NCBI RefSeq assembly: GCF_013184805.1
Contig: NZ_JAATNG010000001.1
Location: 124,001-188,000, forward strand
Length of the DNA stretch: 64,000 bases
Source: Pseudoruegeria sp. HB172150
GTDB taxonomy: Bacteria > Pseudomonadota > Alphaproteobacteria > Rhodobacterales > Rhodobacteraceae
Direction of reading: 5' to 3'
Shown: in pieces, positions 1 to 64,000 of the stretch
Layout of the letters: each line of letters opens with the position of its first letter
Numbering within the stretch: position 1 is the first letter of the stretch
The notes under the pieces: generated by a model
What the model was told of the DNA's origin: nothing
The model's database searches: none
The model's input: only the letters and a program-made list of their open reading frames with translations
Position numbers and translations under genes: made by a program

Positions 1-77
1 AACGCCCGTCCATTCCAGGCGCAAGCTTGTGATGCATTTCCCCCGCCGCTATTGGAGTTCGGCGAGGAGTGCTGCCG

Positions 78-1391
78 ATGCCGATAGTCCTGTCGACCAC
101 AGAGCCCGATTTCGAAGACCGTTTCGCCGCCTTCCTGTCGACGAAACGCGAGGACGCGCCCGACGTGGACGAGACCGTGCGCGCGATCATCGAGGATGTG
201 CGGGCCCGGGGCGACGCGGCGGTCATCGAGCTGACGGCGAAGTTCGACCGGCTGGAGCTTACGCCTGAAACGCTGGCGTTCTCGGCGGAAGAGATCGAGG
301 CGGAATGCGCGAAGGTGCCTGCGGCGGAGCGCGAGGCGCTGGAACTGGCCGCCGACCGGATCCGGGCCTATCACGCGCGGCAGATGCCAGAGGATGCAAG
401 CTGGACCGATGCGGCCGGCGCGACGCTTGGCTGGCGCTGGACGCCGGTGTCTGCGGCCGGGCTTTACGTGCCGGGGGGGCTGGCCTCTTACCCGTCGTCG
501 ATGCTGATGAACGCGATCCCGGCGCAGGTGGCCGGGGTGGAACGGCTGGCGATGTGTGCGCCGACACCGCGTGGCGCGGTCAATCCGCTGGTGCTGCTGG
601 CGGCGAAACTGTCGGGCGTCGAAGAGGTCTACCGGATCGGCGGCGCGCAGGCGATCGCGGCTCTGGCCTATGGGACAGAAACCATCGCGCCGGTCGACAA
701 GATCACCGGGCCGGGCAATGCCTTTGTCGCAGCGGCGAAGCGGCGGGTCTTCGGCAAGGTCGGCATCGACATGATTGCGGGGCCGTCCGAAATTCTGGTC
801 ATCGCGGACCGGCACAACGACCCGGACTGGATCGCCATCGACATGCTCAGCCAGGCCGAACATGACGAAAGTGCGCAGGCGATCCTTGTCACCGACGACG
901 CCGGGTTCGGGCAGGCTGTTGCGGCGGCGGTGGAAAAGCGGCTGCAGGTGCTGGAGCGGCGCGAGATCGCGGCCGCGTCCTGGCGCGATTTCGGCGCGGT
1001 CATCGTGACGCGCGATCTGGAGGAAGCGGCGGCGCTGTCTGACCGGGTGGCGCCCGAGCATCTGGAACTGTGCGTCGAGGATCCCGAAGCTCTGTCGCAG
1101 CGGATTCGCCACGCGGGCGCGATCTTTCTCGGGCAATGGACGCCGGAAGCCATCGGCGACTATGTCGGCGGGCCGAACCACGTGCTGCCGACGGCGCGGT
1201 CGGCGCGGTTCTCTTCCGGCCTTTCGGTAATGGATTTCGTCAAGCGTACGACGCTGGCGCGGATGACGCCCGAAGCCCTGCGCGCCATCGGCCCGGCGGC
1301 CGAGACACTGGCGCAATCGGAATCGCTGGAAGCGCACGGCCTGAGCGTGCGGGCGCGGCTGGAACGGCTGAACGAGGGGGCAGAGGGATGA
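78..1391 (+). CDS. hisD: Histidinol dehydrogenase
   Basis: Catalyses the last two steps of histidine synthesis, L-histidinol to L-histidine with two NAD+, as a cytosolic zinc enzyme. The 437-residue protein has the normal family length. The family's zinc ligands are all visible: Gln and His of SQAEHD, Asp of GDYVGGPNHVLPT and the C-terminal His of LEAHGLSVRA. The GPGNAFV and PEHLEL blocks are also conserved. I chose ATG 78 rather than the in-frame GTG at 69 because a GAGGAG ribosome site at 64-69 ends 8 bases before it and covers the GTG. The stop overlaps the next start as ATGA, so hisD leads a translationally coupled operon. Its own promoter is probably left of the window. Confidence 0.97.
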   Translation: MPIVLSTTEPDFEDRFAAFLSTKREDAPDVDETVRAIIEDVRARGDAAVIELTAKFDRLELTPETLAFSAEEIEAECAKVPAAEREALELAADRIRAYHARQMPEDASWTDAAGATLGWRWTPVSAAGLYVPGGLASYPSSMLMNAIPAQVAGVERLAMCAPTPRGAVNPLVLLAAKLSGVEEVYRIGGAQAIAALAYGTETIAPVDKITGPGNAFVAAAKRRVFGKVGIDMIAGPSEILVIADRHNDPDWIAIDMLSQAEHDESAQAILVTDDAGFGQAVAAAVEKRLQVLERREIAAASWRDFGAVIVTRDLEEAAALSDRVAPEHLELCVEDPEALSQRIRHAGAIFLGQWTPEAIGDYVGGPNHVLPTARSARFSSGLSVMDFVKRTTLARMTPEALRAIGPAAETLAQSESLEAHGLSVRARLERLNEGAEG

Positions 1392-1876
1392 CCGACGCCA
1401 CCATGGACCTCCGCTCCGTCACCATCGATGACAGCGGGCTGCCGGCGCCGACGCCGGAGATCGAGCAGGAACGCAAGGTCGCGATCTTCGACCTGCTGGA
1501 GGACAATTCCTTTCGCCTGCCGGATCGCGACGGGCGCGAGGTGCCGCCGCCGCCCTATGATCTGGAGCTGTGCATCCGCGAGCGGCGTCTGGTCTTCGAC
1601 CTGAAGGGCAACAAGGGGCAGGTTGCCGAATTTCATCTGTCGCTGGGTCCTTTCCGGCAGGCGGTGAAGGATTATTTCCAGATCTGCGAAAGCTATTTCG
1701 ACGCGGTCAAGCGCCTGCCGCCAAGCCAGATCGAGGCCATCGACATGGCCCGCCGCGGCATCCACAACGAGGGCGCGCGCATCCTTCAGGAGCGGCTGGA
1801 GGGCAAGGCCGACGTCGACATCGACACGGCGCGGCGGCTGTTCACCCTGATCTGCGTGCTGCACTGGGGCGGGTGA
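1388..1876 (+). CDS. UPF0262 family protein
   Basis: A 162-residue protein of the alphaproteobacterial UPF0262 family, whose function is unknown. It is soluble, acidic and mostly helical, with the conserved stretches YDLELCIRERRLVFDL near the middle, AEFHLSLGPFRQAVKDYF after it, and a C-terminal AIDMARRGIHNEGA segment. It starts inside the hisD stop (ATGA) and is followed after 7 bases by a low-Mr phosphatase. This gene order is, from general knowledge, typical of Rhodobacteraceae, so the three are probably co-expressed. Only the family name is supported. Confidence 0.9.
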   Translation: MTDATMDLRSVTIDDSGLPAPTPEIEQERKVAIFDLLEDNSFRLPDRDGREVPPPPYDLELCIRERRLVFDLKGNKGQVAEFHLSLGPFRQAVKDYFQICESYFDAVKRLPPSQIEAIDMARRGIHNEGARILQERLEGKADVDIDTARRLFTLICVLHWGG

Positions 1877-1883
1877 ACGCGCG

Positions 1884-2345
1884 ATGACCCGGCTCCCCTC
1901 CTCGGTGTTGTTCTGCTGCGACCACAACGCCGTGCGGTCGCCGATGGCCGAGGGGCTGATGAAGAAGCTTTACGGGCAGGACTGCTACGTACAGTCAGCC
2001 GGGGTCCGAAACGACCTGGAGATCGATGGTTTCGCTGTCGCCGTATGCCAGGAGCTGGGCGTGGAACTGTCGCGCCACCGGTCGCGCAGTTTCGAGGAAA
2101 TGAAGGAGTGGGGTGACGACCTGTCGAGCTTCGACCTGATCGTCGCGCTGTCGCCGGCCAGTCAGCGGCTGGCGCTGGAGATGACCCGGCTTTACCATCA
2201 GGACGTGGAATACTGGCCGATCATGGACCCGACGGGACTGGGCACGAAGCGCGAGGAAAAGCTGGTGTCCTACCGGCAGACGCGCGACCAGATCCTGAAG
2301 CGGATGCAGGAACGCTTCGGACCGGGGAAGGCGGAGGGCGAGTGA
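1884..2345 (+). CDS. Low molecular weight phosphotyrosine protein phosphatase / arsenate-reductase-like
   Basis: A 153-residue protein with the low-Mr phosphatase fold. The signature C-x5-R-S is present near the N terminus as C12-DHNAV-R18-S19, and a DPTG element further on supplies the likely general-acid Asp. The family removes phosphate from tyrosyl proteins or small molecules, and relatives reduce arsenate. I see no sign of the arsenate-specific cysteine pair, so phosphatase is the better guess. It follows the UPF0262 gene by 7 bases, with the ribosome site inside that gene's end, and belongs to the hisD operon. The substrate cannot be deduced. Confidence 0.85.
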   Translation: MTRLPSSVLFCCDHNAVRSPMAEGLMKKLYGQDCYVQSAGVRNDLEIDGFAVAVCQELGVELSRHRSRSFEEMKEWGDDLSSFDLIVALSPASQRLALEMTRLYHQDVEYWPIMDPTGLGTKREEKLVSYRQTRDQILKRMQERFGPGKAEGE

Positions 2346-2357
2346 GATCGTATTTCA

Positions 2358-2945
2358 ATGCCGATTGAAATAAAGACACTCACGGGAGTAGCGGTCGATA
2401 GCGTGCTGGACGATCTCGCGCGGCTGCGGATCGAGGTGTTCCGGGCCTGGCCCTATCTTTACGACGGCGATCTGGCCTACGAAAAGCGATACATGGCGAG
2501 CTATGCCGACAGCGCGGATGCGATCCTGGTTGGGGCGTTCGACGGCGCGCGGCTGGTCGGCGCCGCGACCGGTACGCCGATGGAGGATCACGCGGACCAG
2601 TTCGCCGAGCCCTTCGCGGCACGCGGCCTGACATTGACCGACATCTTCTATTGCGCGGAAAGCGTGCTGCTGCCCGGCTGGCGCGGGCAGGGGATCGGGC
2701 ACGCCTTTTTCGATGCGCGTGAGGCGCATGCGCGGGCGCTGGGGCGACGGTACAGCGTGTTCTGCGGCGTGGTGCGGCCCGGCGATCACCCGATGCGGCC
2801 CGCGGACTACCGTCCGCTCGACGGGTTCTGGCACAAGCGGGGTTACGCACCGATACAGGGTGCCATCGCCCGGTTTTCGTGGAAGGATGTGGGCGACGCG
2901 GCAGAGACCGAGAAGCCGCTGCAGATGTGGATGCGAGACTTATGA
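2358..2945 (+). CDS. GNAT family N-acetyltransferase
   Basis: A 195-residue acyltransferase of the GNAT superfamily, expected to move acetyl from acetyl-CoA to an amine. The acetyl-CoA pyrophosphate-binding motif A is clear around residues 105-125 as LLPGWRGQGIGHAFF (Q/R-x-x-G-x-G/A type), following a beta-strand YCAESVLL. The C-terminal part contains an unusually Pro/Arg-rich stretch (RPADYRPLDGFWHKRGY). The stop overlaps the start of the following carbon-nitrogen hydrolase as ATGA, so the two are translationally coupled and may act on the same small amine or amide. Substrate unknown. Confidence 0.88.
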   Translation: MPIEIKTLTGVAVDSVLDDLARLRIEVFRAWPYLYDGDLAYEKRYMASYADSADAILVGAFDGARLVGAATGTPMEDHADQFAEPFAARGLTLTDIFYCAESVLLPGWRGQGIGHAFFDAREAHARALGRRYSVFCGVVRPGDHPMRPADYRPLDGFWHKRGYAPIQGAIARFSWKDVGDAAETEKPLQMWMRDL

Positions 2946-3814
2946 AGATTGCGACGGCGGCCTACCCGGCGGACTGGTTCGGCGAATGGGCCGATTACGA
3001 GAAGAAGCTGACCGCCTGGGTGACGGAGGCGGTCGGGGCAGGGGCCGATCTGCTGGTTTTCCCCGAGTATGGCGCGATGGAGCTGGTGTCGCTGGCGGGC
3101 GAGGGCGTGGGGATGGACCTTGAAGCTTCGGCGCGGGCGGTCTCGGACCTGATCCCGCAGGCCGACGAGCTGCATGCGAGGCTGGCGGCGGAGCATGGCG
3201 TGCATATCCTGGCCGGGAGCGGCCCGGTGATGACGGGCGAGCGGCCGGTCAACCGGGCGCGGTTCTTTGGGCCCGAAGGCATGCTGGGCTATCAGGACAA
3301 GCAGATCATGACGCGCTACGAGCGCGAGATCTGGGACGTGCGGCCGGGCGATCCGCTGACGCTGTTCGACACGCCGCTGGGGCGGATCGGCATCCTGATC
3401 TGCTATGACAGCGAGTTTCCCCTTCTGGGGCGGGCGCTGGTCGATGCGGGTGCCGAGATCCTGCTGGTGCCGTCGCAGACCGAGCGGCTGTCGGGTTATT
3501 CGCGCGTGAGGATCGGCGCGATGGCGCGGGCGCTGGAGAATCAGTGCGTCGCCGTGCATTCGCCGACGGTCGGGGCGGTGGAGTGGTGCGAGGTGCTAGA
3601 TACGAGTACCGGCGCGGCGGCGGTCTATGGCCCGCCGGATCTGGGCTTTCCCGATACCGGGGTGATCGCGCAGGGGGACCTGAACGTGCCGGGCTGGGTC
3701 TATGCGGATGTCGATATCTCTGCCGTGGCCCGTGTCCGCGCCGAGGGGCGGGTCTTTAACCACGCCGACTGGGCGCTGCAGGACGCCCCGTCAAAAAACG
3801 TCAAGTTTGGCTGA
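2942..3814 (+). CDS. Carbon-nitrogen hydrolase (nitrilase superfamily)
   Basis: A 290-residue cytosolic amidase of the nitrilase/cyanide hydratase superfamily. The complete Glu-Lys-Cys triad is visible: E42 in VFPEYG, K120 in YQDKQIMTRYE and C154 in LICYDSEFP. Length and motif spacing match omega-amidase or N-carbamoyl-hydrolase type members, which hydrolyse small linear amides. The ATG overlaps the upstream GNAT stop as ATGA. An amine acetyltransferase coupled to an amide hydrolase is a recurrent pair, but the compound is not evident. Confidence 0.9.
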   Translation: MKIATAAYPADWFGEWADYEKKLTAWVTEAVGAGADLLVFPEYGAMELVSLAGEGVGMDLEASARAVSDLIPQADELHARLAAEHGVHILAGSGPVMTGERPVNRARFFGPEGMLGYQDKQIMTRYEREIWDVRPGDPLTLFDTPLGRIGILICYDSEFPLLGRALVDAGAEILLVPSQTERLSGYSRVRIGAMARALENQCVAVHSPTVGAVEWCEVLDTSTGAAAVYGPPDLGFPDTGVIAQGDLNVPGWVYADVDISAVARVRAEGRVFNHADWALQDAPSKNVKFG

Positions 3815-3864
3815 GCAAGCGCCTGAGAACTTGAATATCGCCGCGAAAGAGCGCATTTAAGCGG

Positions 3865-3883
3865 CGCCCGCATGGGGCGGGCG
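3865..3883 (+). promoter_or_regulatory. GC-rich hairpin just before infA
   Basis: A perfect 7-bp inverted repeat, CGCCCGC / GCGGGCG, with a 5-base loop. It ends 7 bases before the GGAG ribosome site of infA. No T-run follows, so it is more likely a 5'-leader structure than a terminator, though it may also reduce read-through from the upstream hydrolase gene. Confidence 0.45.
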
Positions 3884-3899
3884 TGAATATGGAGTGACC

Positions 3900-4118
3900 A
3901 TGGCCAAGGAAGAACTGCTCGAATTTCCCGGCGTCGTGAAGGAACTCCTGCCGAATGCGACGTTCAGGGTCGAGCTGGAAAACGGCCATGAGATCATCGC
4001 ACATACGGCAGGAAAGATGCGCAAGAACCGGATCCGGGTGCTTGCCGGCGACAAGGTGCAGGTCGAGATGACGCCCTACGACCTGACCAAGGGCCGTATC
4101 AACTATCGGTTCAAGTAG
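3900..4118 (+). CDS. infA: Translation initiation factor IF-1
   Basis: A 72-residue protein, exactly the usual IF-1 length, forming a single S1-type OB fold that binds the 30S A site during initiation. It begins [13 protein letters not shown] and keeps the hallmark segments [22 protein letters not shown] and [12 protein letters not shown] 3900 is preferred over the in-frame GTG at 3894 because GGAG at 3891-3894 then serves as the ribosome site and MAKEE is the family's normal N terminus. A GC hairpin precedes it; maf follows after about 160 bases. Confidence 0.98.
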
Positions 4119-4282
4119 ACCGGCGTGATGCTGCGGCGGATGGTTCGGACCGTTGTGCGGTCCGGCGCGGCGGGGGGCTTTGCACCCGCCGTCCATCGTG
4201 TTTGTGCCGATGGCGTACTCGTTGCGGCCCCCCGGGATGTTTTCAGCCGGAGGAAGCGGGCGGACTCGCCTTTCAGCTTCCA

Positions 4283-4867
4283 ATGCCTGCGATGCGGCTG
4301 ATCCTGGGATCGGGCAGCCCGCGGCGGCGGGAGCTGCTGGGGCAGCTGGGCATCGTACCTGACGCGGTGACGCCGCCGGATGTGGACGAGACGCCATTGC
4401 CCGGAGAGTTGCCGCGCGACTATTGCCGGAGGATCACCGCCGCGAAGGCGGAGGCGGTCGAGGGCGGGCCGGAGGATGTGATACTCTGCGCCGATACGAC
4501 GGTGGCGCTGGGCCGCCGCATCCTGGGCAAGCCCGCGGATGCGGGCGAGGCGGCGGAATTCCTGTATGCTATGTCCGGACGGCGGCATCGCGTGATCACC
4601 GCGGTGGCGGTGAAGCGCGGTGCGCGGATCTGGGAGCGGGACGTTGTGGCGCAGGTGCGGATGAAGCGGCTGTCGGATACCGAGGTGAACGGTTACCTCG
4701 CGACCGGCGACTGGGAAGGCAAGGCGGGCGCCTATGCCATCCAGGGGCCGGCGGGCGCATTCATCCCGTGGATCCAGGGCTCCTACACAGCCATTGTCGG
4801 CCTGCCGGTTTTCGAGACCGCGCAGCTGTTGCAGGCGGCCGGCTGGCCGGTCTGGGGGCAGGGATGA
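4283..4867 (+). CDS. maf: Maf family nucleoside triphosphate pyrophosphatase
   Basis: A 194-residue Maf/HAM1-fold enzyme that hydrolyses non-canonical or pyrimidine NTPs such as dTTP/UTP to monophosphate and pyrophosphate, a house-cleaning role linked to septum formation. The N-terminal [11 protein letters not shown] phosphate-binding motif, the CADTTVALG block with its catalytic acid, and [13 protein letters not shown] near the C terminus are all present. The start may be ATG 4283 or ATG 4292; neither has a close strong ribosome site, and a GGAGGA about 30 bases upstream is too distant. The stop overlaps the next gene as ATGA. Confidence 0.92.
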
Positions 4868-5889
4868 AAGGCAGCGTGATCGCCCTTGGCGAATGGCGCG
4901 GACGGGGCGCCGCGGCGCGGCTGGTCGACGGGCAGCTCGACGACCTGTTGATCGATCCGCCCGACGACACGCCGCGCCCCGGCGCCATCTACCGCGCCAT
5001 CGCCGACCGGCCGATGAAGGGGCAGGGCGGCGTGACGGTGAAACTGTCCGGCGGCCAGCGTGGGTTCCTGCGCCAGTCCAAGGGCTTGCGGCCCGGGCAA
5101 TCGCTGCTGGTGCAGATCGGGACCTATGCCGAGCCGGGCAAGGCGGTGCCGGTGGCGACGCGGCTGCTGTTCAAGAGCCGGTTCGCCATCGTGACGCCCG
5201 ATGCTCCGGGCGTGAACGTCTCGCGCCAGATCAAGGACCCCGAAGAACGCGCCGCGCTGGAGGCGCTGGCCGTCGGCATGGTGCCTGAAGGAACGGGGCT
5301 GATCCTGCGGTCCGAAGCGGCGGGGATGCCCGACGATGTCGTGGCCGGCGACATCCGCACGATGACGGATCTGTCGCAGGCCATCCTGGGCGATGCGGAG
5401 GGCCGGGAGCCCGAGCTGCTGCTCGACGGGCCCGACGCCCACCAGACAGCCCTGCGCGACTGGCCGGAACCAGAGCTTCTGGCGGACGGTCCTACCGCGT
5501 TTGCCGACCACAGCATCGACGACCTGATCGAGGCGGCGCTGTCGCCGCGGCTGCCGCTGTCGGGCGGCGCCATCGCCTATGTCGAAGCGACCCGCGCGCT
5601 GGTGGCGGTGGATGTGAACACCGGTGGCGATACCTCTGCCGCGGCGGGATTGAAGGCCAATCTCGCGCTGATCCGCGCCCTGCCGCGGGCCCTGCGCTGC
5701 CGCGGTCTTGGCGGCCAGATCACGGTGGATTTCGCGCCGCTGCCGAAACGCGACCGCCGTCAGGTGGAAACCGCGCTGAAGGCCGCGTTCCGGGCCGATC
5801 CGGTGGAAACCATGCTTGCCGGCTGGACGCCGCTTGGCCATTTCGAACTGCAGCGCAAGCGCGAGCGCGCGCCGCTGGACTGGCGCTGA
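4864..5889 (+). CDS. rng: Short ribonuclease E/G family protein
   Basis: A 341-residue endoribonuclease of the RNase E/G family, involved in rRNA maturation and mRNA decay. The catalytic centre is recognisable: VAVDVNTGG and, about 45 residues later, [12 protein letters not shown] carry the two metal-binding Asp. The N-terminal part (about residues 30-110) covers the S1/5'-sensor region. It is much shorter than RNase E and lacks the CPxCxGxG zinc link that joins dimers in the long enzymes; the only Cys lies in ALRCRG. It follows maf by ATGA overlap, a common alphaproteobacterial order. No yacG-like zinc protein follows in the roughly 100 bases before the tRNA. Confidence 0.87.
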
Positions 5890-5991
5890 AACGACGCGGC
5901 GGCGCGGCCGTGAAAAATCCCGCGATGCCACTGGACAGTGCCGGAAAGCAGCTATAAACAGCGCCGACCCGAGCGGATGCCGCTCACCCGT

Positions 5992-6066
5992 GCCCGGGTA
6001 GCTCAGGGGTAGAGCAGTGGATTGAAAATCCTCGTGTCGGTGGTTCGATTCCGCCCCCGGGCACCA
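5992..6066 (+). tRNA. tRNA-Phe (anticodon GAA)
   Basis: A 75-base cloverleaf reads directly from the sequence: acceptor GCCCGGG pairing with CCCGGGC, D arm GCTC/GAGC, a 7-base anticodon loop TTGAAAA with GAA at 34-36, and T arm GGTGG/CCGCC around TTCGATT. The CCA end is encoded. The anticodon stem has one T-T mismatch at 28-42, as read here. It stands downstream of the RNase E/G gene, and no integrase or duplicated 3' end is visible nearby. Confidence 0.96.
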
Positions 6067-6547
6067 CAAGCTTCCAGTCCAAGAAGTCAGCCACCCGGAT
6101 GGAAACGCTGTCACACCCGTTAACGTGCCTTCGAATGTGCGACACATTTTTATGTTTTCGTTTCGACGTCATGCGCTTCGGGGCGGTTTTTGGGAGAGTC
6201 TGTTGACCCGCCGCGCGTGCATATCGTGTCACCTTTTCCAAGGTATAGCGTCAGGTGATCGCCAGGAACTTGAACTCGGTGCATCCCCATTCAAAAACGG
6301 TTCGCCGCGGCAGCCTTTTTTGAAGTGACTGATGTGAGCGTCACAAGTGCGCTTCATCCCGGATTTTGCGGAAGGTCCTTCGTGCGCTTTTTCCGTCCCG
6401 GCAGAGGTATTGAGAAACCGCGCAAGCCGTAGAGTTTCTGCTCGTGCCGGATCTGGCACAGTTTGTTGCGTTCGGTCGGAACTGATGGGTGCGTTCATCC
6501 AGATGGTAGGGAATTTCCACGCATGGAGGCCGGGTGATTGACCCGAG
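6067..6547. other. Non-coding gap after tRNA-Phe
   Basis: About 480 bases without a convincing gene; the region is visibly more A/T-rich than its surroundings. Its most structured part is an imperfect inverted repeat at 6290-6324: TTCAAAAACGGTT pairs with AGCCTTTTTTGAA, with a GCCGCGGC palindrome inside. This could be the tail of a small RNA or a two-way terminator. Short frames across the region show no family resemblance. Confidence 0.5.
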
Positions 6548-8284
6548 TTAGCTGGATCGGACCGGGTAGGCCGTATCTGCCTCCTTCGACGACACCCATT
6601 GTCTTTCGATCAGGCGGCGGACGACGGGGGTGCCCGGCCCGCGATGGAGCAGGCGAAGGTTGTCGAAGACCTCCGCGTCGGCGGCTGTCCGTCGCTGATT
6701 GTGGCGGATGTAATCGCCCCATGTCGCGACGTGATAGGACTCGCTCCATTGTTCGGGGCGTTCGATGTCGCGCAGCAGGACCCACTGTTTTGCTCCGTCG
6801 CGGATCCGGATGCGCCGGCGCCGGGCCATGAGCTGCAGAAACGCCTCGGTGTCCCCGGTATCGATCAGGTATTCGACGACCACCATGATCGGGCCGGCCT
6901 TGTAGGTCAGGCCGAGTTTGGCTTCGGGCGTCCGGAAACGGTTCAGAGGTTCGAGGTTGGCCGTACTGACCGACGGCAGCGGTTTCCACAGCCCGATCAG
7001 TGCCCCGAGGGCCAGCACCAGCGCCGCCGCGAGGAAGGTCGCCGTCAGTCCGGCGGTTTCGGCGGCCCAGCCCCAGAGCAGGCTTCCCAGGGCCATGCCG
7101 CCGAATGCGCCCGCCTGATAGATCGACATCACGCGGCCGACGACCCACCGGGGCGAGAAGAGCTGTGTCGAGGAATTCAGGATGGACAGCACCAGCACCC
7201 AGCCGCACCCCGACAGCAGCAGGGCCGGCGCGCAGATCCAGGGGCTTGCCGAGAGCGCCAGTGTCAGGGTTCCGATGGCCGAGCCGATGAATCCCAGCCG
7301 GGCGACACCCTCGTTTTCGAAGCGCCGGCGCAGGGGCCGGTTTATCGCCGCGGCCACGACCGCGCCTGCACCGAAGAAGGCAAGCATCAGACCGAAAGTA
7401 TTGGCGGTGCCTTCCAGAGTATCCCGCACAAGGACGGGCAGAAGCGCGGGGGTGACGATCGCCGACGATCCGAACAGCAGCGCGCGGAAGATCAGGCGCT
7501 GCAGGTCGGGCGACATGCTGGTGTATCGCAGGCCCCCGGATATCGCGCCCGCGAAGCTCTCGCGCGGTAGCGGGCGTTCGGTCGCAGGCGGGTTCCAGGC
7601 CTTCAATGCGAAGATGATGCCAATGAAGCTGGCGGCGTTCACCGCGAAGGCCCAGGCGGCGCCGGCCGTGGCGACGATGAGCCCGCCCAATGCCGGGCCC
7701 AGGCTGCGCATCCCGTTGTAGCCCATGGCGTTGAGGGTGACGGCCTGGGGAATGTCGTCTCGCGGGACGATATCGCCGACGGAGGCCTGCCATGACGGGG
7801 CATTCAGCGCGCCGCCGCAGCCGATCAGGAAGGTGAAGCCAAGCAGCGACCAGGGGGACAGGACGCCCGCAAAGGCCAGAACGGTCAGGGCGACCGAGAC
7901 GGCGAACATGGTGCACTGCGCCGTCAGCATGACCTTGCGGCGGTCGAAATTGTCGGCGACCACCCCCGCGAACAGCGAGAAGACCGTCTGCGGAAGCCAG
8001 ACGGCGGCTTGCACCAGGGCGACCATGCCTTCGGATGAGGTGAGCGACACCATCAGCCACGCGGCGCCGACCATCTGCACCTGCGTGCCGAAATGCGACA
8101 TCACCGACGCGATCCAGAGCGACCGGAACGTGCGGACGCGGAAGGGCGAGGAGGATGAACCGGGGCCCGCGGTCACGTAGGGAGCCTTTTTCCGGCCCGA
8201 CGGGGACACGGGCGTGGTGCGCGAAGACGTCGCTGCCGCGCGGAGGTCGCATGCGTGCTGTGTGGTCCCAAGGCTCGTTCCCAT
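6548..8284 (-). CDS. MFS exporter (EntS/MFS_3-like) with C-terminal ABM-like domain
   Basis: A 578-residue major facilitator. The first about 430 residues hold around 12 membrane helices, with the loop 2-3 signature appearing as GVVADNFDRRKVM. This layout fits the EntS-like MFS_3 group of drug or siderophore exporters. The last about 130 residues are soluble and contain an antibiotic-monooxygenase-like (dabb) segment (MVVVEYLIDTGDTEAF, GDYIRHNQRR). That extension is known in this MFS subgroup; its role is not established. The first 36 residues look non-conserved and lack a strong ribosome site; GTG 8176 just before TAGPGSSSS is a plausible shorter start. It is divergent from a LysR gene about 520 bases away. 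Confidence 0.85.
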   Translation of the reverse strand: MGTSLGTTQHACDLRAAATSSRTTPVSPSGRKKAPYVTAGPGSSSSPFRVRTFRSLWIASVMSHFGTQVQMVGAAWLMVSLTSSEGMVALVQAAVWLPQTVFSLFAGVVADNFDRRKVMLTAQCTMFAVSVALTVLAFAGVLSPWSLLGFTFLIGCGGALNAPSWQASVGDIVPRDDIPQAVTLNAMGYNGMRSLGPALGGLIVATAGAAWAFAVNAASFIGIIFALKAWNPPATERPLPRESFAGAISGGLRYTSMSPDLQRLIFRALLFGSSAIVTPALLPVLVRDTLEGTANTFGLMLAFFGAGAVVAAAINRPLRRRFENEGVARLGFIGSAIGTLTLALSASPWICAPALLLSGCGWVLVLSILNSSTQLFSPRWVVGRVMSIYQAGAFGGMALGSLLWGWAAETAGLTATFLAAALVLALGALIGLWKPLPSVSTANLEPLNRFRTPEAKLGLTYKAGPIMVVVEYLIDTGDTEAFLQLMARRRRIRIRDGAKQWVLLRDIERPEQWSESYHVATWGDYIRHNQRRTAADAEVFDNLRLLHRGPGTPVVRRLIERQWVSSKEADTAYPVRSS

Positions 8285-8805
8285 CCGGTTGCGACGCCGA
8301 GCCTACGACTGTCGCAGCGGGGAGACTTGTGAGTAAAGCTTCCAGGTCACCGCGTGAAACTCACCCTCGGGGATCGACAGGCCCGCGGCCGGACTTCTGT
8401 TTCGACGGCCATGCTGACAGTCGCGATCGCGCCGTGGGGTTATAAGGCTTACGAGGAAAGCCACACCGGCGTGGACCGGGCGGACCCGGCGGCGCGGATG
8501 GCAACGGGAGTGTGCGATTATCTGGTGTGAACGAAACGACGGATAACCGTCGGGATCCGCCGCAGTCCCCGGAAACTGCGGGCCTATTTTCAGTTTGGAT
8601 TTGCATAAAGTGCAAATTGACCGTAGCTTTTCTGTGAGTTTTTCTTGGGACGCGCGGCCCCTTCTTACATTCGGACGACCGGATTTCCGGCGTCCGATTG
8701 GTGCCGATCCGGTTCCCGGAGAAGCGGCTTCGAAGAGGATCGAGGCAGGGGGCTCCGGTGCTTGGCGAATGATGCAATCGGCCACGACCGGGATGGGAGG
8801 AAAAC
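8285..8805. other. Divergent intergenic region, MFS / LysR
   Basis: About 520 bases between two outward-facing genes. I find no credible small gene. It holds a LysR-box-like inverted repeat at 8601-8615 and a GGGAGGAAAA ribosome site before the LysR ATG. A/T content rises around 8585-8660, where promoters are likeliest. Confidence 0.5.
8601..8615. promoter_or_regulatory. Candidate LysR box (T-N11-A)
   Basis: TTGCA-TAAAG-TGCAA is a perfect 5+5 inverted repeat with the T-N11-A geometry typical of LysR operators; flanking A and T extend the arms to 7 bp. It lies about 190 bases upstream of the LysR gene and would suit autoregulation or control of a divergent promoter. No experimental support is available. 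Confidence 0.5.
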
Positions 8806-9738
8806 ATGCACAAGCGCCAGTTGCCACTCAACGCGCTAAGAAGCTTCGAGGTCGCGGCGCGGCAGCTCAACTTCAGCGCGGCGGCGACAGAACTCGGGGT
8901 GACGCACGGCGCCGTCAGCCGCCAGATCTCCATACTGGAAGCGACACTCGGGCTGAGGCTGTTCGTACGCGGTTACCCGATGAGCCTTACCGAGGACGGG
9001 CAACGGCTGTTCGAAGGCATCGCGCCTGCGTTCGAGCGTATCATGACCGCGATGAGCGAGATCGAACAGGGCAGCCCCAAGTATGTCGTCGCGGTCAATG
9101 CGCCACCCACATTCACGATCAAATGGTTGATTCCGCGCATGTCCGTGTTCATGCGTCGGCACCGCAACATCGATGTCAGGATCACGACTGGAACCAGCCT
9201 GCCGGCCGGCGGGCGGTCCGCCGATGTACTGATCCGGCGGTTCGGGTCCCATCGCGTCGAATTCAAGCCGAAGACATTTCTGACTGGCGAACTCGTGGCG
9301 GTCTGCGCGCCTGAATTGCTGGAGAAGGAAACGCTGAGGTCGCCCCTGGATATCGTCAAGTTCCCCCTGATCGAGGCCGCGACAAACCCGGGCAGATGGA
9401 TCGAATGGTTCAGGTCGGCCGGCCTCAACAAACCCGCCGACGCGCGTTTCGTCCATTTCGAGGAGATGTTCCTTGGCCTTCAGGCCGCGATGGAGGGTTT
9501 GGGCGTCGCGCTTGTGCCGCTGCCGCTGGTTGCCGACGACCTTGCGGCATCCCGGCTGGTCGTCCCGGTCCAGTCGTCGCTTGTGCAGGGGTTCGACTAC
9601 GGGTTTCATGCCACGCCTCTGGGCGTCAACGAGCGGGCCACGGCGGCCTTTGTCGACTGGCTGAGTGTCCAGGGCGAAGAAAGCAACTCCATGGCGCGGT
9701 CGCTTGTCCTGTCTGCCTTTGCCGAGAGTGAGGCATAG
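8806..9738 (+). CDS. LysR family transcriptional regulator (GcvA-like)
   Basis: A 310-residue DNA-binding regulator. Residues 1-65 form the winged helix-turn-helix (LNALRSFEVAARQLNFS, then VTHGAVSRQISILE), followed by a linker helix and a periplasmic-binding-protein-like effector domain. The N terminus with LPLNALRSFE resembles the GcvA/AmpR branch. A clear GGGAGGAAAAC ribosome site precedes the ATG. It stands beside the large catabolic cluster to its right and faces its first genes, so it is the obvious candidate regulator of that cluster. The effector is unknown. Confidence 0.93.
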   Translation: MHKRQLPLNALRSFEVAARQLNFSAAATELGVTHGAVSRQISILEATLGLRLFVRGYPMSLTEDGQRLFEGIAPAFERIMTAMSEIEQGSPKYVVAVNAPPTFTIKWLIPRMSVFMRRHRNIDVRITTGTSLPAGGRSADVLIRRFGSHRVEFKPKTFLTGELVAVCAPELLEKETLRSPLDIVKFPLIEAATNPGRWIEWFRSAGLNKPADARFVHFEEMFLGLQAAMEGLGVALVPLPLVADDLAASRLVVPVQSSLVQGFDYGFHATPLGVNERATAAFVDWLSVQGEESNSMARSLVLSAFAESEA

Positions 9739-9754
9739 GGCCGAAACGAAGACA

Positions 9755-9775
9755 GCCCGCGCCGATGGCGCGGGC
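9755..9775. terminator. Bidirectional terminator-like hairpin
   Basis: A perfect 9-bp stem, GCCCGCGCC / GGCGCGGGC, with a GAT loop, lies 16 bases after the LysR stop and 26 bases from the end of the convergent MaoC gene. No strong T-run follows on either strand, but its position between convergent genes fits a shared terminator. Confidence 0.6.
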
Positions 9776-9800
9776 CGTCATTCCGGTTTCTTAACTCAGG

Positions 9801-10145
9801 TCAGTCGTCCGTGCGAAGCTTGGCGCTGCCGACAAGCGTTGTGTCGAACTGCGACTCGCACTTGGCGGTGCCGTCTTCGTCCAGACTGACAACAAGGTTG
9901 TCGCCCGGGCAGACAGGGCGGACGAACTTCACCGTCAGTTCACCGCGATAGTGCCAGTCCGTGCCATACTTCCTGGCGGCGAGATCGGCCACATAGCCGG
10001 TATACATCAGGCCGTGACCCAGCGTGCCGCGAAAGCCGCGTTCCTTCGCGTAGGCATCGTCGTAGTGCAGAATGTCGTTGTCGCCGTTCAACTTGCCGTA
10101 GTTGTCGAACATCTCTTGCGTCTGCGGAATGGTTCTTTCGATCAT
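9801..10145 (-). CDS. MaoC-like enoyl-CoA hydratase, catalytic subunit
   Basis: A 114-residue single hot-dog-fold protein. It carries the (R)-hydratase motif: NGDNDILHYDD, with D22 and H27 as the catalytic pair, followed by GFRGTLGHGLM. The family adds water across the double bond of enoyl-CoA thioesters. It is shorter than usual single-domain MaoC proteins (about 140-150). It lies 11 bases after a second MaoC-fold gene that lacks the catalytic motif, so the two probably form a heteromeric hydratase in the way HadA and HadB do. The acyl-CoA substrate likely comes from the nearby CaiB-type CoA-transferase. Confidence 0.85.
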   Translation of the reverse strand: MIERTIPQTQEMFDNYGKLNGDNDILHYDDAYAKERGFRGTLGHGLMYTGYVADLAARKYGTDWHYRGELTVKFVRPVCPGDNLVVSLDEDGTAKCESQFDTTLVGSAKLRTDD

Positions 10146-10156
10146 GGTTGTTGTTC

Positions 10157-10606
10157 CTAGTCCGGGAATGCCGAGGTGTGGAGAATGGAGGTCAGCTGCT
10201 GTCCGTCGGCGCGATGGAAATCGACCTGATAGCAGATGTATTTGCGGCCCTTCTTCTCGTACTTGTCGGTGAGGCGCCCGGTGCCGACCACCTCTGTGGT
10301 TTCGTCCGCCCAGATCGGATGGAAGAACTTGAACGTGTTACCGATCATGATGCCACCCTGCTGCGGCGGGTACTTCCGGTACATGACCGCCATCAGATAG
10401 ACGGCCACGACGTTCGGCGGCGCAGCCTGACGGCCGTCGATGACGTAGTTGGATGCTTCCGCACTGACCACCGACATGTATTCTTCCACGATGTCGGGCG
10501 TGATGGTGAACCTCAGCTCGGGAAATTCCGAGCCGATTACCCAATCCTTGTACAATGCGGCGGGCTGTTCACCCTCTCTCGGTTTGACTTCGCTTGGTCG
10601 TGTCAT
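10157..10606 (-). CDS. MaoC-like N-terminal-type hot-dog protein, probable hydratase partner
   Basis: A 149-residue protein resembling the MaoC_dehydrat_N domain (FAS1-like dehydratase half). It has the hot-dog helix region SVVSAEASNYVIDGRQAAPP and strands FKFFHPIWADETTEVV and KGRKYICYQVDF. The Asp/His catalytic motif of hydratases is absent, as expected for the structural partner subunit. It is transcribed just ahead of the short catalytic MaoC gene. It is divergent from the SDR gene, with a 187-base promoter region that contains two palindromes. Confidence 0.78.
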   Translation of the reverse strand: MTRPSEVKPREGEQPAALYKDWVIGSEFPELRFTITPDIVEEYMSVVSAEASNYVIDGRQAAPPNVVAVYLMAVMYRKYPPQQGGIMIGNTFKFFHPIWADETTEVVGTGRLTDKYEKKGRKYICYQVDFHRADGQQLTSILHTSAFPD

Positions 10607-10659
10607 CTTTCATCATCCAATTGCCAGTGTGCCGGCGAATACTCGGTTCCGGCTCGTTC

Positions 10660-10671
10660 CGATTGCAATCG
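10660..10671. promoter_or_regulatory. Palindrome in MaoC/SDR divergent promoter
   Basis: CGATTGCAATCG is a perfect 12-bp palindrome; counting the flanking TTC and AAA it becomes an 18-base near-palindrome with one mismatch. It lies 54 bases upstream of the MaoC operon start and is a candidate operator for the local regulator. Confidence 0.45.
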
Positions 10672-10690
10672 AAATTGAGGAAGATGCCTG

Positions 10691-10705
10691 TGAGAATTTC
10701 TCTCA
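10691..10705. promoter_or_regulatory. Second candidate LysR-type box in MaoC/SDR promoter
   Basis: TGAGA-ATTTC-TCTCA is a perfect 5+5 inverted repeat with T-N11-A spacing, like the site upstream of the LysR gene, although the half-site sequence differs. It lies midway between the two divergent starts. Confidence 0.42.
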
Positions 10706-10793
10706 GCCTGAATGTGCTGGCGGCTTCGTAGGCTGACCAGGAAACCGGCCCGCTGTGGGTCGGGCTGGAAGCGTTCAGAGGGAGGGTAAGTTG

Positions 10794-11579
10794 ATGACGG
10801 AAGCAGGTTTGGCGGGCGATGCAGCGGGGCTCGGGCTGGAGGGAAGGACGGTTGTCGTCACCGGCGCGGGAAGCGGGCTGGGCCGCGCTTTCGCACTGGG
10901 GTTCGCGCAGGCGGGCGCTTACGTCGTTGCCGCGGACATCGTCGGGGCGTCCGCGGATGAGACGGCGATCAAGGTCGAACAATCGGGCGGCCAGGCCATC
11001 GCCGTCACGGTCGACACAACGGATCCGCAATCCCTTGACCGTCTTCGCGACGCGGCACTGACCCGCTTCGGCGAGGTCTCGGTGCTGGTGAACAACGCCG
11101 CGATCTATGGCGGTCTGCGGCGTGCGCCCTTCGAGGAAATCGACCCGGCAGAGTGGGATCGCGTGCTGGCTGTGAACGTGAAGGGCGTGTGGCTTGCAAC
11201 CCGCGCGCTTTCCCAACCACTGCGTGACGCACGGGGCGCGGTGGTCAATGTGGCGTCGACCGTCGCCATGACCGGTTCGCAAAACTGGCTGCACTATGTC
11301 GCCTCGAAAGGGGCCGTCCTTGCGATGACCCGTGCTCTCGCGCGCGAGATGGGCAATAGCGGTGTGCGAGTCAATGCAATTGCACCGGGCTTCACGCTGA
11401 CCGACGCCAGCCTGGACCTGTTCCCCGACGCTGCCGGACATCGCGTCGATCAGAGGGCCCTGGGGCGCAGTGCCGAGGCCGAGGATATCGTCGGCGCGGC
11501 CCTGTTTCTCGCCTCGCAAAGATCGGGATTCACGACCGGTCAGACGCTGGTTGTCGACGGCGGCAGCCACTTTCTTTGA
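10794..11579 (+). CDS. Short-chain dehydrogenase/reductase
   Basis: A 261-residue Rossmann-fold oxidoreductase. The nucleotide motif TGAGSGLGRA is near the N terminus, NNAAIYGG follows, and the Ser-Tyr-Lys catalytic set is seen as NVASTVAM and HYVASKGA. It ends in the classical VDGGSHFL tail. The acidic residue of AADIVG after strand 2 suggests NAD(H). A GGAGGG ribosome site supports ATG 10794 over an upstream in-frame GTG. In context it probably oxidises a hydroxyacyl intermediate or an alcohol group of the pathway's substrate. Confidence 0.9.
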   Translation: MTEAGLAGDAAGLGLEGRTVVVTGAGSGLGRAFALGFAQAGAYVVAADIVGASADETAIKVEQSGGQAIAVTVDTTDPQSLDRLRDAALTRFGEVSVLVNNAAIYGGLRRAPFEEIDPAEWDRVLAVNVKGVWLATRALSQPLRDARGAVVNVASTVAMTGSQNWLHYVASKGAVLAMTRALAREMGNSGVRVNAIAPGFTLTDASLDLFPDAAGHRVDQRALGRSAEAEDIVGAALFLASQRSGFTTGQTLVVDGGSHFL

Positions 11580-11665
11580 GCGGCTTGGCAAGGGTCGTTC
11601 AAGGGCACGATATCCTGTCAAGAAATCTCAAGCCGATGTCAGTGAAAGTCGGTTGCGGTCTGTAA

Positions 11666-11679
11666 ATGATCTAGGTCAA
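11666..11679. promoter_or_regulatory. Weak FNR-like box upstream of CoA-transferase
   Basis: ATGAT-CTAG-GTCAA matches the FNR/FnrL consensus TTGAT-N4-ATCAA at 8 of 10 positions and lies about 82 bases before the TTG start. A chance match is quite possible. Confidence 0.25.
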
Positions 11680-11760
11680 GGTTGTGAAAATTCCGTCCTT
11701 CAAGTTCCCCAGCGAAACCGAAGCGGCGACAAGAATGCGAAGCTTCCGGGAGGGACGTAC

Positions 11761-12969
11761 TTGCTAAATTCGTTTCGAATACTTGATCTTACGTGGGTTC
11801 TGGGCGGGCCGTTCGCCGGTCAGCTCCTGGCACAGCTTGGCGCCGACGTGATCAAGGTAGAAACTCTGAGTGGCGATTTCTCCCGCAGCGTCCCGCCGCA
11901 CTTCATCGAGAACGACTCCGCCTATTACCTGTCCGTCAACCGGGGGAAACGGGGGATCGCGCTCGATCTCAAGTCGCCTGAAGGGATGGAGGTGTTTCGT
12001 GACCTCGTGCGCAGCTGCGATGCCGTGGTCTACGGTTTTGCGCCCGACGTCCCGAAACGGCTGGGCATCGACTACGAGAGCCTGTCGGAGATCAACCCGA
12101 AGATCTGCGTGGCAGAGCTTATCGGTCTTCACGATCAGGGCGATTACTCCCGCGCGCCCGCTTATGACCTGATCGTTCAGGCGATGGGCGGCGTCATGAG
12201 CATCACGGGCGAGGAGGACGGTTCGCCGGTGCGGGTCGGCTATCAGATCGGCGATCTGTCTGGCGGCCTTTATCTTGCTCTCGGTCTGACGGCGGCGCTT
12301 GCGCGGGCCGCGCGCGAGGGGCAGGGCGCCAAGGTTCAGATCTCGCTTTACGACTGTCAGGTTTCCCTGCTGACATGGCAGGCGCAGAACTACTTCGCGT
12401 CGGGAACCATTCCGGTCGCGAGGGGGTCGCGCAACCCGGTGCTGACCCCAAGCGAGGTCTACCGCTGCGCGGACGGGCGTTACCTTGCGGTGTCGCCGAC
12501 GGGCGACGCGTTCTGGAAGAAGTTCTGCGAACTGATCGGCCGACCCGACCTTCCGGAAAGCGCCGAGTTCGGCAAGCGGCCAGACCGGCTGCGGAACGCC
12601 GACGCGCTGATAGAAATCCTCGCCGATATCTTCAGCAAGAAGCCGGCGGAAGACTGGGTGAAGATGTTCTTCGAGGCACGCGTTCCGGCGGCGCTGGTGC
12701 AGAACGTGGCCGAGGCCGTGTCGCATCCCGTTGCGCAGGCGCGCAGGATGGTGGACGATGTGCCCAACCCGGCGACCGGGTCCCACGTGAAATTCCTCGG
12801 CAATCCCTTCAAGTTTTCCGGCCAGCCGCAACTTGGCTACCCGCCGCGTCACGGCGGGAACACCGAGGAGGTCCTCTCCGGGGTGCTCGATTATTCACCA
12901 GAGAAGATCAAAGAGCTCGTGGCCGTTGGTGCAGTCGGTACCGGAACGCCGGCCAAGGCGGCAGAGTAG
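11761..12969 (+). CDS. CaiB/BaiF family CoA-transferase
   Basis: A 402-residue class III CoA-transferase, moving CoA from a donor thioester (often succinyl-CoA) to a carboxylic acid. The N-terminal RILDLTWVLGGPFAGQLLAQLGADVIKVE type segment is characteristic, and the expected catalytic Asp is D136 in APAYDLIVQAMGG. I chose the TTG at 11761 because GGGAGGG lies 6 bases before it and the conserved fold begins right after; no ATG fits. It probably activates the acid that the MaoC pair hydrates and the citryl-CoA-lyase-like enzyme cleaves. The substrate is unknown. Confidence 0.9.
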   Translation: MLNSFRILDLTWVLGGPFAGQLLAQLGADVIKVETLSGDFSRSVPPHFIENDSAYYLSVNRGKRGIALDLKSPEGMEVFRDLVRSCDAVVYGFAPDVPKRLGIDYESLSEINPKICVAELIGLHDQGDYSRAPAYDLIVQAMGGVMSITGEEDGSPVRVGYQIGDLSGGLYLALGLTAALARAAREGQGAKVQISLYDCQVSLLTWQAQNYFASGTIPVARGSRNPVLTPSEVYRCADGRYLAVSPTGDAFWKKFCELIGRPDLPESAEFGKRPDRLRNADALIEILADIFSKKPAEDWVKMFFEARVPAALVQNVAEAVSHPVAQARRMVDDVPNPATGSHVKFLGNPFKFSGQPQLGYPPRHGGNTEEVLSGVLDYSPEKIKELVAVGAVGTGTPAKAAE

Positions 12970-13068
12970 CTTGACGATTGGCTGAATAGTCGGACCACTC
13001 ACACGTGGATAGCCGGGGCAAACCGGCGAGGTCTGGGAAAGAAATCAGACCCGAAAAGCGGAGGAAAG

Positions 13069-14811
13069 ATGGACACTTCGTCGATGGAGTCGGTGAAGCT
13101 GCGGACTGGTAGCAGTCCGGGACAGCGCCCGTTCTGGCAGGGTGAGCGCGCGATCCAGTGGGCCGTGGCGATTGTCGTCTGCTTCCTCGTTCTGGCGCCT
13201 GTGGTGCCGCTGCTCGTTCAGGCCGTGGCGGACCGGGCGCTCTATCTGGATGATATCCAGCCGACCTTCGGCAACTTCGCCCGGCTGATGGAGGACACGG
13301 AGTTCCTGCGCTCGGTCCTCAACTCTATGATCTTTGCCGCTATCGGTACGACGTTCTCCTGCGTGGTCGGTGCAGTCGCCGCCATTCTGATCGGGCGGAC
13401 GGACATGCCGATGAAGGGCCTCGTCTCCGGCCTGATGATCTGGCCGATCTTCATCTCGCACCTCGTCATCACCACCGGCTGGTCCATCGTCTATGGTCCG
13501 GCGGGCTATGTGACGATGACCTTCAAGCTCGCCTTCGGCGACGTGCCCTGGAACCTGTATTCGATCGTCGGAATGTCCGTGGTCGCGGGCGTCTGCCAGG
13601 TGCCGATCACCTATCTCTACTGCCTGACCGCGCTGCGGTCCTCCGACCCGACGCTGGAGGATGCCGCGCGGGCGGCAGGGATGCGGCCGCTGACCGTGTT
13701 CTGGCGGATCACCGTGCCGCTGCTGCGTCCCGCGCTGATCATGAGCAGCATCCTGAACCTCGTCATGCTGCTGGAAGCGGTCTCGATCCCGCTGGTGTTC
13801 GGCCGTCCGGCGGACATCGAGATGTTCATGTCCTACATCTATACGCGGGCGATCTCGGTCTCGAGCCCCGACTATGGTCTGGTCGCGGCGGCCGCCTGCT
13901 TCCTGGTCCTGCTGGTGGTCGTGCTGGTGTCTAGCCAGCGCGTCCTGCTGCGAAAACCGGAACGCTTCGTCACCATTGCCGGCAAGGCGACCCGACCGCG
14001 GACGATGAGGCTGGGCAACTGGCGCTTCGTGGCGCTTGCCGCGCTATTGCTCTACCTTGCCATCCTCGTCGTCCTGCCGCTGGCCGGGCTCGTGACCTAT
14101 GCCTTCTCCAGCTTCCTGACGCCACTGATCCCGATCCGCGAAGTCCTGACGCTGGACAATTTCCGGCTGGTGCTGAGCACGCCCGTCTACGTGCGATCGA
14201 TGACGAACTCGATCATCATCGGGGTTGTCGGCGGTGCCTTCGCCGTCGCTATCGTGGCGTTGCTGGCCGTCGTCGTGCATCGCTCGACATTCCCGTTCCG
14301 GCGGTTCCTCGATATCATCAGCCTGCTGCCACGCGCGGTCCCGGGCATGATCGCCGGCATCGGGATCTTCTATGTGACCGTGATCGTCCAGCCCCTCGGC
14401 TGGCTGCGCGAGACGATCTTTCTTCTGATGATCGCCTTCACGATGCGCTACATTCCCCTCGGTTACGGCGCCATGGCCACGGCGATCATCAAGATCGACA
14501 AGCAGCTCGACAAAAGCGGACGCGCCATCGGGGCAAGCTGGTGGACGACCATACGGCGCATCGTGCTGCCGCTCATGGTCCCCGCCATGCTGTCCAGCTA
14601 CGCGATCCTGTTCATCCATTTCTTCAAGGACTACGCGACCGGCGTCTTCCTGGTCGCGCCGGGCAGCGAAGTCCTGGGCACGACCCTGCTGCAAATGTTC
14701 CTCAGCGGCGAGACGGGTCCGGCCTCTGCTCTCGCGACCATCCAGCTTGCCATCACCGCCCTCTTTATCCTCGGCATGCGCCGCATCGCAGGAGTGTCCC
14801 TTTATGGCTGA
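13069..14811 (+). CDS. ABC transporter permease, fused double-domain iron(III)-type
   Basis: A 580-residue inner-membrane protein made of two homologous permease halves of about six helices each, as in FbpB/SfuB and the aminoethylphosphonate importers. Each half has an EAA-type loop for the ATPase: EDAARAAGMRPLTVFWRI near residue 200 and DKSGRAIGASWWTTIRRI near residue 485. A GGAGGAAAG ribosome site precedes the ATG. The ATPase gene starts inside its end (8-base overlap). In this family the cargo may be ferric iron, but an organic acid or phosphonate is equally possible. The catabolic neighbours favour an organic substrate. Confidence 0.9.
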   Translation: MDTSSMESVKLRTGSSPGQRPFWQGERAIQWAVAIVVCFLVLAPVVPLLVQAVADRALYLDDIQPTFGNFARLMEDTEFLRSVLNSMIFAAIGTTFSCVVGAVAAILIGRTDMPMKGLVSGLMIWPIFISHLVITTGWSIVYGPAGYVTMTFKLAFGDVPWNLYSIVGMSVVAGVCQVPITYLYCLTALRSSDPTLEDAARAAGMRPLTVFWRITVPLLRPALIMSSILNLVMLLEAVSIPLVFGRPADIEMFMSYIYTRAISVSSPDYGLVAAAACFLVLLVVVLVSSQRVLLRKPERFVTIAGKATRPRTMRLGNWRFVALAALLLYLAILVVLPLAGLVTYAFSSFLTPLIPIREVLTLDNFRLVLSTPVYVRSMTNSIIIGVVGGAFAVAIVALLAVVVHRSTFPFRRFLDIISLLPRAVPGMIAGIGIFYVTVIVQPLGWLRETIFLLMIAFTMRYIPLGYGAMATAIIKIDKQLDKSGRAIGASWWTTIRRIVLPLMVPAMLSSYAILFIHFFKDYATGVFLVAPGSEVLGTTLLQMFLSGETGPASALATIQLAITALFILGMRRIAGVSLYG

Positions 14812-15868
14812 CCTGAGTCTCAAGAATGTCTCCCGTCACTTCGGCGGCTTCGCGGCCCTCAAGGACCTCAGCCTCGACGTGCGGGAAGGAGAGTTCGTAT
14901 CGCTTCTCGGACCTTCGGGCTGCGGCAAGTCCACGACGCTGGGCCTGATCGCCGGGCTGGATCAGCCGACATCCGGCAGGATCATGGTGGGCGGTCGCGT
15001 GGTTGCCGACGGCGACAACGGCACCTTCGTCCCCGCGGAGGACCGCGAACTTGGCCTCGTCCTGCAAAGCTATGCGCTTTGGCCGCACATGACGGTTCGC
15101 GGCAACATTTCCCTGCCGCTGGAAATCCGGAAGGTTCCGAAGAAAAGGCGGGGCGAACTGGTGGAGGAATACCTCTCGCTGGTCGAGATGTCGGACTATG
15201 TGGATCGCTATCCGCACGAACTGTCCGGCGGGCAGCAGCAGCGCATCGCGCTGGCGCGGACGCTGGTCTACGAGCCGGTTGTCCTTTTGCTGGACGAACC
15301 GCTGTCCAACGTCGATGCCAAACTGCGGGAGCGTGCGCGGACATGGCTGCGCCGGCTTCAGCGGCATTTCGCCGTGACGACCATCTTCGTCACGCACGAC
15401 CAGTCCGAGGCGCTGACCATGAGCGACCGGGTCGCGGTCATGTCCGAGGGACGGCTGGTGCAGTTCGGCACGCCCGAAGAGGTCTACGCCCGACCCGGCG
15501 ACCCGTTCGTTGCGGACTTCGTCGGTTCGAGCAACCTGATCAAGGGTGTTCTGGAAATCGCGGGCGGCGATGCACGGCTGGTGGTCGGGGACCGGACGAT
15601 CCGCGTTCAGAAGCCGCAGGCCATCGATGCCGGCGGGCCGGTGACCATGGCTGTCAGGCCAGAGAAAATCCGCGTGCTCGCCCCTGGCGACGACCGGGAC
15701 AATGTCCTCGACATAGAGATCAAGGACTCCGATTTTCTCGGTGCAAGATCGCTCTATCACGCGGATCTCGGCGGACAGGCGATCCGGTTCGAAAGCCGCG
15801 CCAACGATCTGCGGGGCCCTGTACGCGTCGGGTTCTCCGCCGACGATTGCTTCGTCTTCCGAGGCTAG
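14804..15868 (+). CDS. ABC transporter ATP-binding protein (PotA/FbpC-like)
   Basis: A 354-residue importer ATPase. Walker A GPSGCGKST, signature LSGGQQQRIALAR, Walker B VLLLDEPLSNVD and the switch His of FVTHDQSEA are all intact. A C-terminal TOBE-like domain (about residues 240-354) is present, as in spermidine, iron and sugar importers. ATG 14804 has an AGGAGTG ribosome site inside the permease gene. It pairs with that permease; the likely solute-binding protein is encoded some 4.6 kb further on, on the other strand. Confidence 0.94.
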   Translation: MADLSLKNVSRHFGGFAALKDLSLDVREGEFVSLLGPSGCGKSTTLGLIAGLDQPTSGRIMVGGRVVADGDNGTFVPAEDRELGLVLQSYALWPHMTVRGNISLPLEIRKVPKKRRGELVEEYLSLVEMSDYVDRYPHELSGGQQQRIALARTLVYEPVVLLLDEPLSNVDAKLRERARTWLRRLQRHFAVTTIFVTHDQSEALTMSDRVAVMSEGRLVQFGTPEEVYARPGDPFVADFVGSSNLIKGVLEIAGGDARLVVGDRTIRVQKPQAIDAGGPVTMAVRPEKIRVLAPGDDRDNVLDIEIKDSDFLGARSLYHADLGGQAIRFESRANDLRGPVRVGFSADDCFVFRG

Positions 15869-15882
15869 GGCAAACAGGACCG

Positions 15883-16638
15883 ATGGCGACGACGAAAATT
15901 GCGACGGCCGATGCAACCTCGGTCACGATCCGGGGCAAGGATCTGGTCGGCGACCTGATCGGCAAGGTCAGCTTTACCGAGCTGACCTATTTCCTGACGA
16001 CCGGGCGGATGCCGGATGCCGCGCAGACACGCGTGCTGGACGCCTGCCTCGTCACACTCGCCGAACACGGTTTCACGCCGGGCGCCCTTGTCACGCGGCT
16101 GCTGGCCGACAGTGTTCCGGGTCAGGTACAGGTTGCCATCGCAGGCGGGCTGATGACCGTGGGCGAGGTCTTTGCCGGCACGATGGAAGGCTGCGCCGCA
16201 CTGCTCGAGGCGGGCGTGGCCGAGGGCGGCGACCCGTCGGATTACTGCAAACGGGTCGTGGCAGAGCATCGCGCGGTGAAAAAACCGGTTCCGGGCTTCG
16301 GGCACGGGTTTCACAAGCCGGACGATCCCCGGACCGAGCCATTGCTGACGCTCGCCGAGGACTGTGGCGTGGCCGGGAAATACATCGGAATGCTGCGTGT
16401 TCTCGCGACGGAGGTCGATGCGCAGGCAGGACGCCACATCACCATCAATGCGACGGGCGCCATCGGCGCGCTGCTGCTGGAGATCGGCGTTCCCGCCAAC
16501 ATCGCGCGCGGCATGGCGGTCGTCTCGCGGTCCGCGGGTCTTCTCGGCCACATCATCGAAGAGTCCGAAACCCGCTCCGCCAGAGAGATCGCGCGCCTCA
16601 CCAAGGAAGCCATACCCTACCGTTCGGACGATCAGTAG
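15883..16638 (+). CDS. Citryl-CoA lyase-like enzyme (citrate synthase superfamily)
   Basis: A 251-residue protein equivalent to the catalytic part of citrate synthase without the large N-terminal domain, the size of stand-alone citryl-CoA lyases. Conserved pieces include DLIGKVSFTELTYFLTTG, the active-site His loop VPGFGHGFHKPDDPR, and GRHITINATGAIGALLLEIG. The family cleaves a 3-hydroxy-acyl-CoA (citryl-CoA) to acetyl-CoA and a 2-oxo acid. With a CoA-transferase and hydratase upstream and a ThDP 2-oxo acid decarboxylase next door, such a retro-Claisen role is attractive. Its last 7 bases overlap the convergent ThDP enzyme gene. Confidence 0.83.
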   Translation: MATTKIATADATSVTIRGKDLVGDLIGKVSFTELTYFLTTGRMPDAAQTRVLDACLVTLAEHGFTPGALVTRLLADSVPGQVQVAIAGGLMTVGEVFAGTMEGCAALLEAGVAEGGDPSDYCKRVVAEHRAVKKPVPGFGHGFHKPDDPRTEPLLTLAEDCGVAGKYIGMLRVLATEVDAQAGRHITINATGAIGALLLEIGVPANIARGMAVVSRSAGLLGHIIEESETRSAREIARLTKEAIPYRSDDQ

Positions 16639-18272
16639 CTTCTGCGCACCGCGACCTCGATAAGCGTGCTTTCCGTCCGGTCCAGCGCGCCGATAATCAC
16701 ATCGGCCGCGCCGTCCAGCGTCTCCACCCGTTCCGCATTCAGCCCGTATCCGCGTGCAATAGCGACGAAATCCACCCTTGGCTCGCGGATCGCCGTCACG
16801 GCGATCAGCGAGCCCTGACGCCCCGACCGCTCGTCAAGAATGCGGTACCCGTTGTTGTTCAGGATGACGAAGGTGACCGCCAGCTTCTCATGCGCCGCAG
16901 TCCAAAGAGCCTGAATGTTGTAATGCGCGCTGCCGTCGCCGATCAGGGCCAGCACCGGGCGTTGCGGCTGCGCGGACCTGATGCCGATGGCCGCGGAAAG
17001 ACCCCAGCCGATGCCGCCACCGCGCAGACCGAAAAAGCTGGCCGGCTGCGGCCCGACCAGGAACTCCCGGATGCCACGCGCGAGCGAGATCGCCTCTTCG
17101 ACGATGATCGTCCCGTCCGGCAGGCGGTCGCTCAGCCGGTAATACAGCGCCAGCGCGTCGACCAGACTACGATCCGCCGACATCGCCTCCGCCTCCAGCG
17201 CGGCGCGCGCTTCTCGGGCGGTCTCCCGTTCCGTCTCCATGCGCCGGGCCGCACCGGACGCAAGGCCGGCGTCGGATGCGAGGCGCCGGCTGAGGGCCGT
17301 AAGCACCAGAGCGGGATCCGCCAGAAGCGACGTTTCGGTCGTGTAGGTCTTACCCAGCTCCCACGGGTCGGTGTCGATATGGACGATCGCAATGTCCTCC
17401 GGCACCGGGTCGGTCTCGTGAGGAAGGGACAGGGTCATCAGGTCCGCACCGACCGAGATCAGCAGGTCGTGGCGCTCCAGATTCTTCCGCACGCCGGGGG
17501 CGAGCCGGCCGATGGCGCCGCGTGCCAGCGGATGCCGGGGCGGTAAAGGCGTCGTGTTGGCAATGTTCTCGGTATAGACAGGCGCGCCAACAAGTTCCGC
17601 GAACTCTGCCAGCTGCTCCTGCGCAGAGGACTGTTCCACGGCATCGCCTGCGATGATCACGGGCGCCTCCGACCGGGCGATCCGGGCCGCCAGCGCGTCG
17701 ATCTCGGCGTCCGGCGGCGCAGTCTGGGTGAGAACACGGTTCGGGACACCGGCGGGCACATTCGTCAGCGTCTTCATGACGTCCTGCGGCACCGACACAA
17801 AGACCGGGCCCGTCGGCACGGTCATCGCAACCTTCGCGGCTCGGCGCAGGATCCGGGGGATCGTGACGGCGCTGCGGATCTCGGCCTGCCATTTCACCAG
17901 CGGGGCCGCCATGGCGGGCAATTCGCCCCACAGCACCGGTTCGGTCGTACAGAATTCCTGATCGTGCTGGCCACAGATGACCAGCATCGGCGCGCCGGCC
18001 TTCGCGGCGTCGTACAGCATCCCCATCGCATTCCCAAGGCCCGGCGCGGCGTGCAGCAGGGCCACCGACAGGCCCCGTGCTGCCAGCGCATGACCGCCCG
18101 CCATGGACAGCGCCGCGGCCTCCTGCAGGCACAGGACATAGGTCAGCGCACCGGCCCGCTCTATCGCTTCCAGCAGCGGCAGCTCCGTCGTCCCGGGATT
18201 GCCGAAGACATGGCTGACCCCCTCGGAGATCAGGATTTCCGCTATCAGATCCGCTCCCGAGCGCACGCCCAT
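16632..18272 (-). CDS. ThDP-dependent 2-oxo acid decarboxylase, benzoylformate decarboxylase-like
   Basis: A 546-residue thiamine diphosphate enzyme with the usual three domains. The catalytic Glu is in NPGTTELPLLEAI. The ThDP/Mg motif GDG-x(n)-NN is present as GDGSAHYNIQALWTAAHEK followed by LNNNGY, and its GDGSAxYxIxALWTAA core closely resembles benzoylformate decarboxylase. Acetolactate-synthase-like or sulfopyruvate-type activity cannot be excluded. I prefer ATG 18272, preceded by GGAAGGGAAGA, over an ATG 10 codons upstream. It is divergent from the Rieske gene. It likely removes CO2 from the 2-oxo acid released by the neighbouring lyase. Confidence 0.84.
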   Translation of the reverse strand: MGVRSGADLIAEILISEGVSHVFGNPGTTELPLLEAIERAGALTYVLCLQEAAALSMAGGHALAARGLSVALLHAAPGLGNAMGMLYDAAKAGAPMLVICGQHDQEFCTTEPVLWGELPAMAAPLVKWQAEIRSAVTIPRILRRAAKVAMTVPTGPVFVSVPQDVMKTLTNVPAGVPNRVLTQTAPPDAEIDALAARIARSEAPVIIAGDAVEQSSAQEQLAEFAELVGAPVYTENIANTTPLPPRHPLARGAIGRLAPGVRKNLERHDLLISVGADLMTLSLPHETDPVPEDIAIVHIDTDPWELGKTYTTETSLLADPALVLTALSRRLASDAGLASGAARRMETERETAREARAALEAEAMSADRSLVDALALYYRLSDRLPDGTIIVEEAISLARGIREFLVGPQPASFFGLRGGGIGWGLSAAIGIRSAQPQRPVLALIGDGSAHYNIQALWTAAHEKLAVTFVILNNNGYRILDERSGRQGSLIAVTAIREPRVDFVAIARGYGLNAERVETLDGAADVIIGALDRTESTLIEVAVRRSY

Positions 18273-18419
18273 CCAAGTCTTCCCTTCCCGTCCACAGGCC
18301 ACAAACTGCCGCTGATAGCGGCGCGGGCCACCCGAAAAAAGCTCACATCTCCGGAAGATTTACTGATTTGTACCGGAAAAGCCGCGGCCTGTACCTTGGT
18401 CCCGAAAGGCGGGTTGCGC

Positions 18420-18782
18420 ATGAAGGTGCATGTCGGGCAGGCGGACGAGATACGCGCAGAAGGGCACATCGTCGTTGCCATAGGCGAGAAAGAGGTCGGG
18501 CTGTTCGCCGTCGGGGACGGCATCGTCGGCTGGATGAACATCTGCCCGCATCAGGGCGGCCCGGTCTGCCAGGGCAGGCTGTTCCGCCGCGTCGTCGAAC
18601 CTCTGGATGCCGAGCGCCGCAGCTTCGGGCGCCAGTTCGACGAGACCGACAGGCACATCGTCTGCCCGTGGCACGGGCTGGAATTCGATCTTCGGACCGG
18701 GCGCAATGCAGCGAATGGCGAACTGCGGCTGCGCGGCGTTCCGGTCACCGTCGAGGGGGAGGACGTCTATGTCGAGGTCTGA
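18420..18782 (+). CDS. Small Rieske [2Fe-2S] protein
   Basis: A 120-residue single-domain Rieske protein. The two cluster-binding boxes are C-P-H-QGG (about residue 42) and C-P-W-H (about residue 83). They are separated by an unusually charged roughly 40-residue insert (RRVVEPLDAERRSFGRQ). It is ferredoxin-like in size, with no membrane anchor or signal peptide, so it is a soluble electron carrier or a subunit. Its last 14 bases overlap the next gene, whose stop in turn overlaps the amidohydrolase start. The three products are therefore probably made in fixed ratio. No Rieske-type oxygenase large subunit is encoded in the window. Confidence 0.87.
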   Translation: MKVHVGQADEIRAEGHIVVAIGEKEVGLFAVGDGIVGWMNICPHQGGPVCQGRLFRRVVEPLDAERRSFGRQFDETDRHIVCPWHGLEFDLRTGRNAANGELRLRGVPVTVEGEDVYVEV

Positions 18783-19173
18783 CGCGGCCCTGTCGCTGGC
18801 CGCTGCGGCGGGCAAGACGGGCAACAACCCGTACGAGCCCATAAACTGGCTGGCAGAGGAAATCTGGGAACTCAGCGAGGCCGCAGTGACGCGGGAAGAG
18901 GCAGATCTTGTCACCGATGCCGCCGTGACGGCCCTGATGACGGCCGCGGTCAGGCTCTATGCCAAGAAGTGCGACGGCGAGGCGCGTACCTTCCGCCCGC
19001 TGAAGGGCGACTACGACGAGGTCGTCACCCCGACAGAGGCGCTGACGGCGTGCACCGAGCTGTTGCGGGCCCTGCATCTTGGACCGATGGAATTCGCGCT
19101 GTGGGCGCGGCGGCAGCCGGAAACCTATTACGACGAGCCTTTCGCGCCCGCCCGTGAGGATAAGGCGCCGTGA
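18769..19173 (+). CDS. Small helical protein of unknown function
   Basis: A 134-residue, mostly helical soluble protein I do not recognise. It begins MSRSDAALSLAAAAGKTG and has a short PYEPINWLAEEIWELSE helix, then long Ala/Thr-rich helices and an acidic Pro-rich C terminus. It is locked between the Rieske gene (14-base overlap) and the amidohydrolase (GTGA overlap), which makes it a likely third subunit or assembly factor. No Cys-rich motif or membrane helix is seen. Confidence 0.72.
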   Translation: MSRSDAALSLAAAAGKTGNNPYEPINWLAEEIWELSEAAVTREEADLVTDAAVTALMTAAVRLYAKKCDGEARTFRPLKGDYDEVVTPTEALTACTELLRALHLGPMEFALWARRQPETYYDEPFAPAREDKAP

Positions 19174-20387
19174 CAGAGCAGAGGATCACCCGCCCGCTGG
19201 AGAAGATCACGGTCAGGACCGACACGCGGGACATCCTTGCCCATGCAAAACGCGACGCGGTCCGGCGCAAGTTCGACGACTGGCTGATCTTCGACATGGA
19301 CTCGCACCATCAGGAAAGCGTGTCCTGGAACGAGATCGTCCAGTTCATCGAAGATCCCGTCGTGCGCGAGCAGGCGATGAACTACCACAATGAAAGGGTC
19401 GGCGCGCCGCCCTACGGGCTGAACGCGAATTTCGGCATGCGCTATCAGGATGTGGGCGGCCGCATACTGCACCAGGCCGACCGGCGCGAGGATGTCTCGG
19501 GCGAAACCGTGCACCGCGACGTGGTCCTCGCCCGGCGCGCGATGGAGGCGATGTCCGTCGACTACACGATCCTATTTCCGGTCTCCATGCTGCTCTTGGG
19601 CACGCATCCCCAGGCGCATATGGAAGTGCAGCTGGGCGATGCCTACAACCGCTGGCTTACCGAATACCTGATCCCGCAGGACAGCCGCCTTAAGACGCTG
19701 ATCTATCTGCCGTTCAACTCACCGGATGCCGCCTACCGCACCGCCGAGAAGTTCGCGGACAAGCCCGGTGTCATCGGCTTCTGCGTGACCTCCATCCGTC
19801 ACGCCGGCGTTCACGAGAACGCCTACATGCCGCTCTACCGGCTGATCGAGGAAACCGGCAAGCCGATCGCCTTTCACGCCGCCTATCACTGGACCGACCC
19901 GTCGCTGAAGACGATCCCGACCTTCCTCGGGATGCATTCGCTCAGCTTCGTCTGGTGCAACATGGTCCACATGACCAACTGGATCCTGCAGGGTATCCCC
20001 GAACGGTTTCCGGCGCTGAAGAGCATCTGGGTGGAAAGCGGGCTCGCCTGGATCCCGTTCCTGATGCAGCGGCTGGACGACCAGTACATGATGCGCCAGT
20101 CCGAGGCGCCGCTGCTCAAGCGGATGCCCAGCGACTACATGCGCGAAAACTGCTGGTACAGCTCGCAGCCGATGGAACGCGGCAATCTCGAAGCCCTCGA
20201 ACTGACGATGAAGATGATCAATGCCGAGACCCAGCTGCTCTACTCGTCGGATTGGCCGCACTTCGACTTCGACACGCCGGGATCGATCTTCAATCTCCCG
20301 TTCGTCAGCGAGCAGGCCAAGCGCAACATCCTCGGCCTGAACGCCGCGCGGCTCTTCGGTCTTCCGGAAACCCGGCCCGAACCCTGA
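19170..20387 (+). CDS. Amidohydrolase_2 family metal-dependent hydrolase/decarboxylase
   Basis: A 405-residue TIM-barrel protein related to the ACMSD / gamma-resorcylate decarboxylase group. Instead of the usual HxH after strand 1 it shows D42-x-D44-x-H46-x-x-E49. Other family marks are H236 in AFHAAYHW, VESGLAWIPFLMQRLD, and D361 in SSDWPHFDFD near the C terminus. Members decarboxylate aromatic acids or hydrolyse C-C or amide bonds. The GTG start overlaps the preceding stop as GTGA. A Rieske protein directly coupled to such an enzyme is unusual and hints at an oxidative or electron-requiring function. A perfect hairpin follows the stop. Confidence 0.84.
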   Translation: MTEQRITRPLEKITVRTDTRDILAHAKRDAVRRKFDDWLIFDMDSHHQESVSWNEIVQFIEDPVVREQAMNYHNERVGAPPYGLNANFGMRYQDVGGRILHQADRREDVSGETVHRDVVLARRAMEAMSVDYTILFPVSMLLLGTHPQAHMEVQLGDAYNRWLTEYLIPQDSRLKTLIYLPFNSPDAAYRTAEKFADKPGVIGFCVTSIRHAGVHENAYMPLYRLIEETGKPIAFHAAYHWTDPSLKTIPTFLGMHSLSFVWCNMVHMTNWILQGIPERFPALKSIWVESGLAWIPFLMQRLDDQYMMRQSEAPLLKRMPSDYMRENCWYSSQPMERGNLEALELTMKMINAETQLLYSSDWPHFDFDTPGSIFNLPFVSEQAKRNILGLNAARLFGLPETRPEP

Positions 20388-20401
20388 CCCCAAAATGGAA
20401 A

Positions 20402-20426
20402 GCCCGGCTTCCATCGGAAGCCGGGC
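20402..20426. terminator. Terminator-like hairpin between convergent genes
   Basis: A perfect 11-bp stem, GCCCGGCTTCC / GGAAGCCGGGC, with an ATC loop lies 14 bases after the amidohydrolase stop and 27 bases from the end of the convergent binding-protein gene. There is no long T-run, yet the stem is strong and well placed to stop transcription in both directions. Confidence 0.68.
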
Positions 20427-20453
20427 CATCCGGGCAGGACCTGCAGTCAGGCG

Positions 20454-21560
20454 CTACTTTTCGGTTGCTTCCAGAAAGCGTGCGCGCCAGTCATCCATCG
20501 CCGCGTCCACTTCCGGGGAATAGTCGAAGTAGGCGACGCCCATCTCCGGATCGATCCCTTCCGGCGCGATCGTATTGTAGTGGAACTGAACATCCGCCTC
20601 GATCCCCGGGTAATACGGCGTCAGCCCGGCTTCGCCGACCACCTTCTGACCGGCTTCGGTCATCAGGTAATTGACCAGCAGCTTGCCGCCGTTCGGGCTG
20701 CTGCCGCCTTCGACAACGCCCATGTCCCGCGACAGAACGACGGTGCCGTCGTCGAGGAACGTGATCCCGAGAACCCGCGCCTGTGCGCCTTCCAGCTTGC
20801 TGGGCAGAAGCGCCCGCGGCAGCATGAAGGCGGCAACGTATTCGCCGGTCTGAACCTTGTCGGTCATCACCCCGGCGGTCTGCTCGAAGCGCAGGTTCGG
20901 CGCGAGCTTGTCGATCAGCGGCCAGAACTCGTCGCCATGATGCTGCATCAGGCCCGTGTAGACCGAGTAAGAGAAGGGAGAGACCATCGGGTTGTAGGAT
21001 CCGATCTTGCCTTCGAACACCTCGGGATACTGCTCGATCTTCGCGACGAGATCCTTCAGGCCGGTCGGCTGCTGTTCTTCGGACAGAAGCAGCTTGTTGA
21101 AGATCATCGGCTGCGGGTCGATGGACAAGGTGAAATAGCCTTCGGGCTTGATCGCGAATGGCGGCAGCATTTCCGCATCGCTCGGCTCAAACGAGATCAG
21201 ATCGCCCTGACCGCCCATCGCCAACCACTGATCCGGGCCGGTGGCCATCAGCACGTCGGCTGTCCGCGTGCCCGACGCCTTTTCCGCGCGCCAGCGTTCG
21301 AAAGTCTCGGCGTTGGATCCGGTGCGCTTGGGCGTGACCTCGATATCCGGATAGACCTCGTTGAAGCCGCCCAGGATCACCTCCCAGTTCTGCGGGTTCA
21401 GCGTCGTGTAGACAACGACCGGCCCTTCAGCCTTCGCGGCCTCCAGAATGGCGTCCCAGTCTTCGGCAGCCTGCGCCGTCAGCGGCGCCAGCATCGCACC
21501 GATCAATGCGGCTACCGAAAATGCGGACCTCCTCCGATCTGCCCAGCAGATTCCTTGCAT
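20454..21560 (-). CDS. ABC transporter solute-binding protein, iron(III)-type
   Basis: A 368-residue periplasmic protein. The N terminus has an RRR motif, a hydrophobic core (SAFSVAALIGAMLAPL) and a likely cleavage after AQA, so it is exported. The mature part, starting AEDWDAILEAAKAEGPVVVYT, is typical of the FbpA/AfuA cluster that binds ferric iron, polyamines, phosphonates or small carboxylates. It is the only unpaired binding protein in this cluster and matches the class of the fused permease and ATPase encoded earlier, so it probably serves that transporter. AGGGAG precedes the ATG by about 9 bases. Confidence 0.88.
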   Translation of the reverse strand: MQGICWADRRRSAFSVAALIGAMLAPLTAQAAEDWDAILEAAKAEGPVVVYTTLNPQNWEVILGGFNEVYPDIEVTPKRTGSNAETFERWRAEKASGTRTADVLMATGPDQWLAMGGQGDLISFEPSDAEMLPPFAIKPEGYFTLSIDPQPMIFNKLLLSEEQQPTGLKDLVAKIEQYPEVFEGKIGSYNPMVSPFSYSVYTGLMQHHGDEFWPLIDKLAPNLRFEQTAGVMTDKVQTGEYVAAFMLPRALLPSKLEGAQARVLGITFLDDGTVVLSRDMGVVEGGSSPNGGKLLVNYLMTEAGQKVVGEAGLTPYYPGIEADVQFHYNTIAPEGIDPEMGVAYFDYSPEVDAAMDDWRARFLEATEK

Positions 21561-22461
21561 TTATCTCACTCCCTATTCGTTTCTTGTCGGCTTGCCTGGT
21601 AACGCTGTGCTCCCGGTTCACAAAGGATCCTTGCTTGGATGGTCGGGCCGGTTATCAGGTGTCGCCGTCGGTTTTCACCAACGCAACGTCAGCACAAACA
21701 ATGAAGACCCGGCTCAGCGCGTTTAACAATCGAGTTTGCGTTACAACTCTGTCAGGAAAAATCCAAACCGCCCGACACTGGCGGGCCATTGGGCTTGGAC
21801 TGGACATCCACCTCAATGTGATCCCAACGTCGACATTACCCACTCTCTTCGAGAGCGAAAGTGCCGCCGGTGTCGATGCGTCGCGTCAAATTGGCGCGTG
21901 CTAAGCGTCAGCATGCCGCCCAAAGGCGTTCTCCCTTTGGCTGTTTGCTGCGGCAGAGATCAAATTCCAATCGGGGATGATCGGCTATGAGCCGACGAAA
22001 ATTTAGATCATTAAGGCAAAACTGACCCAAGCGGCCCAGAACGAAATGCAGCCGCTGCAAGGGGCATATCATGGACTGTCGACCGCCGGGCTTTCTGACG
22101 GTCGTTGTCAGTGGGAAACGCGTTCAGAGTAAACCGCGCCATTCAGCCGGTAATTCGCGATGCGCAACGATGCAAACGGGCTTCACGGCGCCCCAAGTCA
22201 TCGGACGGGTCATGATAATGCGGCAACATCAACCTGATGGATTGCGTTGTCCGTTCTGCGCCAAGCCGTTCGCTGTGCGGCTTTATTGGTTTCACGATTT
22301 TCTGCCGTCCGTTTCGCTGTTTCGTAGGTGATGCTTTTGGTGGGACCGCCATGCCAGGATGCCCTACATTTTTTGGGGGTACGTTGGGCGACGCACCTTT
22401 TGGAAGTCCTTGTTGCTAAACGACCAATGGAGCCAGGCGCGTGGTTCCCAGGGCAGCAATT
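21561..22461. other. 900-base gap with no recognisable gene
   Basis: The longest non-coding stretch in the window, visibly less GC-rich than its surroundings. It must hold the promoter of the binding-protein gene transcribed leftward and the 3' end of the kinase operon. Reading frames here are short and match nothing I know; the longest on the minus strand, near 22143-22352, starts MAVPPKASPTKQRNG and has no recognisable family. It may be decayed foreign DNA or an untranslated regulatory region. I see no terminal inverted repeats. Confidence 0.5.
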
Positions 22462-23361
22462 TCAACTTGTTTCCGCCCGAACTGCCGCAACCGCGGCGGC
22501 ACTCGCATCTGTGTCCGGGCGGCAGCCTGGGCCGGACATGGCGGCGGCCGCGAGGCGGAGCCCAGTGTGGATCGCATCTTCCGGGGTCAGGCCCTGCCAG
22601 GCGGCGTGCAGATATCCGGCGCAGAAGGCGTCGCCGGCGCCGCTGCGGTCGACGGCTTCTACCGGCGGCGGGACGACGCGGGTGGTCCCGGCGGGGCGGT
22701 AGGCGGCGACCTCTTCGGCGCCGCTGGTGATGACCACGTGATGCGGTTTGCCGGCGAGATCCGCCGCGATCATCGCGGGCATGTCCCGGCGGCCGGTGTA
22801 CCTGGCCAACTCGTCATGGTTGGAAATGCAGAGGTCGAAATCGGCGGCGACATCGGCGCTGTATTGGCCGTTCAGATCGGCGGAGACGGGGATGCCGGCG
22901 AGGTCCGCACGGCGGTTCGGGGTGAAGAGCAGCGGATGCGCCCGCGCCATGGTGTGCAGGCGGTCGAAGCTGGAGAAATCGGTCTCCGCCACCAGCGTTT
23001 TCCACGCCTCAGCGGCCCGGTCGGCGCACCCTGCACGGGCGCCGATCATCCGCTTGTCGGACCCGTTCGCGAGGATAACCGCGAGGGTCGGTCCGATCTC
23101 CGGGCAGCGGCGGATGCCGCCGGTGCCGACTCCGGCCCTTGCCAGGCTGTCGACCGTGACGCCGGACAGCGGATCGTCTCCGGCGACGGCGAAGTACTCG
23201 ACCTCGTGGCCCAGCCGGGCCAGCCACCAGGCGACGTTGGCCGGGGCGCCGCCGCCATCGATGGTGACGCTTTCCGCGCCCATCTTTTCGTGCGGCTCCG
23301 GCAACCTTGCGACCTGAAACACGAGGTCGAGATTGAGGTTTCCGAGGATCGCGACCCTCAC
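22462..23361 (-). CDS. PfkB family carbohydrate kinase
   Basis: A 299-residue ribokinase-fold enzyme that phosphorylates a sugar or nucleoside with ATP. The N-terminal VRVAILGNLNLDLVF and the glycine-rich GGGAPANVAWWLARLG are typical. The C-terminal anion-hole signature is VDRSGAGDAFCAGYLHA, with Ser where DTxGAGD has Thr, and Asp of GAGD as base. The GTG start overlaps the stop of the permease gene (GTGA), so it is the last gene of the importer operon and probably phosphorylates the imported sugar. The C-terminal Ala-rich tail is not conserved. Confidence 0.9.
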   Translation of the reverse strand: MRVAILGNLNLDLVFQVARLPEPHEKMGAESVTIDGGGAPANVAWWLARLGHEVEYFAVAGDDPLSGVTVDSLARAGVGTGGIRRCPEIGPTLAVILANGSDKRMIGARAGCADRAAEAWKTLVAETDFSSFDRLHTMARAHPLLFTPNRRADLAGIPVSADLNGQYSADVAADFDLCISNHDELARYTGRRDMPAMIAADLAGKPHHVVITSGAEEVAAYRPAGTTRVVPPPVEAVDRSGAGDAFCAGYLHAAWQGLTPEDAIHTGLRLAAAAMSGPGCRPDTDASAAAVAAVRAETS

Positions 23362-24188
23362 TCGCCGACCCGTCCGGTGAAGGCCGCCATCACGAAACGT
23401 TGCGCGAAGGCGAAGATCAGCAGGACCGGCAGCGCGGACAGCAGCGCCACGGCCATCATCGGACCCCACATGGGCTGATGGTCGTCGATCGAGGTGAAGG
23501 CCTTGAGGCCCACGGCCAGCGTCCGCTTCTCGGGACTGTCGAGCACGAGCAGCGCCCACAGGTAGATGTTCCACGCCCCCATGAAGCTGATGACGGACAG
23601 CGAGGCGATGGAGGGCAGCACGTTTGGTATCGCGATCTGCAAGAGCTGGCGGAACGGGCCGGCGGCGTCCATGCGCGCCGCCTCGAACATCTCGCGCGGA
23701 AGGGTGCGGAAGCTCTGCCGCATGAAGAAGACGTAGAAGCCGATATAGGCGATGGAGGGCACGATGACCCCGGCGCGGGTGTCGAACCAGCCGACCATCG
23801 AGATGCCGACATAAAGCGGGACGATGCCGATAATGGTGGGAAAGGTCATGGTGGCGACGATCGTCCAGAAGGCGGCCTCGCGGCCGCGAAACCGCAGATG
23901 GGCAAAGGCAAACCCGGCGGGCACGGCGATGGCAAGCTTGCCGACGGTGACCAGCGTGGCGATGAGGATCGAGTTCCACAGCCACGCGGCCACCGGATAG
24001 CCGGCGAAGGCTGTGCGGAAATTGGCGAGCGACGGCTCGTCGGGCCAGAAGCGGAACGTCTTGCGCAGCACCAGTTCGTTGGGGGTGAAGGCGGTGGTGG
24101 TCATCCAGAACAGCGGAAAGACCGACAGCACCGCCGCCAGGACCAGAACCGCGTGGACCATCCAGAACGTGCGGCGATCAGCTTTCAT
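23358..24188 (-). CDS. ABC sugar transporter permease, MalG/UgpE-type
   Basis: A 276-residue inner-membrane protein with six predicted helices. The EAA loop is EMFEAARMDAAGPFRQLLQIAIP near residue 185. Its length and N-terminal start (FWMVHAVLVLAAVLSVFPLFWM) are those of the second permease of CUT1 sugar importers. It begins inside the end of the first permease gene (11-base overlap) and its stop is the kinase start. No separate ATPase gene is found in this operon, so an ATPase encoded elsewhere is needed, possibly one of the MsmX/UgpC-type ATPases in the window. Confidence 0.92.
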   Translation of the reverse strand: MKADRRTFWMVHAVLVLAAVLSVFPLFWMTTTAFTPNELVLRKTFRFWPDEPSLANFRTAFAGYPVAAWLWNSILIATLVTVGKLAIAVPAGFAFAHLRFRGREAAFWTIVATMTFPTIIGIVPLYVGISMVGWFDTRAGVIVPSIAYIGFYVFFMRQSFRTLPREMFEAARMDAAGPFRQLLQIAIPNVLPSIASLSVISFMGAWNIYLWALLVLDSPEKRTLAVGLKAFTSIDDHQPMWGPMMAVALLSALPVLLIFAFAQRFVMAAFTGRVGE

Positions 24189-25068
24189 AGTGGACCCGAT
24201 GCTCGAACATGCGGAATTGCAGCCAGGTCACCGCGAGGATCAGCAGGATGATCAGGACGGCGGCGGCGCTTGCCTGGCCGAACTGGAAGAACTGCAGGCC
24301 GCGCTGGTACATGTAATGCAGGATGTTGGAGGACTGGCCGTAGGGCCCGCCACCGGTCAGCACATCGATGGCGCCGACGATGTCGTCGAGAACGCCCATC
24401 GTCGTGGTCACGGCGACGAAGAAGAAAGTGGGCGAGATCAGCGGCAGTTCGATGGTCAGGAAGCGCCAGAAGGGGCGGGCGCCGTCGAGGGCGGCGGCCT
24501 CGAGGATCGGTTTGGGGATGCTAACGAGAGCGGCGAGGAACAGAAGCATGTTGAGGCCGAAGTTCTTCCAGAATGCCACGATGGTCACGCACCACAGTGC
24601 GAGGTCGGGGTCGGTGTGCCAGCGTTGCGGCGGCAGGCCGACCCAGCCGAGGGCGGTGTTGAAAAAGCCGTTGAGCGGGTCGAACAGCCAGAGCCATGCG
24701 ATGCCGGCGGTGGAGTAGGCGAGGATCGTCGGCAGGAAGAGGGCGATCTTGTAGCCGTTGGCGACGGTGCCCTGCCGCACCCGGATCAGCAGCACGGCCA
24801 GACCGAGCGGCACGAGGATCTGTGCCGGGATCAGCACCACGCAGTAGATCAGCGTGTTGATCAGCGCGTCGCGGAAATTCGGATCGGCGAAGATCCTGCG
24901 GTAGTTTTCGAGGCCGACGAAGTTCGCTTCGGGGCGGATGAAGTTCCAGTCGGTCACCGACAGACCGACCGAAAACACGACCGGCAGGTAGAGGAAGACC
25001 ACGGCGAAGAGAAGCGCTGGCCCGGTGAAGATCCACGGAGCCAGCGCAAAGGCGAATTTTCGCGTCAT
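24178..25068 (-). CDS. ABC sugar transporter permease, MalF/UgpA-type
   Basis: A 296-residue inner-membrane protein with six helices. The EAA loop (ILEAAALDGARPFWRFLTIELP) lies near residue 200, and the C-terminal segment contains the GGPYGQSSNILHYMYQRGL motif common to UgpA-like permeases. It lies 13 bases after the binding-protein gene and overlaps the next permease. It forms the translocation pore with that permease for a sugar or sugar-like substrate. Confidence 0.92.
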   Translation of the reverse strand: MTRKFAFALAPWIFTGPALLFAVVFLYLPVVFSVGLSVTDWNFIRPEANFVGLENYRRIFADPNFRDALINTLIYCVVLIPAQILVPLGLAVLLIRVRQGTVANGYKIALFLPTILAYSTAGIAWLWLFDPLNGFFNTALGWVGLPPQRWHTDPDLALWCVTIVAFWKNFGLNMLLFLAALVSIPKPILEAAALDGARPFWRFLTIELPLISPTFFFVAVTTTMGVLDDIVGAIDVLTGGGPYGQSSNILHYMYQRGLQFFQFGQASAAAVLIILLILAVTWLQFRMFEHRVHYES

Positions 25069-25081
25069 CGGGCGCCTTGTC

Positions 25082-26323
25082 TCAGCCGATCAGCGGTGTC
25101 AGTTCGGCTTTGGCGCGGATCATGCCTTCCTCGGCCGGCACTTCACCTTCCAGCACCCGCGCGACCCACTGGCGCCAGACATCCTGGCCTTCCAGACCGC
25201 GTTCGCCGGGCCAGATCGTCTCGGCCGTCAGGCCTTCGGCAAGCTGGGCATAGCCGGCATCCTGCAGCGGCAGCGGCGCGATGTCGTGAACCGAGGTGTT
25301 GAGGTAGCCGACCTTCGACCAGATCTCCTGACCTTCCTTCGAGGCGCAGAATTCAAGGAAGGTCATGGACGCCTGCGCCAGTTCCTCGTCGCGGGCATAG
25401 ATGGCGAGGAAGTTGCCGCCGGAGTTCATGTTCCGCGTGCCGCCGAGCGACGGGAACATCACGTCCTTGAATTCGTATCCGGCGTCGAGCAGCGACGAGG
25501 AGCGCGCGGACGAGGTGCAGACGATGGCGATGGCGCCGCCGATCTGGGCCTGCGCCTGAGCGCGGTAGTCGAGGTTCTTCCAGAGGCCGGGTTGAACAGG
25601 CTCGGCAAAGGCGGCCATGCCGGCAACGGCTTCGGGCGAGTCGCAGACGACGTCGTCGCCATGGATGATGTAACCGCCGGCATTCTGGATGTAGGCCTGC
25701 GAGGTCCACTCGTTGTTCGACAGGTCGAGGGCTGAGCGGTAGGTCGGGTGGCTGCCGCCGCCCAGAGCTTCCTCTATGGCCGCCGCCTTTTCCATCAGCC
25801 ATTCATGGCTGACATCCATCGGGATGTCCTCGTCGAGCCCGGCTTCGCGCCACAGGTCCATATTGATCCAGGTGACCGGGGTCGACATCGCCCAGGGCAG
25901 GCCGATCAGCTTGCCGTCGATATTGACCAGATCGTGCACCTGCGGCTTGAACTGGCTGATGATTGCTTCGGCCTTGGCGGCGTCGATCTCGTTGAAGTCA
26001 CGGGCGCCCAGGGTGCGCGAGGCAAAATACCCGAACTTCCAGCCCGTGATCATCATTTCGGGAGGACGGCCGGCGGCGATGGAGGCGAGCGCCTTCGTCG
26101 CCATTTCCTGATAATCGCCGTCGAGACGGTTGACGACCTGTACGCCGGTTCCCTTGGCGTTGAAGGCATCGACGACCTGCTGGAACGGCCTGTCGGCGCC
26201 CCAGGGGCTGGAAATGGTAACGGTGGTATCATTGGCAAGGGCGCGGGCGGGCAGCAGCGCGGCGGCGGAAAGGCCGGCCGCGCCGGCGACGACTTCGCGG
26301 CGCGTGAGGGCATTGGAAGGCAT
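25082..26323 (-). CDS. ABC sugar transporter solute-binding protein (UgpB/MalE-like)
   Basis: A 413-residue exported binding protein. The N terminus TRREVVAGAAGLSAAALLPA is a twin-arginine-like signal (RR plus Ala-rich core, cleavage after ALA), so it may be exported folded. I prefer ATG 26323, with GGAG 7 bases upstream, over an ATG six codons earlier. The mature part resembles cluster-D sugar-binding proteins (PEMMITGWKFGYF, IDGKLIGLPWAMSTPVTWIN, GGNFLAIYARDEELAQASM). It leads the operon binding protein, permease, permease, kinase and faces a GntR gene across a promoter with a clear palindrome. Confidence 0.9.
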   Translation of the reverse strand: MPSNALTRREVVAGAAGLSAAALLPARALANDTTVTISSPWGADRPFQQVVDAFNAKGTGVQVVNRLDGDYQEMATKALASIAAGRPPEMMITGWKFGYFASRTLGARDFNEIDAAKAEAIISQFKPQVHDLVNIDGKLIGLPWAMSTPVTWINMDLWREAGLDEDIPMDVSHEWLMEKAAAIEEALGGGSHPTYRSALDLSNNEWTSQAYIQNAGGYIIHGDDVVCDSPEAVAGMAAFAEPVQPGLWKNLDYRAQAQAQIGGAIAIVCTSSARSSSLLDAGYEFKDVMFPSLGGTRNMNSGGNFLAIYARDEELAQASMTFLEFCASKEGQEIWSKVGYLNTSVHDIAPLPLQDAGYAQLAEGLTAETIWPGERGLEGQDVWRQWVARVLEGEVPAEEGMIRAKAELTPLIG

Positions 26324-26357
26324 GGGACGGCTCCATTTCACGATTGAGGATGGGCGT

Positions 26358-26375
26358 CTGCTGTATACACAGCAG
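26358..26375. promoter_or_regulatory. Candidate GntR/UTRA operator
   Basis: CTGCTGT-ATAC-ACAGCAG is a perfect 7+7 inverted repeat around a TGTATACA core, in the 192-base space between the binding-protein start and the divergent GntR gene. HutC-type GntR regulators bind similar TGTATA-rich palindromes, so this is the natural site for the adjacent regulator. Confidence 0.62.
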
Positions 26376-26515
26376 CGCCTGAATCCGGCTTAGCCCGGCC
26401 CGGCGACGGATTCGTGACAGAGGCTCTGCATGTCTGTGACAATCGCTGCCGGGCGGCGGATGCGGCTTGTTTCCGCTGCCCGCCTGACGCAGGAGTCTTC
26501 GGAAGGAGGGCCACC

Positions 26516-27289
26516 GTGGATAAAAAAAGCACGCTGACGCGGATCGCTGCCGAAAGTTTCAGCGACAAGCGGGAACGCCCGATCTGGCTGCAGATCTACG
26601 ACCGGCTTGCGCAAGCGATGCAGTCGGGCGTTCTGGCCGAGGGAGAGCGGCTGCCGGGCGAAGAAGAGTTGGCGGGCATGTTCGGAGTCACCCGGATCAC
26701 CTTGCGCCGGGCGCTCGACCGGCACCAGCGCGAGGGGCGGCTGCAGGCCCGCAAAGGTGTTGGCGTGTTCGTCCGCTCGATTTCCGTCCGCTATGTCGTG
26801 CATCCGCACGAAGCCTTTAACGATCCGGTCGCCGGCGATGCGCTGGAAACGCGCACCGTCTCGCTGCGCCGGCGCGTTGCCAGCGCAGCCGCTCGGGAAG
26901 CCTTTGCACTGGGCAGCCGGGCACGAACAATCGAGCTGTCGCAGTTGAAGTCGGCGGGTCAGGCGCCGGTCTACCTGTCGCTCAAGGAATTCCCGGTGGA
27001 TGTCTTTCCGGAGTTCGAGGACCGCTACAACGAGACCGGCACGATCCTGGGCGCGTATGCGGCGCATGGCATCGACACATATACGCGATTGGAGACGCGG
27101 ATATTCGGCGATTTCGCCGATGCGCGCGAGGCGGGGCTACTGCAGATCTCTCCCGGCGCACCGCTGATCCGGTCGCGCAGCCTGAACCACGACCTTTCGG
27201 GGCGGCCGATAGAGGTAAATCGCGGCTGCTGGCCGATGTTCAGCGTCGAACTGGTCTTTGGCGAATCCGACCTGACAGTGCATCGCTGA
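26516..27289 (+). CDS. GntR family regulator with UTRA domain (HutC subfamily)
   Basis: A 257-residue transcription factor. Residues 20-85 form the winged helix-turn-helix (PIWLQIYDRLAQAMQSGVL, GEEELAGMFGVTRITLRRAL). The rest is a UTRA ligand-binding domain of chorismate-lyase fold. The GTG start follows GGAAGGAGGG by 5 bases. It is divergent from the ABC importer plus PfkB kinase operon, which it most likely represses until the sugar or its phosphate binds. The gene also sits about 180 bases before a second importer operon, which has its own LacI regulator. Confidence 0.92.
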   Translation: MDKKSTLTRIAAESFSDKRERPIWLQIYDRLAQAMQSGVLAEGERLPGEEELAGMFGVTRITLRRALDRHQREGRLQARKGVGVFVRSISVRYVVHPHEAFNDPVAGDALETRTVSLRRRVASAAAREAFALGSRARTIELSQLKSAGQAPVYLSLKEFPVDVFPEFEDRYNETGTILGAYAAHGIDTYTRLETRIFGDFADAREAGLLQISPGAPLIRSRSLNHDLSGRPIEVNRGCWPMFSVELVFGESDLTVHR

Positions 27290-27410
27290 CGTCGACTGAA
27301 GCGGGCCGGTCCGGCCATTTCCAGGCCCAACGACGGGGGCTGATCGGGCGTTGTCAGAAAACCGACACATGCGTGAAGGTTGGCTGTCACAGGAATCGCG
27401 CAGATTGGGC

Positions 27411-27426
27411 TTGCACACGTGTGCAA
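27411..27426. promoter_or_regulatory. Perfect LacI-type operator
   Basis: TTGCACACGTGTGCAA is a 16-bp perfect palindrome with the central CG typical of LacI-family operators. It ends 41 bases before the ATG of the binding-protein gene that opens the operon, and the last gene of that operon encodes a LacI-type regulator. Confidence 0.72.
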
Positions 27427-27467
27427 CACGCCAAGCCGATGCATGAAACCGATCAGCGGGAACCGTC

Positions 27468-28823
27468 ATGACCATATCCAAAACGCTCACGCGCGGCTGC
27501 CTGACCGCGGCCCTTCTTTCCACCGTCGCCTTCACCGCGACCGCCGAGGACTACACCATCACCGTCTGGGCCGGAGGCACCAACGAGAACTCCGACTACC
27601 GGTACGAAGCCATCTCGATGGCCGCCGATATCCTTGAACGCGAAGCTGCTGTCCGCGGCGAGGACCTGTCCATCACAGTCGAAAGCCAGGCCTGGTCCGG
27701 CTGGGACGATTTCAAACAGGCCTTCACCCTGGCCTCGGAAGCGGAAAACGCGCCCGACATCGTGGTATCCGGCCACGAGGATATCGGGCCGTGGTCCGAA
27801 GCGGGCCTGATCCGTCCGATCGAGGATTACGTCTACTTCGACGTTTGGCCGCTGAACGCGATCTATCCGAACCTGATCGACGTCGCGTCCTATAACGGGC
27901 AGGTCTGGGGCATCCCGCAGGATGCCGAGGCACGCGTCTTTTACTGGTCGATCCCGGCGCTGAAAGCCATTGGCTGGTCCGAGGACGAGATCGAGACCCT
28001 GCCGTCGCGTGTCGAGAGTGGCGAATTCACCCTTTACGACATGCTCGAAGCCGCCAAGGCGATGCAGGATGAAGGCGTCGTCGGCGACGAGATGGGCTTT
28101 GCGCCCCGTGTTTCCAACGGCCCCGACTACTGGCAGTTCTACCAGTCCTTCGGTGGCGAAATGGTCGATCCGGAAAGCGGCAAGCTGGTGGTCGACACCG
28201 CGGCGCTGACCGGCATGTACCAGTTCTTTGTCGATGCCGTCGACATGGGCGTTGTCCCGGCGACCTGGCTCGGTTCGGAATGGGACATGTGGCACCAGAA
28301 CGCCGCAGCCGGCAACTACGGCGCCTGGCACGGCGGTACCTGGCACTATGCCCAGTGGACCACCCAGTTCGGCCTCGAGAACTTCTTCGACACCGTGCAG
28401 TATTCGTTGATCCCGTCGGGTGGCGAAGGCGGCCGCGCGAACTCGATCACGCACCCGCTGGTCTACCTTGTCACCTCGGCGGCGTCCGAGGACGAGGCCG
28501 CCATCGCGGCGGAACTGATCGCCATCGCCTCCGAGCCGCGCATCAACGCGTTGCACGCGGTGAAATCGGCGCATCTGGGGATCGCCGAGGCCGAAACCAC
28601 CGTGCCGCTTTATGCCGAGGACCGCTGGCTGACCGCCGCGTCCGAGCGCCTGGCGCCGCATACGAACGCGATCCCGAACAATGCCGATTTCGGCATCTAC
28701 TGGACCGCGATGTTCGACGGGCTGGAAGCGTCGTGGACCGGCGTCAGCTCGGTCGAGGATGCGGTGGCTGACGTCGAAGCCAAGGTCACGCAGGCGCTTG
28801 GCGACAATGTCATCGTCCGCTGA
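27468..28823 (+). CDS. ABC sugar-type transporter solute-binding protein
   Basis: A 451-residue periplasmic protein with a classical signal peptide (SKTLTRGCLTAALLSTVAF, cleavage near TATA-ED). The mature protein begins with a beta strand YTITVWAGGTNENSDYR. It is long for the family and rich in Trp and Asp around the putative ligand cleft (WHQNAAAGNYGAWHGGTWHY). It opens an operon with two permeases, a UgpC-type ATPase, a double glycerophosphodiesterase and a LacI regulator. The ligand could therefore be a glycerophosphodiester or a sugar. A LacI-type palindrome lies in its promoter. Confidence 0.88.
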   Translation: MTISKTLTRGCLTAALLSTVAFTATAEDYTITVWAGGTNENSDYRYEAISMAADILEREAAVRGEDLSITVESQAWSGWDDFKQAFTLASEAENAPDIVVSGHEDIGPWSEAGLIRPIEDYVYFDVWPLNAIYPNLIDVASYNGQVWGIPQDAEARVFYWSIPALKAIGWSEDEIETLPSRVESGEFTLYDMLEAAKAMQDEGVVGDEMGFAPRVSNGPDYWQFYQSFGGEMVDPESGKLVVDTAALTGMYQFFVDAVDMGVVPATWLGSEWDMWHQNAAAGNYGAWHGGTWHYAQWTTQFGLENFFDTVQYSLIPSGGEGGRANSITHPLVYLVTSAASEDEAAIAAELIAIASEPRINALHAVKSAHLGIAEAETTVPLYAEDRWLTAASERLAPHTNAIPNNADFGIYWTAMFDGLEASWTGVSSVEDAVADVEAKVTQALGDNVIVR

Positions 28824-30207
28824 GGCGACAGGAGGGGTGGCGCGCGCGGCGCGCCATCCCTCGACCGACCGCCCCCATCGCCAGATAGCCGCCGCGCGAC
28901 CGCGCATCAGCCTGTTCGGCGCGCTGCTGCTGGCGCCGGCGTTGATCCTGCTGACCTGTTTCTTTCTGGCGCCTGCGGTGCTGACAGCCGTCTTTGCATT
29001 TACCGACATGTCCACCTCGACGGGCATCGGCAAGGGGCAGTACGTGGTCACGCCGAACCTGCTGCGCGAGCTGGCGGATGCCGGGCTTTCCGACGAGGTC
29101 GCCGAGGCGGTGTCGGTGGAGACCTACACGGTTGATGACGCCGGGCTTGAGGCGGCGGAAGCGGGCGGGGTGGATGGCCGTTTTTTAAAGAACATCGCCG
29201 ACCGGCTGAATGGCGAGACCTACACCGCTGCGCGCGAGTTCGAGCGCGCCCTGCGCGGTTTGCCCGACGCCCCGCGTAGCCCGCGCGAACTGAAGCTCGC
29301 GGCGGAGCATTTCGGTCAAAGCGTCCTGAACCAGCGCTTCGACACCAGCGAAGAGCTGTCCGCCACTCTGGCCGAGGTCGCTCCGAATGTCAGCGAAGAG
29401 ACCCGCGACCGTATCGTCGCGTCGTCCTATACCGGTGCCGTCTGGACGACCGAGAATTTCCACACCCTTGCGACACAGCGGGAAACGGCACGCCTGGTCG
29501 CGAACACCTTTCTCTTTGTCAGCGCGACGCTCGGGTTCTTCAACCTGAGCCTCGGCCTGTTCCTGGCCATCGTGCTGTTCTACATGCCGAAACCGGTCAA
29601 CAGCGTGTTCAGCACGCTTTGGCTGCTCCCAAGGATCACGCCGGTGGTCCTGTATGCGATCATGTGGAAGTGGTTCACGTGGGAAGGCGGCTTCCTGCCC
29701 GTGCTGGCCGAACAGGTGGGTTTACCGTCCTTCAACTACATGAAGGGCTCCGTCGTTACCGCGTGGATCACCATGATCATGGTGAACGGATTCATCGGCG
29801 CATCCTTCGGACTGATCCTGTTCTCGGGTGCGCTACGGGCGATCCCGGTACAGCAGCTCTGGGCTTCCGAGGTGGACGGAGCCACCCGCTGGCAGCAGGT
29901 CCGGCGGATCATCCTGCCGCAGCTGCGCTGGCCGATCCTGTTCGTGACCGCCTACCAGACCCTGTCGCTCCTGTCCGCCTATGAGCAGATATGGCTGACC
30001 ACCAATGGCGGCCCGGGCAAGACGACGACGGTCTGGGCGCTGGAGGCGTTCCGCACCGCGCTGTCGAATTATTCCGGCAACCTCGAATACGGGTTGGGCG
30101 CCGCCATGGCGCTGGTCCTCGTGATCGTCGGGCTGACACTGTCCATCCTATACCTGCTGCTGTTCCGGTTCGGCGAGCTCGTGTCGAAACCGCGGATCGA
30201 ATTCTGA
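28807..30207 (+). CDS. ABC permease, MalF-like with large periplasmic insert
   Basis: A 466-residue permease, about 170 residues longer than UgpA-type members. After the first helix (about residues 36-66) comes a soluble, charged, helical insert of roughly 160 residues before helix 2 (about residue 231). This recalls the periplasmic P2 loop of MalF, although the sequence is not obviously related. The EAA loop is in SEVDGATRWQQVRRIILP, and the C-terminal GGPGKTTTVWALEAFRTAL motif is normal. I chose ATG 28807 inside the binding-protein gene; GTG 28837, just after GGAGGG, is an alternative start. Confidence 0.87.
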   Translation: MSSSAEATGGVARAARHPSTDRPHRQIAAARPRISLFGALLLAPALILLTCFFLAPAVLTAVFAFTDMSTSTGIGKGQYVVTPNLLRELADAGLSDEVAEAVSVETYTVDDAGLEAAEAGGVDGRFLKNIADRLNGETYTAAREFERALRGLPDAPRSPRELKLAAEHFGQSVLNQRFDTSEELSATLAEVAPNVSEETRDRIVASSYTGAVWTTENFHTLATQRETARLVANTFLFVSATLGFFNLSLGLFLAIVLFYMPKPVNSVFSTLWLLPRITPVVLYAIMWKWFTWEGGFLPVLAEQVGLPSFNYMKGSVVTAWITMIMVNGFIGASFGLILFSGALRAIPVQQLWASEVDGATRWQQVRRIILPQLRWPILFVTAYQTLSLLSAYEQIWLTTNGGPGKTTTVWALEAFRTALSNYSGNLEYGLGAAMALVLVIVGLTLSILYLLLFRFGELVSKPRIEF

Positions 30208-30216
30208 GGGCTGCTA

Positions 30217-31041
30217 ATGACACGCAACTTCTCGATGCTGCCGCTGCTTCTGGTCATCGTGCTCGTCAGCCTGCCGCTGATGGTGATGTACGGGTTCCTG
30301 GTGCTCGACACCTTCACCGATGCCCCGCCGGGAGAGTTATGGCCGGACCGGTTCACGCTGCGCCACTGGCGGTTCCTGTTCGATCCCACGGAGGTCGGCA
30401 ACGTCTGGGCGGCGTCATTCAACAGTCTGGTTCTGGCCTGCTCGATGATGGCGATCGTGCTGTCGGTCTCGACCACCGCGGCTTACGCGATCTCGCGCCT
30501 GCATTTGCCGTTCCGGCGTTTTTTCCTCGCCGGGATCCTTGTTATGCACGGTTTTCCCGCGGTGACGCTGATCATCGGCGTGTTCTTCGTGCTGAACCTC
30601 ACCGGACTCTACGACACGATGATCGGCGTGATCCTGGTGAAGGGATCACTGATGCTGCCCTTCGGGATCTGGATCATGAAGGGGTTCTACGACGCCGTTC
30701 CCTGGGAGATCGAGATGGCGGGCGTTCAGGATGGTGCCGGGCGGTTCACCGTGTGGTGGCGGCTGATCCTGCCGCAGGTGAGGCCGGGGCTGGTGGCGCT
30801 GGGCGTGTTCGCGTTCCTCGACGGATGGGGCGAATACGTGCTGCCACGCATCCTTGCGCCCAGTTCCGATATCCAGGTGCTGTCGGTCTTTCTCAACGAA
30901 CTGATCGCGGGCGACCAGCTTGGCTATGACTTCAACCTCTTCAAGTCGGTGGGCCTGTTCTACACCCTGCCGGTGATCCTCCTTTACCTGATCTTCCAGA
31001 ACCGGCTCATGAACATCTTCGGCGGAGGCACGAAAGGCTGA
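30217..31041 (+). CDS. ABC sugar-type transporter permease, MalG-like
   Basis: A 274-residue six-helix permease with the EAA loop WEIEMAGVQDGAGRFTVWWR near residue 165. It is the partner of the MalF-like protein encoded 9 bases before it. Its stop shares one base with the ATPase start (TGATG), so the importer is translated as a coupled unit. Confidence 0.92.
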   Translation: MTRNFSMLPLLLVIVLVSLPLMVMYGFLVLDTFTDAPPGELWPDRFTLRHWRFLFDPTEVGNVWAASFNSLVLACSMMAIVLSVSTTAAYAISRLHLPFRRFFLAGILVMHGFPAVTLIIGVFFVLNLTGLYDTMIGVILVKGSLMLPFGIWIMKGFYDAVPWEIEMAGVQDGAGRFTVWWRLILPQVRPGLVALGVFAFLDGWGEYVLPRILAPSSDIQVLSVFLNELIAGDQLGYDFNLFKSVGLFYTLPVILLYLIFQNRLMNIFGGGTKG

Positions 31042-32105
31042 TGCGACTACAGCTTGAGAATTTCACAAAGGCCTTCGACGGCGTGCCGGTCATCGAGGAC
31101 ATGAACCTGCAAGTGGAGGATGGCGAGATGCTGGCGCTGCTCGGTCCATCGGGCTGCGGCAAGTCCACGACGCTGTTCGCCATCGCCGGGATCTACCGCG
31201 CCGATGGCGGGCGTATCCTGTTCGGCGAGCGTGACATGTCGAACCTGCCGTCGCAGCGGCGGAATGTCGGCGTGGTTTTCCAGAACTACGCGCTCTATCC
31301 GCATATGTCGGTGCAGGAGAACATCGCCTTTCCGCTGACCGTCGGAAAGAACCGCATGCGCAAGGCGGATACGGTCAGGCCGGTGCGCGAGATCGCCGAG
31401 CTAATTCATATCGAGGAACTGCTGGCCCGCAAGCCCGCGCAACTGTCCGGCGGCCAGCAGCAGCGCGTGGCACTGGCCCGTGCGCTGGTGCGGCGCCCGG
31501 ACGTGCTGCTCCTGGACGAACCGCTGGCAAACCTCGATGCCAAGCTGCGACTGGAGATGCGATCCGAGATCCGCCGCATCCAGCGCGAAACCGGGATCAC
31601 CGCGATCCTCGTGACCCACGATCAGGTCGAGGCGATGTCGATGTGTGATCGCGTGGCGATCATGAACAAGGGAGAGATCCTGCAGATCGCGCCGCCGACC
31701 GAGATGTACCGTTCGCCGGTCAGCCGGTTCGTCGCCGGGTTTCTGGGCAATCCGCCCATCGTGTTTCTCGATGGTCATGTGACCGGCGAGTGCGGGTTCA
31801 CGATGGAGCAGGGGCTGAGCCTGCCGCTGCCGCAACGGCTTCGTGGCCTGTCTTCGGGACAGTCGCTGACGCTGGGCGTCCGGCCGGAGCATTTCGGCAC
31901 GTCCGGCGCCGCGGTGGCGAGCGGAAAGGTGACTTTCGTGGAGCCGCAGGGCCGCGAAACGCTGTTCGATGTGGAAACGGCACCGGGCGTGGTCCTGCGC
32001 TCGATACAGCCGGCGCGGCAGGATGTCGGCATCGGCGACACGGTCAGCTGGCCGGTGGATGCCGAGCACCTGCTGGCCTTCGACGCTGCCGGTACGCGCC
32101 TTTGA
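31041..32105 (+). CDS. ABC transporter ATP-binding protein (UgpC/MalK-like)
   Basis: A 354-residue ATPase: Walker A GPSGCGKST, signature LSGGQQQRVALAR, Walker B VLLLDEPLANLD, switch His in LVTHDQVEAMSM, then a regulatory C-terminal OB/TOBE region (about residues 240-354). It energises the importer encoded just upstream. Because the importer at 22.5-26.3 kb has no ATPase of its own, this protein might also serve that one, as MsmX-type ATPases do. Its stop overlaps the next start as TGATG. Confidence 0.94.
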   Translation: MRLQLENFTKAFDGVPVIEDMNLQVEDGEMLALLGPSGCGKSTTLFAIAGIYRADGGRILFGERDMSNLPSQRRNVGVVFQNYALYPHMSVQENIAFPLTVGKNRMRKADTVRPVREIAELIHIEELLARKPAQLSGGQQQRVALARALVRRPDVLLLDEPLANLDAKLRLEMRSEIRRIQRETGITAILVTHDQVEAMSMCDRVAIMNKGEILQIAPPTEMYRSPVSRFVAGFLGNPPIVFLDGHVTGECGFTMEQGLSLPLPQRLRGLSSGQSLTLGVRPEHFGTSGAAVASGKVTFVEPQGRETLFDVETAPGVVLRSIQPARQDVGIGDTVSWPVDAEHLLAFDAAGTRL

Positions 32106-33556
32106 TGCGTTCGACACTTCGGCATCCCTGGCCCGCGCGTCCGGATGGCCGACCGCTGTGCATCGCGCATCGCGGTGCGTCCGCCCATGCAAAGGAGGGG
32201 ACGCGCGACGCATTTGTTTTCGCCGCCGACCTCGGGTCCGACATGTGGGAGGTGGATATCTGGCTGACGGCGGATGGGCGACCTGTCGTTTCGCATGATC
32301 CGATTGTGACGGCTGTTGACGGCAGGTCGGTCAGGATCGCCAATCTCACATTGTCTGCGCTTGCGGAGAATTGCCCCGACCTGCCGACTCTGGCGCAGAT
32401 CGTCCGTCTGGCCGGCGAGCGAGATCAGGCGCTTTATCTCGACCTGAAGGCGCGCGGGGCCGGGCCGCCGTCGGTCGCGGTGCTGGAGAGCGACGGTTTC
32501 GAACCCGCTGCCCTTGGCGCATTCGACGATGCGGAGGCGCGGGCGCTGGTGGAAGGCGGCTGCCCGTGGCCGGTGACCGTTCTTGTCCGTCTGGGGGAGG
32601 ACCCGTTCCTGCGCGCGGATGCGACCGGCGCCGACATCATCCACCTGTGCTGGGAACATGGCGGCGACCGCCCGCAGGATCTGGTTACGCCCGAGCTGAT
32701 CGCAGAAGCGCAAAGACGCAGCCTGGGAATCGCTATCTGGCACGAGGAGCGGGCTGAAGTTCTGGCGGATCTAGTGAAGCTGCCGGTGCTTGGCATCTGC
32801 ACCGACAATCCGGAGCGTCTCGGCGGGTTCCATGTACTGCCTGAGCGGCGGATCGAGGTTGTCTGCCATCGCGGCATCAACCACATCGCGCCGGAAAACA
32901 CGATGGCGGCGGCGCGGCTGACCTATGACATGGGCTGCGACTGGCTGGAGCTGGATGTCCGGCAGACCCGCGACGGCGAAATCGTAGTGATCCACGATGC
33001 CAGCGTCGACCGGACCTCGGATGGAACCGGCGCGGTTGCGAACATGACGTTTGCCGAGATCCGTGCGCTGGACGCAGGCACGTGGAAAGCGCCCCACTGG
33101 GTTGGTGAGCGGGTGCCGAGCCTCGGCGAGGCCATTGCGCTGTGCCAGTCTTTGGGCCGAAAGATGTATATCGAGAACAAGTCCGTGCCCGCCGCAGCGT
33201 TGCTCGATTTCGTACGGGAGCGGGGCTTTCTGCAGGATTGCTTCTTCTGGTCCCCCGATGCGGAGCTGCTGCGCGAGATGCGGCGGCTGGAGCCAGCCGC
33301 CAACATCAAGTCCAATATCGAACACCATGACGGGTTCGAGGACATGTGCAGTTCCCTGTCGCCGCAGATCTGTGAGATTCAGGTCGACACCTGGGAGGTG
33401 CAGGCGCCGCTCTGCCGCGCGCATGGGATCCGGCCGATGCTGCAGTATTTCGGCGACGACCCGGCCGTTTTCCGGCGGATCGCACAGTGGCAGCCGGAAA
33501 TGATCAACCTCGACCGCGCCGACCTGCTGCTCGCCGCGCTGAAGGCGCGGGCATGA
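32105..33556 (+). CDS. Tandem-domain glycerophosphodiester phosphodiesterase
   Basis: A 483-residue cytosolic protein made of two GDPD TIM-barrel domains; single-domain UgpQ is about 250 residues. Domain 1 has H22-R23, E49-x-D51 and H64-D65. Domain 2 has H255-R256 followed by PENT, E282-x-D284 and H297-D298. Both keep the catalytic His pair and metal acids, but domain 1 replaces the PEN segment with KEG and is otherwise diverged (WEVDIWLTADGRPVVSHDP). The family hydrolyses glycerophosphodiesters to glycerol-3-phosphate and an alcohol. Coupled by TGATG to the importer ATPase and by ATGA to the LacI gene, it suggests the imported compound is a phosphodiester. Confidence 0.88.
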   Translation: MRSTLRHPWPARPDGRPLCIAHRGASAHAKEGTRDAFVFAADLGSDMWEVDIWLTADGRPVVSHDPIVTAVDGRSVRIANLTLSALAENCPDLPTLAQIVRLAGERDQALYLDLKARGAGPPSVAVLESDGFEPAALGAFDDAEARALVEGGCPWPVTVLVRLGEDPFLRADATGADIIHLCWEHGGDRPQDLVTPELIAEAQRRSLGIAIWHEERAEVLADLVKLPVLGICTDNPERLGGFHVLPERRIEVVCHRGINHIAPENTMAAARLTYDMGCDWLELDVRQTRDGEIVVIHDASVDRTSDGTGAVANMTFAEIRALDAGTWKAPHWVGERVPSLGEAIALCQSLGRKMYIENKSVPAAALLDFVRERGFLQDCFFWSPDAELLREMRRLEPAANIKSNIEHHDGFEDMCSSLSPQICEIQVDTWEVQAPLCRAHGIRPMLQYFGDDPAVFRRIAQWQPEMINLDRADLLLAALKARA

Positions 33557-34596
33557 AGACCTCGCGCCTGCCCACCGCCATCGACGTGGCGAAACGTGCC
33601 GGCGTATCACGGTCGGCCGTCAGCCGGACGTTCACCGAGGGCGCCAGCGTTTCGCCCGAGACCCGGGCCAAGGTGCTCGCGGCGGCCGAGGACCTGGGGT
33701 ACCGGGTGAATTTCCTGGCGCGCGGGCTGATCCGCCAGCGCACGGAACTCGTCGCGATGGTCGTCTCGGATATGGATCATTCGTTCCGCGCACGGCTGGT
33801 GGATCTTCTTTCGCGCGGGCTGGTCAACCTTGGCTATCGGCCCGTGCTGCTGCCCTGGAGCGAAGGCGACAATCCCGGGCAGCTGATCGACATGATGCTG
33901 CACTACGCCGTGTCGGGGACTATCGTTACGTCGGACACGCCACCGGGGGACATAGCGGCACAGTGCATGCAGCACGGCGTACCGCTGGTGCTGGTCAACA
34001 AGGCGCCGGTCGACAGCAATGTCGCCCGTGTGGTGGAAGATTTCGAAAGCGCCGGACGGCTGGCGGCCGATGCGCTGGCCGAAGCGGGGTGCAAGCGGGT
34101 GGCATGGGCCGGGCAGCGGCGGCCATCCTTCACCATCGGCAGCCGGAAGGCCGTTTTTCTCGACCGTTTGCTTGACCTCGGATTGGACTTCGTGGGCGAC
34201 GTGACAGGCGCGCGCCAGAATTATGCCGGCGGGCAGGAGGCTGCGCAGGCGTTCCTGGAGCATGGCCTGCAGGCGGACGGTGTCCATTGTGCCAACGATT
34301 TTCTCGCGCTGGGCTTCATGGACGGGCTGCGCGCCGCAGGGGTGACCATCCCAGGCGATCTTGCGGTGGTGGGCAGCGACGATATCGCAGAAGCTTCGTG
34401 GGCCAGCTATGACCTGACGACCATCGAGCAGCGACCCGAGGATCTGTCGCAGGCCACGCTGGATGCTCTGGTCGACCGGATCGCCCATCCCGCCGAAACG
34501 GCAAGGATCCGGCAGGTTGGCGTGCGGCTGGTCCGTCGTGGGTCGACCGGGGCTGTGCGCGTCGCTTCAAGTTCAGGCAGGTCCAGAGGCGGTTGA
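33553..34596 (+). CDS. LacI family transcriptional regulator
   Basis: A 347-residue repressor. Residues 1-60 contain the helix-turn-helix and hinge helix (TAIDVAKRAGVSRSAVSRTF and VLAAAEDLGYRVNFLARGL); the rest is a periplasmic-binding-protein-like sensor (HCANDFLALGFMDGL). It is the last gene of the importer plus GDPD operon, overlapping the GDPD stop as ATGA. It is the natural ligand of the 16-bp palindrome in the operon promoter, giving simple autoregulated control. The N-terminal extension upstream of ATG 33553 lacks a plausible start. Confidence 0.92.
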   Translation: MKTSRLPTAIDVAKRAGVSRSAVSRTFTEGASVSPETRAKVLAAAEDLGYRVNFLARGLIRQRTELVAMVVSDMDHSFRARLVDLLSRGLVNLGYRPVLLPWSEGDNPGQLIDMMLHYAVSGTIVTSDTPPGDIAAQCMQHGVPLVLVNKAPVDSNVARVVEDFESAGRLAADALAEAGCKRVAWAGQRRPSFTIGSRKAVFLDRLLDLGLDFVGDVTGARQNYAGGQEAAQAFLEHGLQADGVHCANDFLALGFMDGLRAAGVTIPGDLAVVGSDDIAEASWASYDLTTIEQRPEDLSQATLDALVDRIAHPAETARIRQVGVRLVRRGSTGAVRVASSSGRSRGG

Positions 34597-34783
34597 AGGA
34601 TGCGGCGCGACCGACAGTCTGAATGCAGGTTAGCTGTTTAACTTGTTCGGCGGATCACGTTATGAGGGGCCGTGGCCTTTGCGGCCGGAGACTGCCGATG
34701 ATCCTCAAATCGCTGACTTGTATGCATGACGCTCCGGGCCGGGGTGCTCGCGTGTCAGTAACTGGGAACGGTTGGGCCGCCTG

Positions 34784-35344
34784 ATGGGAAAGCCGTTCGA
34801 CAAAACCTTCCTCGTCTTCTTGATCATCGCGCTGGTGGCAGGTGCCGCATGCTACCACCTGAAAGGTGCCGAAGTGACGCTGGATGCGGTTCGTAACGCC
34901 CTCGGTCTGGCTCTGTTCGTCGCGCCGCAGCTTCTGGCCGGCCTGATGATCGGCGGGCTGATCCAGGCGATCGGCATGCAGGACAAGATACGGCGTTTCT
35001 TTGGCGGCTCCACCGGCTGGCGTGGACTGGTATTGGGGTCGGTTGCCGGGGCGCTGACACCTTCGGGGCCGTTCGCGTCATTTCCGCTGGTAATCGCGCT
35101 GTGGAAGGCAGGCGCCGATCTTGGTGCGGTGGTCGCTTACATCACCGGCTGGGCACTTATTGGGGTTCACCGCCTGATCGTGTGGGAGATCCCGCTGATG
35201 GGCGCAGAATTCAGCCTTGTGCGACTGCTGATCAGCCTGCCGATGCCAGTGCTTGCCGGGTATCTCGCACGGGTCATTGCACGCAATACATCCCTCAATC
35301 CCGGCCCGCCGGGTGAGGACGGGCCGGAAGGCGCGCGCGCTTGA
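34784..35344 (+). CDS. Half-size DUF318/ArsP-like permease, first subunit
   Basis: A 186-residue membrane protein with about five helices and a family signature TPSGPFASFPLVIALWKAGA, then GWALIGVHRLIVWEIPLMG. Full-length members (YraQ/ArsP_1 family, about 320-350 residues) contain two such repeats; here only one is present and the second is encoded by the next gene. The two are coupled by TTGA overlap, so they probably form a heterodimer. The substrate is unknown; ArsP relatives export organoarsenicals. ATG 34784 is used; an in-frame TTG four codons upstream is possible. Confidence 0.83.
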   Translation: MGKPFDKTFLVFLIIALVAGAACYHLKGAEVTLDAVRNALGLALFVAPQLLAGLMIGGLIQAIGMQDKIRRFFGGSTGWRGLVLGSVAGALTPSGPFASFPLVIALWKAGADLGAVVAYITGWALIGVHRLIVWEIPLMGAEFSLVRLLISLPMPVLAGYLARVIARNTSLNPGPPGEDGPEGARA

Positions 35345-35877
35345 AGATTGCCGTGCGCCTCTTTCTGCCGCTGCTGCTGATCTGGCTGGGCATTGTGGCC
35401 TACAGGCGTGGCGGCATGATTGCGCTGCGCCAGTCCGGCGGCTTTGCGGTCACCTCTGCGCTCAACATCGCGCCGCGCCTGATCGTTGCACTGCTCGCCG
35501 CTTCGTTCCTGTCGCAGATCATCCCGGCAGAGCTTATCGGGCGGCAGATCGGCGCGTCGAGCGGCCTCACCGGGATCCTGATCGCGTCGATTCTCGGTGG
35601 CATCATGCCCGGCGGGCCTATGACCTCGTTTCCGATCGCCGTGTTCCTCTGGGGCTCCGGCGCCGGGGCGCCGCAGATCATGGCGCTGATCGCGGGGTGG
35701 TCGGTCTTTGCCATGCACCGGGTCATCGCTTACGAGTTGCCGATGATGGGATGGCGGTTCACCCTGCTGCGGATGCTGGCCGTGGCGGTGATCCCGCCGC
35801 TGACCGGTCTTCTGGCGGCGGAGGTTGTGTCGCTGCTGGGTCCCGACGCCTTCGCGCCGCCGGCGGGCCGGCTCTGA
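35341..35877 (+). CDS. Half-size DUF318/ArsP-like permease, second subunit
   Basis: A 178-residue membrane protein homologous to the preceding one: MPGGPMTSFPIAVFLWGSGA and GWSVFAMHRVIAYELPMMG align directly with its partner's signature. It begins at TTG 35341, overlapping the previous stop, and the first helix is LFLPLLLIWLGIVAYRRGG. Together the pair reconstitutes the internal two-fold repeat of a normal DUF318 permease. About 70 bases separate it from an OsmC-like gene. Confidence 0.82.
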   Translation: MKIAVRLFLPLLLIWLGIVAYRRGGMIALRQSGGFAVTSALNIAPRLIVALLAASFLSQIIPAELIGRQIGASSGLTGILIASILGGIMPGGPMTSFPIAVFLWGSGAGAPQIMALIAGWSVFAMHRVIAYELPMMGWRFTLLRMLAVAVIPPLTGLLAAEVVSLLGPDAFAPPAGRL

Positions 35878-35948
35878 GCGCGGTGCTTGCCGGAATCGCG
35901 GTTGAGCCAGTATCATCTAGGCGCGCCGCTGCCAGGGGAGGAGGCCGC

Positions 35949-36362
35949 ATGACGCGACATATCGGGATGAGTTTTCGCACCGTTTCGGGGACCGCCGCTG
36001 GCCTGGGAATGGCAGGCGGGCGATCTGTAGTCGCCGACCGGCCAGAAGGTGTTGCCGGGGGCAGGGGCCTCGGGTTCGAGGGCGGCGAACTGATGGCAGC
36101 CGCGCTTGGCGGATGCTTCTGGAACGAACTGAACTTCGCGGCCCACGAATCCGGACTGCAGATCGCGATAGAAGCGCTGGACGCCGAGGTGGAACTGGCG
36201 GGAACGCCGCCGCGGGTGGCACGTGCCCGCGTGTGCGCCCGGCTTTCCGGTGCGGACGAGACAACGCTGCAGGCTGTCTTCGACGCCGCGCGCGACAGTT
36301 CCATCATCGCCAACTCGATCACGGATGCGATCCCCGTGATGTTCGAGCGCTTGCCCGGATGA
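35949..36362 (+). CDS. OsmC-like protein
   Basis: A 137-residue protein of the OsmC/Ohr fold. The conserved GGELMAAALGGCFWNELNFAA segment carries the expected first cysteine on the central helix. The second Cys, in VCARLS, is on a strand and is not the usual CPVS-type resolving residue, so peroxidase activity is uncertain. It follows the permease pair and its stop overlaps the DUF3329 gene as ATGA. Confidence 0.8.
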   Translation: MTRHIGMSFRTVSGTAAGLGMAGGRSVVADRPEGVAGGRGLGFEGGELMAAALGGCFWNELNFAAHESGLQIAIEALDAEVELAGTPPRVARARVCARLSGADETTLQAVFDAARDSSIIANSITDAIPVMFERLPG

Positions 36363-36574
36363 GAAAACTGATCGACACCTCGCACCCGTTTTATCGCCCG
36401 CTCTGGGTGCGGATTGCCGTGACCCTATTCTGCCTTGCGTGGGGCGCTTTCGAAGGCGTTAACGGTAACGGTTTCTGGGCCTCGCTGTTCATCGGGCTGG
36501 GCATTCTATGTGCCTACGAGTTCTTCATAGCGTACAAACCGCCCGCGTCCGAGCCGGAGGACGAGGACGCCTAG
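36359..36574 (+). CDS. Small two-helix membrane protein (DUF3329-like)
   Basis: A 71-residue protein with an amphipathic N terminus (SHPFYRPLWVRIAVTLFCLA), two membrane helices separated by VNGNGF, and an acidic tail EPEDEDA. The HPFxRPLWVR opening is characteristic of alphaproteobacterial DUF3329 proteins, whose function is unknown. It starts inside the OsmC stop (ATGA). Confidence 0.8.
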   Translation: MRKLIDTSHPFYRPLWVRIAVTLFCLAWGAFEGVNGNGFWASLFIGLGILCAYEFFIAYKPPASEPEDEDA

Positions 36575-36848
36575 GCCGCCGTGCGGAGCTTGACAAAGCC
36601 GCCGCGATGCCACATGTGCCTCTCGACGCTGCGCTGCCGCGTGAGCATGCCGCGCCCTGACAAGGGCCATCAGCGCACCACGATATCCAGTTCCCATTCA
36701 CGCAGGGTTCTTACCGCGACGGCCGGATGGCACGGGGTTCGCCCGTTCATCCAGAGGCCGCGCTTAACCCTCGCCCGGCGGTGCGCTTCGCATCGCCTTG
36801 TCCATTCTCCGTCCGCATCCCGCGGAACGGGTCCGAAAAGGAAACCTT

Positions 36849-38228
36849 TTGTTCGACTTCGACATGCTCGGCCTTGCGCCGGCCCTTAACGACGCCATCA
36901 AGCGCGTCGGATTCAAAGAACCTACCCCGATCCAGAACCAGGCGATTCCGCTGGCGCTGGAAGGCCATGACGTCCTGGGTCTTGCCCAGACCGGCACCGG
37001 CAAGACGCTGGCCTTCGGCCTGCCGCTGATCGATGCCCTGCTGGCGCAGCCCGGCCGGCCCGCGCCCAAGACCGTCAAGGCGCTGATCCTCGCGCCGACC
37101 CGCGAACTGGTGAACCAGATTGCAGAAAGCCTGCGCGGCCTGACCGTGGGCACGAAATTGCGTGTCTCGACCGTGGTCGGCGGTCAGTCCATCGGCAAGC
37201 AGATCAACTTCCTGTCGCGCGGCACCGACATCCTCGTCGCCACGCCCGGCCGCCTCATCGACCTGATGGAGCGCGGCGCGGTGGACCTGTCGCAGACCCG
37301 CCAGCTAGTGCTGGACGAGGCCGACCAGATGCTGGACCTCGGCTTCATTCATGCGCTGCGCAAGATCGCGCCGCGCCTCGGCACTCCTCGGCAGACCATG
37401 TTGTTCTCGGCCACCATGCCGAAACAGATGGAAGAGCTCAGCCGCGCCTACTTGACCAACCCGCGCCGGGTGCAGGTCTCGCCCCCGGGCAAGGCCGCCG
37501 ACAAGATCACCCAGTCGGTGCATTTCGTCGACAAGCCCGCGAAACCGGCCAAGCTGCGCGAGATCCTGTCGCGCGACATGGACGCGCTGACGCTGGTCTT
37601 CTCTCGCACCAAGCACGGAGCTGAGAAGCTGATGAAGGGGCTGGTCGACGACGGCTTCAACGCCGCTTCGATCCACGGCAACAAAAGCCAGGGACAGCGC
37701 GACCGCGCAATCAAGGCGTTCCGCGACGGTGACATCACCGTGCTGGTCGCCACCGACGTGGCCGCGCGCGGCATCGACATTCCCGGCGTGGCCTATGTGG
37801 TCAACTACGACCTGCCGGAAGTGCCCGACAACTACGTCCACCGCATCGGTCGCACGGCGCGCGCCGGACGCGAAGGCGAGGCCATTGCGTTCTGCGCCGC
37901 GGACGAGGTCGATCAGCTGAAGCAGATCGAGAAGCTGATGAAGATCGAGATTCCGGTCGCCGGTGGCACCCGCCCGACGGCAGAGGCCGGCGAACGCTCC
38001 GGCAAGCCGCAGCGCAATCGCCGCCGCCGCGGCGGTAGTGGCGGTGGCCAGCAGGGTCGCCGTCAGGAAGGTCAGCAGGGCCGCCGGAATGAGGGCCAGC
38101 AGGCGCGTCGGCAGGAAGGTCAACAAGGCCGTCGGCAGGAAGGTCAGAAGCCCCGCACAGCCGCCAATGCGCCGCAGAAGCCGAAATCGAACAACCGCCG
38201 CCGCCAGCGCCGCCGCGCGAACGCGTAA
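36849..38228 (+). CDS. DEAD-box ATP-dependent RNA helicase (RhlE-like)
   Basis: A 459-residue helicase for RNA remodelling. All core motifs are visible: Q motif GFKEPTPIQNQAI, motif I AQTGTGKT, Ia PTRELVNQ, Ib TPGR, II DEAD, III SAT, and V/VI (ARGIDIPG, HRIGRTARAG). The last about 85 residues are a basic low-complexity tail with four near-identical GQQGRRQE repeats, probably an RNA-binding extension. I take TTG 36849 as start, with GGAA a few bases upstream, giving the usual FDFDMLGL N terminus; ATG 36864 would be a shorter option. A strong terminator hairpin follows about 35 bases after the stop. Confidence 0.92.
   Translation: MFDFDMLGLAPALNDAIKRVGFKEPTPIQNQAIPLALEGHDVLGLAQTGTGKTLAFGLPLIDALLAQPGRPAPKTVKALILAPTRELVNQIAESLRGLTVGTKLRVSTVVGGQSIGKQINFLSRGTDILVATPGRLIDLMERGAVDLSQTRQLVLDEADQMLDLGFIHALRKIAPRLGTPRQTMLFSATMPKQMEELSRAYLTNPRRVQVSPPGKAADKITQSVHFVDKPAKPAKLREILSRDMDALTLVFSRTKHGAEKLMKGLVDDGFNAASIHGNKSQGQRDRAIKAFRDGDITVLVATDVAARGIDIPGVAYVVNYDLPEVPDNYVHRIGRTARAGREGEAIAFCAADEVDQLKQIEKLMKIEIPVAGGTRPTAEAGERSGKPQRNRRRRGGSGGGQQGRRQEGQQGRRNEGQQARRQEGQQGRRQEGQKPRTAANAPQKPKSNNRRRQRRRANA
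38046..38141 (+). repeat. Four 24-bp coding repeats in helicase tail
   Basis: Four consecutive 8-codon units encode GQQGRRQE, GQQGRRNE, GQQARRQE and GQQGRRQE; the DNA units differ by synonymous changes. A fifth, broken unit (GQKPR) follows. Such arrays can change in number by slippage without breaking the frame. Confidence 0.9.
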
Positions 38229-38263
38229 CGCGCTTCGGCAGGTCGTTCCTAGACCAGACAGAT

Positions 38264-38294
38264 ATGGGCCCGGCATCGCGGATGCCGGGCCCAT
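38264..38294 (+). terminator. Strong terminator after the DEAD-box helicase
   Basis: A perfect 14-bp stem, ATGGGCCCGGCATC / GATGCCGGGCCCAT, with a GCG loop, followed by TTTC. It is the strongest hairpin seen in the window and ends transcription before the surface-protein gene. Confidence 0.85.
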
Positions 38295-38491
38295 TTTCAT
38301 GTGTGCCAATGCGGGTCGACCTCGCCGTACGAAGTGCCCAGTCGGCTGGGTAGGGAAGCTCTGCCGGGCGATCCGCCATTCAACTGACGGTTACACGCAG
38401 CCGCCGATTGGCTGGATGGAATTTTCCGAATGAACGTGGTATAGTGCACGCAATTTAATGACTTTATTGCTTCACATTTAGGGATTTTCCA

Positions 38492-40222
38492 ATGCGATAC
38501 TTGCTTTGCGGGATACTTGCTACGGTTGTGACCGTCCCATCGCTCGCCACGGCCGTGCCTCTCTATCTTTTCGAGTCCGTCGCGTCCGCTCCGTCCACGG
38601 CGCCGGGTGGTAATATGCCGCTGAACCGGCGCCCGTCGATCGCCGATACGGGCGAAGTTGTGCTGTCCGAGCGCTATCTTGACGGAGGCATTGTTCGCGA
38701 ACGCATCCGTGTCGTTGCGGCCGATGGAACAGACCGCATCGCGGCTGACGAAGCGAGCGTCAATCTCGATATCGACTTCGAGACGAACCCGGTCATCAGC
38801 GACGACGGCGAGTACATTTCCTTTACCGCGACGGACAGTGACGGCCTTTACGGCGTCTACCGGGTGGATTCGGCCGGCCTGATCACCCGCATTGTCAGGG
38901 AGGGCGACAAGGACACCGAATTCGTCAGCGTCGAAAACATCACCTGCCGGACAGGCTGCCCGGTCAGCAACTACCAGACCACCAACCAGGGTGAGCCGAA
39001 ACTGGACGGAAGGGTCGCCTTCTACAAGCTGCAGGGGCCTCCGGGCACTCTAGAAAGCGGCAGCATCGCAGCCGGGCGGGGCGGCGATGTCTATCCGCTG
39101 AAATCCGGGCCGAAAGCCACGCCAAACATGCATCAGGCCAATACGGGGCAGGTTTACTTCATCGTCGAGAACGCCGACGGCGTAATTTCGACCATCGATG
39201 GTACGTCGTTCAACCAGATCCTCTACTCCGGCAGCGGCTATTACGATTTCAGCGATGTTGCGCTTGAAACGCTGGCCACGAATGGCCCGATGACCGCCGC
39301 TGTTGTAACGGGACGCAGATCTTCCACCGGTGAGGCGGTGGTGCTGCAAAGGATTTCGCCGACTGAGTTTGACGAGGTCGCTACGGAAATCGGTCCCTTC
39401 GATGCGTTCCGAGAAGTCTCTGTGAACAAATACCAGGAGATCGTCTTCGGCGCCGATCTCGATATCCAGGGCTCCGGCATTTTCACCGGGGACGATGCCG
39501 CAAACAACCGCGTCATCGGTCCGGGAGACGTGCTCTTTGGACAAACCGTCGTTTCCGTGGGCCTGCAGAAGGCAGAGGCGCTGAACGACGATGGCATCAT
39601 CACGCTTTGGGCCGAATTGGCCGACGGAACACAGCACATACTGCGGGCGCAGTCTTTCGCCGACTACCTATCCGATCTTGATATCCAGATGAGCCTGCCG
39701 AAAGGCGGAAGCCTTTCGGTCGCCTCGGCCCTGCAGGGCGCTTTCCCGACATCGGCCTTCGACCTGGAGTTCGACGTGGATTTCCTGACCGGAATGGGAA
39801 TGCTGGAAGTCCTGATCGGCGATATGTCACTTGGCACCCTGCGTTCCGAAAGCGTGCCGTCGGACGGGATCTACCGGTTCGCAGGTATCAGCCCGCAGCC
39901 ATTCTTCGGCGACCTCCAAAGGGGCGAAACTGTCGATCTGAGATTCCTGCTGACGGGTCAGGACGGCGCGACGATACGTCTGGACAACGTCGCCTTCCTG
40001 CAGGACGGCAGGCGCCTGGACCTTCTTTCGAACGGGGATTTCGAGGAAGGCTATCTCTCGGGCTGGCGGGTCGAGGGAAGCGAGGGCGCGACGGCCTTTG
40101 CGAAATCGGTGCCAAATGCGCTCGCGCCAGTGCCATTGCCAGCATCGGCATTTCTGCTGATCGGTGCGCTTGGCCTCTGTGCTACGGCCACACGTCTACG
40201 GCGACGCCGGATCCAGACCTGA
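38492..40222 (+). CDS. VPLPA-CTERM sorted surface/exported protein
   Basis: A 576-residue exported protein. It has an N-terminal signal peptide (LLCGILATVVTVPSLATA) and a C-terminal sorting tail at about 545-576: VPLPASAFLLIGALGLC followed by a basic RLRRRR stop. This is the VPLPA variant of PEP-CTERM, which exosortases (XrtD type) process for surface display or anchoring. The body consists of repeated beta-strand units with ISDDGEYISFTATDSDGLYGV-like and LNDDGIITLWAELADG-like blocks, suggesting a beta-propeller. A C-terminal LLSNGDFEEGYLSGWRV segment resembles a jelly-roll carbohydrate-binding start. No exosortase gene is present in the window. An A/T-rich promoter region precedes it. Confidence 0.85.
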   Translation: MRYLLCGILATVVTVPSLATAVPLYLFESVASAPSTAPGGNMPLNRRPSIADTGEVVLSERYLDGGIVRERIRVVAADGTDRIAADEASVNLDIDFETNPVISDDGEYISFTATDSDGLYGVYRVDSAGLITRIVREGDKDTEFVSVENITCRTGCPVSNYQTTNQGEPKLDGRVAFYKLQGPPGTLESGSIAAGRGGDVYPLKSGPKATPNMHQANTGQVYFIVENADGVISTIDGTSFNQILYSGSGYYDFSDVALETLATNGPMTAAVVTGRRSSTGEAVVLQRISPTEFDEVATEIGPFDAFREVSVNKYQEIVFGADLDIQGSGIFTGDDAANNRVIGPGDVLFGQTVVSVGLQKAEALNDDGIITLWAELADGTQHILRAQSFADYLSDLDIQMSLPKGGSLSVASALQGAFPTSAFDLEFDVDFLTGMGMLEVLIGDMSLGTLRSESVPSDGIYRFAGISPQPFFGDLQRGETVDLRFLLTGQDGATIRLDNVAFLQDGRRLDLLSNGDFEEGYLSGWRVEGSEGATAFAKSVPNALAPVPLPASAFLLIGALGLCATATRLRRRRIQT

Positions 40223-40334
40223 TCAATCGACGACGCCGGCCTGTCGCGGGTTGAGACGAAGGGCCGACGCGCTTGCTGCCCGGGTTTGGTCCGCTGTGGC
40301 CATGATCCGGCGTGTTGAGGCCGCGAGCATGAGG

Positions 40335-40362
40335 AAGGTGCCCGAACGAAGACGGGTACCTT
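40335..40362. terminator. Hairpin between convergent genes
   Basis: AAGGTGCCCG pairs with CGGGTACCTT (10 bp, one G-U) around an 8-base loop, followed by TTGTC. It lies between the VPLPA-CTERM gene and the convergent isomerase gene and probably terminates either transcript. Confidence 0.55.
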
Positions 40363-40410
40363 TGTCACTTCGGATTCGCAGTCTGCGGCGGGCGAAGTCA
40401 GGCGCCCCCC

Positions 40411-41466
40411 TCACAGCCCCAGCATCGACCGGATCTTCGCCTGATCGGTCTCGCCACCGGCGAAATCGTCAAAGGCCTTGCCGGTCGCCTCGATGATATG
40501 GGCGTTGATGAACGGCGCGCCTTCCGCCGCGCCCTGTTCGGGGGATATCAGGCAGCATTCCCATTCCAGCACCGCCCAGCTGTCGTAATCGTACTGACAG
40601 AGTTTCGAGAAGATGCCCGAGAAATCCACCTGCCCGTCGCCTAGCGATCGGAACCGTCCGGCGCGTTCGGTCCAGCCCTGATAGCCCGAATAGACGCCCT
40701 GCCGCCCGTCCGGATTGAACTCCGCATCCTTCACGTGGAAGGCGCAGATCCGGTCGTGGTAGAGGTCGATGAAGGACAGGTAGTCCAGCTGCTGCAGCAG
40801 GAAGTGCGAGGGGTCGTAGTTGATCAGCGCCCGGTCATGGTTTCCCGTCGCCTCCACGAACATCTCGTAGGTCGCGCCATCGAACACGTCCTCGCCCGGG
40901 TGGATTTCGTAGCCTACATCCACGCCCTGATCCTCGTAGACATCGAGGATTTCCTTCCATCGGCGGCCAAGCTCGGCGAAAGCCTCTTCGATCAGGCCGG
41001 GCGGGCGCTGCGGCCAGGGGTAGAGATAGGGGAAAGCCAGCGAACCGGTGAAGGACACGGTCGTATCCAGTCCCATGTTGCGCGCCGCCTTGGCCGCCTT
41101 CTTCATCTGGTCCACGGCCCATTCCTGCCGCGCTTTCGGGTTCTTGTGCACGGACTCGGGCGCGAAGGCGTCGAACGCCAGGTCGTAGGCCGGATGGACG
41201 GCCACCAGTTGCCCCTGCAGGTGGGTCGACAGCTCGCTGACCGCTACGCCGGCATCCGAACAGATGCCCAGCACCTCGTCGCAATAGGTCTGGCTTCCGG
41301 CGGCCTTGTCGAGGTCGAACAGCCGGTCGTCGAAGGTAGGGATCTGCACTGCCTTGTAGCCGAGCGAGGCCGCCCAGCCCGCGATCCCTGCAAGCGAATT
41401 GTACGGCGCTTCGTCGCCTGCGAACTGGGCCAGGAACAGTCCTGGCCCCTTCATCGTGCTGGCCAT
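40411..41466 (-). CDS. Sugar phosphate isomerase/epimerase family TIM-barrel protein
   Basis: A 351-residue xylose-isomerase-like TIM barrel (AP_endonuc_2 family). Likely metal ligands are seen as Glu in YEIHPGEDV, Asp in INYDPSHFLLQQ, His in AFHVKDAE and Glu in VLEWECC. Members isomerise or epimerise keto-sugars or inositol derivatives. It lies 10 bases after a LacI gene in a two-gene unit divergent from the ABC importer of the same locus, so it is probably induced by the same sugar. The exact reaction is unknown. Confidence 0.87.
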   Translation of the reverse strand: MASTMKGPGLFLAQFAGDEAPYNSLAGIAGWAASLGYKAVQIPTFDDRLFDLDKAAGSQTYCDEVLGICSDAGVAVSELSTHLQGQLVAVHPAYDLAFDAFAPESVHKNPKARQEWAVDQMKKAAKAARNMGLDTTVSFTGSLAFPYLYPWPQRPPGLIEEAFAELGRRWKEILDVYEDQGVDVGYEIHPGEDVFDGATYEMFVEATGNHDRALINYDPSHFLLQQLDYLSFIDLYHDRICAFHVKDAEFNPDGRQGVYSGYQGWTERAGRFRSLGDGQVDFSGIFSKLCQYDYDSWAVLEWECCLISPEQGAAEGAPFINAHIIEATGKAFDDFAGGETDQAKIRSMLGL

Positions 41467-41476
41467 GTCTCCTCCG

Positions 41477-42517
41477 TCATGACGCGGGTTTCAGTATGTC
41501 GAGCCCGGTGCGGAACGAGGCGGCATTCGGCACCTCAAGCCCCTGCATCGGCGGTTCGTCGGGTTCCTCTATGGCGCGGATCGCGGCGCGGGCGAGGAAG
41601 TCTCCGGCCCGCCGTACATCTTCGGACACCGCGAGGATCGACGGGCGGAACTGGGTCAGGAAGTTCACCGATTCCTTGGCGGCGACATCGACATTGCCGC
41701 CGACGACCCGGCCTTCCGCTTCCAGCGCGGCGACGACAGACATCGCGGCGGTGGTCGAGGCGCAAAGCATTCCGTCCACGTCCGGATGGCGTGTCAGGTA
41801 ACCCATCGTCGCGGCGGCGATCGTCTCGGGGCTGTCATCCGAAGTCGCGTCCATGTTGAACCGCGCAGTAATGCCGGCCGCGTGCGCGGCTTCTTCCATG
41901 CCTGCCTTGATGTCCTGCGAGTAGTTCTGCGCCAGCGGCGGGGCGATCACCATGACGTGCCGTCGCCCCCGCGCCGCCAGCCGTTCCACAGCCAGCTTGG
42001 CGAAAGCGCGGTTGTCATAGTCGAAATACGAATGCTGCTCGCGCCACTCGGACCGGCCGTGGGCGGCAAAGGGAAAGCCTTCGTCGATCAGATACCGGAG
42101 CCTCGGGTCCTGCGGCTGGATCTGGTTCAGGATCATCGCATCGGCGGTCGCGTTCTCGACCACGTAGCGCACCGGGATCATCGGATCCTCGGTCGGGAAG
42201 TAGGGTGTGACGATCAGGTGGTAGCGCGTGCTGCGCAGCGCGCCGGCGATGGCCGAGATCATCCGCGCGGTGTGGTTCAGGATTTCGTGCTCGGTCGACA
42301 GGATCAGCGAGATGACGTTGGTCTTGCCGGTCTTCAGGCGCACGCCGGCGCGGTTCGGAACGTAGCCGATCTCTCGCGCGATCTGACGGATTCGCGCTTT
42401 GGTTGCGGCACCGATATCCGGGGCGTCATGAAGTGCCCGGCTGACAGTGGGTACCGCCAATCCGCTCAGCTCTGATATCGTCTTGAGCGTGGGTTTTTTC
42501 CTGTCGCTCGCGGCCAT
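41477..42517 (-). CDS. LacI family transcriptional regulator
   Basis: A 346-residue repressor with the N-terminal helix-turn-helix LKTISELSGLAVPTVSRALH, hinge region around IGYVPNRAGVRLKTGKTN, and a sugar-sensing domain. It is divergent from the binding-protein gene across 171 bases that contain two CG- or GC-centred operator-like palindromes. It very likely controls the importer, isomerases, oxidoreductases and GH43 enzyme of this locus. Confidence 0.93.
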   Translation of the reverse strand: MAASDRKKPTLKTISELSGLAVPTVSRALHDAPDIGAATKARIRQIAREIGYVPNRAGVRLKTGKTNVISLILSTEHEILNHTARMISAIAGALRSTRYHLIVTPYFPTEDPMIPVRYVVENATADAMILNQIQPQDPRLRYLIDEGFPFAAHGRSEWREQHSYFDYDNRAFAKLAVERLAARGRRHVMVIAPPLAQNYSQDIKAGMEEAAHAAGITARFNMDATSDDSPETIAAATMGYLTRHPDVDGMLCASTTAAMSVVAALEAEGRVVGGNVDVAAKESVNFLTQFRPSILAVSEDVRRAGDFLARAAIRAIEEPDEPPMQGLEVPNAASFRTGLDILKPAS

Positions 42518-42616
42518 TTCATCCCATCAACCGGTTCATCCTGCACGGTTTTTTCCACGCGATACAAGCCGGATCCTTGTATTATCCGCCGTCGGCGGCG
42601 TTCGGATTATCTGGCA

Positions 42617-42630
42617 TGTTAGCGCTTGAA
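42617..42630. promoter_or_regulatory. Candidate LacI-family half-degenerate operator
   Basis: TGTTAGCGCTTGAA has an intact left arm and AGCGCT core of the frequent LacI-family operator form TGTTAGCGCTAACA, with a degenerate right arm. It lies between the divergent LacI and importer genes. Confidence 0.45.
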
Positions 42631-42638
42631 ACGCAAAT

Positions 42639-42652
42639 CTAAAACGTTATAG
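42639..42652. promoter_or_regulatory. Candidate LacI-family operator near importer start
   Basis: CTAAAACGTTATAG is a 14-base palindrome around CG with a single mismatch pair, ending 36 bases before the binding-protein ATG, where a bound repressor would block transcription. It is probably a site for the adjacent LacI regulator. Confidence 0.58.
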
Positions 42653-42688
42653 GCTCTCCGTAAACGATTTAGCCAAAGGGAGGACTCA

Positions 42689-43918
42689 ATGAGAAAACTG
42701 GCTACTTTGTTGACTGCGACGGCCCTGACGACCGCGGGCGCGGCGCATGCAACGGACCTTGAAGTCATGCACTGGTGGACATCGGGCGGCGAAGCAGCCG
42801 CCGTCGCCGAACTCGCCAGGGCATTCGATGCAACAGACAACCACTGGGTCGACGGCGCGATCGCCGGTTCTGGTGGCACCGCCCGTCCGATCATCGTCAG
42901 CCGGATCATCGGCGGTGACCCGATGGGGGCGTTCCAGTTCAACCATGGGCGGCAAGCCGAGGAGTTGATCGAGGCGGGCCTGCTGCGCGATCTCACCGAC
43001 GTGGCCGAGGCGGAAGGCTGGAAGGACATCGTCAATCCACCCTCGCTGATGGATGCGTGCACCGTCGATGGCAAGATCTATTGCGCGCCGGTGAACATCC
43101 ACTCTTGGCAATGGCTGTGGCTCAGCCACGATGCGTTCGAGAAGGCGGGCGTCGACGTTCCGACCAACTGGGACGAATACGTCGCGGCCGCTCCGGCCCT
43201 GCGCGAAGCAGGTGTCGTGCCGCTGGCACTGGGCGGTCAGCCCTGGCAGGCTTCGGGCCTGTTCAACGTACTGATGGTCGGCCTGGCCGGTCCGGACGTG
43301 CTGGTGCAGGTCTATGGTGAGAACGACGCCGAACTCGCCGCTGGCGAGGAACTGGCGCGCGTTTTCAAGGCCGCCGCCGATGCGCGTGAAATGTCGCAAG
43401 GCTCGAACGTGCAGGACTGGAACCAGGCGACCAACATGGTTATCACCGGCGCCGCCGGCGGTCAGGTGATGGGCGACTGGGCACAGGGTGAGTTCCAGGT
43501 GGCCGGACAGGTCGCAGGCGAGGATTATTCCTGTCTGCCGGGTCTGGGCATCAACGAACTGATCGACACCGCCGGTGACGCTTTCTACTTCCCGGTCGTT
43601 GACGATGAAGAGATCACCGCGGCGCAGGACGTTCTGGCGGCGACGCTGCTGGCGCCCGAAACGCAGGTGGCCTTCAACCTCAAGAAGGGCTCGCTGCCGA
43701 TCCGGGGCGATATCGACCTCGCAGCGGCGAACGACTGCATGAAGAAGGGTCTCGAGATCCTGGCCGCCGGCAATACCTTGCCTTCGACCACGATCCTGAA
43801 CACCGAGGACACGAACAACCAACTCAACGACCTGTTCGTGGAATTCTTCAACGATCCCTCGATCACGCCGGAGGACGCGCAGGCGCGCTTCGTCGACATC
43901 GTCGCGAACGCGGACTGA
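42689..43918 (+). CDS. ABC sugar transporter solute-binding protein
   Basis: A 409-residue periplasmic protein. Signal peptide KLATLLTATALTTAGAAHA, mature start at TDLEVMHWWTSGGEAAAV. This opening and the segments NVQDWNQATNMVITGAAGG and MGDWAQGEFQ are typical of glucose/mannose/xylo-oligosaccharide binding proteins of the GtsA/CUT1 group. A 10-bp hairpin follows the gene and probably gives more binding protein than membrane components. With a GH43 beta-xylosidase in the locus, the ligand may be a xylo-oligosaccharide or related pentose glycoside. Confidence 0.92.
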   Translation: MRKLATLLTATALTTAGAAHATDLEVMHWWTSGGEAAAVAELARAFDATDNHWVDGAIAGSGGTARPIIVSRIIGGDPMGAFQFNHGRQAEELIEAGLLRDLTDVAEAEGWKDIVNPPSLMDACTVDGKIYCAPVNIHSWQWLWLSHDAFEKAGVDVPTNWDEYVAAAPALREAGVVPLALGGQPWQASGLFNVLMVGLAGPDVLVQVYGENDAELAAGEELARVFKAAADAREMSQGSNVQDWNQATNMVITGAAGGQVMGDWAQGEFQVAGQVAGEDYSCLPGLGINELIDTAGDAFYFPVVDDEEITAAQDVLAATLLAPETQVAFNLKKGSLPIRGDIDLAAANDCMKKGLEILAAGNTLPSTTILNTEDTNNQLNDLFVEFFNDPSITPEDAQARFVDIVANAD

Positions 43919-43934
43919 TCGCATCCTGAAGATA

Positions 43935-43957
43935 CCGCCGGCTCCCAGAGCCGGCGG
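43935..43957 (+). terminator. Intra-operon attenuating hairpin
   Basis: A perfect 10-bp stem, CCGCCGGCTC / GAGCCGGCGG, with a CCA loop and ATTTCC after it. It lies 17 bases after the binding-protein stop and about 95 bases before the permease gene. Its position suits a partial terminator or an mRNA-stabilising structure that raises binding-protein output. Confidence 0.7.
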
Positions 43958-44052
43958 ATTTCCACGCCGGTCCGCGCTGGGGGCAGCTTTGCATCAGCGA
44001 GGAGCCTGACGGGAAAGCGGCCGGGGAGGGCCGCTCGAGGGGAGAACGAGTA

Positions 44053-45432
44053 ATGGCGGAAATCGCCGAATCCGTCGTCGGAGCGGGTGCAACGCCCGAT
44101 GATCGGCGCGCGCGTAGCGAACGTGGCTTTGTAACTGGGATCGTCAGTGCTGCGCTTATATGGCTGGCGATGCAGCTTGGCCTGAACCTGCTTTTCGAAC
44201 TGGCCGGACCGACAGGCGCATGGGTTGCGTTCCTGTTGCCTTGGGCCTGTCTGGCCTTTGCCGTCCTGTCGCTTGCAGGCATGTATTCCACCCGCTCCGG
44301 GCCCGTAGTGGTCGGCAGCAACCGCCTGCGGCGCAATGCGTACGGCTGGTGGCTGCTGGCGGCATTCCTGCTGTTGATGGCCATTTTGGGCGAGAGCGCC
44401 GAACCCATCTTCGACCCGCTGGGCAAATTCGGTGGCATCATTGTCGAGTTCTGTTCGGATCATGGGCTCTTTTGGGGCGTCGCCGCCGCACTTGTCGGCG
44501 CCGCGCTTGTGATTGCAGGCACCGACACCCTACAGGCGAACAGGCCGGGGCTTGTCGAGCGCGTGCTGGTGCTGAACCTTACCGCCAAGATCGCAGCCAT
44601 TCCTATGGCGGTCGTCGCGGTCGCCGTCTTCCTTGGCGGAACGATCTGGACGGTGGTCTATTCCTTCACCAACTCCAAGCTTCTGCCACGTGCGCAATTC
44701 GTCGGTCTCGATCAATACGAACGGTTATGGAGCACAAACCGCTGGATCGTCTCGATCGAGAACCTGATGATCTACGGGATCTGCTCTCTGATCCTGTCCT
44801 TCATTATCGGTTTCACCCTCGCCGCCCTGATGGATCAGAAGATCCGGTTCGAGAACACGTTCCGCACCATCATCCTTTATCCCTTCGCGCTATCCTTCAT
44901 CGTCACCGGTCTGGTCTGGCAGTGGATCCTCAATCCGGATTTCGGGGTGCAGAGCATCATTCGCGGTCTGGGCTGGGAAAGCTTCACATTCGATCCGCTG
45001 AACAATGCCGACATCGTCATCTTCGGCATTCTGATCGCTGGGCTGTGGCAGGGCACCGGCCTTGTCATGGTGCTGATGCTCGCCGGTCTGCGCGGCATCG
45101 ATCAGGAGATCTGGAAGGCCGCCCGCGTCGACGGCATCCCGGCGTGGAAGACCTACCTCTTCATCGTCATTCCGATGATGCGGCCGGTCTTCATCACCAC
45201 GCTGGTCATCATCGCGTCGGGCATCGTGCGGCTCTACGACCTTGTCGTGGCGCAGACATCGGGCGGGCCGGGCATCTCGTCCGAAGTCCCGGCGAAATAC
45301 GTATACGACTACATGTTCCAGGGTCAGAACCTTGGCCAGGGCTTTGCGGCGTCGACCATGATGCTGCTGGCTGTCGCCATCGTCGTCATCCCCTGGGCCT
45401 ATCTGGAATTCGGGAGCAAGAACCGTGGCTAA
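44053..45432 (+). CDS. ABC sugar transporter permease with N-terminal membrane extension
   Basis: A 459-residue permease. The C-terminal about 290 residues are a normal MalF/UgpA-like unit with EAA loop EIWKAARVDGIPAWKTYLFIV. The first about 175 residues hold four additional hydrophobic helices (for example GIVSAALIWLAMQLGLNLLF and WLLAAFLLLMAILG). They are separated by short hydrophilic loops and match no domain I can name. The ATG follows GGGGAGAACGAGTA. It overlaps the partner permease by 8 bases. The extension may stabilise the complex or couple it to a partner. Confidence 0.88.
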   Translation: MAEIAESVVGAGATPDDRRARSERGFVTGIVSAALIWLAMQLGLNLLFELAGPTGAWVAFLLPWACLAFAVLSLAGMYSTRSGPVVVGSNRLRRNAYGWWLLAAFLLLMAILGESAEPIFDPLGKFGGIIVEFCSDHGLFWGVAAALVGAALVIAGTDTLQANRPGLVERVLVLNLTAKIAAIPMAVVAVAVFLGGTIWTVVYSFTNSKLLPRAQFVGLDQYERLWSTNRWIVSIENLMIYGICSLILSFIIGFTLAALMDQKIRFENTFRTIILYPFALSFIVTGLVWQWILNPDFGVQSIIRGLGWESFTFDPLNNADIVIFGILIAGLWQGTGLVMVLMLAGLRGIDQEIWKAARVDGIPAWKTYLFIVIPMMRPVFITTLVIIASGIVRLYDLVVAQTSGGPGISSEVPAKYVYDYMFQGQNLGQGFAASTMMLLAVAIVVIPWAYLEFGSKNRG

Positions 45433-46366
45433 TCCGGCAGTTATGTCCCAGACAGCGGCCGGTTTCGACGCCGTGTCGCGGCAACTCGAAGGCCCGCAGG
45501 GCCCGAAACCGCGCAAGCGCTTCTCCCGCGCCAATATCTTCATCTACGGCACGCTGATCGTCGTGGCGTTCTATTACGCGCTGCCGCTCTACGTCATGAT
45601 CGTGACATCGCTGAAGGGGATGCCCGAGATCCGGCTTGGCAACATCTTCTCGCCGCCGGTTGAAATTACCTTCGAGCCGTGGGTCAAAGCGTGGTCGCAG
45701 GCCTGTACGGGCCTCAACTGCGACGGTCTAAGCCGCGGCTTCTGGAACTCTGTCCAGATCACAGTGCCATCGGTAATCATCTCGATCCTGATCGCATCCG
45801 TGAACGGCTATGCGCTCGCGAACTGGCGGTTCAAGGGAGCCGACACCTTCTTCACCATCCTGATCTTCGGGGCCTTCATCCCCTATCAGGTGATGCTGTA
45901 CCCGATCGTGATCATCCTTCGGGAAATCGGGCTTTACGGCACGCTCTGGGGCCTCGTCATCGTGCATACGATCTTCGGCATGCCGATCCTGACGCTCTTG
46001 TTCCGCAACTACTTCACCTCGCTGCCGGAAGAGCTTTTCAAGGCCGCCCGCGTCGACGGTGCGCGGTTCTGGGGGATCTATTTCCAGATCATGCTGCCGA
46101 TGTCGCTGCCGATCTTCGTGGTTGCGATGATCATTCAGGTCACCGGGATCTGGAACGACTTCCTTTTCGGCGTGGTCTACACCAAGCCAGACACCTACCC
46201 GATGACGGTTCAGCTCAACAACATCGTCAACTCGGTGCAGGGCGTGAAAGAATACAACGTCAACATGGCGGCCACGATCCTGACCGGGCTCGTGCCGCTG
46301 ACCATCTACTTCGTATCCGGCAAACTTTTCGTGCGCGGCATCGCCGCGGGCGCCGTCAAAGGCTGA
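45425..46366 (+). CDS. ABC sugar transporter permease, MalG-like
   Basis: A 313-residue six-helix permease with the EAA loop ELFKAARVDGARFWGIYFQIMLP near residue 205 and a roughly 40-residue cytosolic N-terminal tail. A loop after helix 1 contains a pair of Cys (QACTGLNCDGL) that could form a disulfide in the periplasm. It is the partner of the upstream extended permease, 3 bases before the ATPase gene. Confidence 0.92.
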   Translation: MANPAVMSQTAAGFDAVSRQLEGPQGPKPRKRFSRANIFIYGTLIVVAFYYALPLYVMIVTSLKGMPEIRLGNIFSPPVEITFEPWVKAWSQACTGLNCDGLSRGFWNSVQITVPSVIISILIASVNGYALANWRFKGADTFFTILIFGAFIPYQVMLYPIVIILREIGLYGTLWGLVIVHTIFGMPILTLLFRNYFTSLPEELFKAARVDGARFWGIYFQIMLPMSLPIFVVAMIIQVTGIWNDFLFGVVYTKPDTYPMTVQLNNIVNSVQGVKEYNVNMAATILTGLVPLTIYFVSGKLFVRGIAAGAVKG

Positions 46367-46369
46367 GAC

Positions 46370-47449
46370 ATGACTGCTAATTCCGTTGAAATCAAAAATC
46401 TCGACCTGTCCTTCGGCGCCGTCGAAGTCCTGAAGAATCTGAATCTGGAGATCCCGGAAGGCGAGTTCCTTGTCCTGCTGGGCGCGTCCGGCTGCGGCAA
46501 GTCCACGCTGCTGAACTGCATCGCCGGGCTGCTGGAAGTGACCGGCGGCCAGATCTGGATCAAGGATCGCAACGTGACCTGGGAAGAACCCAGCCACCGC
46601 GGCATCGGCATGGTGTTCCAGTCATACGCGCTCTACCCGCAGATGTCCGTGAAGGGGAACCTGTCCTTCGGGCTGAAGAACGCGAAGGTGCCGAAGGTCG
46701 AGATCGAGGAACGCGTCGCCCGTGCGGCGGAGATCCTGCAGATCCAGCCGCTGCTGGACCGCAAGCCAGCGGCACTGTCGGGCGGTCAACGGCAGCGGGT
46801 GGCGATCGGCCGGGCGTTGGTGCGCGACGTGGACGTCTTCCTGTTCGACGAGCCTTTGTCTAACCTCGACGCCAAGCTGCGCGCGGACCTGCGGGTGGAG
46901 ATCAAGCGGCTGCACCACAAGCTGAAGAACACGATGATCTACGTCACCCACGATCAGATCGAGGCAATGACACTGGCCGACCGGATCGCGATCATGCGGG
47001 CGGGCAAGATCCAGCAGCTCGGCTCGCCCGACGAGATCTACAACCGTCCCAAGACGAAGTACGTGGCCGAGTTCATCGGCTCGCCGTCGATGAATTTCCT
47101 GAACGGGGACCTAACTGCGGAAGGCTTTGCCATGGATGGCGAGACGGTGCCGATGCAGGGCTACAAGTTCGCCAACGGCGCGGCTCCCGGTCCGGCATGG
47201 ATGGGTATCCGGCCGGAGCATGTCGCGACGGGCGATCAGGCCCAGGCGATGCCCTACAATGCCGATGTCACGGTCGAGTTATTCGAGCCGATGGGTGCCG
47301 ATACGCTTGTCTGGACCACCGTTGCCGGGCAGCCATTCCACTTCAATCTCGACGGCCAGCACAAGGTTGCCAGTGGCGACCAGATGAAGATTGGCTTCGA
47401 TACTTCCCGTAGCTCGCTGTTCGACAAGAGCAGCGAAGCGCGTCTCTGA
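46370..47449 (+). CDS. ABC sugar transporter ATP-binding protein (MalK/UgpC-like)
   Basis: A 359-residue ATPase: Walker A GASGCGKST, signature LSGGQRQRVAIGR, Walker B VFLFDEPLSNLD, switch His in YVTHDQIEAMTL, and a regulatory C-terminal domain from about residue 240 (WMGIRPEHVATGDQ). It drives the importer of the GH43 locus. It is followed after about 70 bases by a TIM-barrel isomerase gene. Confidence 0.95.
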   Translation: MTANSVEIKNLDLSFGAVEVLKNLNLEIPEGEFLVLLGASGCGKSTLLNCIAGLLEVTGGQIWIKDRNVTWEEPSHRGIGMVFQSYALYPQMSVKGNLSFGLKNAKVPKVEIEERVARAAEILQIQPLLDRKPAALSGGQRQRVAIGRALVRDVDVFLFDEPLSNLDAKLRADLRVEIKRLHHKLKNTMIYVTHDQIEAMTLADRIAIMRAGKIQQLGSPDEIYNRPKTKYVAEFIGSPSMNFLNGDLTAEGFAMDGETVPMQGYKFANGAAPGPAWMGIRPEHVATGDQAQAMPYNADVTVELFEPMGADTLVWTTVAGQPFHFNLDGQHKVASGDQMKIGFDTSRSSLFDKSSEARL

Positions 47450-47517
47450 CACAAAACGGCAAACCGCCAGCAGTACGAAAGAAACAGGCCCTCCGGGGTG
47501 GCACAAGGAACGACCAG

Positions 47518-48270
47518 ATGACCGATTTCTCCTACCAGCTCTATTCCTCGCGCAACTTCCCGCCTCTGTCGGACACGCTGAAGATGGTGGCGAATGCGGG
47601 CTACAAGCAGGTCGAAGGCTACGGCGGGCTTTATGCGAACCCCGGTGATCTGAACCAGCTGAAAGCTGACCTCGACGCCAACGGGCTGACCATGCCCACC
47701 GGCCATTTCAGCCTCGAGATGGTGCGCGACACGCCGGACCGGGTGCTTGAGATTGCGAAAACGCTGGGTCTTAAGGCCGTCTTCGTCCCCGCCGTCGGCC
47801 CCGATCAGCGCAAGCAGGACGCCAAGGGCTGGGCCGCCCTGGGCAACACGCTGGCCGAGGCGGGCAAGCCGATCCAGGACGCGGGTCTGACCTATGGATG
47901 GCACAACCACGCCTTCGAATTCGTTGATACTGGCGGCGACGACATGCCGCTCGACCTGATCCTCGGTGGCGGCGATCTCGCCTGGGAATTCGACGTCGCA
48001 TGGTGCGTCAAGGGCGGGCAGGACCCGCTGCAATGGCTCGAGAAGTACCGCGACCGTATCTTTGCCGCCCACGTGAAGGACATCGCCCCCGAAGGCGAGT
48101 GCACCGACGAGGACGGCTGGGCCGATGTCGGTCATGGCACCATGGACTGGGCCGGCATCATGACCGCCTTGCGCTCGACCCCGTGCCGGTATTTTGTGAT
48201 GGAACACGACAATCCATCCGACCACGCACGTTTCGCCCGGCGCTCCATCGCCTCGGCGCAAAGCTATTAA
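47518..48270 (+). CDS. Sugar phosphate isomerase/epimerase family protein
   Basis: A 250-residue xylose-isomerase-like TIM barrel with likely metal and substrate residues in GWHNHAFEFVD, EFDVAWCVKGG and HVKDIAPEGEC. It is shorter than the second isomerase of the locus and closer to the hydroxypyruvate-isomerase/IolE-like group. It lies 12 bases before the Gfo/Idh/MocA gene. Such isomerase-dehydrogenase pairs often handle 3-keto sugars, so an oxidation, isomerisation, reduction route is plausible. Confidence 0.88.
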   Translation: MTDFSYQLYSSRNFPPLSDTLKMVANAGYKQVEGYGGLYANPGDLNQLKADLDANGLTMPTGHFSLEMVRDTPDRVLEIAKTLGLKAVFVPAVGPDQRKQDAKGWAALGNTLAEAGKPIQDAGLTYGWHNHAFEFVDTGGDDMPLDLILGGGDLAWEFDVAWCVKGGQDPLQWLEKYRDRIFAAHVKDIAPEGECTDEDGWADVGHGTMDWAGIMTALRSTPCRYFVMEHDNPSDHARFARRSIASAQSY

Positions 48271-48282
48271 GGACCTGACAAC

Positions 48283-49425
48283 ATGGACAAACTCGGCGTA
48301 GGCATCATCGGCTGCGGCAATATCTCTACGGCCTACCTCCGGCTCGCTCCGCTGTTCAAGGCACTGGAGGTGCGCGCCGTGGCCGACCTGAACATGGGAG
48401 CCTGCAAGGCACGCGCGGAGGAATTCAACACCGAAGCGCTGTCGGTCGAGGATCTGCTGGCGCGCGACGACATCGGTGTCGTCGTAAACCTGACCATCCC
48501 CGAGGCGCACTTCCCCGTCTCGAAACAGGCGCTTCTTGCGGGCAAGCATGTCTATTCCGAAAAGCCGTTGGTGCTGTCGCTCGAGGGCGGCGAGGAGCTT
48601 TCGGATATCGCCGAAGAGACCGGCCTGCGCGTCGGCTCCGCGCCCGACACGTTCCTCGGCGGCTCGCACCAGCTGGCCCGTGCCCGCATCGACGAAGGGC
48701 TGATCGGCCAAGTCACCGCCGGGTCCGCCCATGTCATGAGCCACGGAATGGAGCACTGGCACCCAAACCCCGATTTCTTCTTCCTGCCCGGCGCCGGCCC
48801 GGTCCTCGATGTCGGCCCCTACTACATCACCAACCTGATCCAGTTGCTGGGTCCGGTGAACCGCGTTGCCTCGCTCGCCACTTCCGCCACGCCGACCCGC
48901 ACGATCCTCACCGAAGGACCGCGCCAGGGCGAGGAGATCCCGGTGAAGACCCCGACCAACATCCATGCGCTGCTGGAGTTCGACAACGGCGCAACGATCA
49001 CCTTCTCGGCCAGCTGGGATATCTGGGCGCACCGCCACGGCCCGATGGAGCTCTACGGCACCGAGGGCTCGCTGTTCCTGCCCGACCCGAACTTCTTTGG
49101 CGGCAATGTCGGGCATGCCGGTCGCGACGGCGAAATCACCGATCTGAAAGCCTGGGACCATCCGTTCGGCCGCACCAATCAGGAGCACCCGAAGCTCGGC
49201 GGACTAGCCAACTACCGCACCGCCGGTCTTGCCGACATGGCGCAGGCGATCCAGGAAGGCCGCCCACACCGCTGTTCGCTGGAGCTCGCGGTGCACGCGG
49301 TGGACGTCATGACCTCGATCCTGACCGCCGGCGAACACGGCCGCTGGATCGAGCTTGACACCACCTGCGAACGGCCCGCGCCAATGACGCCCGCCGACGC
49401 AGCCGCTCTGATGGTGGACGAATGA
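48283..49425 (+). CDS. Gfo/Idh/MocA family NAD(P)-dependent oxidoreductase
   Basis: A 380-residue dehydrogenase. The Rossmann motif is GIIGCGNISTAYL at the N terminus, EKPLVLS carries the conserved catalytic Lys, and the C-terminal alpha/beta domain has YYITNLIQLLGPVNRV. Members oxidise a sugar or inositol hydroxyl to the 3-keto form. It overlaps the aldo/keto reductase gene by ATGA. Confidence 0.92.
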   Translation: MDKLGVGIIGCGNISTAYLRLAPLFKALEVRAVADLNMGACKARAEEFNTEALSVEDLLARDDIGVVVNLTIPEAHFPVSKQALLAGKHVYSEKPLVLSLEGGEELSDIAEETGLRVGSAPDTFLGGSHQLARARIDEGLIGQVTAGSAHVMSHGMEHWHPNPDFFFLPGAGPVLDVGPYYITNLIQLLGPVNRVASLATSATPTRTILTEGPRQGEEIPVKTPTNIHALLEFDNGATITFSASWDIWAHRHGPMELYGTEGSLFLPDPNFFGGNVGHAGRDGEITDLKAWDHPFGRTNQEHPKLGGLANYRTAGLADMAQAIQEGRPHRCSLELAVHAVDVMTSILTAGEHGRWIELDTTCERPAPMTPADAAALMVDE

Positions 49426-50471
49426 CCTATTCCCCGGCAGAAGACCGCTACGAGCGAATGATCTACCGGCGCTGCGGCCAGTCCGGGCTGCAGCTGCCCG
49501 CCATATCGCTGGGCCTCTGGCACAATTTCGGCGGTGACACCGCGCACGACGCCAAGCGCGCGATCTGCCGGACCGCCTTTGACCTCGGCATCACCCATTT
49601 CGACCTCGCCAACAACTACGGCCCGCCTCCGGGCAGCGCCGAAACAGCCTTTGGCGATATCCTGAGGACCGATTTCGCGGGCTACCGCGACGAACTCATC
49701 ATCTCTTCTAAGGCGGGCTACGGCATGTGGCCCGGCCCTTACGGCGAATGGGGATCGCGCAAGTACCTAATCGCCTCCTGCGACCAGTCGCTAAAGCGTC
49801 TTGGTGTCGACTATGTCGACATCTTTTATTCCCACCGCTTCGATCCCGAAACGCCGCTGGAAGAAACGATGGGCGCGCTCGACAGCATCGTGCGGTCGGG
49901 CAAGGCGCTCTATGCAGGGATATCGTCCTACAACTCCGATCGCACGCGCGAGGCAGTGGCGATCCTCAAGGATCTCGGTACGCCCTGCCTGATCCACCAG
50001 CCGAGCTACAACATGCTGAACCGCTGGGTGGAGCGCGACGGCCTGAAAGAGACGCTGGCCGAACTCGGCGTCGGGTCCATCGCGTTCACGCCGCTGGCAC
50101 AGGGCATGCTGACGGCGAAATACCTGAACGGCATCCCCGAAGGTTCCCGTGCCACGCAGGGCAAATCGCTGAACCCGAACATGCTGTCGGAGCATGCCAT
50201 CGAGAACATCCGCAAACTCAACGATATTGCAGAGGCACGCGGCCAGACGCTGGCGCAGATGGCAATCGCTTGGGTTCTTCGCGAAGGCGGCATCACCACA
50301 GCTCTGATTGGGGCGTCGAAACCGAGCCAGGTGGAGGATTGCGTCGGCGCAATCGGTAACCTGGAGTTCAAAACCGACGAACTGGCGCGGATTGACGAAT
50401 ATGCCGACGAAGAGAAGATCAACCTGTGGGCCAAGTCGTCCGAGACGTCCAAGGGTGCGGCAGAGCGGTGA
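49422..50471 (+). CDS. Aldo/keto reductase (YghZ-like)
   Basis: A 349-residue NADPH-linked reductase. Catalytic Asp and Tyr are in HFDLANNYGPPPGSAE, Lys in IISSKAGYGMWPG, His in DIFYSHRFD, and the NADP phosphate region near ALIGASKPSQVED. The GPPPGSAE stretch and length match the YghZ/Kv-beta-like AKR14 group, which reduces L-glyceraldehyde-3-phosphate or sugar aldehydes. Together with the Gfo/Idh enzyme it offers a second redox step for the locus sugar. Confidence 0.91.
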   Translation: MTYSPAEDRYERMIYRRCGQSGLQLPAISLGLWHNFGGDTAHDAKRAICRTAFDLGITHFDLANNYGPPPGSAETAFGDILRTDFAGYRDELIISSKAGYGMWPGPYGEWGSRKYLIASCDQSLKRLGVDYVDIFYSHRFDPETPLEETMGALDSIVRSGKALYAGISSYNSDRTREAVAILKDLGTPCLIHQPSYNMLNRWVERDGLKETLAELGVGSIAFTPLAQGMLTAKYLNGIPEGSRATQGKSLNPNMLSEHAIENIRKLNDIAEARGQTLAQMAIAWVLREGGITTALIGASKPSQVEDCVGAIGNLEFKTDELARIDEYADEEKINLWAKSSETSKGAAER

Positions 50472-50524
50472 CCTGTGACTGCTTTCGCAGATATCTCAAC
50501 ATCGATTGAAGTAAAGGCGCCGCG

Positions 50525-52129
50525 ATGATCCGCAATCCCATTCTACCCGGCTTCAATCCCGATCCATCCATATGCCGGGTTGGAGAAGATTACTACATCG
50601 CCACCTCCACCTTCGAATGGTATCCCGGCGTCCAGATCCACCATTCCCGCGACCTCGTGAACTGGACGCTCGTTTCGCGCCCACTGAACCGAGCTGCGCT
50701 GCTCGACATGCGCGGAAATCCCGACAGCTGCGGTATCTGGGCACCCTGTCTCAGCCATGCGGACGGAAAGTTCTGGCTCGTCTACACGGACGTCAAACGC
50801 TACGACGGCTCATTCAAGGACGCGCCGAACTACATCACCACATGCGAGACGATCGACGGTGAATGGACCGATCCTTGGTTCATCAAGAACACCGGCTTTG
50901 ACCCGTCGCTGTTCCATGACGAAGACGGCAAGAAATACTTCATGGTCCTTCAGTGGAACCACCGTGGCAAGGGTACTGGTGGCAATCCGAAACATGCCAG
51001 CTTCGACGGTATCCTGCTTCAGGAATGGTCGCCGGAAACCGGCCTCAGTGGCCAGATCAGGAAAATCTACGATGGCACCGACCGCGGGTTGACCGAGGGG
51101 CCGCATATCTTCAAGCGGGGCGGCTGGTACTACCTGACCGTGGCAGAGGGCGGCACCGGTTACGACCACGCGGTGACGATGGCGCGCTCCCGCGACATTT
51201 GGGGACCGTACGAAACGCATCCGCAGAAGCACCTGATCTCTACAATGCATGCGCCGGAGCATCCGATCCAGCGAACCGGTCACGGGCAGTATGTCGAAAC
51301 GCCGGACGGGCAGGGCTATCACACCTTCCTGATGGGCCGGCCAATCTCCGGCCCGGACGGAACCGGCCGCTACTGCCCGCGCGGGCGTGAAACCGGGATC
51401 GAGCGGGTCCTCTGGCGCGACGACTGGCTGTGGCTGGAAGACGGCGGCATGCTGCCGCGCGAAGAACTACCAGGGCTGACCGATGCCGAGCCGGAGCCGC
51501 CTCGGTCCTCGGACACCGATTTCTCCGGCCGTGCGCTGCCGCCCGAGTTCCAGTGGTTACGCACGCCCGAGACCGACCGCATATTCCGCATCGGCGACGG
51601 CGCGCTGACGCTCATCGCGCGCGAAAGCCCCGGCAGCTGGTTCGAGCAGTCCCTTGTCGCCCGTCGGCAGGAGCATCTGCGCTATGCCGCTGAAACGACG
51701 GTGGAATTCGAACCGGCCACCTATCAGGCGAATGCCGGCCTTACGACCTACTACAACCGCTTCAAGTTCCATTCTCTGCTCGTCACGGACGATGCCGAAT
51801 TTGGCCGCGTGCTGGTCATCACGTCCTGCCCCGGCAATTACCCCGACGGCGGCATCGAGATGATCGGCGAACCGGAGCCGCTACAGCCCGGCCCCGTGGA
51901 CCTGCGGGTCGAGGTTGATGGCGCGACGCAGAGGTTCTTCTACCGGCAGGGCGGCGGCAACTGGCAGCCGCTGGGGCCGGAACTGAACGCCGCCGTGATC
52001 TCGGACGAGGGCGGGCGGGGTGAGCACGGCTCCTTCACTGGCGCCTTCGTCGGCATGATGGCCTTCGACATCTCCGGCCTCGCCGCCGAGGCGCGGTTTT
52101 CGCGGTTCGGGTACTACCCGGTCGAATAA
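50525..52129 (+). CDS. GH43 beta-xylosidase / alpha-L-arabinofuranosidase
   Basis: A 534-residue glycoside hydrolase. The five-bladed propeller has the general base D13 in GFNPDPSI, the pKa-modulating Asp D126 in TGFDPSLF and the acid E191 in TEGPHIF. A C-terminal beta-sandwich (DUF1349/XynB-C-like, about 325-534) follows, as in two-domain GH43 xylosidases. No signal peptide is visible, so it cleaves imported oligosaccharides in the cytosol. It is the last gene of the locus, separated from the convergent adaptor gene by only 7 bases. Confidence 0.93.
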   Translation: MIRNPILPGFNPDPSICRVGEDYYIATSTFEWYPGVQIHHSRDLVNWTLVSRPLNRAALLDMRGNPDSCGIWAPCLSHADGKFWLVYTDVKRYDGSFKDAPNYITTCETIDGEWTDPWFIKNTGFDPSLFHDEDGKKYFMVLQWNHRGKGTGGNPKHASFDGILLQEWSPETGLSGQIRKIYDGTDRGLTEGPHIFKRGGWYYLTVAEGGTGYDHAVTMARSRDIWGPYETHPQKHLISTMHAPEHPIQRTGHGQYVETPDGQGYHTFLMGRPISGPDGTGRYCPRGRETGIERVLWRDDWLWLEDGGMLPREELPGLTDAEPEPPRSSDTDFSGRALPPEFQWLRTPETDRIFRIGDGALTLIARESPGSWFEQSLVARRQEHLRYAAETTVEFEPATYQANAGLTTYYNRFKFHSLLVTDDAEFGRVLVITSCPGNYPDGGIEMIGEPEPLQPGPVDLRVEVDGATQRFFYRQGGGNWQPLGPELNAAVISDEGGRGEHGSFTGAFVGMMAFDISGLAAEARFSRFGYYPVE

Positions 52130-52136
52130 CGCCCGA

Positions 52137-53369
52137 CTATTCGACCACCCGCTGCGCTACCCGCGTGCCGGCGGTGAGGGTGGCCGACGGGAATTGCACA
52201 ACCTGTTCGCCCGGTTCCAGCCCGCCCAGCACCTCTGCCAGCAACCCGTTGTCGCGGCCGATTTCGACCGCCTGCGTCTCCGCCCGCTCGTCGCGAACAA
52301 CGAACACCGCCCAGCCGTCGCCGTCCCGGAACAGCGCGCTGGACGGCACGATCACCGCGTCCTCCGACTGCCAGATCACGATCCGCGTCTCCACCCGAAA
52401 ACCGTGCCCCAGCCCCTCGCGCCGCTCCGGCGGGCTGGAGATGCGGACGACTACCGTCACCCGCTGTTCCTCCACCCCCAGCGCCGAGGTCTTGGTTTGC
52501 CCGAACGGCTCCACCCGCGTCACCGTGCCCGCCAGTGATCCGGGCCCACCCCAGCTCTCGATGATCACGTCGTCGCCGACGCTGACCTGCACCGCGTCGG
52601 AGGAGATCAGCTCCACAACCACTTCCAGATTGTCGCGCACGTCGCCGACCTCTAGGATCGGGGATCCTGCCGGCAACGTCGTCTCGTCCTCGTTGATCAC
52701 GCGCAGGATCACCCCGTCGGTCGGCGAATAGATCGGCATCACGTCGCCCAGCTGCGCCTCCAGCGCATCCAGTAAACCGCGGTCGTCGAAGCCGATCAGC
52801 TGCGCCTGCGCGCTCTGCAGCTCCGCACGGCGCTGCGCAATCGCCGCCTCCGCCGTATGCAGCCCCGCCTCCGCCGCCCGCGCCTGACCTTCCGCCCGGT
52901 CCAGCGCCGCCTGGCTCACGGTTCCGCTCTCCGCCAGCCGCCGCGCGCGTTCCACGTCAGAGTTCGCCACGTCCAGATCGGCACGCGCCGCTTCGAGGTT
53001 GGCCTCTGCCACGCGCAGCGCCGCTTCTGCGGCTTCCACCGCCGCCATCGCCTGTCCGCGCGTCCGCGCGTCCAGCGCCGACGGGTTCGCCGGGCGCATT
53101 TGCGCCACGACCGACGCGTTCTCGGTCACCGCGTCGCCCGGGCGCACCTCTACCCGCAGAAGCCTGCCGTCCACCGGCGTCGACACGACGAAAGCGTCCC
53201 GCACCCGCGTCCGCCCCTCCTCGTCGATGGTCAGCATCATCTCGCCCCGGCTCACCTCACCGATATCCACCATCGTGGCGCGCGGCCAGAACGCGGCGGT
53301 CAGGGCGGCGACTACCAGAATGGCGGCGCCGATCGTCAGGATGGGACGAGAGAGTTTCTTGCGCGCCAT
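52137..53369 (-). CDS. HlyD/MacA-like membrane fusion (adaptor) protein
   Basis: A 410-residue periplasmic adaptor with an N-terminal anchor helix (LTIGAAILVVAALTAAF), a lipoyl-like half-motif, then a long Ala-rich coiled coil (AAVEAAEAALRVAEANLEAA, residues 95-200), a return lipoyl half (YSPTDGVILRVI), and a beta-barrel region. It bridges the inner-membrane ABC exporter to the outer membrane. The start is 5 bases after the permease stop. No TolC-type gene is seen in the window. Confidence 0.9.
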   Translation of the reverse strand: MARKKLSRPILTIGAAILVVAALTAAFWPRATMVDIGEVSRGEMMLTIDEEGRTRVRDAFVVSTPVDGRLLRVEVRPGDAVTENASVVAQMRPANPSALDARTRGQAMAAVEAAEAALRVAEANLEAARADLDVANSDVERARRLAESGTVSQAALDRAEGQARAAEAGLHTAEAAIAQRRAELQSAQAQLIGFDDRGLLDALEAQLGDVMPIYSPTDGVILRVINEDETTLPAGSPILEVGDVRDNLEVVVELISSDAVQVSVGDDVIIESWGGPGSLAGTVTRVEPFGQTKTSALGVEEQRVTVVVRISSPPERREGLGHGFRVETRIVIWQSEDAVIVPSSALFRDGDGWAVFVVRDERAETQAVEIGRDNGLLAEVLGGLEPGEQVVQFPSATLTAGTRVAQRVVE

Positions 53370-53373
53370 GCTG

Positions 53374-55737
53374 CTATTCCCTTGATTTCAAGACGTCTAT
53401 CAACGCGGTCCGGTCGAGGTCCCGTTTCACCAGCCAGCCCGAGACCATAGCCGCCGCCAGCGTGAACGAGGCGGCAAAGCCATGGCTCCAAGGGTCGAAC
53501 CCGGTCGGAATCTGGTAGATTTCAGAGGAGAAGCCCTTTGCGATCAGGATCGACAGGCCATAGCCCAGGACCGAACCCAAAGGCACCGCGACCAGCATGA
53601 TCAGTCCCAGTTCGCCCAGGAGGACAAAGGCGGCCTCGCCCTTGGAAAACCCCATCACTCGAAGCGAGGCCAGATCGCGGTTCAGCTCCGTTTGCGCGAT
53701 ACGGGCCGCGTTATAGACGATGCCGAAGGTGATCACGAAGGCGACCACGCCCATGATGTACCGTGCCGATCCGGCGCCCTCGTCCATCAGCCGCTGCAGC
53801 GACGCCTGCAGATCCTCGGCCACGGTCACACCGGCGACAGTCGGCATGTCGCTGAGCGTGGCATAGATCTCGTCGGCCCGCGCGGGGTCGACCATCAGCC
53901 GCGCGCTGGTGATCCGCAGCGGTTCCTTCATCTCGCGGTTCAGCGCATCCAGCTGCATGTAGGCAGGCGTGCCGATCAGGCTGCGCGCAACCCGCACGAC
54001 CGGCACTTCCAGCACAGGCCGCCGGCCTTCGCGCACCTCAATGGTCAGCATTTCGCCCGGCTCGATCTCAAGTATATCCGCCAGCGACTGGCTCAGCACG
54101 ATGCCGCGTTCGGGCAGGGGGATCGGCCGCAGGTCCTTGTCGATAGCGCGCGACAGCTCAGTGTCGGCGATCATCCCGCTGACCGCGCCGCGCTGTGTCT
54201 TCAGTCCGTTGCGCAGGATGGCGGAGACATCGCGCGTCGGTTCCACCCGCAGCACGCCCGGAACGCGCGCCAGTTCCAGCGCCGCCTTTTCGGACAGTGG
54301 CGTGTTGAAGACGACGGTCGCGTCGGACCGGTCGATGACGGTGAAACTCAGATCCTGCATGGTGTCGAAAGACCCGTAGATCGTGGTCATCCCGGCGGAC
54401 AGCGCCATGCCTCCTGCGACCCCGGCGATCAGCGCCGCCACGCGCCACGGCCGCCGCGCCACACCGCGCAAGATCATCCGGCTCGGCTGGTCCAGCATGC
54501 GGCCGACCGGTCCGTCGAATGTGACCGTGCGGCTGTAATCGGCAGGGGCAGGGGGCCGCATCGCCTCTGCCGGGTCCAGCGCGAAGACGCGGCGCAGAAC
54601 GAAAAGCCCGCCGGCCGAGGCGGCGGCGATACTGGCGCCCACGCCGATCACGAAAGAGGTCGGGTCCGGCCGGAAAACAAGGAACGGGAAATTGTAGAAT
54701 TTCGTATAGACCGGGATCATCGCGCGCCCGGACAGGATGCCCAGGATGCAGCCCACCGCGGCGCCCGCCGTGGCCACGATCAGGACCATCTTGAAGTAAT
54801 GCGAGCCAACTTCGCCATTGGTATAGCCGAACGCTTTCAGTAGCCCGATCTCTTCCCGTTCCGACTGCACGATGCGGCTGACCACGATGTAAAGCAGGAA
54901 GGCAGCCACCGCGAGGAACAGCGGCGGGACCGAACGCGCCATGGTCTCGAGGCCGGCAATTTCCTCCTGCACGAAGCGGTCCGACACAAGGTCGTCGCGC
55001 CCGTAGGCTCCGGTGCCGCCCCATCTGTCCAGTACCGAGTCGATCCGGTCGATCACCTCCGGTTCCGACGCGCCCCGCCCCAGCGCGAAAAGCACTTCGT
55101 TGAAGGCGCCCGACATGTCGTAGGCGGCGGCAAGTGAGGTGCGCTGCATCCAGATCACCGCGAACCGGGCCGGATCCGGCACCATCTGGCCGGGTGCGGC
55201 GGCGTAAAGCAGCTCCGGCGACTGCGCCAGGCCTGTGATCCGAAGCGTGCGCCGCGCGCCGTTCATGGTGACGTTCAGCGTGTCACCCGGTGCAATATCG
55301 TGCGCCGCCGCAAAGCCGGCCAACAGCAGGATCTCGTCGCGCGACGCCTGCCCGGGCATCCGGCCCTCTGTCAGGTAGACCTGGTTCAACAGCTGCTCGC
55401 CCCGCTCTTCCAGCGAGGTCGCTCTTGCCTGGATCGGTACCGCCTCGTCCGGCAGGTTGACCAGAGCCGCACCGCGGACGCGTCCCTCGACCCGCGCGAC
55501 GCCGGGAATCTCGGCCAGGATCGCCAGTTGCGAATCCGGCGCACGGGTCAGGGAGGCGAAGACATTGGCCAGCCGGTTTCGCTCGTAATAGGCGCGTCGC
55601 GTCTCGGTCAGGGACGTGACAAGCCCGGACATCATAACCTGCAGCAGCACGCCCACCGCAATCACAGCCGCAATGGCGATGACCTGCCCGCGAATATGAT
55701 TGAGGTCACGCAGAAGCTTGCGGTCGAGCGGTTTCAC
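53374..55737 (-). CDS. FtsX-type ABC exporter permease, double-domain
   Basis: A 787-residue inner-membrane protein. An N-terminal helix is followed by a large periplasmic MacB-core-like region (about 45-250), an FtsX membrane domain (about 265-400), a second periplasmic region (about 430-630) and a second FtsX domain (about 650-780). It is an unusually large duplicated permease, more like the YbbP/DevC group than LolC. With its ATPase and HlyD adaptor it forms a tripartite exporter of lipid, glycolipid or peptide. It overlaps the ATPase gene by ATGA. Confidence 0.9.
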
Positions 55738-56438
55738 CAGACGACCTCCTCGGGCGACAGCCGGGTCTCGTTCTGCTCCACCTCGCGGATCTGGCCGTCG
55801 GCCAGCCGGATCACCTTGTGCGCCATGCCCGCGATGTTCGCGGCGTGGGTCACCATCAGCACGGTCGCACCCAGCCGCTGGTTCACCTCGTTCAGCACGC
55901 GCAGCACGGCGCGGCCCGTGGCGCTGTCTAGCGCGCCGGTAGGTTCATCGCAGAACAGGACCTCGGGCTGTTTCGCGATGGCCCGCGCGATGGCGACACG
56001 CTGCTGCTCTCCGCCGGAAAGCTGCGAGGGAAAGTGATCCACGCGCTCCTTCAGGCCGACAAGCTCCAGCGCTTCCTCGGGCCGCATCGGGTTATCGGCG
56101 ATCTCGGTTACCAGTTCGACATTCTCCCGTGCGGTCAGGCTGGGCATCAGGTTGTAGAACTGGAACACGAAGCCGACATGTTCCCGCCGGTAGCGGGTCA
56201 GCCCGGAATCATCGAGGTCGGTCAGGCAGATATCGCGGAAATGAACGGTGCCGGTGCTGGCATGGTCCAGCCCGCCGAGGATGTTCAGCAGTGTCGACTT
56301 GCCGCTGCCTGAAGCGCCAAGCATCACCACGATCTCGCCCTGCGGGATCTCCAGATCGACTCCCCGCAACGCGTGGACCGCGGAACGCCCCTCGCCATAA
56401 GTCTTGGTCAGGCCCTTCGCGGTGAAGGCGATCGTCAT
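55734..56438 (-). CDS. LolD/MacB-type ABC ATP-binding protein
   Basis: A 234-residue ATPase: Walker [10 protein letters not shown], signature [13 protein letters not shown], Walker [13 protein letters not shown] and His of MVTHAANIA. The length and GASGSGKST form are those of lipoprotein-release or macrolide-exporter ATPases. It leads the operon ATPase, FtsX permease, HlyD adaptor. Upstream, about 120-130 bases away, lies an FNR-like box. Confidence 0.92.
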
Positions 56439-56555
56439 GCGATACCTCGTGCCGGGCAGCGTCAGATGCCGCCCAATGTTTCCCGGGTCCGGAAGGCCGG
56501 CCCCGCGTTAAGGTGCAAGTCGGAGCATGTCTGGTTCAAATTGTTAACGCGCGAC

Positions 56556-56569
56556 TTGAGGCACATCAA
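56556..56569. promoter_or_regulatory. FNR/FnrL-like box upstream of exporter operon
   Basis: TTGAG-GCAC-ATCAA agrees with the FNR consensus TTGAT-N4-ATCAA at 9 of 10 positions and lies about 120 bases upstream of the LolD-like ATG. It could give oxygen control of the exporter; the distance is a little large for a class II site. Confidence 0.42.
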
Positions 56570-56741
56570 ATCGCAAGGTTCGGGCGGCAGGTTACTTGTA
56601 TGGGTGGACCTTAGGGGCCGTTTGCGATCCGCTCGGACTGGAGGCCCAGCGCATTATGCCATCGGCTCGGGAAACATGTGCGCACCTGGTGGCAGTTGCC
56701 GGGGACTTGCGATTCCCTCTAGGCTCACGAAATCCGCCTAA

Positions 56742-56757
56742 TTGAGCTGCAGCTCAA
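56742..56757. promoter_or_regulatory. Perfect 16-bp palindrome
   Basis: TTGAGCTGCAGCTCAA is exactly self-complementary. It lies downstream of the creatininase-type gene and about 300 bases before the exporter operon. It could be an operator or, with its neighbour hairpin, part of a termination structure. Confidence 0.5.
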
Positions 56758-56782
56758 AAGTGAAATCCGTGTTCACACTTTT
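56756..56782 (-). terminator. AT-rich hairpin after the creatininase operon
   Basis: AAAAGTG pairs with CACTTTT (7 bp) around a 13-base loop, leaving a T-run on the minus strand. It lies 54 bases beyond the last gene of the eight-gene operon and is the best candidate for its terminator, though the stem is weak. Confidence 0.45.
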
Positions 56783-56835
56783 CCTGAATGAAATTAGATA
56801 CTTACATGGTGTCCGCGTGCGAACACCCTCAATCC

Positions 56836-57627
56836 CTATCCAAACGGCCGCGCTTCCACCTCCGGCAACGCCATATCCCTCACCTTTCGAAGCAGCCCTA
56901 TGAACCCCTCGACCTGGTGCGCCGCTGTGGCCCGCCCTTTGTCGGCCGTGGCCTTAGAGGCATCTCCCACGGTGCCTTCCGGGTTCAGATCCGCCGCGAT
57001 CCACCCCCGGCTGATCCCCCCGATAGGCGATATCGGGTCCGTCTCGGCGGCCGACCGGAAATCCTTTGCCTGACCCATTTCTACGCAGTCCGGCCGGAAC
57101 GCCAGCATCAGCGAGGTCTCCACGTCCCCACCATGGATGCCATAGGCCCGCTCATGTTCCGAATACATCCCCTCCGGATGCCCGAAACCGCCCCACTGGC
57201 ACTTCACCGCCAGCATCCCGGCTTCCACCCGAAGCTCCCGGCTCAGGATCGACACCAGATCCAGGTTTCCCCCGTGCGAGTTCACGATGACGATCTTCCG
57301 ATAACCCGCCCGCGCCACGCTCATCCCGATCTCGGTCCACGCCGCCAGCGCCGTCGGGGCGGTCAGCGTCAGCGTCCCCTTTGCCCACAGATGCTCGTTC
57401 GACTTGCCCACCGCCTGCACCGGAAGGATCGCCACATCCAGATCGTCAGGGCAGCTCTTCCGGAACTCGGCCAGCATCCCCTCGGCGATCATCGTGTCGG
57501 TCCCGACCGGCAGGTGGGGCCCGTGCTGTTCGATGGCGGCGGTGGGCAGGATCGCGATAGAGGTCATCGGGTGGACCGAGGCAAACTCGGGCGCCCGCCG
57601 TTCTGCCCAGTCCAGCCTGCGGCTCAC
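56836..57627 (-). CDS. Creatininase family amidohydrolase
   Basis: A 263-residue metal hydrolase of the creatininase fold. The family's metal ligands are all visible: E33 and H35 in IEQHGPHLP, D44 in GTDT, H118 in NSHGGN and E170 in GGDVETSL. Creatininase opens the cyclic amide of creatinine; relatives hydrolyse other lactam or formamide bonds (ArfB in deazaflavin synthesis, IolN in inositol breakdown). It is the last gene of an overlapping eight-gene operon with an uptake system and oxidative enzymes, so a ring-opening step in catabolism of a cyclic amide fits. It overlaps the oxygenase gene by ATGA. Confidence 0.9.
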   Translation of the reverse strand: MSRRLDWAERRAPEFASVHPMTSIAILPTAAIEQHGPHLPVGTDTMIAEGMLAEFRKSCPDDLDVAILPVQAVGKSNEHLWAKGTLTLTAPTALAAWTEIGMSVARAGYRKIVIVNSHGGNLDLVSILSRELRVEAGMLAVKCQWGGFGHPEGMYSEHERAYGIHGGDVETSLMLAFRPDCVEMGQAKDFRSAAETDPISPIGGISRGWIAADLNPEGTVGDASKATADKGRATAAHQVEGFIGLLRKVRDMALPEVEARPFG

Positions 57628-58544
57628 TCCACCGGCTCCGGCTTATAGGTCGCATCGAGCCGGTAGCGCAGGTAATCAGCGCCGGTGACCGGGGGATACT
57701 TCGCCTCGCCCGAGCCCGGTATCGCGCGGATCACGCTGTCGGGGTTCGGATCGAGGAAGAAGGCGATGGAACGGCGGCGGCGCTTCGGCGGCAGCACCCG
57801 GTGCGGGGTCGAGACGTATATGTCGTTGGACCACCGCATCAGCAGGTCGCCGATGTTGACCACGAAAGCACCCGGTACATGTGGCACGTCAGTCCAGTCG
57901 CCACCGCGCGGTTTCACCTGCAGCCCCGGTTCGCCGTCGGTCATCAGCAGCGTGACAGAGCCGTAGTCGGTATGCGCGCCGGCACCAATTTCGCCTTCGG
58001 CGCCAGTCGCGGCCGGATAGGTCAGGACGCGCAGGGTGGCGAGGGACTGGTCGAAATGCTGGGCAAAGAAGTCCTTCGGCAGGCCGAGATCGGTGGCGAT
58101 TGGCTGCTGCAGCGCCACGCCGAGAGCCAGGGCGGCATCGTAATAGGTCAGCATCGTGTCACGGAACCCCGGCAGGTCGGGCCATACATTCACGCCGCGA
58201 AACGGCTCACCCGCTACAACGCGCGGATCGTCTTCGGCAAGATCGAGGCCGACGTTGTAGGCCTCCTTCTGATCGACCTGGTCAGATGTGTCGTCAAGGT
58301 TCTCGCTGCCCTGCGCCGACCAACCGCGATTATGCGGGTTCTTCGTGATCGAGAGCGGCGCTTTTTCCGAGGGCGGGAGTGAGAAGAAAGTATCGGCGGC
58401 GGTGAACACGTCGGAGACCAGTTGGTCCGGCACCGGGTGGCCCGACAGTAGAAAAAAACCTGTGTCGCGGCAGGCGGCGCCGAGAGCCGAGGTGAAGGCA
58501 TCCGGGTCGGTTTCGTAGTCTGTCCAGTCGAGGATGGGGATCAT
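57624..58544 (-). CDS. 2-Oxoglutarate/Fe(II)-dependent oxygenase (isopenicillin N synthase-like)
   Basis: A 306-residue double-stranded beta-helix oxygenase. The Fe(II) triad is H191 and D193 in GAHTDYGSV and H248 in STPHRVL, with Arg in RRRSIAFF to bind 2-oxoglutarate. The N-terminal ACRDTGFFLLSGHPVP and NRGW segments match the DIOX_N/IPNS family, which includes hydroxylases and ethylene-forming enzyme. ATG 58544 sits inside the next gene's stop (ATGA). It likely hydroxylates or N-demethylates the operon's substrate. Confidence 0.91.
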   Translation of the reverse strand: MIPILDWTDYETDPDAFTSALGAACRDTGFFLLSGHPVPDQLVSDVFTAADTFFSLPPSEKAPLSITKNPHNRGWSAQGSENLDDTSDQVDQKEAYNVGLDLAEDDPRVVAGEPFRGVNVWPDLPGFRDTMLTYYDAALALGVALQQPIATDLGLPKDFFAQHFDQSLATLRVLTYPAATGAEGEIGAGAHTDYGSVTLLMTDGEPGLQVKPRGGDWTDVPHVPGAFVVNIGDLLMRWSNDIYVSTPHRVLPPKRRRRSIAFFLDPNPDSVIRAIPGSGEAKYPPVTGADYLRYRLDATYKPEPVE

Positions 58545-59167
58545 GCGGGGGCCTCCCGAGGTTTCGCCACGGCGCCGATGAAGCGGACCAGCCGCTTTTC
58601 GACGCGGGCAAGGTGTTTCGCCCGGCTCTCGGGCGTCGAAGAATCCATCAGGTAATGCGCGGCAAAGGCAGTGCGGCAACGCTTTGCACAAAGCAGTCGC
58701 ACGCCGCGCAGGATGGTGCGGCGGCCGGGTGCGCCGATGAAACGGGTCAGCCACCAGCTTGCACCACAGGTCGTGAAGACGGCGAGGCGCGTGATGTTGA
58801 GAAGGCCGGGTTTGATGTCCTCGCCTTCCGCGGCAGGCATCTCGAATGCGACGCCGGGAACCATGACGCGGTCGAGCCAGCCCTTCAGCATCGCAGGCAA
58901 TCCGTACCACCAGGTCGGGTAGACGAAAATGAGCGTGTCACACCATGTCAGGGCATCGAGGTGCGCCTCGATGCCCTTCCGGTTCTCGTCAGTATCCTCG
59001 TAGATTTCCAGTTCGCGTGCGGTAAGACGCGGGTCGAAGCCTTCGTCATAGAGGTCGATCAACCTCGTTTCCGCCCCGGCGGCGGCGAGCCGCTCCAGCA
59101 CCTTGTCGCGGACCGCTTCGTTGAAGCTGCCACGGCGGGGGTGACTGTAGACGACCAGCGCCTTCAT
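58541..59167 (-). CDS. NAD(P)H oxidoreductase, flavodoxin-like fold (YwrO/KefF-type), copy 1
   Basis: A 208-residue FMN protein of the NQO1-like flavodoxin_2 family. N-terminal VVYSHPRRGSFNEAV is the flavin phosphate loop, and LIFVYPTWWYGLPAMLKGWLDRV is the family core. It is paralogous to the next gene. In the operon it could recycle a quinone or flavin for the FAD-linked oxidase, or reduce an intermediate directly. It overlaps its neighbours on both sides (ATGA, TGATG). Confidence 0.88.
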   Translation of the reverse strand: MKALVVYSHPRRGSFNEAVRDKVLERLAAAGAETRLIDLYDEGFDPRLTARELEIYEDTDENRKGIEAHLDALTWCDTLIFVYPTWWYGLPAMLKGWLDRVMVPGVAFEMPAAEGEDIKPGLLNITRLAVFTTCGASWWLTRFIGAPGRRTILRGVRLLCAKRCRTAFAAHYLMDSSTPESRAKHLARVEKRLVRFIGAVAKPREAPA

Positions 59168-59748
59168 CAGAGCGCCTCCATTTCCCGCGTCACCCGTTCC
59201 AGGTGAGCCTTCAACTGCGGTTCCTGATTGTTGTTCATGTCGTATAACGCGATGTACCGTTTCTTGGGCATTCCGCAGGCATACCACACTGCGCGGGTGA
59301 CGCATTTCCGCGGTGGATCGCCGTTCAGCATGGCGCGCATTCGGGTACCGCCGTAGGTCGTGCAGGCGGCGAGGCGCTTGATGTTGGTCAGGCCGGGACG
59401 GACGCCGCCATCCTGCAATTTGAAGCTGACGCCGGGCAGGAAAACTCGGTCGAGGAAGCCCTTGAGGATCGCCGGGTAGCCGAAATTCCAGACCGGGAAA
59501 ACCATGACGAGTGCCTCTGCGGCGCGGAGGCGCTCGACATACTCCTTCACCGGCCCGATATTGTCCGGCTCGTCATGATACCCACGCCGTTCCAGTTCGG
59601 TCAGGACCGGGATGAAGCCCTCGGTGTTCAGGTCGCAATCGTCCACGTCCCAGCCGCGGGCGGTCAGTGCTTCGACTACCGCGCTGTGCACGGCGGCGTT
59701 GAAGCTTTCTGGGCAGGGATGAGCATAAAGGACGAGCGCGCGCGTCAT
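59167..59748 (-). CDS. NAD(P)H oxidoreductase, flavodoxin-like fold, copy 2
   Basis: A 193-residue paralogue of the previous protein. VLYAHPCPESFNAAV aligns with the flavin loop and LVMVFPVWNFGYPAILKGFLDRVF with its core. The C-terminal half differs clearly (PRKCVTRAVWYACGMPKKRY), which suggests the two copies have distinct substrates or form a heterodimer. Coupled by TGATG to copy 1 and by ATGA to the FAD oxidase gene. Confidence 0.88.
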   Translation of the reverse strand: MTRALVLYAHPCPESFNAAVHSAVVEALTARGWDVDDCDLNTEGFIPVLTELERRGYHDEPDNIGPVKEYVERLRAAEALVMVFPVWNFGYPAILKGFLDRVFLPGVSFKLQDGGVRPGLTNIKRLAACTTYGGTRMRAMLNGDPPRKCVTRAVWYACGMPKKRYIALYDMNNNQEPQLKAHLERVTREMEAL

Positions 59749-61145
59749 CCGGCGGCCTTGAGCTTCGGATAGGCATACATCCGGTCGTAGCTCCAGTCCG
59801 GGTCGTCCCAGGAGATCATCTTGCCGGGATTCAGCAGGCCCTTGGGATCGGCCTCACGTTTGAAGGACAGCTGGGTGTCGTCGGTGTGCTGCCGCCCGCC
59901 TTCCTCCAGCGTGTATCGGTGCGGGTTGAAAATCAGCGCGCCAGCTTCCTCGTGCAACCGGATGATCTCGTCCAGGCGTTCCTCGGTCGTGAATTTGACC
60001 ATCGACAGGCCGGCGAAGGCGATCTTGCCGTTCATCCGGATTGCTTCCAGGTGCTGCAGGACTTCGGGCGAGAAATCCGCGCGCATCTTCTCGATCAGCT
60101 CACGGTGTTTCGGGAAAGCGTAGCGGACCTGAAGGTAGGTGATTGACGGATCGACCTTCAGAGCACGCAGGGTCGTGTGGTTCCAGCCGTATTCGAAGAT
60201 CGGCCCGGGATCGCGCGCCCAGTCGTGATCGTCGGAGCGGTAGATCAGTTTCGCCTCCGGCCTCCGGCCGAGGAAGGTCAGGAAACCGTCCATGGACTGT
60301 GGCGCGACCATCAGGCCGACAAGGTTCGTGCCGGATTCCACGTATGGCTTCACCCGCTGGAAATAGTCATGCGCGATGGGCGCCTCGTAGACTGAGGCGA
60401 TCTTGAGCAGGATGCCGTCCTCGTTGGCGATGTCGTCGGCGAATGCCATGGCTTCGGCGAAATCGTCGAAGGCGACGAAAAGGCCGGTCCAGTCATACGC
60501 CGGTGCCAGCGGCATCTCCAACTCGGTGATGATCCCGTTAGTGCCATAGGCATGCGAGACGCGCGCCAGCTCTTCGCCGGTGAATTCCAGGATGCGCGGT
60601 TCCGCTTCCATGGTCACAACGCGCAGGCGGATGATGTTGCCGAGATCGCGGAGTGAACCCCAGTGGACCGACCCGACGCCACCCGACCCGCCGGCAATGA
60701 AGCCGCCTATCGTGGCCGTGGCCCACGTTGAGGAGAACATGCGAAGTTCCTGTCCAGAGGCTTCCTTGCAGGCGACGTCGAGGTCCTTCAGCAGGATGCC
60801 AGGTTCGCAGATCACCCGGCCTGGGGCGATTTCCTTCACAGCCGTCATGTGTCGAAGGTGCATGACGCAACCGCCGGCCAGCGGCATTGCCTGCCCGTAG
60901 TTGCCGGTGCCCGCACCGCGCGTGGTTACAGGCACGTCATGGGTGTAACAGACCTTCAGGATCTCGATCACCTCGGACTCATTGCGCGGACGCACGACGA
61001 AATCGGCGACCACGTGATCGAGCCGCGCCTTCAGCACCGGGGAATACCAGAAGAAGTCGCGCGAAGAGGCGCGGATGTTGGTGTCCTTCTCCTCGATATC
61101 CAGGTGAGAAAGGGCGGCCTTGGCGGCGGCGATGTCCATACTCAT
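59745..61145 (-). CDS. FAD-linked oxidase (GlcD/vanillyl-alcohol-oxidase-like)
   Basis: A 466-residue flavoenzyme of the FAD_binding_4 (PCMH) superfamily. Residues 40-220 form the FAD domain, with VRPRNESEVIEILKVCY, TRGAGTGNYGQAMPL and GGFIAGGSGGVGSVHWGSL. The C terminus has the DPKGLLNPGKMISW signature of lactate/glycolate-type oxidases. It begins in the amidohydrolase stop (ATGA). It may oxidise a hydroxy acid released from the ring-opened substrate. Confidence 0.92.
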   Translation of the reverse strand: MSMDIAAAKAALSHLDIEEKDTNIRASSRDFFWYSPVLKARLDHVVADFVVRPRNESEVIEILKVCYTHDVPVTTRGAGTGNYGQAMPLAGGCVMHLRHMTAVKEIAPGRVICEPGILLKDLDVACKEASGQELRMFSSTWATATIGGFIAGGSGGVGSVHWGSLRDLGNIIRLRVVTMEAEPRILEFTGEELARVSHAYGTNGIITELEMPLAPAYDWTGLFVAFDDFAEAMAFADDIANEDGILLKIASVYEAPIAHDYFQRVKPYVESGTNLVGLMVAPQSMDGFLTFLGRRPEAKLIYRSDDHDWARDPGPIFEYGWNHTTLRALKVDPSITYLQVRYAFPKHRELIEKMRADFSPEVLQHLEAIRMNGKIAFAGLSMVKFTTEERLDEIIRLHEEAGALIFNPHRYTLEEGGRQHTDDTQLSFKREADPKGLLNPGKMISWDDPDWSYDRMYAYPKLKAAG

Positions 61146-62404
61146 GACACTCCAAGCAGTTCGTCGAGTTCGGCGTAGTCGGGCAGGGTGCGGTCGATGG
61201 CACGGCCTTCCCGCAGCACGATGCGGTCGGATTGCGGGCGGGCGAAGAGTTCTGTCCACTCTCGGGCGCGGAAGATCACAAGATCGGCGGGGGCGCCTTC
61301 GGCAAGGGACGGCGCGCCCCAGCCGCAACTTTCCGCCGGGGTGGTCACGCAGCTTTCCACCCAGTCGGCCCGCGAATGGTCCAGATGCGCGATCCGAGTC
61401 GCCTGCCGCATGACCTCCAGCATGTCGAGGTCGCCGTAAGCGTAAAACGGATCGCGCGTGTTGTCGCTGGCGAAGCTGACCGGAATGCCGCGTGCCTTCA
61501 TCTCGTGAACCAGAGTCACACCACGATAGCGGGGCGTGCGGCCAAAACGCCGGTCCTGCAGGTAGAGGTTGCACATCGGCAGGCTGACCACGTTCAGCCC
61601 GGCGCGGGCTACCAGATCCAGCGTGTCGAGCGCGCGGGGTTCGTTCTGCGTCGAGAGCGAGCAGCAATGGCCCACCACGACGGCCTTGTCGAAGCCGGTT
61701 TCCTTGGCCGCGATGGCGATGGTGCGCAGTGTCTCGGAAGCCGGGTCCATGGTTTCGTCGACGTGGAAATCGGCGGAGAGGCCACGTTCCCCTGCCATTT
61801 CGAAGAAACCGCGCAGGATCTCGTGAAGCCCCGGAACAGGGTAAGTAACCAGCCCTAGCACGCCGCCGAATCCCTCGACGGTATCGGCGATGGCGAGGAA
61901 CTCTCCGTCCGTTCCGAAGCGATCGCAGCTGATCAGGCTTGAGCCCTGCAATTCCACCTTTCCGGCCCATGTGTCGCGCAGTTCGGCGAAGACCGGAAAG
62001 CTGATCGCATACTGGTCGTCGCCGGAATCCAGATGTGTCCGGATGCGGGACGTGCCGTGGGCATAGGCGCTGCGCAGCCCGAACTCCATTCGGGCGCGGA
62101 CGTCCTCGGCCGACCATTTGGCGTGATCGCGCCGCACAGTCGTCAGAGCGCCCATGAAGGTGCCGTCGGGGTTCCAGGCGCGCGGCCAGATGTGGCCCTT
62201 GTCCAGATGCGTGTGCATGTCGGTGAAGCAGGGCAGGACCATCGCCCCCTTCATCTCGACATCGTCTCCGCCCGGCGCGGCGATCCATCCGCCGTCTATG
62301 CCGATATCGGTGCGCATGAGGTCGCCCGCCTGACCCAGCAGGCAGGCCGGCACGGTCACGTCGCGCAGAGTGAAGCGGCCCTCGGGGAGCTTGCGGAAAT
62401 CCAT
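61142..62404 (-). CDS. Cytosine deaminase/creatinine deaminase family amidohydrolase
   Basis: A 420-residue TIM-barrel metal hydrolase. H64-x-H66 occurs in TDMHTHLDKGH, H214 and E217 in FHVDETMD, H246 in GHCCSL and D314 in ASDNTRDPF, all conserved in CodA. The family deaminates cytosine, creatinine, isoguanine or other cyclic amidines. It follows the permease gene with no gap (TAG|ATG). In an operon that also has a creatininase-type enzyme, a cyclic amidine such as creatinine or a hydantoin-like ring is a reasonable, unproven substrate. Confidence 0.9.
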   Translation of the reverse strand: MDFRKLPEGRFTLRDVTVPACLLGQAGDLMRTDIGIDGGWIAAPGGDDVEMKGAMVLPCFTDMHTHLDKGHIWPRAWNPDGTFMGALTTVRRDHAKWSAEDVRARMEFGLRSAYAHGTSRIRTHLDSGDDQYAISFPVFAELRDTWAGKVELQGSSLISCDRFGTDGEFLAIADTVEGFGGVLGLVTYPVPGLHEILRGFFEMAGERGLSADFHVDETMDPASETLRTIAIAAKETGFDKAVVVGHCCSLSTQNEPRALDTLDLVARAGLNVVSLPMCNLYLQDRRFGRTPRYRGVTLVHEMKARGIPVSFASDNTRDPFYAYGDLDMLEVMRQATRIAHLDHSRADWVESCVTTPAESCGWGAPSLAEGAPADLVIFRAREWTELFARPQSDRIVLREGRAIDRTLPDYAELDELLGVS

Positions 62405-63262
62405 CTAGCCTTCCCGTTTGAGCGCGCTCTCATGCCACTTGTGCAGCGCGAGATAGCTGATCAGGCTCATCGCCGCGAAGATCACGACGCCCATCAGGGA
62501 GATCAGGATAAGCGCGGCATAGAGCCGGCCGAAGTTGAAGCGATAGGAGGCTTCGAGCAGGGTCGAGGCGAGGCCCAGACCTGTGCCGGCGCGGCCGATC
62601 ACGAATTCCGCAACCACAGCGCCGATCAGAGCGAGGCCGCCGGCGATCTTCAACCCGCCAAGGAAGAACGGCAGCGCCGATGGGGCCGCGAGATAGCGCA
62701 GGCGCTGCCAGCGGTTGGCGCCGTAGATGGTGAACAGGTCTTCCAGATTATGGTCCGACGATTTCAGCCCGATGGTCGTGTTTGACAGGATCGGAAAGAA
62801 GGCCACGATCCAGGCGCAGAGCAGGGCCGCGACAAAAGCGTTCTCGACATAGATCTGCAGAAGCGGCGCGATGGCTACGACCGGCGTGACCTGCAGGATC
62901 ACGGCATAGGGGAAGAACGACAGTTCCGCCCATTTGGACTGGGTGAACAGCACAGCCAGGAAAACGCCGCCACAGACCGCCATGATCAGGGCCAGCAACG
63001 TCAGCCGGCCAGTAATCAGCATGGCCGGCCACAGGATCGGCCAGTCCTCGACCATTTTCTGCGCGACGACAGTAGGACCGGGGAGGATGTAGTGCGGCAC
63101 TTCCCAGATCGTGACGTAGAAGTGCCAGGCAAGGATCGCGACGACCAGCACCAGCGATGGCAGCATCCAGCGCGCGATCTTCATCAGCCGCTCGTTGCGG
63201 GCGCGCGCCTCTTCTTCGGCGTCGATCAGAGGCGCGGAAGTGGCGGGTTCGGCGATACTCAT
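62405..63262 (-). CDS. ABC transporter permease, nitrate/sulfonate/pyrimidine type (SsuC-like)
   Basis: A 285-residue inner-membrane protein with six helices and a roughly 35-residue acidic N-terminal tail. The EAA-type loop is DLFTIYGANRWQRLRYLAAP near residue 185. It resembles the SsuC/TauC/ThiX group that imports sulfonates, taurine or pyrimidine precursors. The ATPase gene overlaps it by ATGA. The periplasmic binding protein of the system is not in the window and probably lies beyond the right edge. Confidence 0.92.
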   Translation of the reverse strand: MSIAEPATSAPLIDAEEEARARNERLMKIARWMLPSLVLVVAILAWHFYVTIWEVPHYILPGPTVVAQKMVEDWPILWPAMLITGRLTLLALIMAVCGGVFLAVLFTQSKWAELSFFPYAVILQVTPVVAIAPLLQIYVENAFVAALLCAWIVAFFPILSNTTIGLKSSDHNLEDLFTIYGANRWQRLRYLAAPSALPFFLGGLKIAGGLALIGAVVAEFVIGRAGTGLGLASTLLEASYRFNFGRLYAALILISLMGVVIFAAMSLISYLALHKWHESALKREG

Positions 63263-63996
63263 GCGGCCTCCGCGATGGCTTGGTGAAGTGCTTCCTGCGC
63301 CTTTCGGGCATGCGCGGCGTATTCGTTCGATGTGCGGAATGCCTCGCTGCGCGGGTAGGGCGCGTCGACCTCCAGCTCGCGGATCACGCGGCCGGGGCGC
63401 GCGGCCATCACGACGATGCGGTCGGACAGGAAGACGGATTCGAAGACCGAGTGGGTCACGAAGATTACCGTGCAGCCGATGGATTCTCGCAACGCCAGAA
63501 GGTCGTTGTTCAGTTTCTGACGGGTGATCTCGTCGAGGGCGGCGAAGGGTTCGTCCATCAGGATCAGCCGCGGCTTGGTCACCAGCGCACGTGCGATGGA
63601 AACGCGCATCTTCATCCCACCCGACAACTCGCGCGGAAAGGCACGCTGGAACTTCTCCAGCCCGACCAGCCGCAATGCCTCCAGCACGTCGTCCTTCACC
63701 TCGCTGTAGGACTTGCCGCGCAGGCGGAAGGGCAGCCAGACATTTTCCGCCACCCGCGCCCATGGCATCAGCGTGGGTTCCTGGAAGACGACACCAAGGT
63801 CGCCCAGACCCTGCCCACCGGTCCATTCGATCCGGCCCGCGGTGGGCCGCATCAGCCCGGCGACCAGCCGGAGCGCGGTGGACTTGCCGCACCCGGACGG
63901 GCCGAGCAGCGAGATGAAGTCACCCTCGTTTACCGTCAGGTTCATGTCCTTCAGTGCGACGACTTCGCCGCCGAAGGTCTTTTCGATATGGCTCAT
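63259..63996 (-). CDS. ABC transporter ATP-binding protein (SsuB/TauB-like), N terminus possibly cut by window edge
   Basis: An ATPase of the nitrate/sulfonate family: Walker A GPSGCGKST, signature LSGGMKMRVSIAR, Walker B LILMDEPFAALD and switch His in VIFVTHSVFESV. From the first ATG in the window it is 245 residues. However, family members usually have several residues (a first beta strand) before the VSHxEKTFGG-like position, and the frame is open to the window edge. The true start may therefore lie outside. It heads the part of the operon visible here. Confidence 0.9.
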   Translation of the reverse strand: MSHIEKTFGGEVVALKDMNLTVNEGDFISLLGPSGCGKSTALRLVAGLMRPTAGRIEWTGGQGLGDLGVVFQEPTLMPWARVAENVWLPFRLRGKSYSEVKDDVLEALRLVGLEKFQRAFPRELSGGMKMRVSIARALVTKPRLILMDEPFAALDEITRQKLNNDLLALRESIGCTVIFVTHSVFESVFLSDRIVVMAARPGRVIRELEVDAPYPRSEAFRTSNEYAAHARKAQEALHQAIAEAA

Positions 63997-64000
63997 CTGA

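Follow-up and report, generated by a model that had tools for sequence, protein, structure and literature searches.

Folic acid (vitamin B9) contains the pterin ring system, and few enzymes for the breakdown of pterins have been described so far. The Rut pathway of pyrimidine catabolism combines an amidohydrolase-type step, a flavin-dependent oxygenation with an NAD(P)H reductase, and a Rid-family protein. The Introduction of one paper (PMC9513972) lists genes with which bacteria degrade vitamins B1, B2, B3, B6, and C; for folate, the enzymes named there are limited to carboxypeptidase G, pterin deaminase, and p-aminobenzoyl-glutamate hydrolase, and the Discussion leaves the later fate of deaminated pteroate open. 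The pterin deaminase described there, from Variovorax sp. F1, is a 399-aa protein that deaminates folate and pteroate and is 37% identical to the Arad3529 pterin deaminase of Agrobacterium radiobacter, and in V. paradoxus its orthologues are followed by an "endoribonuclease" gene (PMC9513972). A further relevant protein is PDB 6v42, deposited as "flavin oxygenase with cofactor bound involved in folate catabolism"; its link to folate comes from this title only, and we found no publication on 6v42 or its reaction.

Here we describe a gene set of Pseudoruegeria sp. HB172150 that, judged from its sequence, most likely lets the cell import and dismantle pterins. The unit is probably a catabolic operon for a pterin-type compound, which could be a free pterin, an oxidised pterin such as 6-carboxypterin, or a folate fragment. 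We found no description of the whole cluster in open-licence papers.

Results

The window, which is the whole 64,000-nucleotide stretch of DNA that was analysed, ends in a unit of eight genes on the minus strand (56836-64044) whose neighbours overlap by 4 or 1 bases or abut. The original prediction of an eight-gene, almost fully overlapping operon holds, as all eight genes are real and lie on the minus strand, and its family assignments were confirmed with Pfam. The first gene encodes an ABC transporter ATPase (63259..64000 in the window and on to 64044, L006:9260-10045; PF00005, 3e-32), with its start codon just past the window end, 44 bases beyond, at 64044 in extended numbering. It is followed by genes for an ABC transporter permease (62405..63262; PF00528, 1.3e-22), an amidohydrolase named "cytosine deaminase" which we read as a probable pterin deaminase (61142..62404; NCBIfam NF005759), and an FAD-binding flavoprotein of the VAO/PCMH type (59745..61145). 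The remaining genes encode two flavodoxin-fold NAD(P)H oxidoreductases, NQO-a (59167..59748; PF02525, 1.5e-32) and NQO-b (58541..59167; PF02525, 1.1e-34), a 2-oxoglutarate/Fe(II) oxygenase of the isopenicillin-N-synthase type (57624..58544; PF14226 and PF03171), and a creatininase-family metal hydrolase (56836..57627; PF02633, 3.3e-66). An importer of the NMT1 (nitrate/sulfonate) type, two different C-N hydrolase families, and oxidative enzymes agree with the proposal that the operon serves the catabolism of a cyclic nitrogen compound.

The seven junctions were read directly from the sequence. ATPase/permease, deaminase/FAD, FAD/NQO-a, and NQO-b/oxygenase are each ATGA with a 4-base overlap, NQO-a/NQO-b is TGATG with an overlap of 1, and permease/deaminase is TAG followed directly by ATG with a gap of 0. 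These six are of the ATGA, TGATG, or zero-gap kind that had been claimed for every junction; the last, oxygenase/creatininase-type, also overlaps by 4 and is GTGA because the creatininase-type gene has a GTG start.

The original prediction called for a binding protein and a regulator to be looked for beyond position 64000. The unit does continue there with the gene for an NMT1/THI5-type binding protein (64104-65096 in extended numbering, L006:10105-11097, minus strand; PF09084, 1e-16), and divergent from it is a RidA-family gene (65316-65714, L006:11317-11715, plus strand; PF01042, 1.9e-20). No regulator gene was seen by eye adjoining the binding-protein gene in this genome; related loci carry LysR, TetR, or IclR genes. 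A search of seven loci gave no Rfam riboswitch match at the gathering score. Between the RidA and binding-protein genes, the best common 8-mer was present in only 6 of 34 upstream regions (100-400 bases, out of 42 extracted), and therefore we claim no operator.

The gene set recurs in many genomes, among them those of the culturable relatives Silicimonas algicola and Boseongicola aestuarii (loci L018 and L022). From 80 loci fetched by FAD similarity, 67 had adequate flanks and were counted, and the binding protein, ATPase, permease, deaminase, and FAD genes are together in all 67, so the grouping is not due to chance. The creatininase-type gene is present in 60 of these loci, RidA in 59, and the 2-oxoglutarate oxygenase in 25, which makes the latter an optional member. 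A search for further conserved flanking genes across 85 loci returned LysR, of a rhizobial type, in 21; the other clusters (at least five loci each) were judged by eye to be common genes (other ABC, SDR), neighbours shared by close relatives, or antisense ORFs. In the Pantoea, Comamonad, and Aminobacter loci, the Rid proteins align as clearly unlike the RidA studied here, and thus no RidA orthology is claimed across clusters.

An even draw across the class places the FAD gene in 19 of 387 genomes, our own included. The other 18 contributed 19 loci, with a deaminase in 14 and a creatininase-type gene in 12. The five loci that lack the deaminase count against a pterin substrate, although one (L151) is at a contig edge and another (L158) is the second locus of a deaminase-bearing genome. 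Locus L104, likewise without a deaminase, and loci L092, L093, L094, and L097, with related deaminases and no FAD gene nearby, point in the same direction.

The genome itself holds a second copy of the module. Its two strong deaminase homologues and two strong FAD homologues form two pairs, each of them next to a creatininase-family gene, and the second module is 46% (FAD) and 38-39% (deaminase) identical to the one in the window. Weaker matches (seven FAD, one deaminase, and three creatininase) do not adjoin one another; ∼18 kb separate the closest two that differ in kind. This split into paralogous modules, the tandem arrays of two or three FAD genes in some other genomes, in some cases with Rieske genes nearby, and accessory oxygenases that vary from locus to locus would all suit a module of the same type that acts on another fused nitrogen ring (isoxanthopterin, a lumazine or flavin breakdown product, a deazapurine, or a modified purine), its specificity having drifted so that folate-type pterins are not the main substrate. 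We consider this unlikely, since the closest FAD relative of solved structure is attributed to folate catabolism and the deaminase group includes a probable orthologue of the F1 pterin deaminase. Both points, which favor a pterin-type compound, are taken up below.

The nearest solved relative of the FAD protein is 6v42, to which it is 56% identical along nearly its entire length (Foldseek rank 1, E 4.4e-57, TM 0.92; phmmer 5.6e-177). The full-length homology includes the common stretches RGxGTGNYGQ, WNHTTLRAL, and FNPHRYTLEEGG, which were selected from the present alignment. The structure model of the FAD protein has a pLDDT of 84.7 when built from a 35-row alignment and 36 from the single sequence. 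The exact source of 6v42 was not found among 146 genomes of the genus of G532, where the best match is 76% and 140 of the 146 have a match at E 1e-150 or better, nor among the plasmid matches listed, where the best is 66%.

The deaminase scores 590 bits against NF005759, above the cut-off of 403; the model's name, "cytosine deaminase", is annotation and not assay, and 6 of 10 related deaminases fall below the cut-off. In the window protein, D314, N315, and F320 belong to a D-N-x-x-D-x-F stretch that is present in all 85 deaminases of loci L007-L091. By contrast, solved cytosine deaminases align there with D-D-x-x-D-x-W and D-S-x-x-D-x-W, so the CodA-type active-site stretch D-D/S-x-x-D-x-W, a feature selected from the present alignment, is absent from the window protein. 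In an unrooted tree of 25 rows, 23 locus deaminases, the Variovorax ones included, split with 100/100 support from 4r7w and 1k6w, the two cytosine deaminases, which are represented by partial sequences. The tree groups the window protein with amidohydrolases of the Arad3529/F1-type pterin deaminase (EC 3.5.4.11), the Variovorax rows being taken as F1-like. The two Variovorax rows separate ahead of the remaining 21 with weak support (80/64), and hence the window deaminase is not specially close to it.

Together with the gene names, the NF005759 score, the NMT1/THI5 type of the binding protein, and a thymine dioxygenase among the solved relatives of the oxygenase might suggest an operon for a pyrimidine (cytosine, 5-methylcytosine, or the thiamine pyrimidine). 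We regard this as very improbable, given the active-site stretch and the tree, and also because Pfam reveals no known pyrimidine ring-cleavage enzyme among the ten proteins and the RutC equivalog TIGR03610 is far off (22.7 bits versus 169.1). It is more likely that the "cytosine deaminase" of the window is a pterin deaminase.

The link to F1 runs through two Variovorax-like genomes, in both of which RidA immediately follows the gene for a 398/400-aa deaminase; Pfam names the RidA family endoribonuclease L-PSP. One of these deaminases begins MKLQALR, and a primer given in PMC9513972 encodes MKLEAVR; in the second, the gene-end primer from the same source sits on the stop codon. The F1 forward primer differs from the sequence at the start codon in 4 of 21 bases, and equally poor matches occur elsewhere; a scan that allowed up to 3 mismatches missed the Variovorax-like gene, and the F1 downstream primer was not found within 5 mismatches. 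The Variovorax-like deaminase is an apparent orthologue of the F1 enzyme by what is a soft link. At locus L196, a Variovorax-like deaminase adjoins FAD, ABC, NQO, and creatininase-type genes. This cluster and the likeness to 6v42 are the reasons why we read the deaminase and the operon as being of pterin or folate type. At the sequence level, identities of 56% (FAD) and 38% (window deaminase to its Variovorax-like counterpart) leave the substrate unfixed.

In creatininase, residues E34, H36, D45, and H120 have ligand roles, and E122 also has a role. The four residues of the Pseudomonas enzyme (PDB 1j2t/3a6j) are aligned and kept in the creatininase-type protein, which has E33, H35, D44, H118, and E170, whereas the residues at W174 and E122 are not kept. 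Family membership, together with hydantoinase-B-type and ureidoglycolate-lyase-type genes beside a related cluster in Nitratireductor, is the case for creatinine or hydantoin catabolism, which we find scarcely credible in view of a score of 76.7 bits where the creatininase equivalog (TIGR04448) requires 235, the glycine at the place of E122, and a Pfam analysis of the ten proteins without creatinase or hydantoinase. The NCBIfam cut-offs, aligned residues, and tree thus led us to set aside the creatinine/hydantoin and pyrimidine readings.

2-Oxoglutarate/Fe(II) oxygenases carry an HxD...H iron triad and an RxS co-substrate motif. Both are present in the window oxygenase as H191, D193, H248, R257, and S259, which are invariant in this protein and two relatives. 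Pfam identified no carboxypeptidase among the ten proteins (the eight plus the binding protein and RidA), and therefore intact folate may not be the substrate.

Discussion

Of the original interpretation, cyclic nitrogen catabolism is supported and the creatinine or hydantoin chemistry is not, because the creatininase equivalog is missed and pterins and folate are what the closest relatives of known function suggest. Nothing in these results indicates the ectoine-like compounds or methylxanthines that were also named there. The suggestion of a cyclic amidine as substrate fits, since pterin itself is one.

Our current hypothesis is that the compound would be imported by the NMT1-type ABC system, after which the amidohydrolase would take off the 2-amino group to give a lumazine and ammonia. 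The FAD flavoprotein could then oxygenate the lumazine ring or a side-chain carbon, with the two flavodoxin-fold oxidoreductases as the likely electron suppliers. The creatininase-family hydrolase would open a ring amide and RidA would hydrolyse a reactive enamine or imine, the two steps releasing further nitrogen. The 2-oxoglutarate oxygenase may trim a substituent met by some hosts only.

More tentatively, the operon could be a full import-to-ring-opening route for the pteridine ring, in which the genes for the creatininase- and Rid-family proteins would be some of the first to be linked to the opening of this ring by bacteria. It is possible that this module, with exchangeable tailoring oxygenases (2-oxoglutarate, Rieske, and TauD type), occurs across Alpha-, Beta-, and Gammaproteobacteria, where its genes are annotated as cytosine deaminase and creatininase. 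If true, this conserved group of as many as ten genes, which unites importer, deaminase, flavin oxygenase, reductases, hydrolase, and Rid protein, would break an open pathway down into testable enzymes, and these common names would be corrected in marine and plant-associated bacteria.

The locus shares with the Rut pathway an amidohydrolase-type step, flavin oxygenation with an NAD(P)H reductase, and a Rid-family protein; it differs in that the RutC model is missed and no other Rut model is among the NCBIfam matches shown for the enzymes. PMC9513972 treats the deaminase and carboxypeptidase G, and no mention of a gene cluster, FAD, an ABC transporter, or creatinin was found in its text. The window deaminase differs from the F1 enzyme in being ∼38% identical to its Variovorax-like counterpart; it shares with F1 and Arad3529 the amidohydrolase group, and with F1 the adjoining RidA-type gene of Variovorax and a cluster of the same kind in Variovorax-like genomes. 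The FAD protein shares its fold with 6v42/6v43 over the full length, at an identity too low to guarantee the same substrate. A Mesorhizobium loti cluster of comparable composition encodes an FAD protein that is 75% identical to 6v42/6v43.

Organization of the operon

The window covers positions 124001-188000 of contig 1 (G000:C1) in a 5.06 Mb genome of 21 contigs. The operon consists of eight minus-strand genes running from 64044 to 56836 (numbering extended past the window end), with the first gene beginning 44 bases outside the window. Based on Pfam families, the genes encode, in order from 64044, an ABC ATPase, a permease, an amidohydrolase, an FAD-binding protein, two flavodoxin-fold NAD(P)H oxidoreductases (NQO-a and NQO-b), a 2-oxoglutarate/Fe(II) oxygenase, and a creatininase-family protein. 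Neighboring genes overlap by 4 or 1 bases or abut, which bears out the original prediction of an eight-gene, nearly fully overlapping operon. Its description of all junctions as ATGA, TGATG, or zero-gap is correct as to the overlaps and abutments but needs one amendment, since the creatininase-type gene has a GTG start and its junction is GTGA. The region past 64000 had been pointed to as the place to look for a binding protein and a regulator. An NMT1/THI5-type binding-protein gene is found there, with its stop 59 bases ahead of the ATPase start, but no regulator was seen adjoining the operon in this genome. A RidA-family gene is located on the opposite strand from the binding-protein gene, and 219 bases separate the two starts. 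By eye, the convergent gene past RidA resembles a Sir2 deacetylase, an ABC exporter-like set (HlyD-like protein, large FtsX-like permease, and ATPase; window 52137-56438) adjoins the operon on the same strand, and imelysin and di-haem iron-uptake-like genes are present just outside the window (13484-18439 of L006, the stretch running past the window end).

Conservation of the gene cluster

Using an alignment of FAD proteins, 80 loci were fetched; as the best matches among at least 588, they are biased toward close relatives. A gene was counted as present if a homologue of at least 40% identity was found within 8.5 kb, and 67 of the 80 loci had sufficient flank on both sides. The binding protein, ATPase, permease, deaminase, and FAD genes were present in 67/67 of these loci, consistent with the expectation that a conserved set would be found in other genomes. 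NQO-a was present in 62, the creatininase-type gene in 60, RidA in 59, NQO-b in 44, and the oxygenase in 25 of the 67. The gene order varies from group to group. In Rhodobacteraceae it is mostly divergent RidA, ABC, deaminase, FAD, NQO, NQO, at times the oxygenase, and creatininase-type, and in rhizobia mostly creatininase-type, LysR, ABC, deaminase, FAD, NQO, and RidA.

As a less biased sample, 387 alphaproteobacterial genomes were drawn evenly and searched, and the FAD gene (E 1e-60 or better) was found in 19, the window's own included. The other 18 genomes gave 19 loci, with a deaminase nearby in 14, a creatininase-type gene in 12, NQO in 11, RidA in 8, and the oxygenase in 2. Among the five loci lacking a deaminase, L151 sits at the edge of its contig, and the genome that holds L158 has a deaminase in its first locus, L158 being the second.

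The same query set was also run on plasmid-collection loci that are more distant. ABC genes together with those for the FAD protein, deaminase, creatininase-type protein, and RidA were found in Comamonad L099, Salipiger L095, Mameliella L100, Pseudosulfitobacter L105, Nitratireductor L096, Pantoea L102, and Klebsiella L103; the query set contains several of these plasmid-locus proteins, and the annotation names the genes independently except for the L103 deaminase and creatininase-type genes. Ruegeria L101 had no ATPase or permease match nearby and Agrobacterium L104 no deaminase match with this query set. Accessory oxygenases and regulators differ among the loci. In L103 (CP125156.1, 3705-7302), two matches in separate ORFs are obtained for each of three genes (reductase, deaminase, and creatininase-type), as if these were broken. 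The creatininase-type/deaminase/FAD cluster of L096 (4042-16394) adjoins hydantoinase-B-type and ureidoglycolate-lyase-type genes, which hint at ureide-like downstream intermediates. L094 and L097, plasmid loci of Rhizobium and Agrobacterium, both carry a binding protein, ABC, LysR, a related "cytosine deaminase," and an oxygenase of the isopenicillin-N-synthase type. Neither gave a match to FAD, creatininase-type, or RidA genes within 19 kb, and this type is a smaller version of the system. Deaminases of Aminobacter L092 and Shinella L093 are 60-63% identical to the Mesorhizobium one, yet reside in a different cluster with isochorismatase-type, tautomerase, DpsA, and octopine-dehydrogenase-type genes.

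Substrate clues from the FAD protein and deaminase

Among solved structures, the FAD protein has a single close relative, 6v42 (E 5.6e-177), which also ranks first for an FAD-protein model built from 35 sequences (pLDDT 84.7; 56% identity). Its PDB title reads "Crystal structure of the flavin oxygenase with cofactor bound involved in folate catabolism," and its sequence is 75% identical to the FAD protein of a comparably composed Mesorhizobium loti cluster. A search of open-licence PubMed Central returned no paper on 6v42; it did return one review of flavin N5 chemistry, which contains neither "folate catabolism" nor "folic acid degradation."

The window deaminase scores above the threshold of a model named cytosine deaminase. 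However, solved cytosine deaminases carry D-D-V-F-D-P-W and D-S-I-Q-D-P-W where the cluster deaminases have D-N-x-x-D-x-F, a motif found in 85/85 deaminases of loci L007-L091. In a tree, 23 cluster deaminases split from two solved cytosine deaminases with 100/100 support; the Variovorax-like pair described below is the first branch within the cluster group, with weak support (80/64).

According to PMC9513972, the pterin deaminase of Variovorax sp. F1 has 399 residues, is 37.0% identical to the Agrobacterium radiobacter enzyme Arad3529, and acts on folate and pteroate, and predicted pterin deaminase genes of V. paradoxus have "endoribonuclease" genes downstream. In Pfam, the RidA family is called endoribonuclease L-PSP. 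When the Comamonad FAD protein was searched against 397 genomes drawn from the phylum, 39 of them (the window's own included) had a match; in two Variovorax-like genomes, both from a single genus, it was at 78-79%. Their second deaminase has 398 or 400 residues from the start chosen here, and RidA is directly downstream in both; in one, L196, FAD, ABC, NQO, TetR, and creatininase-type genes follow RidA. One of these deaminases starts MKLQALR; the published primer corresponds to MKLEAVR, and primer and gene start differ at 4 of 21 bases. The stop codon of the other coincides with the published gene-end primer, at 5 mismatches in 21. Against this link, a scan allowing up to 3 mismatches missed the deaminase start, poor primer matches turn up elsewhere too, and the downstream primer given in PMC9513972 had no match within 5 mismatches. 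We infer that the Variovorax-like deaminase, 38% identical to that of the window, is a pterin deaminase of the F1 type and that its cluster is of the same kind as the operon.

Proposed mechanism

We infer the following chemical steps. The ABC system would import the compound and the amidohydrolase would strip the 2-amino group from a pterin. The window amidohydrolase retains H64, H66, H214, E217, H246, and D314, whose roles we take to be as in CodA. The FAD protein would then oxygenate the product, with electrons probably supplied by the NAD(P)H oxidoreductases. No NQO match was found in the Pantoea cluster L102, which has a PDR/VanB-type reductase gene (3764-4711); L196 carries such a gene (8564-9547) together with NQO. 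The creatininase-family protein, which retains E33, H35, D44, H118, and E170, would hydrolyze the ring amide, and RidA may act on an imine or enamine intermediate. By model score, the creatininase-family protein is not a creatininase itself. The iron and co-substrate motif of the 2-oxoglutarate oxygenase is intact, but the enzyme is optional in the clusters and so should act on a substituent rather than on the core ring.

Duplicated modules

A second module is present on contig 17 of the window's genome (L115, G000:C17:196000-212000, at 6096-14666), with creatininase-type (47%), deaminase (38%), FAD (46%), and NQO (53%) proteins related to those of the window. L115 also carries an ABC ATPase, a permease, an unusual binding protein, and an IclR regulator; RidA had no match within the 16 kb. 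In other genomes, FAD genes occur as tandem pairs or triplets. L149 (G110:C15) has three FAD oxygenase genes (6472, 7800, and 9152) beside creatininase-type, ABC, and deaminase genes, and L152 has two. The module has thus duplicated and probably serves several related compounds, and mainly for this reason the exact substrate is left tentative.

Comparison with known systems

In searches of open-licence PubMed Central papers, no description was found of the whole cluster, its importer, the creatininase-type and Rid proteins, or the optional oxygenase. Two of its components have known counterparts, namely a pterin deaminase and a flavin oxygenase of folate catabolism.
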